A DNA stretch of 64,000 bases, taken from positions 29,211,259 to 29,275,258 of the forward strand of contig OW203770.1 in the NCBI GenBank assembly GCA_934045905.1, in the 5' to 3' direction. This DNA is from Leuctra nigra. Lineage: Eukaryota; Arthropoda; Insecta; Plecoptera; Leuctridae. Positions 1-64,000 of the stretch are shown here, in pieces. The notes under the pieces are model-generated. The model was not told the origin of the DNA, made no database searches, and saw only the letters and a program-made list of their open reading frames with translations. A program made the position numbers and the translations under genes. How positions within the stretch are numbered: the stretch's first letter is position 1; the number at the start of each line of letters is the position of its first letter.

Positions 1-3000
1 GGACTTCAAGGGGTTGGACAGCATCATCACGAAGTGTCTCCACAATGATTGCCAGATGATATGAAGGACGGAAATGGACGGAAATTATGAAATGAGACTT
101 ATGCAACCCGCGCTACTCTGCTGTGTTGCGGGCTGCGGACTTCAAGGGGTTGGACAGCATCATCACGAAGTGTCTCCACAATGATTGCCAGATGAAATGA
201 AGGACGGAAATGGACGGAAATGATGAAATGAGACTTATGCAACCCGCGCTACTCTGCTGTGTTGCGGGCTGCGGACTTCAAGGGGTTGGACAGCATCATC
301 ATGAAGTGTCTCCACAATGATTGCCAGATGAAATGAAGGACGGAAATGGACGGAAATTATGAAATGAGACTTATGCAACCCGCGCTACTCTGCTGTGTTG
401 CGGGCTGCGGACTTCAAGGGGTTGGACAGCATCATCACGAAGTGTCTCCACAATGATTGCCAGATGAAATGAAGGACGGAAATGGACGGAAATGATGAAA
501 TGAGACTTATGCAACCCGCGCTACTCTGCTGTGTTGCGGGCTGCGGACTTCAAGGGGTTGGACAGCATCATCACGAAGTGTCTCCACAATGATTGCCAGA
601 TGAAATGAACGACGGAAATGGACGGAAATGATGAAATGAGACTTATGCAACCCGCGCTACTCTGCTGTGTTGCGGGCTGCGGACTTCAAGGGGTTGGACA
701 GCATCATCACGAAGTGTCTCCACAATGATTGCCAGATGAAATGAACGACGGAAATGGACGGAAATGATGAAATGAGACTTATGCAACCCGCGCTACTCTG
801 CTGTGTTGCGGGCTGCGGACTTCAAGGGGTTGGACAGCATCATCACGAAGTGTCTCCACAATGATTGCCAGATGAAATGAAGGACGGAAATGGACGGAAA
901 TGATGAAATGAGACTTATGCAACCCGCGCTACTCTGCTGTGTTGCGGGCTGCGGACTTCAAGGGGTTGGACAGCATCATCACGAAGTGTCTCCACAATGA
1001 TTGCCAGATGAAATGAAGGACGGAAATGGACGGAAATGATGAAATGAGACTTATGCAACCCGCGCTACTCTGCTGTGTTGCGGGCTGCGGACTTCAAGGG
1101 GTTGGACAGCATCATCATGAAGTGTCTCCACAATGATTGCCAGATGAAATGAAGGACAGAAATGGACGGAAATGATGAAATGAGACTTATGCAACCCGCG
1201 CTACTCTGCTGTGTTGCGGGCTGCGGACTTCAAGGGGTTGGACAGCATCATCACGAAGTGTCTCCACAATGATTGCCAGATGAAATGAAGGACAGAAATG
1301 GACGGAAATGATGAAATGAGACTTATGCAACCCGCGCTACTCTGCTGTGTTGCGGGCTGCGGACTTCAAGGGGTTGGACAGCATCATCACGAAGTGTCTC
1401 CACAATGATTGCCAGATGAAATGAAGGACGGAAATGGACGGAAATGATGAAATGAGACTTATGCAACCCGCGCTACTCTGCTGTGTTGCGGGCTGCGGAC
1501 TTCAAGGGGTTGGACAGCATCATCACGAAGTGTCTCCACAATGATTGCCAGATGAAATGAAGGACGGAAATGGACGGAAATGATGAAATGAGACTTATGC
1601 AACCCGCGCTACTCTGCTGTGTTGCGGGCTGCGGACTTCAAGGGGTTGGACAGCATCATCACGAAGTGTCTCCACAATGATTGCCAGATGAAATGAAGGA
1701 CGGAAATGGACGGAAATGATGAAATGAGACTTATGCAACCCGCGCTACTCTGCTGTGTTGCGGGCTGCGGACTTCAAGGGGTTGGACAGCATCATCATGA
1801 AGTGTCTCCACAATGATTGCCAGATGAAATGAAGGACGGAAATGGACGGAAATGATGAAATGAGACTTATGCAACCCGCGCTACTCTGCTGTGTTGCGGG
1901 CTGCGGACTTCAAGGGGTTGGACAGCATCATCGCGAAGTGTCTCCACAATGATTGCCAGATGAAATGAAGGACGGAAATGGACGGAAATGATGAAATGAG
2001 ACTTATGCAACCCGCGCTACTCTGCTGTGTTGCGGGCTGCGGACTTCAAGGGGTTGGACAGCATCATCACGAAGTGTCTCCACAATGATTGCCAGATGAA
2101 ATGAAGGACGGAAATGGACGGAAATGATGAAATGAGACTTATGCAACCCGCGCTACTCTGCTGTGTTGCGGGCTGCGGACTTCAAGGGGTTGGACAGCAT
2201 CATCACGAAGTGTCTCCACAATGATTGCCAGATGAAATGAAGGACGGAAATGGACGGAAATGATGAAATGAGACTTATGCAACACGCGCTACTCTGCTGT
2301 GTTGCGGGCTGCGGACTTCAAGGGGTTGGACAGCATCATCACGAAGTGTCTCCACAATGATTGCCAGATGAAATGAAGGACGGAAATGGACGGAAATGAT
2401 GAAATGAGACTTATGCAACCCGCGCTACTCTGCTGTGTTGCGGGCTGCGGACTTCAAGGGGTTGGACAGCATCATCACGAAGTGTCTCCACAATGATTGC
2501 CAGATGAAATGAAGGACGGAAATGGACGGAAATGATGAAATGAGACTTATGCAACCCGCGCTACTCTGCTGTGTTGCGGGCTGCGGACTTCAAGGGGTTG
2601 GACAGCATCATCACGAAGTGTCTCCACAATGATTGCCAGATGAAATGAAGGACGGAAATGGACGGAAATGATGAAATGAGACTTATGCAACACGCGCTAC
2701 TCTGCTGTGTTGCGGGCTGCGGACTTCAAGGGGTTGGACAGCATCATCACGAAGTGTCTCCACAATGATTGCCAGATGAAATGAACGACGGAAATGGACG
2801 GAAATTATGAAATGAGACTTATGCAACCCGCGCTACTCTGCTGTGTTGCGGGCTGCGGACTTCAAGGGGTTGGACAGCATCATCACGAAGTGTCTCCACA
2901 ATGATTGCCAGATGAAATGAAGGACGGAAATGGACGGAAATGATGAAATGAGACTTATGCAACCCGCGCTACTCTGCTGTGTTGCGGGCTGCGGACTTCA

Positions 3001-6000
3001 AGGGGTTGGACAGCATCATCACGAAGTGTCTCCACAATGATTGCCAGATGATATGAAGGACGGAAATGGACGGAAATGATGAAATGAGACTTATGCAACC
3101 CGCGCTACTCTGCTGTGTTGCGGGCTGCGGACTTCAAGGGGTTGGACAGCATCATCACGAAGTGTCTCCACAATGATTGCCAGATGAAATGAAGGACGGA
3201 AATGGACGGAAATGATGAAATGAGACTTATGCAACCCGCGCTACTCTGCTGTGTTGCGGGCTGCGGACTTCAAGGGGTTGGACAGCATCATCACGAAGTG
3301 TCTCCACAATGATTGCCAGATGAAATGAAGGACGGAAATGGACGGAAATGATGAAATGAGACTTATGCAACACGCGCTACTCTGCTGTGTTGCGGGCTGC
3401 GGACTTCAAGGGGTTGGACAGCATCATCACGAAGTGTCTCCACAATGATTGCCAGATGAAATGAAGGACGGAAATGGACGGAAATGATGAAATGAGACTT
3501 ATGCAACCCGCGCTACCATGCTGTGTTGCGGGCTGCGGACTTCAAGGGGTTGGACAGCATCATCACGAAGTGTCTCCACAATGATTGCCAGATGAAATGA
3601 AGGACGGAAATGGACGGAAATGATGAAATGAGACTTATGCAACCCGCGCTACCATGCTGTGTTGCGGGCTGCGGACTTCAAGGGGTTGGACAGCATCATC
3701 ACGAAGTGTCTCCACAATGATTGCCAGATGAAATGAAGGACAGAAATGGACGGAAATGATGAAATGAGACTTATGCAACCCGCGCTACCATGCTGTGTTG
3801 CGGGCTGCGGACTTCAAGGGGTTGGACAGCATCATCACGAAGTGTCTCCACAATGATTGCCAGATGAAATGAAGGACGGAAATGGACGGAAATGATGAAA
3901 TGAGACTTATGCAACCCGCGCTACCATGCTGTGTTGCGGGCTGCGGACTTCAAGGGGTTGGACAGCATCATCACGAAGTGTCTCCACAATGATTGCCAGA
4001 TGAAATGAAGGACAGAAATGGACGGAAATGATGAAATGAGACTTATGCAACCCGCGCTACCATGCTGTGTTGCGGGCTGCGGACTTCAAGGGGTTGGACA
4101 GCATCATCACGAAGTGTCTCCACAATGATTGCCAGATGAAATGAAGGACGGAAATGGACGGAAATGATGAAATGAGACTTATGCAACCCGCGCTACCATG
4201 CTGTGTTGCGGGCTGCGGACTTCAAGGGGTTGGACAGCATCATCACGAAGTGTCTCCACAATGATTGCCAGATGAAATGAAGGACAGAAATGGACGGAAA
4301 TGATGAAATGAGACTTATGCAACCCGCGCTACTCTGCTGTGTTGCGGGCTGCGGACTTCAAGGGGTTGGACAGCATCATCACGAAGTGTCTCCACAATGA
4401 TTGCCAGATGAAATGAAGGACGGAAATGGACGGAAATGATGAAATGAGACTTATGCAACCCGCGCTACTCTGCTGTGTTGCGGGCTGCGGACTTCAAGGG
4501 GTTGGACAGCATCATCACGAAGTGTCTCCACAATGATTGCCAGATGAAATGAAGGACGGAAATGGACGGAAATGATGAAATGAGACTTATGCAACCCGCG
4601 CTACTCTGCTGTGTTGCGGGCTGCGGACTTCAAGGGGTTGGACAGCATCATCACGAAGTGTCTCCACAATGATTGCCAGATGAAATGAAGGACGGAAATG
4701 GACGGAAATGATGAAATGAGACTTATGCAACCCGCGCTACTCTGCTGTGTTGCGGGCTGCGGACTTCAAGGGGTTGGACAGCATCATCACGAAGTGTCTC
4801 CACAATGATTGCCAGATGAAATGAAGGACGGAAATGGACGGAAATGATGAAATGAGACTTATGCAACCCGCGCTACTCTGCTGTGTTGCGGGCTGCGGAC
4901 TTCAAGGGGTTGGACAGCATCATCACGAAGTGTCTCCACAATGATTGCCAGATGAAATGAAGGACGGAAATGGACGGAAATGATGAAATGAGACTTATGC
5001 AACCCGCGCTACTCTGCTGTGTTGCGGGCTGCGGACTTCAAGGGGTTGGACAGCATCATCACGAAGTGTCTCCACAATGATTGCCAGATGAAATGAAGGA
5101 CGGAAATGGACGGAAATGATGAAATGAGACTTATGCAACCCGCGCTACTCTGCTGTGTTGCGGGCTGCGGACTTCAAGGGGTTGGACAGCATCATCGCGA
5201 AGTGTCTCCACAATGATTGCCAGATGAAATGAAGGACGGAAATGGACGGAAATGATGAAATGAGACTTATGCAACCCGCGCTACTCTGCTGTGTTGCGGG
5301 CTGCGGACTTCAAGGGGTTGGACAGCATCATCACGAAGTGTCTCCACAATGATTGCCAGATGAAATGAAGGACGGAAATGGACGGAAATGATGAAATGAG
5401 ACTTATGCAACCCGCGCTACTCTGCTGTGTTGCGGGCTGCGGACTTCAAGGGGTTGGACAGCATCATCACGAAGTGTCTCCACAATGATTGCCAGATGAA
5501 ATGAAGGACGGAAATGGACGGAAATGATGAAATGAGACTTATGCAACCCGCGCTACTCTGCTGTGTTGCGGGCTGCGGACTTCAAGGGGTTGGACAGCAT
5601 CATCACGAAGTGTCTCCACAATGATTGCCAGATGAAATGAAGGACGGAAATGGACGGAAATGATGAAATGAGACTTATGCAACCCGCGCTACTCTGCTGT
5701 GTTGCGGGCTGCGGACTTCAAGGGGTTGGACAGCATCATCACGAAGTGTCTCCACAATGATTGCCAGATGAAATGAAGGACGGAAATGGACGGAAATGAT
5801 GAAATGAGACTTATGCAACCCGCGCTACTCTGCTGTGTTGCGGGCTGCGGACTTCAAGGGGTTGGACAGCATCATCACGAAGTGTCTCCACAATGATTGC
5901 CAGATGAAATGAACGACGGAAATGGACGGAAATGATGAAATGAGACTTATGCAACCCGCGCTACTCTGCTGTGTTGCGGGCTGCGGACTTCAAGGGGTTG

Positions 6001-6327
6001 GACAGCATCATCACGAAGTGTCTCCACAATGATTGCCAGATGAAATGAAGGACGGAAATGGACGGAAATGATGAAATGAGACTTATGCAACCCGCGCTAC
6101 TCTGCTGTGTTGCGGGCTGCGGACTTCAAGGGGTTGGACAGCATCATCATGAAGTGTCTCCACAATGATTGCCAGATGAAATGAACGACGGAAATGGACG
6201 GAAATGATGAAATGAGACTTATGCAACCCGCGCTACTCTGCTGTGTTGCGGGCTGCGGACTTCAAGGGGTTGGACAGCATCATCACGAAGTGTCTCCACA
6301 ATGATTGCCAGATGAAATGAATGACGG
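1..6327. repeat. 136-bp tandem satellite, 46 full units plus a partial one
   Basis: The unit starts at GGACTTCAAGGGG and recurs exactly every 136 bp: units begin at 1, 137, 273 and so on to 6257, and 46 x 136 = 6256, so there is no net insertion or deletion. Variation is limited to a few recurring substitutions (AAGGACGG/AACGACGG, GACGG/GACAG, CACGAAG/CATGAAG, CCCGCG/CACGCG, ACTCTG/ACCATG). Each unit has a short inverted pair, GCAAC...GTTGC, extended to GCAACAC/GTGTTGC in the CACGCG variant. 136 is not a multiple of 3 and no long ORF exists, so this is not coding. The array is cut by the left window edge and breaks down near 6327. It could be pericentromeric, telomere-proximal or an interstitial satellite. 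Confidence 0.97.
3401..4352. repeat. Higher-order block within the 136-bp satellite
   Basis: Six consecutive units starting at 3401 carry ACCATG where all other units read ACTCTG. From 3537 the units also alternate GACGGAAATGG / GACAGAAATGG for three cycles, a 272-bp dimeric higher-order period. This is the signature of recent unequal exchange or local amplification of a dimer. Confidence 0.8.
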
Positions 6328-8066
6328 TGGACTGGAGGTGGTTGTGGCCTAGTAGCAGTGTTTCATGTCACTTGATTTCATTCGTCGCTATAAGCCTAGT
6401 TGCAGAACAATACAACAATTTAACTATAGAATAGAAATTTTCTACGTATTTCCTGTGTTTAAATTGTAATAGTTTCTGAATAATGGATTTTTAATTTATT
6501 CCATTATTTCGAAATTTATTTTGGATAAGGGTTGCAAAATACATCAAACGAATACCAATTTGAAAACATTTTCAAGGTCACCGTGTCAGCTTCACCTTGC
6601 CAGACTTGACACTTCATACTTTGTCTTCTTTTCAATCGTTTGTCTCCATCTTCTCGCACCACTTCTTTGTCTCTACTTCTTTCCATTTTCTCCTCTCTTT
6701 TCTACATCCCTTTTGATTCGATAATTTCATCTCTCTTATCTCATGTAATTTCCCAATCCAATGCTCTTCTTGAAATCCTTGTCACCCATCATCATTACTC
6801 TTCTAAACATTAACATCTTTTCCAATCTCATAATTTAATTGAACTAATTACTTATACATAACTCCCAATTTTGTATTTATTTTACTACTGCTATTTAACT
6901 TAAAAATAGATAATGATGGATTGGTTTGATTGATTCATATTCAAACTGAAATGTAACCAAATATTTGCCAAATAATAATTTTCTCGAGTAGTTTGGTGCA
7001 GAGGTGAGAAAATGGAAGACCAAAAGAGAGTACATGTGGGTATCTGCAGGGCGATTGTATAACTTTCTTAGCCGAGATAATGGATCGTTATCTATACCAA
7101 TTGATGAAAGTAAACTATTAATATCATTGTTTACCATTTGAACTGTGTAAAAGCTACGAGGATATGAAATATGATCACATTATTTATCTCAGGAAGTTGA
7201 CTTTACGCACTTTGAATTGCTTTACCTTCTGATAGGCTAAATTACTTTCATAAATTGGTATCGATAACGATCCATTCGTTATCAAAATATTCTCGGCAAA
7301 GAAGTTATACAATCGCACTGCTGGGACGTAAAGGTTGAAAGCACTTGTTTATCAGACTTCTCATACAAGACATCTCATTTCGTGAGTTTTTGTTGCATTC
7401 TGTGTTCTCTCTTTCGGTTTCTTTTCAGTTTGTGTTTCAAAACATACATTTTCTGAAAATATCTGAAAATTAACAAACGGAAAAAAACATTTTTACAATC
7501 ACAATAGGTGTAATGCAATGGGGGTCCTAAGACGTATTGCCCCGCGTAAATGTTGAATTTCCCAAATGGCGCATTCCACATAAGATAATAATATGCATTA
7601 TATTCCCCTCGACCCTAATTTTATTCAGAAATGTCACTAAAAGTGAAAAACATTGCTTTCTCTATTAGTAGTTCTCACATTTCGAAATACATCTGTGTCA
7701 TTGTAAAAACAATTTGTATTAGTTTCACGTTATATTAACTAATTTTTCACAATTTGTATGTATTTTAGAATTATTCTTTTCATGGGTAATAGAAAACATT
7801 AATTTTTGACCGCAGGCTCGGACAAGGGTACAAAAGAAAAAAAACAATGCAAGAATCATCACACATTCGTCTCTTTAGATTTGTGCAACAAATTTATTCA
7901 CAACTTTAATAGTTTTACAAAATATTTGTATACTAATGGTTAAACATAGTATAAGATAAAAGTCTTGTCAGATACAATAATACGTCGGGGACTTGTCAGA
8001 GGCAAGAATAACACAGTACGCAGAACCAAGAGTTTCCATGGCAACAGTAGCGTGGTCCGTGAGGAT
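6328..8066. other. Non-coding spacer between the two tandem arrays
   Basis: AT-rich DNA with no supported gene. Short frames at 6521-6724, 6895-7137 and 7375-7581 lack motifs and look random. The stretch holds one inverted repeat (7046-7322, listed separately). The open frame that runs into the minisatellite at 7965 starts with TTG, not ATG. Confidence 0.6.
7046..7322. repeat. Imperfect inverted repeat, MITE-like
   Basis: The left arm at about 7046-7113 (GCGATTGTATAAC ... ATGGATCGTTATC) is repeated in reverse complement at about 7240-7322 (GATAACGATCCAT ... GTTATACAATCGC). Arms are about 70-80 bp with several mismatches around a spacer of about 125 bp. No target-site duplication was found, so the element type is open. 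Confidence 0.65.
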
Positions 8067-11000
8067 CAGAGCTCATTGCAATGTTCCCTAGTTACACGCA
8101 ACAAACATCAGAGCTCATTGCAATGTTCCCTAGTTACACGCAACAAACATCAGAGCTCATTGCAATGTTCCCTAGTTACACGATACAAACATCAGAGCTC
8201 ATTGCAATGTTCCCTAGTTACACGATACAAACATCAGAGCTCATTGCAATGTTCCCTAATTACACGATACAAACATCAGAGCTCATTGCAATGTTCCCTA
8301 GTTACACGATACAAACATCAGAGCTCATTGCAATGTTCCCTAGTTACACGATACAAACATCAGAGCTCATTGCAATGTTCCCTAGTTACACGATACAAAC
8401 ATCAGAGCTCATTGCAATGTTCCCTAGTTACACGCAACAAACATCAGAGCTCATTGCAATGTTCCCTAGTTACACGATACAAACATCAGAGCTCATTGCA
8501 ATGTTCCCTAGTAACACGATACAAACATCAGAGCTCATTGCAATGTTCCCTAGTTACACGATACAAACATCAGAGCTCATTGCAATGTTCCCTAGTTACA
8601 CGATACAAACATCAGAGCTCATTGCAATGTTCCCTAGTTACACGATACAAACATCAGAGCTCATTGCAATGTTCCCTAGTTACACGATACAAACATCAGA
8701 GCTCATTGCAATGTGCTAGTTACACGCAACAAACATCAGAGCTCATTGCAATGTTCCCTAGTTACACGATACAAACATCAGAGCTCATTGCAATGTTCCC
8801 TAGTTACACGATACAAACATCAGAGCTCATTGCAATGTTCCCTAGTTACACGATACAAACATCAGAGCTCATTGCAATGTTCCCTAGTTACACGATACAA
8901 ACATCAGAGCTCATTGCAATGTGCTAGTTACACGCAACAAACATCAGAGCTCATTGCAATGTTCCCTAGTTACACGATACAAACATCAGAGCTCATTGCA
9001 ATGTTCCCTAATTACACGATACAAACATCAGAGCTCATTGCAATGTTCCCTAGTTACACGATACAAACATCAGAGCTCATTGCAATGTTCCCTAGTTACA
9101 CGATACAAACATCAGAGCTCATTGCAATGTTCCCTAATTACACGATACAAACATCAGAGCTCATTGCAATGTTCCCTAGTTACACGATACAAACATCAGA
9201 GCTCATTGCAATGTTCCCTTGTTACACGATACAAACATCAGAGCTCATTGCAATGTTCCCTAGTTACACGATACAAACATCAGAGCTCATTGCAATGTTC
9301 CCTAGTTACACGCAACAAACATCAGAGCTCATTGCAATGTTCCCTAGTTACACGATACAAACATCAGAGCTCATTGCAATGTTCCCTAGTTACACGATAC
9401 AAACATCAGAGCTCATTGCAATGTTCCCTAGTTTCACGATACAAACATCAGAGCTCATTGCAATGTTCCCTAGTTACACGATACAAACATCAGAGCTCAT
9501 TGCAATGTTCCCTAATTACACGATACAAACATCAGAGCTCATTGCAATGTTCCCTAGTTACACGATACAAACATCAGAGCTCATTGCAATGTTCCCTAGT
9601 TACACGATACAAACATCAGAGCTCATTGCAATGTTCCCTAGTTACACGATACAAACATCAGAACTCATTGCAATGTTCCCTAGTTACACGATACAAACAT
9701 CAGAGCTCATTGCAATGTTCCCTAGTTACACGATACAAACATCAGAGCTCATTGCAATGTTCCCTTGTTACACGATACAAACATCAGAGCTCATTGCAAT
9801 GTTCCCTAGTTACACGATACAAACATCAGAGCTCATTGCAATGTTCCCTAGTTACACGATACAAACATCAGAGCTCATTGCAATGTTCCCTAGTTACACG
9901 ATACAAACATCAGAGCTCATTGCAATGTTCCCTAGTTACACGATACAAACATCAGAGCTCATTGCAATGTTCCCTAGTTACACGCAACAAACATCAGAGC
10001 TCATTGCAATGTTCCCTAGTTACACGATACAAACATCAGAGCTCATTGCAATGTTCCCTAGTTACACGATACAAACATCAGAGCTCATTGCAATGTTCCC
10101 TAGTTACACGATACAAACATCAGAGCTCATTGCAATGTTCCCTAGTTACACGATACAAACATCAGAGCTCATTGCAATGTTCCCTAGTTACACGATACAA
10201 ACATCAGAGCTCATTGCAATGTTCCCTAGTTACACGATACAAACATCAGAGCTCATTGCAATGTTCCCTAGTTACACGATACAAACATCAGAGCTCATTG
10301 CAATGTTCCCTAGTTACACGATACAAACATCAGAGCTCATTGCAATGTTCCCTAGTTACACGATACAAACATCAGAGCTCATTGCAATGTTCCCTAGTTA
10401 CACGCAACAAACATCAGAGCTCATTGCAATGTTCCCTAGTTACACGCAACAAACATCAGAGCTCATTGCAATGTTCCCTAGTTACACGATACAAACATCA
10501 GAGCTCATTGCAATGTTCCCTAGTTACACGATACAAACATCAGAGCTCATTGCAATGTTCCCTAGTTACACGATACAAACATCAGAGCTCATTGCAATGT
10601 TCCCTAGTTACACGATACAAACATCAGAGCTCATTGCAATGTTCCCTAGTTACACGATACAAACATCAGAGCTCATTGCAATGTTCCCTAGTTACACGAT
10701 ACAAACATCAGAGCTCATTGCAATGTTCCCTAGTTACACGATACAAACATCAGAGCTCATTGCAATGTTCCCTAGTTACACGATACAAACATCAGAGCTC
10801 ATTGCAATGTTCCCTAGTTACACGATACAAACATCAGAGCTCATTGCAATGTTCCCTAGTTACACGATACAAACATCAGAGCTCATTGCAATGTTCCCTA
10901 GTTACACGATACAAACATCAGAGCTCATTGCAATGTTCCCTAGTTACACGATACAAACATCAGAGCTCATTGCAATGTTCCCTAGTTACACGATACAAAC

Positions 11001-13430
11001 ATCAGAGCTCATTGCAATGTTCCCTAGTTACACGATACAAACATCAGAGCTCATTGCAATGTTCCCTAGTTACACGATACAAACATCAGAGCTCATTGCA
11101 ATGTTCCCTAGTTACACGATACAAACATCAGAGCTCATTGCAATGTTCCCTAGTTACACGATACAAACATCAGAGCTCATTGCAATGTTCCCTAATTACA
11201 CGATACAAACATCAGAGCTCATTGCAATGTTCCCTAGTTACACGATACAAACATCAGAGCTCATTGCAATGTTCCCTAGTTACACGATACAAACATCAGA
11301 GCTCATTGCAATGTTCCCTAGTTACACGATACAAACATCAGAGCTCATTGCAATGTTCCCTAGTTACACGATACAAACATCAGAGCTCATTGCAATGTTC
11401 CCTTGTTACACGATACAAACATCAGAGCTCATTGCAATGTTCCCTAGTTACACGATACAAACATCAGAGCTCATTGCAATGTTCCCTAGTTACACGCAAC
11501 AAACATCAGAGCTCATTGCAATGTTCCCTAGTTACACGATACAAACATCAGAGCTCATTGCAATGTTCCCTAGTTACACGATACAAACATCAGAGCTCAT
11601 TGCAATGTTCCCTAGTTACACGATACAAACATCAGAGCTCATTGCAATGTTCCCTAGTTACACGATACAAACATCAGAGCTCATTGCAATGTTCCCTAGT
11701 TACACGATACAAACATCAGAGCTCATTGCAATGTTCCCTAGTTACACGATACAAACATCAGAGCTCATTGCAATGTTCCCTAGTTACACGATACAAACAT
11801 CAGAGCTCATTGCAATGTTCCCTAGTTACACGATACAAACATCAGAGCTCATTGCAATGTTCCCTAGTTACACGCAACAAACATCAGAGCTCATTGCAAT
11901 GTTCCCTAGTTACACGCAACAAACATCAGAGCTCATTGCAATGTTCCCTAGTTACACGATACAAACATCAGAGCTCATTGCAATGTTCCCTAGTTACACG
12001 ATACAAACATCAGAGCTCATTGCAATGTTCCCTAGTTACACGATACAAACATCAGAGCTCATTGCAATGTTCCCTAGTTACACGATACAAACATCAGAGC
12101 TCATTGCAATGTTCCCTAGTTACACGATACAAACATCAGAGCTCATTGCAATGTTCCCTAGTTACACGATACAAACATCAGAGCTCATTGCAATGTTCCC
12201 TAATTACACGATACAAACATCAGAGCTCATTGCAATGTTCCCTAGTTACACGATACAAACATCAGAGCTCATTGCAATGTTCCCTAGTTACACGATACAA
12301 ACATCAGAGCTCATTGCAATGTGCTAGTTACACGATACAAACATCAGAGCTCATTGCAATGTTCCCTAGTTACACGCAACAAACATCAGAGCTCATTGCA
12401 ATGTTCCCTAGTTACACGATACAAACATCAGAGCTCATTGCAATGTTCCCTAGTTACACGATACAAACATCAGAGCTCATTGCAATGTTCCCTAGTTACA
12501 CGCAACAAACATCAGAGCTCATTGCAATGTTCCCTAGTTACACGATACAAACATCAGAGCTCATTGCAATGTTCCCTAGTTACACGATACAAACATCAGA
12601 GCTCATTGCAATGTTCCCTAATTACACGATACAAACATCAGAGCTCATTGCAATGTTCCCTAGTTACACGCAACAAACATCAGAGCTCATTGCAATGTTC
12701 CCTAGTTACACGCAACAAACATCAGAGCTCATTGCAATGTTCCCTAGTTACACGATACAAACATCAGAGCTCATTGCAATGTTCCCTAGTTACACGATAC
12801 AAACATCAGAGCTCATTGCAATGTTCCCTAATTACACGATACAAACATCAGAGCTCATTGCAATGTTCCCTAGTTACACGATACAAACATCAGAGCTCAT
12901 TGCAATGTTCCCTAGTTACACGATACAAACATCAGAGCTCATTGCAATGTGCTAGTTACACGATACAAACATCAGAGCTCATTGCAATGTTCCCTAGTTA
13001 CACGCAACAAACATCAGAGCTCATTGCAATGTTCCCTAGTTACACGATACAAACATCAGAGCTCATTGCAATGTTCCCTAGTTACACGATACAAACATCA
13101 GAGCTCATTGCAATGTTCCCTAGTTACACGCAACAAACATCAGAGCTCATTGCAATGTTCCCTAGTTACACGATACAAACATCAGAGCTCATTGCAATGT
13201 TCCCTAGTTACACGATACAAACATCAGAGCTCATTGCAATGTTCCTAGTTACACGATACAAACATCAGAGCTCATTGCAATGTTCCCTAGTTACACGATA
13301 CAAACATCAGAGCTCATTGCAATGTTCCCTAGTTACACGATACAAACATCAGAGATCATTGCAATGTTCCCTAGTTACACGATACAAACATCAGAGCTCA
13401 TTGCAATGTTCCCTAGTTTCACGATACAAA
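8067..13430. repeat. 42-bp minisatellite, 128 copies
   Basis: The unit starts CAGAGCTCATTGCAATG and contains a SacI-type GAGCTC palindrome. From the first unit at 8067 to the last at 13392 there are 127 intervals of 42 bp once four 2-bp deletions (near 8713, 8921, 12321, 12949) and one 1-bp deletion (near 13241) are allowed for. Point variants are few: ATAC/CAAC after ACACG, CTAGT/CTAAT/CTTGT. Because 42 = 3 x 14, two forward frames stay open across hundreds of units (repeats SSLQCSLVTRYKHQ and ELIAMFPSYTIQTS). The third forward frame and all reverse frames have a stop in each unit. The frames begin and end at the small deletions, and I regard them as by-products of unit length rather than genes. 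Confidence 0.97.
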
Positions 13431-13896
13431 CGCAATTGAAACAATATCCTTCTTACTTAATAATTATCACTGTAGTTATAAAAACATCATAAAATTATCA
13501 CAAACATATCATAAAAAAATATTTAAAGCTTAATTTTTCTTAAAAATCCAAAATGATTATAAAAAGCAAGTAAACAAGTAATACATGCATAAAAAGCATC
13601 TCGTACTGCTAAAAAACTGAATGTAAGCGTATATTATCACATGTAATATTCAGACATGATCATCTGAAATAAAATATTTGATTTTACGCTATGCACAGAG
13701 AAGAATTAGATAATTAAGAAGAGTTAAAGCTCAATCTCGGGAGCATTCAATGATATTGTCAATCCGATAACTGGCGTTCTGACGACCATCATCTTTCGAG
13801 ACTTTTCTTCTTATTACATGAAAAGTAGAGAAAACATATCCATTATTAAACAGCTGTGCTAATTCTTATCAATAATGTTCGATCTATCTCTTTTTT
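13431..13896. other. AT-rich 3' flank of the NACHT-ankyrin gene
   Basis: No ORF or repeat structure is recognised in these 466 bp between the minisatellite and the minus-strand gene. This would hold the gene's 3' UTR, or a further 3' exon if the donor-like AAG|GTAAAT near 13911 is used. Confidence 0.5.
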
Positions 13897-16800
13897 TCAG
13901 ATTATATTTACCTTGGTCTTGTTGTAACGAGAGAGCCACTTGATAAAGTCGGTGCCCAAATCTTTGGCTTGTTTTGTTGGGGCTTTTCCTTCACTATCAG
14001 CGCAGTGTTGATCTGCTCCGGCCTTGATCAGACACTTGGCTACTGCCGTGTGTTTGTTCTTCACGGCACGATGCAGAGGCGTCTCATTGTCAATTGTCTT
14101 AGCGTTGACTTTAGCCCCTGCGTGTAGCAACGACATGACAAGGTCCACTTGCCCTGACTTAGCTGCATAATGCAGGGCTGTGCGATGATGACGACTTCCC
14201 TTGACAGTAACATCAGCTCCATTGTCGATCAGATTCTTGGCTACTTCTGTGTGTTTGTATTTCACAGCAAGTAGCAGAGGCGTCTCATTGTGAAGCGTCT
14301 TGGGGTTAACTCGAGCTCCTGCATCTATCAAGGACATTAGAGTGTCAAGTTGCCCTGACTTAGCAGCAAGATGCAGGGGAGTGCGATTGCGCTTGCCCGT
14401 GCTGCTGACATCGGCTCCAGCGTCCATCAGACATTTGGCAACTTCCACGTGTTTGTTCCTCACAGCAAGATGTAAAGCCGTCTCGTGGTCGTCCCGCTTA
14501 ACGCTGAGATGCGCGCGTTGATCTAACAAGTACATCTCGACAGCGTCCAGATTCCCGGACTCAGCTGCCTCATGCAGGGAAATGGGCTTAGTTCTCTTGA
14601 TGCTCACTTCAGCACCATTCTCGATCAGAAAGGTAGCAACATCCACTTGATTGTTGAGCACAGCGAGAAACAAAGGAGTGAGATCACACATTGCTTTAGA
14701 GTTAAGCTTAGCCTGTTTGTTCAACAACAGCTTCACAAGGCTAAGCTGTCCCCACATGGCCGCGTAATGCAGTGGAGTGGCTTTGTACATTCCCTTGATG
14801 TAGACCTCATTTCTCGCCTCGATCAGCCACCGAGCAACTTCTTCGTGGCAGTACCAATCTGTCTTAGCATTGAGACAAGTCTTTACATCTTGCAGTGTTT
14901 CAACAAAGTCGATGTCGAATGTTTCCCACATAGCTGCATGAAACAGGTAATTCCTCTTGCATTTGTCCATGGTGTTAACCTTCGCCCCAGCGTTGATCAG
15001 ACACTTGGCAACGTCGATATGCTTGTTTCTCACAGCTAGAAGCAAGGGCGTCTCATTTGAGCAACTCTTTGCGTTGATATCAGCTCCTGCTTCTAGAAAC
15101 AGCTCGACGAGGTTTAGCTGTCCGAAGTCGGCTGCATGATGCAGAGGATAGTAGTTGTTAGTCCGATCCTTCATATTGACGTCAGCTCCGCATCGGATCA
15201 GACACTTAGCAACTTCAACATGATCGTTTTTCGCAGCTAGAAGCAATGGCGTCTCATCTCGGTGTGTAACAGCGTTGCGTTTAGCCCCCTTGCGTAACAG
15301 CCACTTGACTGTGCTGAGATGTCCTCTCTCGGCTGCGTAATGAAGAGGAGTTTGTTTCGAACCGTCCAGGACATTGAGCCCCGACCCAGCCAGAAGTTTT
15401 ACTATGTTGAGATGGCCTTCTCCTGCTGCCAAGTGTATGGCTAGCGTCTTCTCCCACCCACCGCGTTGCATCATGTCAGCTCCTCTGTCCAGCAAGAACT
15501 TCACAGAGTCCTTGCAACCACTCCCAGCAGCGGCGTGTAGAAGGTAACTTGTAGTGCCATACTCGTCTCTCAGCTGCGTGTTTACTTGTAATTCACATTC
15601 ATCCACAGCGCACTGCAGGATATGAAAACACCCGCGTCTTACAAGTGAATAAAACGTTCTTGGGTCATTGCGTACTTCGCTACTCGCATCATATTCCTTC
15701 TTCAAGTTGTTGATCAGTTCTGTAAGAGCCACCAGCTCATGAGTGTTTGCCTTGTTATTCAGGAGATGTTCCACTTTGCCCCACGTCTTGGTTTTGTCTG
15801 AATATCTCAGAGGAGTTCCCTGCAGTATTCTGTCTGTCAAACTTATGTCAGCACCATGGGTTTGAAGTAACTGCATGATGCTTGCATCTAAACCAAGAAC
15901 ATTGTCACTTTCATGATAAGATGCCGCCAGATGGAGCGCTGATCTGTCGCCCTTGTCAAGCTGGTTCACGTCAGCGCCAGATGTCAGCAGGGTTTCAACT
16001 TGTTCTCTGTCAGCGCTCAACACTGCGTTGTGCAATGGACAATCTCTCGCAAGGAGTCGGTCGAAGAACTGGCGGACTGTTACAAAGCGAGGTTCAAACA
16101 GGTTCTGCGCGATGAAATCATTGCTCGACAATATGTTCTCTGACAGCCACAAAGCCAGGAAGTACTCAGCGAAACATCGATGGATAAAGATTGGTTTGCC
16201 GTATGTCATTACATCAACCAATCCCGTCCATTCCTCGCCTACTGAAAAACACTCCGCAACATTTGAGAATATTTCGTTTCTGTTTAATTTCAACGAACCA
16301 ATTTCTTCATCTGTAAGGAGCAGTAACATTGCAGCGTCGGAGTAGTTCTTCGTAATATATTTTCTTTCTCTTTTTCTCAAACTAATCTGTCTTTTATTCG
16401 AGGCGTTTATTGGATCTTTGACTTTATTTAGAATATTCAATTTCGCTTCAATGAATTCTTCAAATAGCTCAAGCAAATTCAGACTCTTCGGAATTAGTGT
16501 CCCTTCCTTAACATCATTTGCGAACACCTCGCCCAGCATCATGCACTGAAGGGGAATCCCCGTGAACTCTCTGTCTCTGTCACTCAACGATACAGAAATC
16601 TTCTTCAGAAGATTCTGAGCAAACTCCTCTGAATTATATGTGTTCCAAAAATTGACAAGAAAAATAGTTTGATCTTCTCTATTGAATGGCTCAATGGTGT
16701 AACAAATGGAATTAAACTCACTTTCCAAGTGATGTCGCATTACATTTCTAGAGGTCAGCCAAATTTCTCCAATTTTCAGTTTCATCGCGCTTTTGATCAT

Positions 16801-17390
16801 ATTGGTGACTTTGAAATTGTAATATGGACTTATCTCATCAAATCCATCAACGTATAAGTTGACGCTTCCTGTTCGCGTCAAACGGGATCGGAGAATTTCA
16901 GCATCAAGCTCACAATTTGTCACTACATCAATTAAGAAATCTGTAACATGATCATGGCTTGTGAAATACTGCTCACTCAGGCCGTCCAGTTGCCTTGTAA
17001 TGCTGTTCAAGTCGATTGTCATTGCCCATAGAGATCTCTTTTGTGTCTTCGCTGCTTGGGCCAAGTTGTTGATGAAGGTGGTTTTACCCATCCCAGGGCC
17101 AGCAGTCACGAGAACAACTCGCTCATCTATGTTTGTAGCTAAGACTGGTTCCTTCACTTCTTTGTTAATATTCTTCTTTATCACATCCATGTTGTTTTTG
17201 GATTGTTTCCAGCACACGATGAAGTTCGAGTCGTCCACTTTTAACCAGTGCAAATTTTTGCCAGGAATCTTTTGACAGAATCTTGTGAAATCATCTTCTG
17301 TGAATTCATCAGTCCAGTAGAAGTGACCCGAAATGTTATCTTGTTTTTCATCATATTTCGTCAGCCGTATCTCGTAATCATTCTCCACAG
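13897..17390 (-). CDS. NACHT NTPase-ankyrin protein, exon 2 (NTPase and repeat domains)
   Basis: Frame of 1,163 codons ending in TGA at 13897. Its first possible start (17388) is GTG, and a clean acceptor TTTCAG lies just before 17390, so this is an internal exon joined to the exon ending at 17526. Numbering from that GTG: Walker A GPGMGKTT about 97-104, Walker B LYVDGFDE about 178-185 and a sensor-like LTSRN about 211-215. These are seen directly and fit a NACHT/STAND ATPase. A helical linker follows, then about 18 ankyrin repeats from about 452 to 1140 (PLHYAAERGH, PLLLAAKNDH and similar); two or three near 560-620 and 830-870 are degenerate. The repeats alternate between an LHxAAxxGQ type and an LLLAVxNKH type, so growth has been by about 66-residue dimers. 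A donor-like AAG|GTAAAT overlaps the last codons, so the true C terminus could lie in another exon. Likely role: cytosolic sensor whose ankyrins bind a ligand. Confidence 0.85.
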
Positions 17391-17525
17391 CTGAAACCTC
17401 AACCGCTTCAATGTTTGAGATGATGAAAAGTTAACTCTGGAAGTTAACTCTCTTCTCCAGGATCAACTGCTGCGATTCCGACGTCAACTGCCTCTAGCAG
17501 AACTCGTCATGATGTTCCAGGTAAC
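17391..17525 (-). other. Intron of the nuclease-NACHT-ankyrin gene (inferred)
   Basis: The donor CCAG|GTTACC (intron begins at 17525) and acceptor TTTCAG| (ends at 17391) are both phase 1. Removing these 135 bp joins exon 1 to the P-loop exon in frame (proline, then A-V-E-N-D-Y) and removes the TAG at 17494-17496 that would otherwise end the upstream frame. If the intron is retained, the product is a free 398-residue nuclease-domain protein. Confidence 0.75.
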
Positions 17526-18690
17526 CTGGCAACGCAGACTCTGAGAAGAGAATCAGCGTCTTGCCAGGAGAGACTTCGCTGAGCTCATCAGCTAGTGAGC
17601 TAGAATCATCAGCGCTGCATTCTACCACCAACACGTCACACCACACACTCTGCCACGCGCGCAAAACCTCGCGTGTGCATGATGACGAGTGGAGGAATAT
17701 GAAGCGCTTTGTGTGATGTTTCGCCAACATCTGGTGGAGCTTTAAGCTGGTTAACTTTTTGTTAGGTGACGTCACGTTCACCACATTGCTGGACAGTGAT
17801 TGGTGGAAGAAGTCAATCTCTTGGTCAGAGAAGCTTATGTTCAACGCTTCCAATTCCTTCTTCTTCGCATCATTTATCTGGTCAAGTCGCGAGACAATGA
17901 CGTCACGCCACATCTGCGCAGACTCAGTGAGAAGATTCGATGTTCCTGTTTCTTCCCACCACACTTTCATATTCTCTATGAAATTCTTGGCGATCTTCTT
18001 TGTATCTACCTCGCTTGTTGCCAAGGCCTCCTGAATCTCTTTTTCAATTAGGGATCCGAGCATCTCTTCAGAAGCCTGGCCTGTGTAAAATTGAATTCTT
18101 TGCAGGAACTCATCTATCGTAGCTTTATCGTTGGCTGTCTGCTTTTCACACTCTTCCTTGATCTTGTTCATTGCTACTTCATTGAAATAGAAAGGAGGTG
18201 CAATATCCTGGTTTGTAGCAAGCAGTGATTTGTTGCTTCTCGACATCTTCCTCACTGACGTCAAAGATTTGTCGATCTTCCCGTTCGTGTAAATAACAAA
18301 GTCACAATTTCTGAAGTCAATGTCAAAAAGCATAGATCTTCCTACATTCTTGGCTACTTCACAAAATGACTTGTAGTATTTACACATGCTGTAGCTGCCG
18401 GACGCTTTGACGAGCTGATCAAGAGTGACGATTGCGTTTCCCTTCTCGTTGTGCTTTAACTGCACAAAGCAAGTCCTGAACTCACCCTCTGCTTGCAACT
18501 TGTACTTGAACACCATGTGGTCGAATGCGCCTGCGCCGGCGACATTGCAGCCCATCATGAAGCCGGCTGTGCGGTTCAAACAGCGCAGGAACAACAGCGC
18601 CGCCATCTTGTACTCATATTGAGGGCCAAGCAAAGTGGCTGCGCCGGCCAACTTCTTGTATTTCAAAGACCTGTGCACAAACATAGACAT
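17526..18690 (-). CDS. NACHT-ankyrin gene exon 1: Cap4/PD-(D/E)XK-like nuclease domain
   Basis: ATG at 18688-18690 opens a frame of 388 complete codons before the donor at 17526. A helix with YEYKMAALLFL (residues 25-35) precedes F-D57-H and, about 20 residues later, F-V-Q77-L-K79-H. This D...QxK spacing is that of PD-(D/E)XK nucleases, and the local pattern (YQ-type helix, acidic residue, VQxKH, later FVIYTNGK) resembles the Cap4-type dsDNA endonuclease effector family of bacterial defence proteins. That assignment is by motif memory, not search. A charged linker follows, then an alpha/beta region (RFIFLHSS ... DVLVVECS ... GKTLILFSES) before the NTPase. GTGCACAG|GTC near 18670 looks like a splice acceptor, so the first codons could instead come from an upstream exon. 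No in-window promoter is evident. Confidence 0.75.
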
Positions 18691-18978
18691 TAAAATGCAA
18701 AATTAAAAATAATACTTGGGCAGACCGCGGCCCCTGTTTTATAACTTTCAATTACGGATTCGGCCCGAATTCGATTCACGGCACATGGATTAACATTGCA
18801 TCGAATCTGAATCTGGCCGAATCCTGACATTTAAATACATAAAATAGCTCTATTTCCATAGAAAATCCAGCTTTATTCGTCAGGGCGTTTCAATTGTACC
18901 GAAGAAAATGTGAACATGACCCGTTAATCTGAGTATTTTGAAATTCAGTTAAGTCATTGATATGAGTGGAGTAACAAT

Positions 18979-19100
18979 TGGAGCGGTCGCTCCACGCCCG
19001 ACAAGTCGTACTGCACCCACGCTCTCACACAACATACCGCTAATCTACCGAACTGCTTTACGAGATGCCACCCAAAAGTTCGTTCAACGTGACCATAAAG
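18979..19100 (-). mobile_element. Degraded 'A-end' fragment of repeat family X
   Basis: GGAGCGGTCGCTCCAC followed by CAAGTCGTACTGCAC and CAACATACCG matches the terminal sequence of the family X copies at 30568 and 50098. Only about 120 bp are recognisable, next to the SINE-like repeat at 19133. Confidence 0.6.
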
Positions 19101-19132
19101 TAACAAGATCTTAAAGTGGTGTGTGTTGGATT

Positions 19133-19450
19133 GAGCGGGGTCAGCGGTTAGATGGGTAACCATTCAACCCTGCCTTGCCAGGTTGCTGCCGTTGGGCCAG
19201 AGAGACTGGGGTGTTTGGGGGTTAGTGTGACGACCTCCCTCCACCTGTTATCAGTCTCTCGACGGCGGGGGTTGTGGAGGCTCGTGCTGTGAATGTCACA
19301 CCGTCCTTCGGATGGGACGTTAAGCCGTTGGCCCCCTTTGGTATCTTTCCTTGGAGTAGGCTACATGCCGGTATCGGGTTTCCTCTCTACCTTCTCTATA
19401 TAACATTCTCACTTGTGGAGCCTCGGCTCCGTTGAGAATAGAAAATAAAA
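19133..19450 (+). mobile_element. SINE-like dispersed repeat
   Basis: GC-rich island in AT-rich DNA containing GTCCTTCGGATGGGACGTTA, a block I associate with dispersed short retroposons in invertebrates, and ending in an A-rich tail (AGAATAGAAAATAAAAATAA). No clear Pol III A/B boxes and no target duplication were found. It could also be a LINE 3' fragment. Confidence 0.4.
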
Positions 19451-21347
19451 ATAATATATAAGTTGTTCCATGTGTACATCAATTTTGGAGTAATTTCAAT
19501 TATTCCATGCATCCCTGGACAAGAGTGACTATGTTGAGCATATTTCGCGATTGTTTCTTTGCAATTGTTTTGAACAGGGTATCAAGAAGACCTTGTCAGA
19601 CGCCTCGTTCAGAATGCCGTGATCAGTTCAATCTGTCAAATGCTGCTTTTAATGAATAAACGTCTAGTTTTCGCTAGCTGGATATGTGCTGTAATTAAAT
19701 AGGATAAAAATCCAGTCGTGGATCAGGGTCCCAGTCTATAAATTTACATTAATTAGATCCAAATTTACATATTAGGCAACACCACTTATTTATTACGTTG
19801 AAGTGTGATTCACGTGGTTGGTAAATGCTGAAAACGACTATTGGCGCCTATTAAGAACTATGGAAACAAATATTACCCAAGTGCATGAGAAAAAGTAGAG
19901 GTTTTGATTTTCATGTTTCCTCCAGTTGCAGTAAAATGCGGATAAATTAGGCAATATTACGAATATATTGATTATTCTTCGCGAGTGTGTTATTGAATCC
20001 CTCAATATTATAATATTTTGAACTTGCAGAGAGACAGAAAACTGTGAAAATTTTAGTTATATTCACACTAGTTAGCGCAACACCGTGTTGAGTGTGTCAA
20101 ATTGTACCAAGCCTCTTTATATGAACATCAGATTTAATATTTCCATTGCACAGTAGGTATGTTTCAAAAACTTGTTTCTATATTAAAGGGGAAAAAATTA
20201 CATTTAAATAGGTAAATAAAATATAACAAATTGCGATATGGGAAGAATTAAAGATCTCAAGTTCAATTGCAAGGTTTTGTACCAACTGACATGTCAGTGA
20301 TTTAGAATAATTAAAAAAGAAAGAAACTTGTTTGCTTCGCGTGTAAATGATCCACAACTGGCACCAAATGAGTATCTCTAAATTATCAATAATATTATCA
20401 TAAAACGACTTAACATACGCCCTTCACAAATACCTTTGTAACTTATGGGGAAAATAATAGACTTCAGTTCACACATACTCCAATAAATGATGCACATCCG
20501 GGACTCGGTACCAGTGGGGGTCAAATTAGCATGTTATTTATAAGTCTGCTGTCGACAAATACATTCCTTCATCAAGACTTAATCAAAATTTAAACATCAT
20601 ATAAACCAATACTGGATATTCTATACATTTTATTAAAAACCCGATCCACCATTGGATCTTTACCCGCCGATTGTACTTGATTGCGACATTGGGGTAAGCA
20701 TCAATTTCTGTTATTTCACGATATAGTTATATAACTTTTTCTAAACTCGTTACGATTGACATGAAAGTGCTTTGCCCGCAATCAAACTAGAAAGGTAAAC
20801 TAATACCGAAGTTGTAAATTTCTTACGCTAGTTGGCGCATTAAAACCTTACGCGTCGAATAGCTTTGACGACACAATAACTTGATACCACAATCCCAGAC
20901 TTACCCCTCATACTCTGCCTCCTCACATTTTCTTTTCTTTCCCTTCTTCTTCTTCTTCTTTTTATTTTCTTCAGCTCCTGAAAAATATAAATTCAAGTCA
21001 TTGTGATAATGGACTACATACAAGGACTTATGTATCAAATCGTAATAATACAAGTCCAAACAACCTCGAACACAGATAATGGACGATAATGGACAGATAT
21101 TGGATGGAACGAAAATGGATAAGAAGTGAAAATTAATAGTTTTATAAATATGTGTTTACATATTTGTGATAACATAGTGACGGGTAAAATGGGTCAGACA
21201 GGTCCACCAAAACTTTGGAGCCCTGCTGTTAGTCACAAGAGATTTTTTACGTTTATGTAAGGTTGACATCAGTTGTGGACTGACGATCAAGGAGGCGGTG
21301 AAAACAGTACACCGTGAGATAGAGTCTAGTGTTTGTTGTCTTGATAG
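19451..21347. other. Gene-free AT-rich DNA
   Basis: No supported coding region. Positions 20697-20780 (ATCAATTTCTGTTATTTC ...) resemble the internal part of the TA-flanked MITE at 53311-53829, so a relic of that family lies here. A (TTC)n-rich tract occurs near 20938-20962. Confidence 0.5.
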
Positions 21348-22333
21348 GATGATCTAGACCACGTGACCACCTACGTCATGCCCTGCAATCTTCAAAACGA
21401 ATCAGGCCGCCATTACATTTTTAAGAAGAAAAGATGGGTTCACTTTCGTTCGAATAACTTCATAATTACCCTAGCTACAATAATTCGATCAAGGACTTGG
21501 GTGTTAATAAAAGATCGCTCTCAATGTTTCATATGACACTTTAATAATGAAAATGCTTTACTGAACTAAAAAGTGGGTTTTCACTACGGCAAAACGTCGG
21601 CAAAACGTCGACCACGACACGCAAATCAAGTCTCATTAAACTGGACATTACGAAAATATTAAACACACACCTGCAGTTATGATCTATACGATATTCCTTA
21701 TTTTTCACGACGGATTTTTTCCATTCTTTTACAAGCACAACACATCTCCAAATTACTTCAACGAGCCTACATATTACACCGTCTTGCTCCTCGTATTTAA
21801 GTTTTGTCTACTGTCAGGTTAGAACCACTGCCTTCTTTATTATGACTTTTCGAAGCAAGGTCAGGAGTTTCCAAGGTTGTTTCTTTGGCGTGACAGTAAA
21901 GCAAAACTTAAATACGAGGAGCCAGTAATTTGGAGATGTGTTGTGCTTGTAAAATAATGGAAAAAATCCGTCGTGAAAAATAAGGAATATCGTATAGATC
22001 ATAACTGCAGGTATGTGTTTAATATTTTCGTATTGTCCAGTTTATTGAGACTTGATTTGCGTGTCGTGGTCGACGTTTTGCCGATGTTTTGCCGTAGTGA
22101 AAACCCACTTTTTAGTTCAGTAAAGCATTTTCATTATTAAAGTGTCATATGAAACATTGAGAGCGATCTTTTATTAACACCCCAGTCCTTGACCGAATTA
22201 TTGTAGCTAGGGTAATTATTAAGTTATTCGAACGAAAGTGAACCCATCTTTTCTTCTTAAAAATGTAATGGCGGCCTGATTCGTTTTGAAGATTGCAGGG
22301 AATGACGTAGGTGGTCACGTGGTCTAGATCATC
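21348..22333. mobile_element. 986-bp near-perfect palindrome (foldback element)
   Basis: The segment begins GATGATCTAGACCACGTG and ends with its reverse complement CACGTGGTCTAGATCATC. The arms (about 21348-21755 and 21925-22333) match along their whole length with scattered single-base differences and small indels. The inner arm (CTCCTCGTATTTAAGTTTTG near 21786 and its complement near 21901) leaves a loop of under 120 bp. No transposase is present. No obvious target duplication was found. Candidates are a foldback transposon, a palindromic duplication or an assembly inversion artefact. Confidence 0.9.
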
Positions 22334-23087
22334 ATTAATAAAATATATTAACAAGTATATATTTCACAGTTTAGTTAGACCATTATCTGTCAGTAAGTTC
22401 ATGTGTCTAACTTAAGGTCCCGTGGTAGCTGTCCCAAAATGCTAAACATATTCACTTCGAATGTTCAATTTAGTCCGTTTTGTCCCTCATCAGATGAGTT
22501 ATGAAACAAACATCTGTTGGAACTAATCTACGTAGAAAGAACTGCTAAAACATCGATAAAGATTGTTTTACGTCCTTGCACCTAAATATTATCATATCAA
22601 GACTTGAAGTTGAAGTAAATCCTACGAGCAGAAAAGAATAGCAAACTTTACTCTAATAAATGGGCACAATGTATCACAAACCTGACACAATTTTGTCGTC
22701 AAAACATGCTCTCTTTCTTCATCTTTCCAACGAGATGTCGAGATATTATTTATATCCACTGTGTGATTGTAATATTTACCATAAAAGCACCGGGGTTTGA
22801 CCGTTTTCATGTGCGTATAAATAAACGTTTTTTTATTTTATTATTATTCCAACAATTAGTGCCAAGGCTAAAAATTTTATAGTGCATTACATTTTACATT
22901 TCCTATTTAGCAGAAATGTGGACATAATTGAGAAAATTAATTTGAAGATGAAATAATTGTTCAACAATATTGGGATCTGTTTTAAAAGTTTCAGAAGGCC
23001 CTAAAGATTCACATATGTGATTCTGAAGAATGAAGAATGCATAAGAAGAATCATCATATGCAATCATATGATTGCATGACATTTTTA
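22334..23087. other. Gene-free spacer
   Basis: AT-rich sequence between the palindrome and the SINE/LINE-like repeat. Short frames (22622-22810, 22903-23106 minus) show no motif or codon signal. Confidence 0.5.
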
Positions 23088-23540
23088 CCCCCCCGACGGC
23101 TGCCACCTTAGCACGGTGGTGGGGTTTGTGTTGGCCAATGATCCATTGTATCTACGCCGGCGAGCATATGCTCATATGTAAGGGCTACCCGTGCCGGACA
23201 GATCAGTGGTGAGGCCCAGACAAAGAGCAGCCAGGGTCGACCTAGCCATACCCTCCCGTGAATTAACGGTCTCGTCGGGCGGACCTTTCCCCCTCGAGAT
23301 GGTGATCACCCTGAAATCGGGTACCGCCGGCCCGAATCCTCACCCCCTCCCCCCCCCCCGGTCCGTCCCCATTCCGGCCTGGCCTTCCCACCAGGGCTGG
23401 ACTCCACCGGATCGGGCCCGTTAGGTCGACCCCTCCCCATGTCCTCCACTTTATTCAACAAAGTTAAAAGTAAAAATTAATGTGCGCAATTTAACCTCGT
23501 CGTTGACGCGCCGTTAAAACATATTAATCTAATCTAATCA
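23088..23540 (+). mobile_element. Non-LTR retrotransposon 3' end or SINE, GC-rich, (TAATC)n tail
   Basis: GC-rich segment containing CAGGGTCGACCTAGCC and ending in AACCTCGTCGTTGACGCGCC, then a TAATCTAATC tail. The same sequence family recurs inverted at 42240-42620, sharing the 3' block, the GGTGGTGGGGTTT block and the GTCGACCTAGCC block. No ORF of retroelement type is present, so it is either a 5'-truncated LINE or a SINE using that LINE's 3' end. Confidence 0.6.
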
Positions 23541-24154
23541 ATTGATTAAAAATATAATTTATCGTATAAAATTTTATTTCAAATAAAAAAGGATTTTGCC
23601 AAATTATTTACACAAAATATTCACTAAAGATCATAATCGTTTTTATCAAAATACATATTATTTACAATGCTGAGAAATACCAAAAAAATAATCAAACAAT
23701 CTGCAATAGAATAAAAGATTCGTCGATTTCAGTTGTTGCGCATGCGGAATTGCACACATGGTAACAATAGGCGAGAATTCACCGCCATCTTTACGAATCC
23801 TGTTTCACGGCCTTCTAAAGTAATTTTACCGACTGATTCAGCTCAACAAATTGATCCACTTTTGATCAAATATACAAATCTACCAACAAAATACCTACTC
23901 TGTGCGCCATTAAATAAAATTTAATGTCCCAAATGTACGAAGTGTCGAAAAAATCGACAGTGGCACTTGAAGGGTTAATACAACTAGTATCACAGCAAAA
24001 TTAAACTAGGAAAACGCTCAGTGTAACGCGTTGATGAGAGAGCACGGGTACGTGCAAATTCTCGAACCGGAAATGAATACACAACGCAAAGAAAACATAA
24101 AATATACATCCATATTTTATTGAAATATGATCACTCAATCAACTCTAGAGGGCA
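23541..24154. other. Gene-free spacer with a dispersed-repeat fragment
   Basis: No gene seen. Positions about 24003-24070 (CTAGGAAAACGCTC ... GTAACGCGTTGATGAG) recur with small changes at about 32198-32265, so this is a piece of a dispersed repeat. Confidence 0.5.
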
Positions 24155-24910
24155 GATCAAAAAGTTCCAGGACTGTATGAATTGCGCGGAAATGGAGCGT
24201 ATAGGAGAACGGTGCGGTGGGCAGCATTGTTTAGCATGACTCTTCCTGAGCACAACTGTTTTTTTCAGATTCCCGATAACCTTCTTTATAGTAAAGTTAC
24301 AGCTGTTATCGTGGAACAAGATTTTTGTGTTTGGGTAATTTTTGATAATTTGCGATATTGATCCAAAATAAGGTCTCTTCAGAGGGTCTCTTTAGTTTTG
24401 GGGATTTTGGTGACGTCTCTTCTCCGGTAATGACACGTTTCAATAAGTTTTCATTGTCATTTGCCATTCAAGAAGTTCCTGACTAACCATGTCAACAAAT
24501 TTTTAACTGAAAAGTTAAAGATAAGATGATTGGCTGAAAGAGTGCTCCGAGACTTTTGACCGAAGAAAAAAAACACTGAGCTTTGGTTTGTCAACAACTT
24601 CTTGAAATGGCAAAATTACGATGAATTTTTTAACGTCATTACCGGAGACGAGACGTCTCCAATACCCCCAAAACTAAAGAGACCCTCTGAAGATACGTTC
24701 TTTTTGATCAATTTCGCAAATAATAAAAAAATCGTCAAATATACAAATCTTGTTCCGCGATAACAGCTGTAATTCAAAATAAAAAAGGTTATCGAGAATC
24801 TAATAAAACAGTTGTGCTCAGGAAGAGTCATGCTAAACAATGCTGCCAACCGCACTGCTCTCCTACGCTCCATTCCCGCGCAATTCATACAGTCCTGGAA
24901 CTTTTTGATC
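24155..24910. mobile_element. 756-bp foldback/MITE with long inverted repeats
   Basis: Begins GATCAAAAAGTTCCAGGACT and ends with the reverse complement (AGTCCTGGAACTTTTTGATC). Complementarity continues inward for about 350 bp per arm, at lower identity than in the palindrome at 21348 (for example GGTCTCTTTAGTTTTGGGG against CCCCAAAACTAAAGAGACC). No transposase frame. Right and left flanks do not give an unambiguous target duplication. Confidence 0.8.
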
Positions 24911-26553
24911 ACCCAATGTAAAAGTATATGCTTTACATCGAAACTTGAAAATAGCATCTGCACCCTGGTAAATATACCGAATCATATTCAATTCAATTGG
25001 CACTGGAAAACATTAATTTCGATACTTCATTACTGACAGATAATAAAAATGTCAAAAAGTTCATACGTTCTTAACTGATTGAGATAACAAATTTAAAATA
25101 AGAGACAATGTTGGTCTTAATGATCATGCAAAATATGAGTTTGATCAGAATTATCGAAGACCGTTTTAATTTTTCAAACCTATCAGGAAATGTTTATTTA
25201 AATTTTAACCAATGAATGGATTTCAAAAAAATTAGGGTCTGCAAACAGAGAAGGTTGGTTTTACATGTGTGCAAAATTTCAGATCGATCGCTGAAACGGT
25301 GCAACCTGTGTATCGGTTAATAGCAGAAAAAAAACAAAAAAAACAGAGGTCCGTGCCAAAAGAGCCAAAAGGAGACGCTCGCTTCGCTTCGCGGGATAAC
25401 TATTTTTTAGATCATTTGTACATATATTTCTTTCCATAATTTAAGAATTTTTGGGGACAGTGTAAAAAATTAGATATATACTTATTTAAACGCAAACGTC
25501 CAAAATATTACTGAAGTGATTACAACTATAGAGAGGCCTTAAAGTAATCTCCAAATTGCATGAAACTGTTATCAGTTTTACCTATTCCAGAGTACTTCAG
25601 TATACAAGTGCTTCCAGAAACACTTGTAGGTAGGTACCTACCTAATTGTCTAAAATACTAACAAACGCCCTGCGGCGCAAAAATAGGTTTGTTTGCATCA
25701 GTATGTGCATTTTAGAACCCCAGAATCACTTTTAAATTGTTTAAATTCAATTCTAAAAAACGCCCGAGGGCTTCGCCCCCCCCCCCCCCCCCCCCCCCAT
25801 CATCAAAGTAGTTTCTAAGCGCCAGTGTGGAGGCCTATAAAATACCTCGTAAAGGGGGTTGGGAGGGGGCAAAGAAAGAGTCAAGGGCCTGCCCTGCGTT
25901 CGCTCAATAATCTAATAGAAATAGCCAAAGAGATTGTCAGACAGCACCAGAATTGCAATTCTGATGAAAACTAACACACTTTGTCTGCTATCACTCAGTG
26001 CAATAAGCTCCAAGAATTGGACATACTTAGCCAACTAGGGATGCCAAAGTTCAGATTATTAATTCTATAAACCTGGTTGGTAGAGCTTTGGGTTCCAAGT
26101 GTAGGTCCTACGTGACAACTACTTACTAATCTGTGAATGTAGTAGGTAGTGAAAGCACAAGATATATCCATGGTATCATCAAGCTTTTGATAAGGATGTA
26201 GGTAAATCAACTGCAAATTCTACAAAATACAGCAATGAGAGCAATATTGAAGGTGCCTTAAGTCATGCCGGTAAAAATAATGTTAAACATCATGAACTGG
26301 CTTTCAGTGAGAGAGAGAATTCTGTAGGTATTTGGTTTTAATTTGTATGCTTAAATTGAAAAATGGATTGTTACCAAACTACCTGACATCACAACTTACG
26401 TACTTTTTAATTGAGGATAATATGTATGAAACCAGAGTTTCCCTAAATCAGAAAATGAACATTAAAAATTCTAACAAATGCAGAATTGACAAACTATCTT
26501 TGTGGCAGGCATTAAGGAGTAGGTACAATAAGTTGGATATAAATAAAAGAAAC
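24911..26553. other. Gene-free DNA with a 23-base poly-C run
   Basis: No supported gene. A run of 23 C residues lies at 25776-25798. The segment about 25262-25395 (CAGATCGATCGCTGAAAC ... GACGCTCGCTTCGC) resembles 32994-33090 inside a family X copy. Short frames near 25995-26660 show no recognisable domain. Confidence 0.5.
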
Positions 26554-29500
26554 GGGTAATTCCACCTCAGAACCACCAAAAAATCGCGAAAATTTTCATG
26601 ACCCCTTCCGATTTTGATCAAACTTTGTGAAGTTGTTGTTAAAAGCAAAAAATGAGACACGTATTTTTTGGTTTGGTCAATTTTGTTCCCCTTCTGGTAC
26701 TTTCACCCCTTCGAAAATCTCACTTTTTAAGAAACCCTTATTTACATAACTGCTTGTAACTTTGGACCTGTTTGAGATATTTTAGTGATCTTTTTTAATA
26801 TTTGTACACAAATGTAAGTAGTTTTATAATACGCAATGATAATGATAATTATTTTTTAAATCAGGGGTGACCAAACCAAATTTTGACTTTAAATGGACCC
26901 CCCAAAAAAACGGCATTTTTTAAAATTCTGAAAAAAATATATCTTGTTTATCATTATTATGTTATCATTCCCTGAAAATTTCAGAGTGGAAAAATGTTTT
27001 GTTATTTTTTTATGAATAAAAGTTCACCGTCGTATTTTGGAAGATCATAAAATATCACTCTCCGTGTGGTATTTTGATATTAGGTGTGCTACAATTATTG
27101 ATTAAAATGAATCAGTGATAGAATAATGACACAATTCTTTATTGATTTTGTCAGTAACGCGATATTTTTAAATAGGGGTGACCAAATCGGGAATGGTATT
27201 ACAGCATTTAATGTCCACTTATGCATTCTTAATTTTTACATATCTAGTACATGTTAAAACAAATAAAACATGTACTAAACTTATTTATTCTGTATTTCAC
27301 CTTTCATACAAATAGAGGGATATGCCGTTAGTTGATAGGGGAACAATGTTTTTGACCACGACTTTATTCATCATGCCTGCTCGAGCTAAGGGATGCTTCG
27401 AAGAGACTAGCACGTGGTCGCAGGTACACGGCGCACCCCATCCTATTGTTGTTGTCCGTTGTCGCCTATTCAAGAGTGAGTTCTCTCAGTATAAAGTGGG
27501 GTTCTCCAAGTTTGCGGAGTTGCGCCCCAAAGAGTGTGTTCTAGCTGGAGCCAGAGGCACGCACAGTGTGTGTGTGTGCACAATTCATCAGAATTCGAAG
27601 TTGATGATGCTCGGCGCCAAGATCGCGGACCTCACTTCAAAGGATGACGTGCCGCTCAAGACACATAAAGAATGTGTGGCGGCAATAACCTGCAATCCGC
27701 CACTTCCGTCTTGCTTCCTGGAAGACTGTTCTTCATGTCCGGGAACTTCAGGGATGAAGGAGCATCTTCGAGAGCTCATGGACGAAAGATGATAGAAAAC
27801 AACACCTTCAAGCGATGGGCGTTCGTCGATCGCTGCTCTCTGGAGATAGTCACCAAGCCCATGGACGACTTCCTGAAGAGCTTCTGTGATGGTCTCGTCA
27901 CCCTGAAGCGACACTCGTTCATCGCCACACAGCAAGCCGCCTTCCAGAACGAAGTGAAAGACAACTTGAATCCCGGAGAATTTCTTGTTGTTTGCGATTT
28001 TGCCGAGAACTATTCCTTTGTTCTCCAAGATGAAGCGCAGGGCTTCCATTGGAATAACTCCTCGGCAACAATCCATCCATTCGTCGCCTACTATCGCGTA
28101 TGTGGAGAGGAGTGACACGTCAGCTTCGTCGTGATATCGGACTGTCTCACTCATAATACAGTGGCAGTCCACTTATTCCTGAGGAAGCTGATCGAGTACC
28201 TGACGAGTGTCCAGGGCGCAGCTCCGAAGAAGATCATCCACTTCTCCGTCGGGGCCGCCTCCCAGTACAAGAACCGGAAAAACTTCAGTAATCTGTGTCA
28301 TCACCTGGAGGACTTCGGCGTCGCCGCTGAGTGGCACTTCTTTGCCACATCACATGGCAGAGGAGCGTGCGACGGCGTCGGAGGGACGGTGAAGAGGCTC
28401 GCTGCTCGCGCCAGTCTGCAGCGCCCCTACGAGTCGCAGATCATGACTCCACTGCAACTGTTTGAGTGGGCGAGGTCGAACATTGAAGCCGTCGACTTCA
28501 CTTTCTGCATGGAAGAAGACCACGCAGCCGAGGGAAGACTCCTGAATGAAAGGTTTCTGAGTTCACGCACCATCACTGGAACTCAGAAACTTCATTGCTT
28601 CATTCCTGTCTCAGTTTCCATTGTCTCCACCAAAATCTATTCATATGCCGCTCAATCTAAAGATGAAATCGTTAAAGTGCCGAAATAATCCCTTTTCTCT
28701 CACATGCCAGTCTGTGGTTTTAACCTTTCCACAATATAAAAAAGACCCCATACAATGGTTGAGACCTTAGCGAGGTTATGGGGCTTTTACTAGCGTCAAC
28801 CAAAACAGAAAAATTATGTGTATAGAAAAATATATAATCATCTCATTGCATATATTTTATTGAACTCTCAATTAAAACTGAAAAGAAGATCTATACAATC
28901 GTTGGCGTTTGCGAACACCAAAATGTACTGAGAAATAGCACATAATCTAAAAATTAAGAATGCATCAGTGGACATTAAATGCTGTAATACCATTCCCGAT
29001 TTGGTCACCCCTATTTAAAAATATCGCGTTACTGACAAAATCAATATAGAATTGTGTCATTATTCTATCACTGATTCATTTTAATCAATAATTGTAGCAC
29101 ACCTAATATCAAAATACCACACGGTGAGTGATATTTTATGATCTTCCAAAATACGACGGTGAACTTTTATTCATAAAAAAATAACAAAACATTTTTCCAC
29201 TCTGAAATTTTCAGGGAATGATAACATAATAATGATAAACAAGATATATTTTTTTCAGAATTTAAAAAAATGCCGTTTTTTGGGGGGGCCCATTTAAAGT
29301 CAAAATTTGGTTTGGTCACCCCTGATTTAAAAAATATTTATAATTATCATTGCGTATTATGAAACAACTTACATTTGTGTACAAATATTAAAAAAGATCA
29401 CTAAAATATCTCAAACAAGTCCAAAGTTACAAGCAGTTATGTAAATAAGGGTTTCTTAAAAAGTGAGATTTTCGAAGGGGTGAAAGTACCAGAAGGGGGA

Positions 29501-29623
29501 CAAAATTGACCAAACAAAAAAATACGTGTCTCATTTTTTGCTTTTAACAACAACTTCACCAAGTTTGATCAAAATCGGAAGGGGTCATGAAAATTCGTTG
29601 GTGGTTCTGAGGCGAAATGACCC
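26554..29623 (+). mobile_element. DNA transposon copy 1, ~690-bp TIRs, 4-bp AAAC target duplication (Sola-like)
   Basis: The 3,070-bp element starts GGGTAATTCCACCTCAGAAC and ends with the complement of GGGTCATTTCGCCTCAGAAC. AAAC lies immediately outside both ends (26550-26553 and 29624-29627), a 4-bp target duplication. TIRs run to about 27245 and from about 28935. Between them is a degraded DDE-type transposase. A 4-bp duplication is the hallmark reported for the Sola superfamily, but placement there is my inference. A second copy with the same termini and a CAAC duplication lies at 44318-53275. Confidence 0.9.
27466..28688 (+). pseudogene. DDE-type transposase pseudogene of transposon copy 1
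   Basis: Homologous reading moves across frames: SKFAELRPKECVL ... HSVCVCTIHQNSKLM in one frame to about 27786, then ENNTFKRWAFVDRCSLE and VVCDFAENYSFVL in the next (one frameshift), then an in-frame TGA at 28113-28115, then ISDCLTHNTVAVHLF ... QYKNRKNF ... HFFATSHGRGACDG to 28688. The DFAENYS and FSxGA segments look like the first two catalytic acids of an RNase-H-fold transposase. Here the second reads FSVGA, while copy 2 has FSDGA, so a probable catalytic aspartate is lost. The N-terminal part is missing. A related, undamaged frame begins at 62939. Confidence 0.8.
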
Positions 29624-29766
29624 AAACCTGGAAAATGTAGCTAGTTTTAAGATAAAAGTAAAAGATTATATTATTAGAAGCAGGACTGATTGTGTGAACT
29701 AAGATTAACTATTAACAGGTTAATTAATATATTCTTTTGTAATGTTATACCTAGTGTTAATACATA

Positions 29767-30567
29767 TCCCCAAAAAAAAACACTCCGTGTAAAAATACCA
29801 GCCAAGTCTCTTCAACTATAAAAAAATAGAAGAAAACTAAAACTTCAGCACCGAAAAGTTGTGATATCAAAAAATGGGCCAAGTCAAAACTTAATTTTAA
29901 AAACCAAAATATACATGGCAAATCGTGTACCGTAATATATAAATATATAAATCAAATGTACCTAATATATAATATACCTAAATGGCCATACCTCATAAAT
30001 ATACCTCATTTCCGAATTAGTTACTAAGAAAAATAGTGTTTGGAGCTAAATATAAACTTAAAGTGATATGCCATGAAGAATTGCAAAATCATCGTTCCCA
30101 TAGGTCCAGTCGTTTTCGAGATATAGCATCACTTCCGGTTTTCAAAATGGCAGCTGAAAGCACTTATACATTGTATTAATATGTATTTAAATACGTATAT
30201 TTCATTTTAAGCCTTCTAAATATGTAGTAGGTCTTTATATAAACGGGAAGTGAATTTAGGCAGATTTCGCTAAACTATGACGTCATTTCCGGTTTCAGTA
30301 ATTAGAAAACTTTTATTTCACTATTGTTATTTCATATAGAGGACCGTCTGAATCAATTGGCGCAAATTTCGTTCCGATCGGTTTAGCCGCTTTTGAGATA
30401 TGACGTCACTTCCGGTTTCAAAATGGCGGTACAAAAAAATCATGAGGGGCAAGGTATCTACAAGCTGAGAACCTGGATACGTGGTGAAAATTTCGGGTCA
30501 ATCGACCCAGCCGTTTAGGCTGTGGCGGAGACCGCGGAATTTATTGGAAGATGATTCATCATCATTA
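29767..30567 (+). mobile_element. Family X copy a (3' truncated)
   Basis: Begins with the family X 'B end', TCCCC then an A-run and CACTCCGTG, as at 31973 and 44497. It includes the degenerate TGACGTCA/CCGGTT blocks and a GGCTGTGGCGG stretch, then is cut off where copy b starts with the opposite orientation. No ORF. Confidence 0.65.
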
Positions 30568-31425
30568 TCTAGTGGAGCGGTCGCTCCACCCAGCCAAGTC
30601 GTACTGTACACTCACACTCACTCAACATACCGTTACTGTCTAATAAACTGAGGAGCAGACCAAACACTTTTACTGTAAGCAACAACATGGCATTTTCAGC
30701 CTACTGGATCTTAAAATTGGAAAATCTCACATTGTTGCGAAATATCTTAATTTCGAGCTATGGCCCACCCCACCAAATATACCAAATTTGGGAACAATAT
30801 GTTACGCCCTTTGCGAGCTAGAGGGTTGTGAAAACCGTGAAATTACACCCCTTCTAAAAGGTATCTGATGTTTCAGATGATATCAGGAAACACTGTTGAC
30901 AGGGCCACAGCCTAAACAGGTAAACCAATCGATCTGAAATTTTTAACACATGTGCACTTTTGGCGTCTGAGGTGCCTTTTGCTATAACTGGTTTTATGCC
31001 GCCATTTTGAAACCGGAAGTGACGTCATATCTCGAAAACGGCTGAACCGATCGAAACAAAATTTGCTCCAATCGATTTAGACGGCCATCTATATGAAATA
31101 TCATAATAGACCAAAAAAAATTCTATTTATGAAACAGGAATGACGTCATGAAAATGCCATATCTTACAAAAATAATCTCTTATTACAATTACTACATGTT
31201 CCGTAGGTGTATAGGTACCTATACAATATCATTTATAGATATAAATTTAAGGTGGCAGTGATTTCGGCCGCCATTTTTTAAACCGGAATTGTTGTTATTA
31301 TTCTTGAAAACGGCTGAACCGACTGGAACGAAACTTTCGCAAGTCTTCATGGAATATCACTTGAATATCACTTTGAATATCACTTGAAATATTTCCCTAC
31401 ATTTCAACTATATTTAAGTACAACA
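30568..31425 (-). mobile_element. Family X copy b (reverse orientation, incomplete)
   Basis: Starts TCTAGTGGAGCGGTCGCTCC, the inverted A end, and continues with CAAGTCGTACTGTAC, a CATTTTCAGCCTACTGGATC block and the composite CCGGAAGTGACGTCA at 31013-31027. No B end is found before sequence similarity fades near 31425. Confidence 0.6.
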
Positions 31426-31972
31426 GACTCAATTAGGTAATGTTCTGGAGTTTGCAACTCCAGTCCAACAATGAGTTTTCAATTTTATGTTATCAGAGGA
31501 TGAACAAAACTTTAACATGGGAGGTATAGGAAAATCATTTCGAATTTAGTATATAACTTTTAAAATAGCACACGTTGGTATTGTTTTCAAATTTTTTCCT
31601 GATAGTAATGTCCAATATGTCTTCCATAAAAAAAGTTTTTTGCTCAAATCTATCGAGACAAAAAAAATAGATCTTCATTTTAGCTTAAAAATGACACGAT
31701 TTTCTTTTTCCGCCATAAGATAACATGGGGGAGACAAATCAATTTATCTCAGAAACTGGACACGAGAAGTGTTTAATTATTTCATGGATTGTGTATTGCA
31801 TGATTATCAATAAGTCACCAAAATGTCAAGTAAATCGGAAACATTGAGGTTATGGTGGTTCTTCCTTAATAACCAAAATGTAAATGGCATTTTTTTTTAA
31901 AAGAAATTACTTGTTTTGATATGAAATCGGTAAATAAGTTGTGTAAATAAACTAAAAAAATTAGTGATTTCA
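31426..31972. other. Gene-free sequence between family X copies
   Basis: No gene. The stretch about 31711-31770 (GCCATAAGATAACATGGGG ... CTCAGAAACTGGACACG) resembles the reverse complement of 61915-61990 inside the TTAA-flanked MITE, so a diverged relative of that MITE is probably present. Confidence 0.45.
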
Positions 31973-33544
31973 CCATAAAAAACACTCCATGTAAAAATAC
32001 CAGCCAAGTCTCTTCAACTATAAAAAAATATAAGAAATCTAAAAATTTAGCACTGAAAAGTAGTGATATCAAAAAATTGGCAAAGTCAAAACTTAATTTT
32101 AAAAACCAAAATATACTTGGCGCATCGTTTTTTTCGTCATAATAGGGTAGGTAGATTTTATGTGTATACATATCTGGCCTATAATCTAAACTATCTACTA
32201 GGAAAACGCTCTGTGTAACGCGTTGATGAGCGAGCACGGACACGCGCAACACCTCGAACCGAAATTATGTCTATCGAAAATATCATTTAAAGCCTATAAT
32301 TCTTGAAATTCGTCAGACTTGTAGGTATAAAAATCTCCAAATATTCCTGAAGTATTAGTCCCAATAACCATGCAAAGGTTTAAGTTGATCGATTGGACCT
32401 TTATGATTAAAATGTTCTTTGTTAATATTCAAAAATCATAGGACCTATATAAAAAAAAATATACCTGGGACCACTCATATGATAAAAGTGTGTGAACACA
32501 ATATTAGATCGATATGTTGAACGGTCATATCAGTTTCATACGTTTGAAAGTTGCTCTAACTACCTTGGAACTATAAAGAGTCGAAGTAGCCGTGATCAAC
32601 ATTTTTGAGTAATTTGACAGCCAACACGCAAAATGTCCGTAAAATGTCAATAACGTTTGGATTTAAACACAGATAAGTCTGAAAATTGTCAAAAATACAG
32701 ATAATGTCGGTACCAATGACCATGCAAAGTTTTAAGTTGATCGCTTAATCGGTTCTAGTTTAAATTTCAAAAATCATATGAAAGATTTTTTTAAATTTTA
32801 ACCAATGGGAAGATTTAGTTGAAATTTTTTATGATTGGGTACAATGTTGGTTGCAATGACTTTGCTAAATTTCAAATTAATCGGAGCAACCAATCGAAAG
32901 ATATTTTTTTTAAAACTTGAACCAATCACAGGAGCCCGTTCAAAAACGATCCCAGGGACCGCATAGATTACATTAGCATATGTGCAAAGTTTCAGATCGA
33001 TTGAATGTGCGGTTTAACCTGGGCTGTGCGGACAAAAAAAAACACAGAGAAAGTGCCATAAGAGTACCGTGGTGACGCTCGCTACGCTCGCTCAATTATG
33101 CACGATGCGCCAAGTATATTTTGGTTTTTAAAATTTAGTTTTGACTTAGCCCATTTTTTGATAGGTATCACTACTTTTCAGTGCTGAATTTTTAGATTTC
33201 TTATATTTTTTTATAGTTGAAGAGACAATTGGCTGGTATTTTTACACGGAGCGTTTTTTATGGGGATTATTATTATCTGAAAGCCATACAATTTCACGGT
33301 TTTCACGGCCCTCTAGCTCGCAAAGGGCGTAACCTATTGCTCCCAAATTTGGTATATGTTGTAGGGTGGGCCATAGCTCGAAATGAAGATATTTCGCAAC
33401 AATGTGAGATTTTAAAATTTTGAGATCCAGTAGTCCGAAAATGCCACTTTGATGCTTACAGTAAAAGTGGGTTCCTCCAGCCTTTTTATATAGGAGTGTC
33501 CGCGCCATACGACTTGGCTGGCGTGGAGCGACCGCTCCACTAGA
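31973..33544 (+). mobile_element. Family X copy c, both ends present
   Basis: Starts CCATAAAAAACACTCC and ends CGACCGCTCCACTAGA, inserted between A (31972) and T (33545) with no target duplication. A B-end block of about 165 bp is repeated inverted internally at about 33103-33267. A hairpin GTGGAGCG/CGCTCCAC precedes the terminal CTAGA. Termini of TC/CC...CTAG type, a 3' hairpin and insertion at A^T recall non-autonomous Helitrons, but no rolling-circle protein is seen and the assignment is tentative. Confidence 0.7.
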
Positions 33545-34825
33545 TTTGTTTTTATTGTTAACTGCTTGACTGTAAAATGTAAATGTATGTAGGTAATTGA
33601 AAAGCTGAATGCAGCTTATAATAAATCAAAATACAATACAAATACATTGTTTGATTCTATACGCTACAGCATTGCGGCCTCACATAACGTACAAAGCAAT
33701 TAAGTCAACTAAACAGACACTATTGTCACCATAGGCGTGCGCACGGGTATGGCCGACATGGCCATGGCCATACCTAATGCATCAGCCTCGGCCGTTTTAT
33801 GTTTTTCTTTCAAAATATAGTACCTGAAAAATCATTTTAACCCTGCTCTAATGTAGACAAAATCAAACAAATTCGCTTCGCGGCTTTTTTTGTTTCATTT
33901 TATTTCTAATATAAATTACTGAGTACTGACTGCTCTGTTTTCCTTCAAAAAATATCGTACCTGTCTGTAAATTCATTGTACCTAAATATAAAAAAATATC
34001 TGCACGGTACAATTCCTTAAAGAATTTAACTAATTACTTCCCAGTTTGTCTACCTTCAACTAAAGTGTAGGTAATCAATTTAAATCAGTCTTAAAATAGT
34101 GCAGACAAGTGAAAATTAACTAAAATAATTCACTTCACTTCATTGGCTTTTATTACAGCAAAAAGTATTTCATGAAATCGTTACAATGCACCAAAACGAA
34201 ATGACCTTGAGGAACATTTTCTTCGGGACTTTGCCCCCAAACCGCCTTTATCCATTCGCCTGTCATTTTTTTTAGTATAGCCATAATTTTTTTTAGTACT
34301 GCACCCAAGGTCTCTTTAATACTCTGTACTACACCATTGCCAAGAACCAGAGGAAAATACTCCTCCCCGATAATAATTATTGAGGCAAGAGCTAGTAATT
34401 ACTTATTTGTTTATATACAGAAGCCATCTTGCGAATGGATCTTATGTTGTACCCAACATCTAATTCTTTCATATTTAAGCAAATAAATATAATACAGAAA
34501 GTTTACTTTGCTAATGATATAAATTACATTTAATAAACGAAAAATATTATCTGTATACTTGATTTCTATTTCTTTCATAACATCAAAAATTTTCAATTTT
34601 AAGTATAAGAAGAACTTGATCAGATATTCCTCACAAATCTCGAATATCTTTCAGCGTCATACATTCCAAATCGTTTTTAGACAATTTAAAATAGTCACAA
34701 TTCAAAAAATTACCTGCGGGGCAAAAACTGGGGGCAAGCCCCCCAGACCCCCTTTCCTGGTGATAACAAATTCGTTTCCCAGCAATTTGCTTCCCTTACC
34801 TTCTTTTGCACGACACGCCACTGCT

Positions 34826-34856
<31 letters not shown>

Positions 34857-35060
34857 GAGATAATAGTCTTCCAATGCTTCTGGCCACAGCTAATGAAATG
34901 CGCTGCGCACGCCTAAGATTGTCACCGACATTCACATTCGTCTTGCAGTTTGTAAATGTGTTTGGAAGATTGATATCAACATGTTTACATGCAAATACTC
35001 ACTTTCCATGTCGAATCTACATTCAAAAGACAGATAAAACTGGAAAACACGCACAGCACA
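33545..35060. other. Gene-free DNA with a 29-base poly-C run
   Basis: No supported gene. A 29-C run lies at 34826-34854, preceded by GGGGGCAAGCCCCCCAGACC (34731-34750), a composition typical of degraded DNA-transposon ends. The frame across the poly-C run is low complexity. Confidence 0.5.
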
Positions 35061-35070
35061 TGGAGAAGTA

Positions 35071-35463
35071 GGGAGTCCTAAAGTTCACAAAGATCTATTT
35101 TCACGTGACGTCACATGCGCGTACATGGCGTATGCTACGTAGGTTATTATTGAGTCATGTAGACTAACAACGGGCCTGTTTGGCATTGCTCCACTAGCGT
35201 AGTGGTAGTGTGCTGGATTAGCATGTGGCAGGCTGGGGTTCGATTCCCCGCACCTGCGAGTTTTTTTTATTTTGAATTTTCGCTAGTTCGAATTTGTCCA
35301 CCCATAGAGAGTTTTATTCCTTGGGCTGCCCAGCTTTAATTTTCGCTACTTCGAATTTGTCCTCCCATAGAGAGTTTTATTCCTTGGGCTGCCCAGTTAC
35401 ACTTATGTGTGACGTCATTCTGACGTCACGAGAAAAGAGATCCTTGTGAACCTTAGGACTCCC
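35071..35463. mobile_element. MULE-like MITE with 10-bp target duplication
   Basis: 393 bp from GGGAGTCCTAAAGTTCAC to the complement of GGGAGTCCTAAGGTTCAC. The TIR similarity extends about 45 bp and includes CGTGACGTCA. TGGAGAAGTA lies directly outside both ends (35061-35070 and 35464-35473), a perfect 10-bp target duplication, as expected for Mutator-like elements. Inside are a tRNA-like segment and two direct copies of a block around ATAGAGAGTTTTATTCC (near 35303 and 35371). No transposase. Confidence 0.88.
35188..35268 (+). ncRNA. tRNA-like Pol III unit inside the MULE-like MITE
   Basis: A-box TAGCGTAGTGG (35195-35205), B-box GGTTCGATTCC (35237-35247) with a good T-stem (GGGG/CCCC), and a T8 run at 35261-35268 as a Pol III terminator. 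The predicted acceptor strands (35188-35194 and 35251-35257) do not pair and position 33 of the anticodon loop is not T, so this is a tRNA relic or SINE head, not a working tRNA. Confidence 0.6.
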
Positions 35464-35473
35464 TGGAGAAGTA

Positions 35474-36370
35474 TCCAGCCAGCAAGTCAAGTCAAACGGA
35501 AGCGGAAATGAATCGGCCCGGGCGCGGGAATTCTCTTTGAACACGTGATAAGCCCGCGAATATTTGAAATCTATGCAGTGTTGCAAGATTGTTGCCACCA
35601 TTTTATTATGTAATTCAAGTTAATTATATTATTTTATGTGGACAATTGGAGAGACTTGTAGAATAAGTTGAGCAGGAAGTAGGAGAAGATTATCACCATT
35701 AGTCATTAGTTCGACTTCTTCATTAGTCGAAGATGATGAAGCAGAAGGACTAGACAATGATGAGCGGCGGACTTGACAAGTCAGCTCTTGCTGGAAATTG
35801 CCCAAGTATAGGTGCGGAGATTCCAACCCCATGACCTGATTGTATTGCTGGATAATGGTATTGATGTAAATACATTTTACAAAGCAAAGAATGTTATATT
35901 CATGAAGTAAAAATTAAGAAAATAATACCCTTCTACTTCTTTGCAACCATTTCTGTAGAATGTAATAAATATGAAATAAATCAAAAGTTATAAGTTGACA
36001 TGAGAGTTAAAACTTAACAATGATAATGATGATGATAGATCAAAAGTGCTGCTCAAAAATACTCGCCGCTAAAATGTAACAATTTAGTTCGGGTTTTGTA
36101 CTTTTCAAAGATTTGGCTTTTGATCGAGAATTGAAATGTCTGTGTGAATGCATCTAACGTAATATTATTTAAACTAGCAAAGTGGATGGCCTGACTCTAT
36201 AGTTAACATGGAATCTGATAAACATTCGACTTGGTTCTTCCGAGCCGGAAATTTAACCTTGGACTAGGTCGAATCTAAGATAATATGATTTTCAGAGCAG
36301 GACTCATCGAAAAGACAAAATAAAAATCAACGATTCATTACCTGTACAAAGTTGAATTCATTTCAATTTA
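35474..36370. other. Gene-free spacer
   Basis: No supported gene. A minus-strand frame at 35629-35832 (serine-rich) follows an acceptor-like ATACAATCAG and could be a terminal exon, but its phase does not match the exon at 39815-40131. Confidence 0.4.
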
Positions 36371-36614
36371 AGGTACACCCACGGTCAGAAAAATTGACGG
36401 TAAACTGCAAAGTTGGAGCTCGAATTACCGTCAATATTTGTAGAGCGGAGAATTAATCATTATGTATGAGGTGGTTGAATGGTTCTTTTAATCAAACCCT
36501 TCAACCCCACATGCTCGAAATCTGCGTTCACCTCCGTATTTTCGTCTAATTAATCAAGTTTTGAAAATGACTTAGAATTTTGCAAGCAATTTCTGTGACC
36601 GCGGGTGTACACTT
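36371..36614. mobile_element. Short MITE with 20-25-bp imperfect inverted ends
   Basis: GTACACCCACGGTCAGAAA at the left and TTTCTGTGACCGCGGGTGTAC at the right form imperfect inverted ends about 245 bp apart. The right end abuts the next MITE. Confidence 0.6.
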
Positions 36615-36826
36615 GGCCAAACAAAACTTGAACGTTCAATAAATCTGATAGGCTGATAAATGTAAGATCGCACCATCAGAAGTCAGTCTTAGCGATCTCA
36701 TTGTCTCACTCTAGTAGGTGACCTCACATTTCAATGATAATTACAAACTTTGATTGGTTATGGGACATGACCAGCAGTCATTCAATTTGGTCAACGTTCA
36801 AGTTTTGTTTGGCCGAGTGTACCTAT
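36603..36826. mobile_element. MITE with ~30-bp inverted ends
   Basis: Left end GTACACTTGGCCAAACAAAA, right end the complement of GTACACTCGGCCAAACAAAA, and the match continues through CTTGAACGTT. 224 bp, no ORF. It overlaps the previous repeat by the shared GTGTACAC. Confidence 0.75.
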
Positions 36827-38000
36827 CATCTACCACTAGAAAAAAACATAAAATTTATTAGAAAATTATTTTTTTCTTTTTTTATTAACTTCGCTGGAAT
36901 ATTTCTCTTCCTTCTCCTCCCTTTACTTTGATTATAGCTATAATATTAGTTTTAAAAAAATTACGTAAGACATGCGAGACAAAAACCCTATCACTTCGAC
37001 TGCTTGTATGACTTTTCCAACGTTTTTGAAGTTTCAAAATGTGATATCTCAGCCATCAACTTGATTTTTGTTTCTTTATGTAGGTTATTACATTCTCTGT
37101 GGTTTGAACTAAAATAATACAATAGGTTTGTACAGGGTAATTTTTATGAGGTGTTGAAAATAATTTTCAATGTTGATAATTTAAAAAAAAAAAAAATGTT
37201 TTGCTACCTACCTAGTTTTTTTTTTAGAACAGCTATTGATTCTAGTCCAAACCATTCACCATATTATACCTACCTCCATAAAAAAAACTGGCCACCTGAG
37301 ACCAATCATGACTTCTGAATCACGTTTTGAGTAAACACCATTGTTTCTATTGTAAAATATTCACAAGAATTGATTTATTTTTTTATTTTATTTTTTTCCA
37401 CAATTCTTTTAATTTTGTACCTAACAGGGAATATACAGAAAAAAAAGTTATCATTCTAAATACAAAATTGCAAAAAAATTCAAGTGTTAGATGTGGCCTT
37501 AAGCTTATTGTTTAAAGATAACGTTTGAAGTTGTAATCGAGCAGTTTCATTGTAGTTTCTTTGTTTGCTGGATATGTTTTAGCTTACAGGGATGAGGTTC
37601 ACAGTGCTGCTATCTATATTACAGCAGAGTAATGGAAATCTTTCAATAATAGGATTGAGTCACATATTTTTTAACAATTTCGAGATTTATTGATCCCCAA
37701 AAATATTGAAAGTAAAAATGTTATTTTCCATAAAAAGTAAAAATTAAAATTTCATAAATGTATTTATTTAAAAATAAATCTAGGTTAAATCGTACCTTTA
37801 AATGTCCTGAAGGAAAAGGCATAAGATTAGAAAAATATGTTTCTAATTGGAAAACAAAGTAATACAAAATTCAAAAAAACAAATTAAAATAGTTACCAAT
37901 AAAAATTACGAAGAAAAACAACAAACTTTTCACGATGTTAATGAATTGTTCTTCCGAGACCCATGTACTTACAACTCAATATATCAGATACAGAGATCCT
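36827..38000. other. Gene-free AT-rich DNA
   Basis: Homopolymer-rich, no supported gene or repeat structure. Confidence 0.5.
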
Positions 38001-38002
38001 AA

Positions 38003-38286
38003 GAACGCTACAAGTGAATCGAACACGTGGTTAACTTCACGGACTTGATTTCTCAACGCAGTGAAACGCTACGCTACAAGTGAATCGAACACGCGGTTAA
38101 CTTCACGGACTTGATTTCTCAACGCAGTGAAACGCTACGCTACAAGTGAATCGAACACGCGGTTAACTTCACGGACTTGATTTCTCAACGCAGTGAAACG
38201 CTACGCTACAAGTGAATCGAACACGCGGTTAACTTCACGGACTTGATTTCTCAACGCAGTGAAACGCTACGCTACAAGTGAATCAC
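38003..38286. repeat. 66-bp tandem repeat, about 4.3 copies
   Basis: CAAGTGAATCG recurs at 38011, 38077, 38143, 38209 and 38275 (partial), always 66 bp apart. Unit body: ACACGCGGTTAACTTCACGG and GATTTCTCAACGCAGTG. Copies are almost identical. Confidence 0.95.
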
Positions 38287-38574
38287 TGACATGCAATGTT
38301 GTCTGCCTGAAACAAACAAAACAATATAACACTTTAGTAAGTTGACAATTCAATTTAACAGCCCACTAATAAATAGTCGAGGCGGAATTCACTCGCAGAA
38401 AATTTCGATTCTGATGTAAAAAAAAATCCTATAAATGCATGGAAATGCATTAGCTCTGGGTTGTACGTGAACGTGACATTGGTGACATTAAATCGTGTGT
38501 TGCATGTTGCATACGTGCTGTGAAGTAAGTTATTTTAATTCAAATATTATAAACCACAAAAAACCATAAAAAGG

Positions 38575-38835
38575 CATTTTTCTGAACGGCTTGACCGATT
38601 GTTTTCAAAATTTAACACATAGAGATAAAGAGTAAATTTGTGTCTCTAGCAATCGAAAAAAATAACAAACGGTTTTTCTCGTTTTGAGGAAGTGCTAACA
38701 TGGGAATATATGAGTCTTTTTGGCACCTGTGCCCTGAAATAAGTAAACAAAAAACAAAACTTTGGGGCTACTAGAGACACAGATCTAGGTGTGAAAATTT
38801 GAAAACAATCGGTAAAGCTGTTTAGAAAAAAGTAG
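38575..38835. repeat. Imperfect inverted repeat
   Basis: CGGCTTGACCGATTGTTTTC at the left and GAAAACAATCGGTAAAGCTG at the right are inverted relatives about 200 bp apart, and the match includes AGAGACACA/TGTGTCTCT. Probable MITE; ends not defined. Confidence 0.55.
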
Positions 38836-39814
38836 GGGCCGCCTTTTTGTGCTTCATAAAACATGAATTTCATCAAGTATCGTAGACTCTTAATTGAATA
38901 CGATACAACATGTTAAAACCAGGTGCATTGCAAAGTTGAGGTCATCAACTCCTTTAGGTACGTACCTAAGTTCACATCTGGAAGAAATTTCAAATTACAA
39001 CACAATCCAATCAATCAGTTTGAAATAAATACCATGCAAACCACTTTATTTAAAGTTTAAACTTAGTACGAGCAAGAGCCGTAAGCTAATTCGTGAACAT
39101 AGCCATCCCAAGCCCACCGTGAAAAAGAATAGTTATTATTATCAGAAATCTATAAATCCTCTATAAAAAGATCCCAATCGCCACAGGGCACAGTAAATTT
39201 ATCTGTGACCTTGGTAGAGCAGGCAAAAACAGAAACAAACGCACAGGAAGTGCCACAAGAATACACTCGCTTAAGGTGGTGCAAGTGAGAGCGATTTTGC
39301 CGCTTTTGCAGGCACTTTTTTGGATACGATTGGAGACCGAATGGGATGATCAAATTATTTGATATTTTAATTATGATTAGATAAAAGATAAACTTAGGGT
39401 TATCACTTAGTAAATTTTTAATTTTTTGCTTTGACAAGTAATAATTATTTGAATTTTGGTTAAAAATTTTATATTTTCTTGTCTCGCTGGTTGCCGTATG
39501 AAATTAAATCTAAATAATGTGCCACGTGATAAGCCTAAGTTTGACTTTTATTTAATCATGATAAAAATTTGAGATCAATATGAAATTCCAGAGTTCTGAG
39601 CCTTTTTTTTTTAATAACCAGCGGTATTACAAGGAAGCAAAAATTAAAAAGTGCTGCTAATATTCTATCAGATTGATCATTTGAACATCCTATCAAAGTT
39701 ACACCCACTTATGAAACAATTTTTCTATCTCAATTTGCTAAAATGGCGGAACGCTTTTATCACCTTAATAAGATTTTTGTGGTTTTTAAGCAATAAAAAG
39801 AAAGCAATGAATAC
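38836..39814. other. Gene-free DNA downstream of exon 4
   Basis: Should contain the next exon or 3' UTR of the zinc-finger gene, because exon 4 ends in a good donor. I could not identify it. A minus-strand frame at 39150-39437 is possible but has no motif. Confidence 0.4.
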
Positions 39815-40131
39815 CTTGACTGTGTCCGTAGGCGCTTTCAAGTGTCCCATTAACTATGCGTTTGCACGCTTCACAATAGAACGCCTTCTTGCCGATCACT
39901 TGTATCTTCATTTCCTTGAGCTTGTTGATCTTGAGCGTGTTGATCGCTAGCAGATGTTTGAGTTTACTCTTGACGTGAATCACTGCGTCGAAGTAATTGG
40001 CCAGCGTGGTTCCACACGGCTGGCAGCGAATACGCTTGTCGGAAGTCGGAACGAGCATCGGTTCAGAAGTCAGCAGGAAATACGTGCGTCTTGAATCTGC
40101 AGTCAGCTCGTTCGTCAGCGTTGTGTCTTCT
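39815..40131 (-). CDS. Modular zinc-finger gene, exon 4 (second zinc-finger exon)
   Basis: The acceptor TAGTTTCAG| ends at 40132 and the donor CAAG|GTATTC begins at 39814. The 317-bp exon enters in phase 2 and leaves in phase 1, exactly as exon 2 does. It encodes TNELTADSRRTYF, matching NELTADASREYF of exon 2, then IRCQPC-x12-H-x6-H (a U1/JAZ-like C2H2 finger) and a second FYCEACKR...GHSQ half-finger whose last ligand would come from the next exon. JAZ/U1 fingers commonly bind RNA or protein; the role here is unknown. A nearby Penelope fragment and transposons mark the intron. Confidence 0.65.
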
Positions 40132-40646
40132 CTGAAACTAGGAGGGTTGGGTCATTACGCATAGAATATTAATTTTCTACATACACGTAGAGTAACACGT
40201 AGAATATGTAGAATATGTAGAAAATTATTATAGAATTTTTTTTTAAGTGCCAGTGGATTGACAGTGGTAAAATTTGGAAAAGTTAGCATAAACCAAAATA
40301 TATTATTTTACTTTATTAGTTGCCCTATTTTCAACTTATCTTTAGAGCGGTCGAGTTCAAATCTCTTCTATTTATTCTACTCATATTCTATCTTGTATGA
40401 GACGGTCACAACCTTAATTTTGGCAAATTAGAGAGCAATCCTACATCATAATTTTAATAAGCCCATTCATAGCACACTTCCCCTACATATCTACAATAGG
40501 GAACACTCGATGATTTGAATATATTGCAGGAAAAGCCATTAGCAAGATGTAAAAAATTGAAATTAAAACAACATTTCAAAATAATTTCTAATTGAAGAGA
40601 ACCATGTAGAATCGAATGTAATTTCTTTTTGTAATTTCCATCACAA

Positions 40647-41669
40647 ATACGATCTGTTGCCTATACACTTGCTACCCGATCACGTCGTATCGCAGACGAA
40701 GATAACATCAAGGATGAATTGAAATCACTTGAAGACGCTCTCCTGCTGAATGGATTCGCCCCAAATGTCATCAAAAAGGCAATTATGAGAAAAACTAACG
40801 CAGAAAGACAGCGAGAAATTGAAAAGGAAAGAGAGGACCAACAAGAGACTGATAAATCGGAAGATCAAGTTGTAGAACGAGAAAAGTCATATCTAGCATT
40901 TATGCCCTATGTGTGCGGTGTCACTGATAGAATTAGTAAACTCTTGAAAGAAGTAAACGTAAAAACAGTATTTGATACTGACAGAAAGCTGGCAAGTCTT
41001 ATTAGAAACTGTAAAGATTCAAGGCATCTTGAAGGATGGGGCGTGTACCAGGTCCCGTGTGAGAATTGTGACAAAGTATATGTCGGACAAACTAATCGCA
41101 ATGTCTCTCAACGTATCCAAGAGCATCGTTTGGACGTAAGACAGGACAAAACTACATCATCACTTGCGGGTCACGTGAGAGAAAGCGGGCACAGAATAGA
41201 TTATGATGGAGCAACGGTCCTTGTCCGATCAGAAAAGTTGCTTCCAAGATTGATAAGAGAGGCAATAGAAATCGAGAGACGGCCAACTTTCTGCTTAAAC
41301 AAGCAAGTTGATAGCCAAAAACTTTCTCAATCCTGGGCGCCATTAGCACCAGTCATCAACATAAAGCCACGTGAGAAAGCAAAATCCACACATGTCGTAT
41401 CAAGGAGATCAAGGAGATCAGTGAGGACAAGGAGATCCGATGTCCAATTTTCAGACTCAGATGAAGAGCCTCTAAGTGTCATCGCAACCAGACTGAGAAA
41501 TAAGGAGAAACAAAAGGATGATACAAGAACAAACATCTCAGCGAAAACCCAAACAAAGTCCAGGACCAAACACAAAGATGGCGCAAGAAAAAGTAGTACA
41601 TCATATGAAGCAACTACAAGCACGCCCAGAGTCACTAGATCAATGGCAAAGAAGAGAAACTTAAGATGA
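40647..41669 (+). CDS. Penelope-like element, 3' part with GIY-YIG endonuclease (5' truncated)
   Basis: The frame is open from about 40647 (ATRSRRIADEDN...LLLNGFAPNVI, typical of the RT-to-endonuclease linker) to the stop at 41667. The GIY-YIG nuclease core is GVYQVPCENC then YVGQTNRNVSQRIQEH with a downstream basic, serine-rich tail (RRSRRSVRTRRSD). The reverse transcriptase that normally precedes it is absent, so the insertion is 5' truncated. The ATG-less start at 40719 is not a real start. It lies antisense within an intron of the zinc-finger gene. Confidence 0.85.
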   Translation: MRSVAYTLATRSRRIADEDNIKDELKSLEDALLLNGFAPNVIKKAIMRKTNAERQREIEKEREDQQETDKSEDQVVEREKSYLAFMPYVCGVTDRISKLLKEVNVKTVFDTDRKLASLIRNCKDSRHLEGWGVYQVPCENCDKVYVGQTNRNVSQRIQEHRLDVRQDKTTSSLAGHVRESGHRIDYDGATVLVRSEKLLPRLIREAIEIERRPTFCLNKQVDSQKLSQSWAPLAPVINIKPREKAKSTHVVSRRSRRSVRTRRSDVQFSDSDEEPLSVIATRLRNKEKQKDDTRTNISAKTQTKSRTKHKDGARKSSTSYEATTSTPRVTRSMAKKRNLR

Positions 41670-41790
41670 GCCAGCTGGATACAAAATATTCTTGCACTGT
41701 TTTTGTAAAATTTGATTTGTTTTTTGTGAAATAATTTGACAGTAGTGTGTTTTAGATTTTTCAATAATTTAATTACCTGTTTTACTTGCG

Positions 41791-41826
41791 CCTTGAAAAG
41801 GCCAACTGGAGTGTTGGCGAAACGTC
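41791..41826 (+). ncRNA. Candidate hammerhead-ribozyme relic in the Penelope tail
   Basis: GCCAAC/GTTGGC forms a 6-bp stem directly followed by GAAACGTC, the arrangement of stem II, GAAA and the cleavage triplet in the minimal hammerheads known from Penelope-like elements. The upstream core reads CTTGAAAAG in place of CTGANGAG, so if real it is probably inactive. Confidence 0.45.
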
Positions 41827-42239
41827 GGCGATTAAACTATATTACGTGGCAATACCGTACAATGTATTATTTGAAAAATAGAGGCTACGAAACCATACAT
41901 GAACAAATATATTTATATGTATCTACATATTTTTCTATTCTTAGAATGGATCAATACAAAATGTTTGCAAAGATATAGTTAAAGCAACTTGAGGTTCTGC
42001 AAATGTTACATATTTCTACCACCCGACGCGCTGTCTGTAGGTACTGTCGCGGTGAAATTGATGCCTAAGCAAGGTGTCTACATTTGTCAGAAAAGATGAT
42101 ATATCGAAAGGAGAATTTCACTCCAACTGAATCCTATTGCTTAAAACCAGAGTCTATAGATTGCTATTCTCAGTTTCAATGAAAAACTTGTACTTTTATG
42201 TTGATTGAGTAGATTCTATTTCAATTCAATATGGAGTAG

Positions 42240-42620
42240 ATTATTATTGTTTAATGGCGCGTCAACGACGAGGTTATATTGCGCACATTAATGTTTATTT
42301 TAACTTTGTTGAACATAAGTGGAGGACAAGGAGAGGGGTCGACCTAAAGGGCCCAATCTGGGGGAGTCTGAAACTGGTGGGAAAGCCAGTTCATAATTGG
42401 GACAGACCGAGGGGTGGAGGGAAGCTTCGGGCCGGTGGGACCCGATTTCAGAGGGATCACTATCTCGAGGGGGGAGGCCGGCCCGAGGGGCCCGCGAATT
42501 TGGGGAGTGCATGGGGCTAGGTCGACCCTGGACTGCACTTAGTTGGGACCAACACTCGTTAAGTGAGGCGGACCCTTAAACCCCACCACCGCCTCAAGGG
42601 GGCAGTCCATTGTTGGGGAA
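42240..42620 (-). mobile_element. Non-LTR 3' end or SINE, same family as 23088-23540, inverted
   Basis: In reverse complement it ends CTCGTCGTTGACGCGCCATT then a short A/T tail, and it carries CAGGGTCGACCTAGCC and GGTGGTGGGGTTT as in the copy at 23088. GC-rich against an AT-rich background. Open frames here (42254-42579) reflect GC content only. Confidence 0.6.
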
Positions 42621-42769
42621 TGTATGTTCGTTGTGCATTACAAAACTTCCGTTGGAGGTTTTGAACGTCCCGGCGCTCGATCATTTTTCTAGTCAATTAT
42701 ATCACAAACACTGACATTATCCAATTTAAACCTAGGCTTCAATTTATAAAATCAATATTTGATGTATAC

Positions 42770-43016
42770 CTGTCAGTCAATAGCTTCGTTTTGAATCCCA
42801 TTGCATTCCATCTATTCTTAAGCAGAATCTTCTTTTCTTCTTTTGTCAAAAACCCGTAGTCGGCATTGACAGCGTATTTAGTTTCAATGCAAAGAAGAGT
42901 GTCTCTCTCTTGATCTAAACAGATCACATCTTCTGTCTCCGTCTTCACCATTGTGAAGACAGCTGCACTCGACTGCACTTCATTCTGCATTCCCAACCAT
43001 TTACGAGGGTTTTTTA
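42770..43016 (-). CDS. Modular zinc-finger gene, exon 3 (charged linker exon)
   Basis: The acceptor TTTTGTTGCAG| ends at 43017 and the donor GACAG|GTATAC begins at 42769. 247 bp, entering in phase 1 and leaving in phase 2. It encodes NPRKWLGMQNEVQ, then VKTETEDVICLDQER, then a basic helix (KEEKKILLKNRW). Exon 1 has the equivalent run VRIKQEPVDI ... ETEHVLCLDHER followed by KKQRKKDRLEAIR. The ATG-less frame start shows it is internal. Function unknown; the VKxE motifs fit SUMO acceptor sites (psi-K-x-E). Confidence 0.65.
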
Positions 43017-43098
43017 CTGCAACAAAATTAATTTATTATAAAATATTAAGGCGCACTTCATGGCAGTATTTCATTATTAGATTTTCAAAACATTAATA

Positions 43099-43471
43099 AG
43101 AGATGGGCCGTACCGATACCGATACTCGCGATACTTCATTTTTAATGTAATATTTTCGATAGTACTTCGATACATATTACATTTTTATTTGACATTTTGA
43201 ATTGTGGCCGTTTTCCCGCCATTGGTGCTCATTGGGATCACGTCAGTGAGCTGTATCACCATTGGCAGATGCCTCAACCAATCAGAGCCAAGGTTGCAAT
43301 TGACATAATCTCCAAAAAAATCTATAGTTTTGTAAATTTTTATTGAATTGAGACTTTGGTGGACGGGAACTACAGAAATATAAAGAAATAAAGGTATCGG
43401 CAATACTATCGGTATTGGTAATCGTGAAGTGAGTATCGGTATCGGTGAAAAAGTGGTATCGATCCATCTCT
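43099..43471. mobile_element. hAT-like MITE
   Basis: 373 bp with ends AGAGATGGGCCG and the complement of TAGAGATGGATCG. The flanks CATTAATA (43091-43098) and AATTAATA (43472-43479) are a 7-of-8 target duplication, the size expected for hAT. Subterminal CGATACCGATAC repeats occur at both ends. Confidence 0.7.
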
Positions 43472-43479
43472 AATTAATA

Positions 43480-44313
43480 TACCTTTCCTAGATGAGGTCA
43501 TTGATCACTCGATATGGCCCAAGCATTTAGTCTGGGCAAGATGTGAATCAATTGTGCACTTTGCTATGGTATAAAAGCACTATTATTACCACACATACCT
43601 ACTAGATACCCAACCATTCATTTTAAGACCGGGTGCCACCTCAGATATCGCCCATGTCACCCGTGGGTGGCTATAGATGAATAACCATCTATACACCCTG
43701 ATCCATAAAGAAAACCAGATCAAGTTGTACTGGAAATTAGCCCTCCAAGTGCAACTCTCGATTTTTCTACACTACGTAAATTTGGGGCCCTACATTTTGT
43801 TTGAGGAAGCACAGAGTTACCCATTTATACAGCATACATATCAGAAACCTAAATACTTCCTATTATCGATATATTATTATAAAAAATTGTTTATTAGTAC
43901 CTCAAATCCGTAATTTAATGAATTTATATATGGATGTAGGTAGGTACACTCGACAATTCATAAAACGGTATATGAACGAAACAGATTTGCTGCTGGTCAG
44001 GTTCATTGACAACAATCCTTGTTTATCAATGAAATCAGAGCTCACCTACTAGAGGTAGATGACGAGTAAGTATAGACTTCATCGGATGATGCCATCACAT
44101 TTTTTTCAGACAATCCATTTCTTTAAAATACCGTTTTATGAATTGCTGAGTGTAGGTACCTATTCATTGTATTCGAAGTCAAATCTACTTAGAATCGTCT
44201 GCACATTTCTCACACATTTTTTTCGCCACAAAAACAGCGCATGTATAGCGGTTTTTCAATGATTTTCAAGATTTTCATGAAAAAAATCAAGATTTTTTTT
44301 TCATGAAAATTGC
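43480..44313. other. Gene-free DNA
   Basis: No supported gene. Short overlapping frames at 43677-44262 show no motif. Contains TAGGTAGGTACA-type microsatellite fragments. Confidence 0.5.
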
Positions 44314-44496
44314 CAACGGGTCATTTCGCCTCAGAACCACCAACGAATTTTCATGACCCCTTTCGATTATGATCAAACTTGGTGAAGTTGTTGTTAAAAG
44401 CAAAAAATGAGACACATATATTTTTTGTTTGGTCAATTTTGTCCCCCTTCTGGTACTTTCACCCCTTCGAAAATCTCACTTTTTAAGAAACCCTTA

Positions 44497-45791
44497 CCAT
44501 AAAAAACACTCCGTGTAAAAATACCAGCCAAGTCTCTTCAACTATAAAAAAATAGAAGAAATATAAAAAATCAGCACTGAAAAGTAGTGATATCAAAAAA
44601 TGGGCCAAGTCAAAACTTAATTTTAAAAACCATAATATACTTGGCGCATCGTGTATATAAATAGTACAGAATTATATATGACAAAAATCAAATGTACCTA
44701 TAAATATATATAATATACCTATAATACTCCTAAAAACGATGCGCCAAGTATATTTTGGTTTTTAAAATTAAGTTTTGACTTGGCCCACTTTTTGATATCA
44801 CTACTTTTCAGTGCTGATTTTTTATATTTCTTCTATTTTTTTATAGTTAAAGACTCTTGGCTGGTATTTTTACACAGAGTGTTTTTTATGGGGATATCAC
44901 AACTTTTTTTAGTTTATTTAAACAACTTGTAACACATATCGAAGCGACAAAGACAAATTCCTTTAAAAAAATAAGCCATTTCCAATTTGGTTACTAAGAA
45001 AAGTTGCGTTTGGTACCAAAATATGCTTAAAGTGATATTCCATGAAGAAAAGTGAAAGATTCGTTCCAATCGGTCCAGCCGTTTTCGAGATATGGCATCA
45101 CTTCCGGTGAGCAAAATGGCGGCTGAAATCACTGCCACCTAGAGTGTATTTATATAAATGTTTTGTATAAGTATAAGCCTTCTGAATAAGTAGTTATTGC
45201 AGTAAGAGGTGATTCAAGTCTGATTCCTCATGTTATAACGTCATTTCCGGTTTCGGTAAAAGTACATTTATTTTTTGACTATTGGTATTTCATATAGATG
45301 ACCATCTAGCCGTTTTCAAGATATGACGTCACTTCCGGTTTCAAAATGGCGGCTTCCGGTTGGTTTTATAAAAAGGCACCTCAGACGCCAAAAGTGCACA
45401 TGTGGTAAAAATTTCAGATCGATCGCTTTAGCCGTTTAGGCTGTGGCGGTGATAGCGGTGTTTCCTGATATCATCTGAAGAAGAAGAAGAAGAAGAAGAA
45501 GATGAAAGTGATGTAATTTCACGGTTTTCACGGCCCTCTAGCTCGCAAATGGTATAACCTATTGTTGGCTCATTTGGAATATTTGGTAGGGTGGGCCAAA
45601 GCTCCAAATTAAAATATTTCTCAACAATGTGATATTTCCCATTTTTTAGATCCAGTAGGCCGAAAATGGTACTTTGATGCTTACAGTAAAAGTGTTTGGT
45701 CTGCTCCTCAGTTTGTTAGGCATTTACGGTATGTTGAGTGACTGTGAGTGTACGGTACGACTTGGCTGGGTGGAGCGACCGCTCCACTAGA
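44497..45791 (+). mobile_element. Family X copy d, inside the left TIR of transposon copy 2
   Basis: Starts CCATAAAAAACACTCC and ends CGACCGCTCCACTAGA. The flanks ...CCCTTA and TTTACATAACTGC rejoin exactly to the uninterrupted TIR of copy 1 (CCCTTATTTACATAACTGC), so the insertion is precise, at A^T, without target duplication. It contains an inverted B-block pair (44497-44662 and 44737-44895), a GAA microsatellite near 45478 and the composite TGACGTCACTTCCGG at 45324-45338. Confidence 0.85.
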
Positions 45792-46581
45792 TTTACATAA
45801 CTGCTTGTAACTTTGGACCTGTTTGAGATATTTTAGTGATCTCTTTTAATATTTGTACACAAATAATACGCAATGATAAATATAATTATTTTTTAAATAA
45901 GGGGTGACCAAACCAAATTTGGACTTTAAATGGGCCCCCCCAAAAAAACAGAATCTTTTAAAATTCTGAAAAAATTTAATCTTGTTTACCATTATTATGT
46001 TATCATTCCCTGAAATTTTCAGAGTGGTAAAATGTTTTGTTATTTTTTTATGAATAAAAGTTTACCGTCGTATTTTGGAAGATCATAAAATATCACTCTC
46101 CGTGTGGTATTTTGATATTAGGTGTGCTTCAATTATTGATTAAAATGAATCAGTGATAGAACAATGACACAATTCTATATTGACTTTGTCAGTTACGCGA
46201 TATTTTTAAATAGGGGTGACCAAATCGGGAATGTTATTACAGCATTGAATGTCCACTGATGCATTCCTAATTTTTAGATTATGTGCTATTTCTCAATACA
46301 TTTTGGTATTCGCAATCGCCAACGATTGTAGATGTTCTTTGTTTGTCAGTTTTAATTCAGAGTTCAATGAAATATATGCACTGAGATGATTATATATTTT
46401 TCTATACACATAATTTTTCTGTTTTGGTTGACGCTAGTAAAAGCCCCATAACCTTGCCAAGGTCTCAACCATTGTATGGGGTCTTTTTTATTGTGGTAAG
46501 GTTAAAACCACAGACTGGCATGTGAGAGGAAAGGGATCATTTCGGCACTTTAATGATTTCATCTTTAGATTGAGCGGCATA

Positions 46582-47795
46582 TCAATAGATTTTGGTGGAG
46601 ACAATGGAATCTGAGACAGGAATGAAGCAATGAAGTTTCTGAGTACCAGTGATGGTGCGTGAACTCAGAAACCTTTCATTCAGGAGTCTTCCCTCGGCTG
46701 CGTGGTCTTCTTCCATGCAGAAAGTGAAGTCGACGGCTTCAATGTTCGACCTCGCCCACTCAAACAGTTGCAGTGGAGTCATGATCTGCAACTCGTAGGG
46801 GCGCTGCAGACTGGCGCGAGCAGCGAGCCTCTTCACTGTCCCTCCCCCGTCGCACGCTCCTCTGCCATGTGATGTGGCAAAGAAGTGCCACTCAGCGGCG
46901 ACGCCGAAGTCCTCCAGGTGATGACACAGATTACTGAAGTTTTTCCGGTTCTTGTACTGGGCGGCGGCCCCGTCGGAGAAGTAGATGATCTTCTTTGGAG
47001 CTGCGCCCTGGACACTCGTCAGGTACTCGATCAGCTTCCTCAGGAATAAGTGGACTGCCACTGTATTATGAGTGAGACAGTCCGATATCACGACGAAGCT
47101 GACGTGTCACTCCTCTCCACATACGCGATAGTAGGCGACGAATGGATGGATTGTTGCCGAGGAGTTATTCCAATGGAAGCCCTGCGCTTCATCTTAGAGA
47201 ACAAAGGAATAGTTCTCGGAAAAAGCGCAAACAACAAGAAATTCTCCGGGATTCAAGTTGTCTTTCACTTCGTTCTGGAAGGCGGCTTGCTGTGTGGCGA
47301 TGAACGAGTGTCGCTTCAGGGTGACGAGACCATCACAGAAGCTCTTCAGGAAGTCGTCCATGGGCTTGGTGACTATCTCCAGAGAGCAGCGATCGACGAA
47401 CGCCCATCGCTTGAAGGTGTTGTTTTCTATCATCTTTCGTCCATGAGCTCTCGAAGATGCTCCTTCATCCCTGAAGTTCCCGGACATGAAGAACAGTCTT
47501 CCAGGAAGCAAGACGGAAGTGGCGGATTGCAGGTTATTGCCGCCACACATTCTTTATGTGTCTTGAGCGGCACGTCATCCTTTGAAGTGAGGTCCGCGAT
47601 CTTGGCTCCGAGCATCATCAACTTCGAATTCTGATGAATTGTGCACACACACACACTGTGCGTGCCGCTGGCTCCAGCTAGAACACACTCTCCGCAAACT
47701 TGGAGAATCCCACTTTAAACTGAGAGAATTCACTCTTGAATAGGCGATAGACCTCTTGTAGATTGTTGAGTACCAGCCTCTTCTGTACAATCCCT
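46582..47795 (-). pseudogene. DDE-type transposase pseudogene of transposon copy 2
   Basis: Same protein as at 27466-28688, with more N-terminal sequence (RLVLNNLQEVYRLFKSEF, QFKVGFSKFAE near 47700-47790). It shares with copy 1 the frameshift after HLRELMDE and the in-frame TGA before HVSFVVISDC. It keeps FSDGAAAQYKNRKN, where copy 1 has FSVGA. It has a private stop after STKIY (TCA to TGA) and a one-codon loss in CDG-GG. Not translatable as one protein. Confidence 0.8.
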
Positions 47796-48439
47796 CAGGA
47801 ATGTGAGGCATTTTCAACCGCATCGCCTCGGTCACCACACGGAGTCCACTCCGAGAATGGTGTGGGTTCTCATTGAATGGATAACAACAGCGGTGTTTGA
47901 AATATGAAACGGACTTGCTCTTTACTATAGGCATTGCTGAGTGTTCATAAATTGCCACGAAAGTAAAAGACAAAAAAAAACTCAAATAAAACGTATAAAA
48001 TGTTATGACCAGCACTTCTAAATATATTAGAGAGTCACAAAATCACTGTCACTAAGAAAAATACAATAGAAAGTCACTAAAGTTACTAAGCAAAATACAT
48101 TAGAAAGTCACAAAAGTCACAGAGCAAAATACATTTGAAAGTCATAAAGTCACTAATAAGCACAATGCATTAAAAGGTCACAAGTCACTGTAGCGAAACA
48201 CTTCACAAGAAAGCACCCTTAATTAAATAATGTATTAAAATGTTTTGCCAATAATCAGTTTGAATCTACACACCACCCGAAATATTATTGATAATGCACA
48301 ACACTCTTTCACTTGGTCCTAGACAAGACTTCCACGACGTGAGATGTGTGCAACCTGAGTGACCAAAGCACACTGGTTTCCGAAATGAAAATGTTTTCTT
48401 GAGTTCATAGAGATCTCAACAAGATGCCTGTTTCTTATT
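47796..48439. other. Degraded transposon interior
   Basis: Sequence present in copy 2 but deleted from copy 1. Fragments in several minus-strand frames (for example NENPHHSRSGLRVV) are probably the decayed N-terminal transposase. A string of AAAGTCAC/AAAATACATT-type repeats lies at 48030-48190. Confidence 0.5.
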
Positions 48440-49430
48440 GTCAAGGCAGGTGGTAGCCAACGGAGAACAACAATAGGATGGGGTGCGCCGTGTACCTGCG
48501 AGCACGTGCTAGTCCAGCTGGTAGCCAACGGAGAACAACAATAGGATGGGGTGCGCCGTGTACCTGCGAGCACGTGCTAGTCCAGCTGGTAGCCAACGGA
48601 CAACAACAATAGGATGGGGTGCGCCGTGTACCTGCGAGCAACAACAATAGGATGGGTGCGCCGTGTACCTGCGAGCAACAACAATAGGATGGGTGCGCCG
48701 TGTACCTGCGAGCAACAACAATAGGATGGGTGCGCCGTGTACCTGCGAGCAACAACAATAGGATGGGGTGCGCCGTGTACCTGCGAGCAACAACAATAGG
48801 ATGGGTGCGCCGTGTACCTGCGAGCAACAACAATAGGATGGGGTGCGCCGTGTACCTGCGAGCAACAACAATAGGATGGGTGCGCCGTGTACCTGCAAGC
48901 AACAACAATAGGATGGGTGCGCCGTGTACCTGCGAGCAACAACAATAGGATGGGTGCGCCGTGTACCTGCGAGCAACAACAATAGGATGGGTGCGCCGTG
49001 TACCTGCGAGCAACAACAATAGGATGGGGTGCGCCGTGTACCTGCGAGCAACAACAATAGGATGGGTGCGCCGTGTACCTGCGAGCAACAACAATAGGAT
49101 GGGTGCGCCGTGTACCTGCGAGCAACAACAATAGGATGGGGTGCGCCGTGTACCTGCGACCACGTGCTAGTCCAGCTGGTAGCCAACGGACAACAACAAT
49201 AGGATGGGTGCGCCGTGTACCTGCGAGCAACAACAATAGGATGGGTGCGCCGTGTACCTGCGAGCAACAACAATAGGATGGGTGCGCCGTGTACTTGCGA
49301 GCAACAACAATAGGATGGGGTGCGCCGTGTACCTGCGACCACGTGCTAGTCCAGCTGGTAGCCAACGGAGAACAACAATAGGATGGGGTGCGCCGTGTAC
49401 CTGCGACCACGTGCTAGTCTCTTCGAAGCA
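48440..49430. repeat. Minisatellite inside transposon copy 2, ~22 copies
   Basis: GCGCCGTGTACCTGCGAG followed by CAACAACAATAGGATGG recurs about 22 times as 37-38-bp short units, interspersed with longer units that add CACGTGCTAGTCCAGCTGG. Transposon copy 1 has this sequence once (complement near 27413-27460). Open frames on both strands come from the repeat and are not genes. Confidence 0.92.
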
Positions 49431-50097
49431 TACCTTAGCTCGAGCAGGCAGGATGAATAAAGTCGTGGTCAAAAACATTGTTCCCCTATCAACTAACGGC
49501 ATATCCTTCTATTTGTAAGAAAGGTGAAATACAGAATAAATAAGTTTAGTACATGTTTTATTTGTTTTAACATGTAATAGTTATGTAAAAATTAAGTGCA
49601 TCAGTGGACATTAAATGCCGTAATAACATTCCCGATTTGGTCACCCCTATTTAAAAATATCGCGTAACTGACAAAGTCAATATAGAATTGTGTCATTGTT
49701 CTATCACTGATTCATTTTAATCAATAATTGTAGCACACCTAAATGTCAAAATACCACACGGAGAGTGATATATTATGATCTTCCAAAATACAACGGTGAA
49801 CTTTTATTCATAAAAAAATAACAAAACATTTTCCCACTCTGAAATTTTCAGGGAATGATAACATAATAATGATAAACAAGATATAATTTTTTCAGAATTT
49901 AAAAAAATTCCGTTTGGGGGGGGGGGGGGGGGGGGCATTTAAAGTCAAAATTTGGTTTGGTCACCCCTGATTTAAAAAATAATTATATTTATCATTGCGT
50001 ATTATGAAACTACTTACATTTGTGTACAAATATTAAAAAATATCACTAAAATATGATATATCTCAAACAGGTCCAAAGTTACAAGCAGTTATGTATA

Positions 50098-53090
50098 TCT
50101 AGTGGAGCGGTCGCTCCACACAGCCAAGTCGTACCGTACACTCACAGTATCTCAACATACCGTAAATGCCTATATAAACTGAGGAGCAGACCAACTACTT
50201 TTACTGTAAGCAACAACATGGCATTTTCGGCCTACTGGATCTCAAAATTGGTAAATCTCACATTGTTGCGAAATATCTTAATTTCGAGCTATGGCCCACC
50301 CCACTACATATACCAAATTTGGGAACAATAGGTTATGCCATTTGCGCGCTAGAGGACCGAGAAAACAGTGAAATTACATCACTTTCTGATTCTGATGATG
50401 ATATCAGGAAACGTTGCTATCACCGCCACAGCCTAAACAGCTGAACCGATCAACCTGAAATTTTTACCACATATGCACTTTTGGCGTCTGATGATACCTT
50501 GCCTCTTGTGATTTTTTGTGCCGCCATTTTTAAACCGGAAGTGACGTCATATATGAAAAACGGCTGGACCGATTAGAACGAAATTAGCGCCATTCGGTTG
50601 AGATGGTCATCTATATGAAGTATGTTACTTAAAAATATAATTTTCTTATATTCTAAACCGGAAGTGGCGTCATAAATTTGCAATATTTAGCTTATTTCAT
50701 CAAATTATACTTTAAATACACATATCATTATCTTACATTGTAACAAAGACAATACAAAATGATAATTTCAATACACAGTGTTCTCGGCCGCCATTCCTGA
50801 AACCGGAAGTGACGTCATACATCGAAAACGCCTGTACCGATTGCCACTGAACTAGCTCCTGTATATTCATTCTGCAATCTATTTGAAAAATCAATTGGGA
50901 TAAATGAATATACAAATTAACGGTACCGGAAATGGCGGCAGGAACCACTAAATGAAACCGGAAGTGACGTCATATATTGAAAACGGCATGAGCGATTTGA
51001 CGGAAATTAGCGCTATTGAATTCAGAAGGTCATTCATGAAGTATCAACTAGATAAAACTAAATTGTTTTCTTATTACCTATACCGGAAATGACGTCATAA
51101 AAATGCTAAATGACGTCATTAATATTCTAAAGGACACTAAATTCACCACTTTATACTTTTAAATAGATATTTAGTAAACATACATTGTAAATAATTATAA
51201 ATTCAAGGTTGCAGTGCTCTCGGCCGCCATTTTCTAAAACGGGAAGTGACGTCATATAACGAAAACGGCTGTACCGATTGCAACTAAATTTTGGAATTGT
51301 GTAGGACTTATAATTATGAATTCAATACGACATTAATTTCGGCCGCCATTGTTAAAACCGGAAGTGACGTCATATATCGAAAACGGATGTACCGATTGCA
51401 ACCAAATTTTAGAATTATGTCGGACTAATATAATTATGAACTAAAGACGACATTATTTTCGGCCGCCATTGTCAAAACCGGAAGTGACGTCATATATCGA
51501 AAACGGCTGTACCAATTGCAACCAAATTTTGGAAATGTGTAGGACTAATAATTATGAATTAAAGACGACATTATTTTCGGCCGCCATTGTTAAAACCGAA
51601 GTGACGTCATTATCGAAAGCGGCTGTACCGATTGCAACCAAATTTTGGAAATAGTATGACTAATAATTATGAATTCAAGACAACATTATTTTCGGCCGCC
51701 ATTTCAAAACCGGAAGGGACGTTATAATATATCGAAAACGGCTGTACCGATTGCAATCAAATTATGCAATTTTGTAGGACTAATAATTATGAATTCAAGA
51801 CGACATTAATTTCGGCCGCCATTTCAAAACCGGAAGGGACGTTATAATATATCGAAAACGGCTGGATCGATTGTAATTTCTTAGTACCTATCCTAATCGG
51901 TTGAGGCGTATTTTTTTAAAGAAATTAGTCCTTGCTCGGACATGTGCTACAAGCTGTATGAATAAACTAACAAAAGAAGTGATATCCCAGAAAAAAACAC
52001 TCCGTGTAAAAAAGGCAGCCAAGTCTCTTTACTTAAAAAAAAATCAACACCGAAAAGGAGTGATATCAAAAAAGGAGCCAAGTCAATGACATTTCCAAAT
52101 ATTTAATCGTATCTTTGAAATAAAAGTATAAACACCGAGAAATACTTTACAAAAGGACTTGGCGCATCGTTTTTTTAAAGACATTTTTCTATTCATAAGC
52201 ATATGCCATTTATATACAACCGTAATTTAGAAATTTTAGAATAATAGGGACACAACTTTCAATTACATATTATACCTACATACCTACTGTAAAATATTTT
52301 CTATTTGAATATGTACGCGATGAAACTTGTTGCCTATATTTGTAATAAATATACAATAGTTATCTTCATATTATTGTTTCGTGGTCAACATAATTAAGTC
52401 TCATGCGTTATACCTTCTCACAATGAAATACATTTCTATTAATCCACATTTTATAACAATACATTTCACAAAGTACACAGTGAAGTCACATTGAACAACT
52501 ATTAAAACCATAATAATATATACCATATAATGGTATAATATATACCATAATAATTTACTGCCATAATATAATAGTGTTCTATAAATAGTTAGTAATTATT
52601 TGACAACTTTTCATGATTTCCTTCAGTCATGATCAAATTATGAAAAGATATCCTTCTAATATCACCATATTAACAGTGCTATAAGAATATATATGAGCCC
52701 ACTTCCTTGTTATTTAATTCTACCTCCCTTATTATTACTTCTATTACAGCATGACATCTTTCTTCTATCGCCATTACAAAATTATAAAATAGCCATTACC
52801 AAAAGTAGCTTGATTCATAGATACTGGCTCAAATAAAAAGAGGAATATGTACCTACTTGTTAATAATCTTTCCACTTTTAGGATAGAATGATGTCTTTAA
52901 AAAAACGATGCGCCAAGTCCTTTTGTAAAGTATTTCTCGGTGTTTATACTTTTATTTCAAAGATACGATTAAATATTTGGAAATGTCATTGACTTGGCTC
53001 CTTTTTTGATATCACTCCTTTTCGGTGTTGATTTTTTTTTAAGTAAAGAGACTTGGCTGCCTTTTTTACACGGAGTGTTTTTTTCTGGGA
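50098..53090 (-). mobile_element. Family X copy e (2,993 bp), inside the right TIR of transposon copy 2
   Basis: Starts TCTAGTGGAGCGGTCGCTCC and ends GAGTGTTTTTTTCTGGGA, that is A end to B end. The flanks, read in reverse, are ...ACCTTA and TATACATAACTGC, the same TIR position used by copy d. It is longer than copy d because of an internal tandem array (50519-51880) and a widely spaced B-block pair: about 51986-52184 and 52892-53090 are near-perfect inverted repeats of about 200 bp. Confidence 0.85.
50519..51880. repeat. Degenerate ~118-bp tandem repeat with ETS-CRE and YY1-like motifs
   Basis: About eleven units, best preserved from 51230 to 51850. Each has CGGCCGCCATT, then CCGGAAGTGACGTCA or a variant, then ATATCGAAAACGGCTGTACC and ATTGCAACCAAATTTTG. 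The perfect 15-mer CCGGAAGTGACGTCA occurs at 50535, 50803, 50958, 51358 and 51478. These join an ETS site (CCGGAAGT) to a CRE (TGACGTCA), while the complement of CGGCCGCCATTTT matches the YY1 core AAAATGGCGGC. Confidence 0.85.
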
Positions 53091-53310
53091 TAAGGTTTTC
53101 TTCAAAAGTGAGATTTTCGAAGGGGTAAAAGTACCAGAAGGGGGACAAAATTGACCAAACAAAAAAATATGCCTCATTTTTTGCTTTTAACAACAACTTC
53201 ACAAAGTTTGATCAAAATCAGAAGGGGTCATGAAAATGTTTGCGATTTTTTGGTGGTTCTGAGCTGGAATTACCCCAACACTAAATGTAATTAACTTTTC
53301 TGTATCAATA

Positions 53311-53829
53311 GACCAAAACATAAACTAAACGCGCATGCCCAATCCACCATTTTCTCTTCCAGTTATGTGTGACATTCAGTCAAGGCACTTATATGTCAAT
53401 CGTATAACGATAGTTCAGTAAAAGTTATAATTACATCGCGAAATAACAGAAATTGTTTTTTATCGCATTTTTTTATCACGGTCTTCTGAACCGTTCCCTT
53501 TCTGAATGAGCTCATTTAGAAAAATTTCAGAAAGCCGTGATAAAAAAAATGCGATATGTAAAATGGTGATTTTGGTGAATAGACATCTAGTTTTGACAAG
53601 AATGTGTATGAATATGTGCTGAAATGAAATATGTCGATTGTATTTGAATGTTGTAACTGAGGTACCTAAGCATCAATTTCTGTTATTTCGCGATGTAATT
53701 ATAACTTTTACTGAACTCATTAAGATTGACATTTAAGTGACTTGGAACATGCGCACTAAGAGTGGTCACACATAGTGACACGCCCTTTTTTAGTTCGCTT
53801 TGAGGGCGCCACTAGTTTATGTTTTGGTC
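53311..53829. mobile_element. MITE with TA target duplication (Tc1/mariner-like)
   Basis: 519 bp between TA dinucleotides (53309-53310 and 53830-53831). Ends GACCAAAACATAAACTA and its complement. A second inverted pair lies inside (AATTACATCGCGAAATAACAG near 53431 and its complement near 53675). No transposase. A relic of the same family lies near 20697. Confidence 0.75.
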
Positions 53830-53831
53830 TA

Positions 53832-54241
53832 TTTGAGAAGTGTTTGAAATTGAAATAAATATTGGTTAAATAATAAATATCTTAAATTATAAGACTTATT
53901 TTCATGATTTTTTTGAAAAAAAAACACTTTTGGTAAAATAACCGCGGGTCATTTCAGGTCGGGGAAAATCATGCCAACCCTGAAATAAACACACTTAAAT
54001 GCAAAAAAAGAGAAAGTGTCTAAAAGTGCAGAATGGAGTCGCTCGCTCATTACTTTGTGACCTTAATGGATCTTAATGAAGCGAAATTGCCCGATGGGAG
54101 ATTGGAATAAGAAATCCAAGAAACAAACAAAACAAATTGTGTTCCCTCGGTGTTAACTGTTAACTCAATGACACCAACTTAATATACAAATTCTACATGT
54201 TTTAAGATCTGGCTCAGATTTTTCAGCAGTGAAGGTTGTAC
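53832..54241 (-). other. Intron sequence without recognisable element
   Basis: No gene seen; part of the inferred intron between exons 2 and 3 of the zinc-finger gene. Confidence 0.4.
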
Positions 54242-54507
54242 CTTGATTATGATTGATGACAGCAAATCCTCGTTTCCTGGCGGCTTGTCGAGGGTTGCAG
54301 CGGCTCTTGAGATCCAACATGTGTTGTCGGTGCATTGCTTCCTTGATGACGTGAAGAACTGCGCTGTAGTGACTGTGCAATGTGACTTCACAGAGTTGAC
54401 AGCGGAACTTATTCGTGGCAGTTGAAACCAACAGTGGTTGAGACGTCAGCTTGAAGTATTCTCGACTTGCATCGGCAGTCAGTTCGTTCATCAGCTTCAA
54501 GCGCTCA
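54242..54507 (-). CDS. Modular zinc-finger gene, exon 2 (first zinc-finger exon)
   Basis: The acceptor GATGATTTCAG| ends at 54508 and the donor TCAAG|GTACAA begins at 54241. 266 bp, phase 2 in and phase 1 out. It encodes ERLKLMNELTADASREYFKL, then FRCQLC-x12-H-x6-H (U1/JAZ-like finger) and an arginine-rich segment (RCNPRQAARKRG). It joins in frame to exon 1 upstream (codon AG|T, serine) and to exon 3 downstream (codon G|TA, valine). The open frame continuing to 54165 past the donor would be the unspliced read-through. Confidence 0.7.
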
Positions 54508-54526
54508 CTGAAATCATCAAACAGTA

Positions 54527-54963
54527 TAGTAGAGTAGCCGATATAGAGTCCAAGTCAACTAATGATGATACCTGCTTAGCATGGCCAGGGATAGACCGGC
54601 CCACGCTAAGCAGGTATGAATCATTAGTTGACTCTGACCGTAGACCACATGCAGGGACAATGGAGTCCGAGTACCTAATGGAAATCATACGTGTTAGCAG
54701 TAACATTTGTAGAGATGTGTCACCTGTAGGAATGGGATTTTTCCGGAAAAATATAAATGAGAAATTTCCGATAAAAATTTCTGGAAAAATATGGAAAAAT
54801 TTGGAAAATTTTAAAATATAGAGCCTCTTAAATGAAATTCATCCCATTTTTTCATCATTTTCATCAATATTCACATTCAAGTAGGTACACTAGAAAATCA
54901 TTAGAGTCTCATCATTAGAGGCATCGATTCCGTCATACTGTTCCATGTAAATCGTAATGAAAT
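54527..54963. repeat. Source copy of a 0.43-kb direct repeat
   Basis: Nearly identical to 55953-56385, about 1.43 kb downstream in the same orientation. It holds a strong hairpin: CAACTAATGATGATACCTGC near 54556 pairs with GCAGGTATGAATCATTAGTTG near 54609. The right part enters the hAT-like MITE at 54728 and stops inside it. Confidence 0.9.
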
Positions 54964-55317
54964 CATTTATCCTCCTAGACACTTCACCCATGTTACCTCT
55001 GTTCGTTTTCTGAGTGGCGGGAAATTTAAATCTGTTCGGCACATTACAACCAGGCCGCTATAGTTCAATATGCTACATTGAACAAACACTTCTAAGAGAG
55101 GACTGTCATTCACTTTAGCATATCCTGAGGGTGAGAATATGCAATCCCTTGCTATGGAATACAATTACACACATTTATACTAATAAATCATCATTTTCAC
55201 AATATTTTTCCATATTTTTCCGAAATGACGGAAAAATATATGCTGAGAAATTTCCATATTTTAAATTTGTCCATTTCCGCAGAAATTTCTGAATTGGAAA
55301 TATTTCCAGGAACATCC
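54728..55317. mobile_element. hAT-like MITE
   Basis: Ends AGGAATGGGATTTTTCC and the complement of GGATGTTCCTGGAAATATTTCC, flanked by TCACCTGT (54720-54727) and CCACCTGT (55318-55325), 7 of 8 matching. Subterminal GGAAAAATAT/ATATTTTTCC repeats at both ends. No transposase frame. Confidence 0.65.
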
Positions 55318-55325
55318 CCACCTGT

Positions 55326-55940
55326 TTGAGAATATTAAGAGATAAAATGCTCCATGCGTAAGTATTTGAGAATAATCATCCTACACAATCAACACAGTCA
55401 CAATTTGAACATTACAAGAATAATTGTTTTACTAAGTAAGTAGGTACTACCATTAAAATATTTCATGAAGGCAGTTTATTAAGCCAGGGGTAGAATAACA
55501 AGACTTGTTAGTAACCAGCTAAAGTAAATAAGTACAGTAGGTACTGTTAGACTTGGACATGTATTAATGGGTGACATAGAAGATAAATTATAATGAATAG
55601 CTAAATTAAAAAAATAAAATTTTAAGGTGAAAAGTTACACCACCTGAAAAGATTTTAGAATTCTGAAGGACAATTGTGTGGACACGGTTATCATAAAAAA
55701 GTCCCTAAAAACCTAATGATATTGTAGGTAGTACCTATTTTGTACAAAAATTCTCGACACCAAACACTATATTTTGTATGAATTGATATTGGGTAAGAAT
55801 CACACTTTCAAACTTCTTATGTGTTAAGTAAACATCATTAAGAAACTATTTCATATAAGAAAACATAATTCAGCTAGGTAGTATGTAGGTAGGTACCTAG
55901 GTACTTTTTAGATTCGATATATTCAACAATTTTTACTATT
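55326..55940. other. Intron sequence without recognisable element
   Basis: AT-rich, no gene or inverted repeat seen; includes GTAGGTAGGTACCTAGGTAC near 55883. Confidence 0.4.
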
Positions 55941-58900
55941 AATCAAAGCAATAGTAGAGTAGCCGATATAGAGTCCAAGTCAACTAATGATGATACCTGC
56001 TTAGCATGGCCAGGGATAGACCGGCCCACGCTAAGCAGGTATGAATCATTAGTTGACTCTGACCGTAGACCACATGCAGGGACAATGGAGTCCGAGTACC
56101 TAATGGAAATCATACGTGTTAGCAGTAACATTTGTAGAGATGTGTCACCTGTAGGAATGGGATTTTTCCGGAAAAATATAAATGAGAAATTTCCGATAAA
56201 AATTTCTGGAAAAATATGGAAAAATTTGGAAAATTTTAAAATATAGAGCCTCTTAAATGAAATTCATCCCATTTTTTCATCATTTTCATCAATATTCACA
56301 TTCAAGTAGGTACACTAGAAAATCATTAGAGTCTCATCATTAGAGGCATCGATTCCGTCATACTGTTCCATGTAAATCGTAATGAATCCTAAATTGCCTC
56401 GGAACCCGGACGGATCAAATGGTAATCGACCTCGGCGAGTTAAACGGAATATGAGTATCGGATGTTGGAATGTCCAAGGGATTAGCAATAAGTACCCAGA
56501 GGTTTTCAAGGAGCTTGCAAATCTCCAAATCGATATTGCTGTCCTATCGGAAACTAAAAAGAAGGGTAATGGAAATGAAATATTGCAAGATTACGTCCAT
56601 TTCTACAGCGGAGTAGACAAGGATAGAAGGGCAAAGGCCGGAGTATCGATTGCAGTACATAAAAAGCTGAAAAATAAAATTGTAAACTGGACAGCAATTG
56701 ACGAACGTTTGATCACCCTAGAACTTGCACTTCAGCAGCATAGGTTAGTAATAGTAGGCGTTTATTCGCCAAATGATGACGCAGACCGGCAGGTCAAAGA
56801 CGATTTTATGGATAAGTTGACGGAAGTGTTAGGAAATATTGGGGATCGAAAAGAAATTGTTGTGATGGGCGACTTTAATGGTAGAGTGGGAAAAAGGAGA
56901 AACGACGAGATCGTAGGGCAATATGGAGAGGATTTGGTAAATGATAACGGAACCAGATTGATTGAGATTTGTTCTCAATTCTCTTTCAGAATTATGAATG
57001 GATTTTTCCGTCATAAAGATATCCATAAGTTCACCTGGTTCCAGCCCACCAGAGGCTACAAGTCCATTATTGACTACATCGTCATCAAAAAAAATACTCG
57101 CATTAAAGTATTAGATGTAAAAGTCCAGAGAGGCGCACAGTGCGGTTCAGATCATTTTTTAGTAAAAGCAAAGGTTCATATAAATTACAGAAATTATAGG
57201 AGTAAATCAATTGAACCAAATATAGACCAAGGATCTTCAAAACTTCAGGAACCGAAGTATGACCTACGGGGTTTTGAAAATGACTCGACTGTATTCTTGT
57301 ATAAGCTTAGATTAGCTGGGAAAATGAACGCCATATTAGAAGGGACTCCAGAACAAAGATATCTATTGCTGAAGAACTATGTACATCAAGCTGCTTCAGA
57401 GGCATTAGGCACAGTAGATTATGGAAGAAAGAAGAAGAATCTCCAAAACCCACATTGGTGGAATGATAGCTTGGAACACCTAACAGAAGAAAAGAGAAGA
57501 CTTTACCAAAGGTGGCTGTCAACCAAAAATGGTGAAGATAGACGGTTGTACATGCGCTATAATTATATGGTGAAGAAAGAGATTAAGAAAGCTAAGAACA
57601 CTTTCTGGGATAGAAAGTGTGATGAAATTAATTCACTGTTAGGAAGCTCGCGTTCAAGATTGGCTTGGAAGACACTGGGATCGTTGAAGACAAACACACA
57701 GCAACAGTTAAGGATAGACCCAATTGGACATCAGAAATGGCAAAAGCATTATCAAGAACTGCTGACCGAGAACAGACCGCTATACAGCAACATACAATAC
57801 ACATCAGTGCCAATAGCTCTTGGAGAAGTATGTGAGGAGGTGACATGTGCAGAGATCATGATGGCTCTAAAATCCACGAAGAATAATAGATCAGCTGGTC
57901 CTGGAAGTATACCTATCGAACTTATAAAAAATGCTCCGTTAGTAACTATTGAATCCCTGGCCGGTATATTCACTGAATGCTTGCGTGGAGGTGAAGTACC
58001 GGGAGAATGGAAATTGAGCTACATCAGCTCCATCTATAAAAAAGGAGACAGGAAGAACTGTGGAAACTACAGAGGGATCAGCGTTTTGTCGTCGATAGGT
58101 AGGCTGTATGGACGAATTCTGACTAAGCGGTTAGAACAGCAAGCTAGAGTCACAGAAGAACAAAGTGGTTTCAGGAGCGGGAGATCATGTGTAGACAACC
58201 TTTTCTGTATAAAACAACTTATGGACAAGAGTATTGCACATGGAAGTGAATTACACCTGATTTTCGTAGATCTTAAAAAGGCATTTGACAGCGTTCCTTT
58301 AAATAAATTATGGGAGGCTCTGGAAGATCAAGGGATCGAAACAGTTTATGTGAATGCTATTAAAAAGCTCTATGAAAATGCTGTAAGTTGCGTAAAAAGT
58401 GGACAATCATATTCAGAAGAATTTAAAATCAACAAAGGTGTTAGGCAGGGGTGTCCTTTGTCACCAACCCTGTTCAAAATATACGTGAACAGGGTTTTAG
58501 AGAATTGGTCTAGGAAATGTAGTTCGATGGGTGTTAAAATTGGGAAAGAATATATACACTCTTTACTATTCGCAGACGATCAGGTGGTTCTTGCTGAAGA
58601 TGAACACGACGCAGAATACATGATGAGAAAGCTTATAGAAGAATACGATTCCTGGGGCTTAGAAGTGAATATGGATAAGACTCAATGTATGGTCATTGGA
58701 AGAGAGGGTCAAGACATGGTAACCGATAAAGGTATTATAAGATTAACAACAGAGTACAAATATCTAGGTGTGACATTGACGGCTGACGGAACGGATGAGA
58801 GGGATGTGCTGAACAAGCTGGGCAGAGGAAGAGCGATCACCAGACAATTACACCCAGTGCTTTGGAACGATGTCATCTCAACCAAGACAAAAACACGTAT

Positions 58901-59367
58901 TTACAACTCATTCGTTGAAAGCTGCGCTTCCTATGGATCAGAAATCTGGACCTTATCTTCCCGAATGGCACAAAGAGTCCGAGCAATGGAGATGGGGTAC
59001 TGGAGAAGATGCTGCAAGGTTACGATACTCGACCATGTGAGGAACGACCGTATACGGGAAATGATGGGAGTGGAGACATCACTGACGGATTACATAGAGA
59101 TGAAGCAACTCTTATGGTATGGCCATCTGAGAAGGATGCCAGATGAAAGATTGCCAATGAGAGCCTGGTCATGGGTACCGTCAAGAAGAAGAAAGAGAGG
59201 AAGACCAAGGAGGAGGTGGGCAGAAGGAGTTGACACTGCCATGAGAAGAAGAGGTCTTCGCGATGGAGACTTCTTAAATAAAGATAAATGGCATTTAGGA
59301 TGCAGAATACGGCCTGAAGTGCTGTAAACAATCTGCTTTAATAATAATAATAATAATCAAAGCAATA
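55941..59367 (+). mobile_element. RTE-like LINE insertion with captured 5' segment
   Basis: TAATCAAAGCAATA occurs at 55940-55953 and again at 59354-59367, a target-site duplication of at least 11 bp (the first TAA may belong to the tail). Between them are a 0.43-kb segment copied from 54527-54963, the 981-codon ORF and an (AAT)n tail. A microsatellite tail and very short 3' UTR suit the RTE clade. It lies in an intron of the minus-strand zinc-finger gene. Confidence 0.85.
56382..59327 (+). CDS. RTE-like LINE polyprotein: AP endonuclease plus reverse transcriptase
   Basis: ATG at 56382 with an in-frame TAA at 56373, then 981 codons without interruption. Domains: APE-like endonuclease from about residue 25 (MSIGCWNVQGI; LSETKK; MGDFNGRVG near 161; SDH near 257), then reverse transcriptase from about 480 to 790 (NYRGISVLSS, FVDLKKAFDSV, GVRQGCPLSP, FADD near 730), and a C-terminal region with WYGHLRRMPDERLP and an RRRKRGRPRRRW basic patch. 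The protein would nick target DNA and prime reverse transcription there. The length is normal for RTE-type ORFs and nothing is broken, so the copy is young. The ORF start falls at the junction with the captured 5' segment, so a few N-terminal codons of the parent element may be missing. Confidence 0.92.
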   Translation: MNPKLPRNPDGSNGNRPRRVKRNMSIGCWNVQGISNKYPEVFKELANLQIDIAVLSETKKKGNGNEILQDYVHFYSGVDKDRRAKAGVSIAVHKKLKNKIVNWTAIDERLITLELALQQHRLVIVGVYSPNDDADRQVKDDFMDKLTEVLGNIGDRKEIVVMGDFNGRVGKRRNDEIVGQYGEDLVNDNGTRLIEICSQFSFRIMNGFFRHKDIHKFTWFQPTRGYKSIIDYIVIKKNTRIKVLDVKVQRGAQCGSDHFLVKAKVHINYRNYRSKSIEPNIDQGSSKLQEPKYDLRGFENDSTVFLYKLRLAGKMNAILEGTPEQRYLLLKNYVHQAASEALGTVDYGRKKKNLQNPHWWNDSLEHLTEEKRRLYQRWLSTKNGEDRRLYMRYNYMVKKEIKKAKNTFWDRKCDEINSLLGSSRSRLAWKTLGSLKTNTQQQLRIDPIGHQKWQKHYQELLTENRPLYSNIQYTSVPIALGEVCEEVTCAEIMMALKSTKNNRSAGPGSIPIELIKNAPLVTIESLAGIFTECLRGGEVPGEWKLSYISSIYKKGDRKNCGNYRGISVLSSIGRLYGRILTKRLEQQARVTEEQSGFRSGRSCVDNLFCIKQLMDKSIAHGSELHLIFVDLKKAFDSVPLNKLWEALEDQGIETVYVNAIKKLYENAVSCVKSGQSYSEEFKINKGVRQGCPLSPTLFKIYVNRVLENWSRKCSSMGVKIGKEYIHSLLFADDQVVLAEDEHDAEYMMRKLIEEYDSWGLEVNMDKTQCMVIGREGQDMVTDKGIIRLTTEYKYLGVTLTADGTDERDVLNKLGRGRAITRQLHPVLWNDVISTKTKTRIYNSFVESCASYGSEIWTLSSRMAQRVRAMEMGYWRRCCKVTILDHVRNDRIREMMGVETSLTDYIEMKQLLWYGHLRRMPDERLPMRAWSWVPSRRRKRGRPRRRWAEGVDTAMRRRGLRDGDFLNKDKWHLGCRIRPEVL

Positions 59368-59879
59368 TCAATAAAATACTCAATGCTAGAGAATATTCTC
59401 TAAAAGAATAATATGCTATGAGCACTTTACACTAAGACTTCGAACATTGAATGAACGAGGTCTGGGGTTAAATAGAAATTCTACAGCGGTTTCAGATTTC
59501 AAACAATACCACCATCTCTTAAAGTCCCAGTTTCCATGATCTTACAACCTCTCACTCCCAGACAGCCTGTGTAGGTATCTTTATCTCTGATGCTTAAGAG
59601 GATGGCAAAACAGCACCTTGCTGATGTTTACAAAAGTGTGTCAAAGGTATTTTGCTATGAAAATTGTAATTATGTACAACATTATGTGAAACGGATAAAA
59701 ATGTCTAATTTGTTCTCTTCCTTCAAGTAGGAACTAGTTTGAGTACCTACCTAAACGTATCTACATTACTTACCAAGGTACCTTCGCAATTCATTTGTCA
59801 AAAGTCGTTGCAATGAATTTGTTAATTGAACCCAAGATTCGAAACCCCAAAAAATTTATGAAAATAATAAATATCTCAC

Positions 59880-60352
59880 CTGAGAATCAATGATTGGCAT
59901 TTCAGTGTCATTGTCTTTTGCCTGATTGCCTCCAGCCTGTCCTTCTTGCGCTGTTTCTTCTGGGCATTCCTGACGAGATTTGCAAAGCTTTTAGCAGTTT
60001 CATTGGACGGAAGAACCGGCACAAAAACAGAAGTATTCTCCTTCCGTTCCCCTCTCTCATGATCTAGACATAGCACATGTTCTGTCTCTCTCATCACTGC
60101 AATGTCTACAGGCTCCTGCTTGATCCGGACACAATGCACTGAACTTGGTTTCACTTCCGACACTTCTGTCACGACATTGTTGAGCTGCGACTTTGTTTCC
60201 TGTATAAACCCTCTTTCTGTCGAGAATCTTTCGTCTCTCTCACACACACTCGCATGTGACAAGATGGCTGCCTGGAGCGAAGTGGATGCGGTAATACGTA
60301 TTCTCACGTGACAGCGCTTGCACGTGATCTCGTTCACTTCGTACTCCATCAT
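59880..60352 (-). CDS. Modular zinc-finger gene, exon 1
   Basis: ATGATGGAG at 60352 begins a 473-bp exon (phase 2 at its end) with the donor CTCAG|GTGAGA at 59879, a near-consensus site. Encoded features: ITCKRCHVRI ... ILSHASVC (C2HC/C2H2-like finger, residues about 9-35), VRIKQEPVDI (SUMO-type psi-K-x-E), ETEHVLCLDHERGERKE and a basic helix KKQRKKDRLEAIR. The last part is the relative of exon 3. No in-frame stop was seen for about 60 bases upstream of the ATG, so an upstream exon cannot be excluded. No known family was recognised. Likely a nuclear nucleic-acid-binding protein. Confidence 0.65.
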
Positions 60353-60867
60353 TCTACCGGACAAACAACATTGTTTGGATATTTCACATAACGCGGGATG
60401 GAGATCGGAATATGGTAGATACCTACCTAATGCGGGGAAGATGGGGAGAAGTTGGTAAATTTATAAATTTAAAATAAGAGTTCTACATTGACATGGATCA
60501 TGGTAAATGATAGAGCATTTCTAGAGTGAAGACGATTATCGTAAAATTACCTTGTTTTGTCAACATTACTACCTACCTGCTTATACCCCGTTCCCACTAC
60601 AAGTTTCAACTGCAGCTAAAAATCTCAATCGCAGTTGAACATCAGTGTGAACGCAACGCAATCGAGTTCAACCGCGATCGAAAACTCGATCGTGTTTCTA
60701 GAACTCAGTTGAGATCTGAACTGCAGTTGGCCAAAGCAGTTCAGAGGAAATATGCGCGCACCACTATAAAATCTTTGGACATTTGACACCTAACCTAGTC
60801 CTACCTGACATTTTCGTCATTGCCGACATTCCCGTAGGTATTGTAAGTTTACTCCTGTGTTTACTTA
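60353..60867. other. Upstream flank of the zinc-finger gene
   Basis: No gene. Positions about 60583-60640 (CCCACTACAAGTTTCAACTGC) and about 61463-61500 (TTCAACTGCAGTTGAGCTAG) are weakly inverted relatives around CAACTGCAGTTG, possibly the ends of an older MITE into which the 60868 element inserted. Confidence 0.4.
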
Positions 60868-61325
60868 TGTCGTTTTCGGCTGGCCGCACTGGGGTTGCAC
60901 TGAGTTCTTGATCGTGACGTCATATCGTAACCTGGTTTTGCACTAGTGCTGCCTAGCGCTGCCCCCAGTGCGGACTCAGCCGAATACGAATGATATGTTT
61001 TGATTTTGTGTTTTGACACTGACAGCTATTTTGAAATGGCAACCGAAGAAATTGAGCTCCCGAGTGTTTTAAAGGAAAACCACCACTAACAACTTCAATT
61101 TTGTTTTTCGCGCCGCCATTTTGTCGTAGTGCGGCGGAGTGGAGGGGGCAACTCTACCAAATATTTCCGAGCAAGAAATAGTGCACTGAGTGCGCACCCA
61201 GTGTGCACCACTTCCCAGTCGAATACAAAAACATTGCCCCAGAGCAACTCGCACTGCCAGTCGAACACGTCACTTGCACTCAGTGCAGCTCAGTGCAACC
61301 CCAGTGCGGCCAGCCGAAAACGACA
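60868..61325. mobile_element. MITE with 37-bp TIRs and TTA target duplication (PIF/Harbinger-like)
   Basis: Begins TGTCGTTTTCGGCTGGCCGC and ends with its exact complement; the TIR match runs about 37 bp through GGGGTTGCACTGAG. Flanked by TTA (60865-60867 and 61326-61328), the 3-bp duplication typical of PIF/Harbinger. Open frames at 61069-61329 lie in the TIR-proximal sequence and show no domain. Confidence 0.8.
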
Positions 61326-61514
61326 TTAGTAATTTGTTGATTATATTGGCGTTGATCATTTGCGTCAAAGCAAATACCTAAATAAATCATTTCACTTTCG
61401 GTGAGTGCCATGTTGTTTATTGTTCAAAAACAGCTGGTAGTCAGGTGGGTTGCATAGATTACAGGGTTCAACTGCAGTTGAGCTAGAGATTCTGTGTGAA
61501 CGCTAGGGATGGCA

Positions 61515-61595
61515 CTTTTACCGGTTCTGGAAAAATCGGTAAATTTACCGGTAAATTTTACCGGTAAATTTACCGGTCAGCGGTAAATTTTGAAA
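61515..61595. repeat. ACCGGTAAATTT simple repeat
   Basis: Several contiguous copies of TTTACCGGTAAA, a self-complementary unit, directly after AGGGATGGCAC, which resembles a hAT end. Confidence 0.7.
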
Positions 61596-61826
61596 AATGA
61601 TGGTAGATACCAAATCATGATTATACCAAATACAAAAATGACCCTACTTTATTATTTGACTCATTTGCAAAGATTACCACAGTCAGAACAATAACAATAA
61701 TCAATGTTAATAATGACAATAGGTACTCCATATTGATAAGGGATGATATAACCGAATATCATTGACTCGACCAATCTAGTGTAGGCTATGCCATGCCTGT
61801 GTTATTCTCCCATCCTTTACTATTAA

Positions 61827-62592
61827 GGTGGCTGGGTCGATCGACCGTTTTTTCAGATAGTGTTCAATTTTGCTGTACTCACTCATTGGTATCCCCTAAA
61901 CAACACTTCAAAAAATAAAATACTTCCCGTGTCTAGTTTTCGAGATAGGCGAATAAGAAAGAAGTATTTTCCCCATGTTATCTTATGGCAGGTTTGAAAA
62001 ATTTTCTACAATTGAAGATTTTATTTAATTGGCTCGATAGATTTTCAAAAAACCTATATACCTAAGAAAGAATCTTTGATATATTTACTTTCATTAAAAA
62101 AATATAAACCAATATCATCAAGTGCTAAATAAAAAGTTATAGTAGATTCAATTCAACTTTATTTGCGAATAAAGTCAAAACACTTTTGGCAACATGGGAG
62201 TGCTCAAGGTAGTTAGAAGGCACTAAATGCCTACTAAAGATACCTTGACTTTTCATGAAAGTAAACTCTAGGTGTAAGCTCAGCAAACTCAGCCATCATG
62301 ATTCCGCACAATTTCAAATTTCCAAAGTACGATGTTGCCATATTGTACAGTATTGTTAAAATTATAGAAATATCTTCAATATCCAATTCAAAACTAACTT
62401 CTTTATGGCATTAAAACTGCTCTAAATAATAAGATAACGTATAAATACCATTTAAATGTTGTCTATTTCAACTACCCAGTATATTATAAAAGTAAATTAT
62501 GTGCTAAAAGAATTTATAAACGTGATTTTTTTACACTTAATAAATTAGTGAAAGCTCTCCAATACTTCAGAAAATCGATCGATCCAGCCACC
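61827..62592. mobile_element. MITE with TTAA target duplication
   Basis: 766 bp from GGTGGCTGGGTCGATCGACC to the complement of GGTGGCTGGATCGATCGA, flanked by TTAA (61823-61826 and 62593-62596). TTAA duplications occur in piggyBac, Kolobok and some Sola-type elements. No transposase frame is present. Confidence 0.85.
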
Positions 62593-62938
62593 TTAATGCA
62601 CAGTTTTTACCTTGAGCTCGGAAATTGCGTTACGATAGACCTCTATTCGAGAAAATAAGGAACACAACTGGGCATTTCCATGTAACTAGGGACATTCACA
62701 ATAAAATTTTGAAATTTTTATTTATATAGTTAGTTTTGTTAGTAAACCATATTGAAAAACTATGTTATATTAGTGGAATCTATTATAATATATCTAGTTA
62801 AACTTCAAATTAAATTGACAATTTTTAGAAAAAATTAGAAGGTAGTGTAAAATCAGTTCAAATTTGTGTAACCTGAGTGACCAAATAGGTTATGTGGGTA
62901 CGATATATGCTTACAAATATTTCAACTTTTATTTTAGC

Positions 62939-64000
62939 ATGGCCCCTTTAACATCTGCAGAAAAGATGAGACGGTTTCGTCAGAAGTTAAAGGATAGCAA
63001 TGAGTATGAAGCATACATGGTGAAGCACAAACTTCATGAAAAGATGAGCCAGGAACGAAAGAAAGATTCAGCGTCAAAACTACCAAAGAAACTTCAGATG
63101 CAGCTGCTTAAAGATCAACGAAATAAAGTTAAGAAGAAGGTAGCAAATTGGAGACAGAAGAAACTGGTTCCTCAAGTCGACCCAAGTCAGTCTCCGGCCT
63201 ATAAATCGTCCGCTACATTGGGCAAAGCAAGAGCCCGTGTGAATCGAGCGTTGCCGCTATCGCCACGTAAGAAGCGGTGTGTCCTCAAACTTGTATTTGA
63301 GAGTGAATTTGGGCAACTTGTTCAAAGTTCGACAAAGCAACGCACATCTGCAGTTACACCTGAAACTGTTGAGGCGGTCCTTAAATTCTATAATCAAGAT
63401 GACATAAGCCGCCAAGCTCCTGGACGAAAGGACGTTGTCATTGTACGAAACTCCGATGGATCGAAAGTGAGAATGCAAGCACGGCATCTAACAGCATCAC
63501 TGTTAGAGACACATGCTCTGTTCAAAAAAGATTTTCCTGACATGAAAATAGGTAAGAGCAAGTTTATTGATTTGAGACCTGGACACGTACTAACTAGCAA
63601 CAAACTTCCTCATAATGTGTGTTTGTGCAAGCGACACGAGGACTTTATCATTGCTGTGAATTCCTTTCACGATAGCCAGTCCGCCTTCCCGTTATATAAT
63701 GAATCATTTGTGACGAGCTTCTTATGCGCTGAAGAGACGGAGAGCTGTTGGCTCTCAACTTGTGAGACATGTAAAGGGCAACTTGCAGCTGCGCTTGAAG
63801 TCGGTGCACAAGCCGATGCTCCTGCCAATTGGTTTGTTTGGGAAACTGGGCCGAACGGGCGATTGGAGAAGGTTGCCAAGCAGGGATCCTTGAAGGATCT
63901 AGCTACTTATATTGTTAAATTGTATCCCGATTTCCTGTCTCACGTTCATACCAAACGTGAGCAGGCAAAGACTTACAACACTGAACGAGACATTGCAGCC
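62939..64000 (+). CDS. DDE-type transposase N-terminal region, runs off the right edge
   Basis: ATG at 62939 opens 354 codons with no stop before the window end. The N terminus is basic and coiled-coil-like (MRRFRQKLKD ... KKKVANWRQKK). The middle, VRMQARHLTASLLETHALF then MKIGKSKFIDLRP and VCLCKRHEDF, parallels LVLNNLQEVYRLF, KVGFSKFAELRP and VCVCTIHQN of the damaged transposases at 27466 and 46582. CETC and CLC clusters may bind zinc. The catalytic half lies outside the window. TTTTATTTTAG just before the ATG also fits a splice acceptor. Whether it sits in a transposon or is domesticated cannot be judged here. Confidence 0.8.
   Translation, partial: MAPLTSAEKMRRFRQKLKDSNEYEAYMVKHKLHEKMSQERKKDSASKLPKKLQMQLLKDQRNKVKKKVANWRQKKLVPQVDPSQSPAYKSSATLGKARARVNRALPLSPRKKRCVLKLVFESEFGQLVQSSTKQRTSAVTPETVEAVLKFYNQDDISRQAPGRKDVVIVRNSDGSKVRMQARHLTASLLETHALFKKDFPDMKIGKSKFIDLRPGHVLTSNKLPHNVCLCKRHEDFIIAVNSFHDSQSAFPLYNESFVTSFLCAEETESCWLSTCETCKGQLAAALEVGAQADAPANWFVWETGPNGRLEKVAKQGSLKDLATYIVKLYPDFLSHVHTKREQAKTYNTERDIAA

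Follow-up and report, generated by a model that had tools for sequence, protein, structure and literature searches.

A probably inactivated member of a large Leuctra nigra gene family predicted to join a nuclease fold to NACHT and ankyrin domains

Introduction

Animal NLR proteins are thought to work mainly via adaptors. Among bacterial nucleases, Cap4, HerA-DUF4297 and LmuA (Lamassu) serve as stand-alone effectors in other bacterial systems, with no NACHT-ankyrin fusion. Bacteria also have nuclease effectors joined to STAND systems (PMC8195603). Prophage WO carries a NACHT-ankyrin protein with homologues throughout arthropods and crustaceans, and the available portion of the source names the parts of WO-type proteins as NACHT, ankyrin and a latrotoxin-type end, with no nuclease among them (PMC5062602). 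Most subscription papers and bioRxiv preprints lie outside the literature searched, in which, including the accessible parts of PMC7159879 and PMC11249213, there is no animal nuclease-NACHT-ankyrin protein. This silence is weak evidence of novelty.

The gene family described here resembles Avs proteins in placing an N-terminal effector, predicted to have a nuclease fold, ahead of a STAND NTPase (NACHT), all in one frame in the paralogs. Unlike Avs3, its sensor is built of ankyrin rather than TPR-like repeats, it is not known to have a phage target, and its NACHT half fits animal NLRs better; its similarity to Avs3 is too low for a sequence search to reveal. The family also departs from Cap4, HerA-DUF4297 and LmuA in that its predicted nuclease is fused to NACHT and ankyrins. 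It shares with the animal NLRs NLRC4, NLRP3 and NOD2 a NACHT of predicted NLR type (modeled on homologue P0039), and the NACHT of the gene examined here passes the Pfam cut-off; however, a predicted nuclease stands in place of the death-fold effector of NLRs, and ankyrins in place of their leucine-rich repeats. Finally, it resembles the NACHT-ankyrin proteins of arthropods and prophage WO in having arthropod homologues with both parts (PMC5062602).

A preliminary description presented the gene as a spliced eukaryotic counterpart of Avs proteins. The order of nuclease, NTPase and repeats is indeed shared, and the C-terminal array that replaces the TPR-like sensor does consist of ankyrin repeats, whereas the NACHT half is most like that of animal NLRs and the gene reads as broken rather than spliced.

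Results

Two open frames on the minus strand

We refer to the whole 64,000-nucleotide stretch of DNA analysed as the window. The pair of open reading frames reported previously at 13897-18690 is present on its minus strand, and both lie in the same frame, separated by a TAG and a TAA codon. The features of the gene are as follows.

17494-18690, minus strand: first open frame, 398 codons, ending in TAG at 17494-17496
18136-18636, minus strand: nuclease-like PD-(D/E)XK domain, about codons 19-185, with D57, Q77 and K79 kept; placed by model and fold matches, boundaries approximate
18517-18519, minus strand: codon 58, His replacing the Asp of 20/20 compared paralogs
17527-18135, minus strand: helical part, and a P-loop-like segment (about codons 263-388) that lacks Walker A
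17391-17525, minus strand: interval previously read as an intron; coding in relatives and paralogs
17428-17451, minus strand: deletion scar, with AGAGTTAACTT twice (17441-17451 and 17428-17438) and TAA at 17431-17433 inside
13897-17388, minus strand: second open frame, 1163 codons, NACHT and ankyrins
16654-17121, minus strand: NACHT domain (PF05729, 32.0 bits)
13960-16026, minus strand: ankyrin array, boundaries approximate

The Walker A (GPGMGKTT) and Walker B (LYVDGFDE) motifs noted earlier are both found in the window translation, where the NACHT score compares with a Pfam cut-off of 26.7 bits. Fifteen PF00023 stretches pass singly, a number compatible with the previous estimate of about 18 ankyrin repeats. 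The modeled NACHT half of the arthropod homologue P0039 matches NLRC4, NLRP3 and NOD2, and in a Foldseek search with the long model a dynein motor comes out on top, followed by NOD2 and then NLRP3. On the basis of the P0039 model, the NACHT of the family is predicted to be of NLR type. A search of viral structures returned one match below 0.001, with a TM score of 0.24, which is not convincing.

The remainder of the window holds other features. Positions 1-6327 hold a tandem array with a period of 136 bp (46.5 copies, 99% matches), and a 42-bp minisatellite of 128 copies, open over long stretches in at least two reading frames, occupies 8065-13431 and ends 466 bp from the 3' end of the gene. 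A long inverted repeat, seen by eye at about 21360-22340, is possibly a foldback element, and repeats of 37 and 68 bp lie at 48447-49338. An open frame at 40719-41669 has a GIY-YIG match barely above the Pfam cut-off, and 56382-59327 encodes a LINE-type protein of 981 amino acids with endonuclease and reverse transcriptase domains, one of whose closest relatives is 90% identical over 59%.

A predicted nuclease fold at the N-terminus

The preliminary description proposed a PD-(D/E)XK nuclease fold for the N-terminus, and structure matches bear this out. Specifically, the predicted model of codons 1-398 (pLDDT 84) has as its top PDB matches the nucleases of Avs3 (8dgc), Cap4, HerA-DUF4297 and LmuA. 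The three motif residues reported for this region are present, together with H80, but the YQ-type helix also reported is not seen in the window copy, in which residues 25-26 are YE. The usual FDD motif is FDH here, the second acid (D58) having changed to His.

Sequence searches give sparser matches. Of the 13 N-termini compared with PADLOC models, which came from 12 paralogs and the window copy, 2/13 matched LmuA (best 7e-08), 4/13 matched an endonuclease effector model, and up to 3/13 matched each of the SAVED-PDDEXK models; the first frame of the window gave 0 PADLOC matches, and none of these nuclease models matched six further homologues from elsewhere. No Pfam or NCBIfam family was over cut-off for the N-terminus, and its search by sequence against solved structures gave chance matches only. 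When the whole alignment was searched against solved structures, the best 60 of 629 matches covered the ankyrin part. Because the PADLOC matches are sparse and no Pfam or NCBIfam family matches, the nuclease assignment rests mainly on the predicted fold, which for the family is of the Cap4/DUF4297/LmuA type. The segment that follows resembles a P-loop fold but has no Walker A, and may be what is left of an earlier Avs-like STAND domain.

Might the N-terminus have kept this fold without its activity, serving binding or assembly instead? We think this unlikely. One paralog, L022, has Ile in place of K79, as such a role would allow. Against it, D57, D58, Q77 and H80 are kept in all 20 compared paralogs and K79 in 19 of them, despite N-termini as low as 24% identical to that of L018. 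(The comparison omits L009, which is without the nuclease part; L013, L020 and L023, whose frames are broken; and L027, the twin of L026.) The dN/dS values, which are below 1, also argue for a constrained domain: for the nuclease segment, the values in four overlapping paralog pairs are 0.52, 0.34, 0.21 and 0.25, and those for NACHT are 0.17-0.30 and those for the ankyrins 0.38-0.46. The L025-L026 pair is absent from this set, and for the window copy synonymous sites are near or over saturation.

The putative intron at 17391-17525

The two open frames were previously joined by a phase-matched intron, a claim that finds no support here. In 16 homologues and in paralogs of the same genome, the 135 nucleotides in question correspond to conserved coding sequence, and at the site of FQS in the window 12 of the 16 aligned homologues have FQG, as counted from alignment blocks. 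All 10 close paralogs examined (L010, L011, L014, L015, L018 and L029-L033) have a single open frame across the interval. Nine of these could be aligned by a motif pattern, which L033 did not match, and in 9/9 the position of the window TAG is TGG. The supposed donor, CCAGGTTACC, is identical letter for letter in 6/9, where it stands as translated codons. Comparison with the paralogs does not support a non-coding intron here. Straight read-through of the window gene gives HDEFC*RQLTSESQQLILEKRVNFQS*LFIISN.

A working gene could nonetheless arise if the interval were spliced out, either as the intron first described or as a coding stretch turned intron, so that the nuclease and NACHT-ankyrin parts were joined. 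The interval does begin with GT and end with AG, keeps the frame and encloses both stops, and the remaining frame is open. However, 102 frame-keeping GT-AG intervals would bridge both stops, the interval of the preliminary description among them, and the sequence that would be removed is coding in 10/10 close paralogs, in which the donor is translated as two codons. The joined protein would also be short of some 110 family residues, the conserved linker among them, and D58 would still be lost; since the TAA comes with the deletion described below, two events are enough to explain the lesion. Splicing of this kind is therefore quite improbable.

Several nuclease-bearing frames of about 380-500 amino acids suggested that copies might have an intron or a break in common at the linker. 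We rejected this idea after examining 10 broken or split copies, seven of them chosen because their frame is short yet lies at the usual distance from a NACHT: no intron-sized extra sequence lies there in any of the 10, and stops and shifts of frame are scattered along their length. In 5 of the 10, one falls within residues 475-548 of the relative, so there is some clustering.

A deletion scar in the window copy

Approximately 65 codons are absent from the window copy, and the joint is an 11-bp duplicated scar that creates the TAA. Matches to paralogs typically stop at nucleotide 1254 of the window gene and, in comparisons with L029 and L031, restart at nucleotides 1262 and 1259, with 195 and 198 nucleotides missing. 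The two copies of the repeat at the joint lie 13 bp apart, with the TAA within the second. As this stop arises with the deletion, two events suffice, the deletion itself and a single substitution. Across 40 columns that do not otherwise vary, the window copy has 2 substitutions and 2 gaps, and other copies have 0-6 substitutions. Thus, the window copy is no more worn at these columns than intact copies, and the loss looks recent.

We conclude that the window gene is probably a recently inactivated member of a large family whose intact members are predicted nuclease-NACHT-ankyrin proteins. Two observations run counter to reading it as broken: its roughly 1,560 codons hold at most 2 lesions, which sit near each other in a pattern that a new intron would share, and wear at the invariant columns is no greater than in intact copies. 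An assembly error in an otherwise whole gene is very improbable, for although single-stop copies are present elsewhere in the assembly, a 195-198-nucleotide gap with an 11-bp duplication and a separate substitution is atypical of a base-calling slip.

A large family in one genome

The 536-Mb genome contains 102 scored NACHT matches. The N-terminal 250 amino acids of one paralog have 180 matches, and among the 150 listed 136 cover the N-terminus, the other 14 being set aside because too little of it is covered. These at least 136 N-terminal copies, the genome counts being lower bounds, comprise 94 whose open frame reaches 1000 amino acids or more, 14 with frames of 600-999 and 28 with shorter ones. 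For the best 20 of the 102 NACHT matches, the nuclease part lies in the same open frame as NACHT in 16; three have a broken frame and one lacks the part. Most examined members place the predicted nuclease fold, the P-loop-like segment, the conserved linker, NACHT and ankyrins within one long open frame.

Some copies are near-identical duplicates (L019 and L020, 98.8% over 7.8 kb; L026 and L027, 99.99% over 10 kb). Comparison among the copies shows a family that is large and contains both such duplicates and broken members.

Individual members vary in layout. L022 (2183-6700) has a second nuclease-like module near its C-terminus, and L016 (1556-5056) has two successive nuclease-like modules at its N-terminus. 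The best NACHT match in the genome, L009 (3956-5752), lies in a 599-amino-acid frame that has no nuclease part, and it looks to be an ordinary NLR NACHT.

Relatives in other organisms

A database search with the first 760 residues gave 40 matches, the named ones all from arthropods, and only some of the matches align to the nuclease region. The Blattella protein P0004 covers 97% of these residues at 25% identity. An alignment-based search (21 matches) also reached fungal, nematode, flatworm, crinoid and bacterial proteins. Two relatives, P0010 and P0023, carry a lipase domain (PF01764) beside NACHT and ankyrins, and the N-terminal part thus appears exchangeable.

A phage origin was considered and rejected: neither the N-terminus nor the NACHT region has a match in 50,697 phage records. 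The window NACHT likewise has no match in the phage collection, so kinship with the WO protein is not seen there. For a prokaryotic source, one scan of a genome collection returned a single locus in a proteobacterial bin (L034:1-4614), which has the family's linker, the segment that follows the nuclease, as well as its NACHT, split around a transposase-like frame on the opposite strand. This locus may point to animal-bacterial exchange, or the contig may have been mis-binned.

Discussion

By analogy with known systems, we hypothesize that in intact members the ankyrins would bind a trigger, upon which NACHT would exchange nucleotide and assemble an oligomer. The oligomer would then gather the nuclease domains, which could cut DNA, either that of an invader or the cell's own. 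This proposed working draws on the biology of Avs, Cap4 and NLR proteins. The window copy would yield separate or abnormal fragments at most.

We tentatively suggest, as an idea that may well prove wrong, that about a hundred apparently whole animal proteins combine an Avs/Cap4-type DNA nuclease, an NLR-type NACHT and a variable ankyrin sensor in one direct fusion, and form an adaptor-free, DNA-cutting system of defence or of self/non-self recognition that is shared with other arthropods. If true, a large animal family with a built-in nuclease would tie bacterial nuclease-STAND defence to animal immunity, and these nuclease-NACHT-ankyrin proteins would be a candidate NLR-like repertoire for arthropods.
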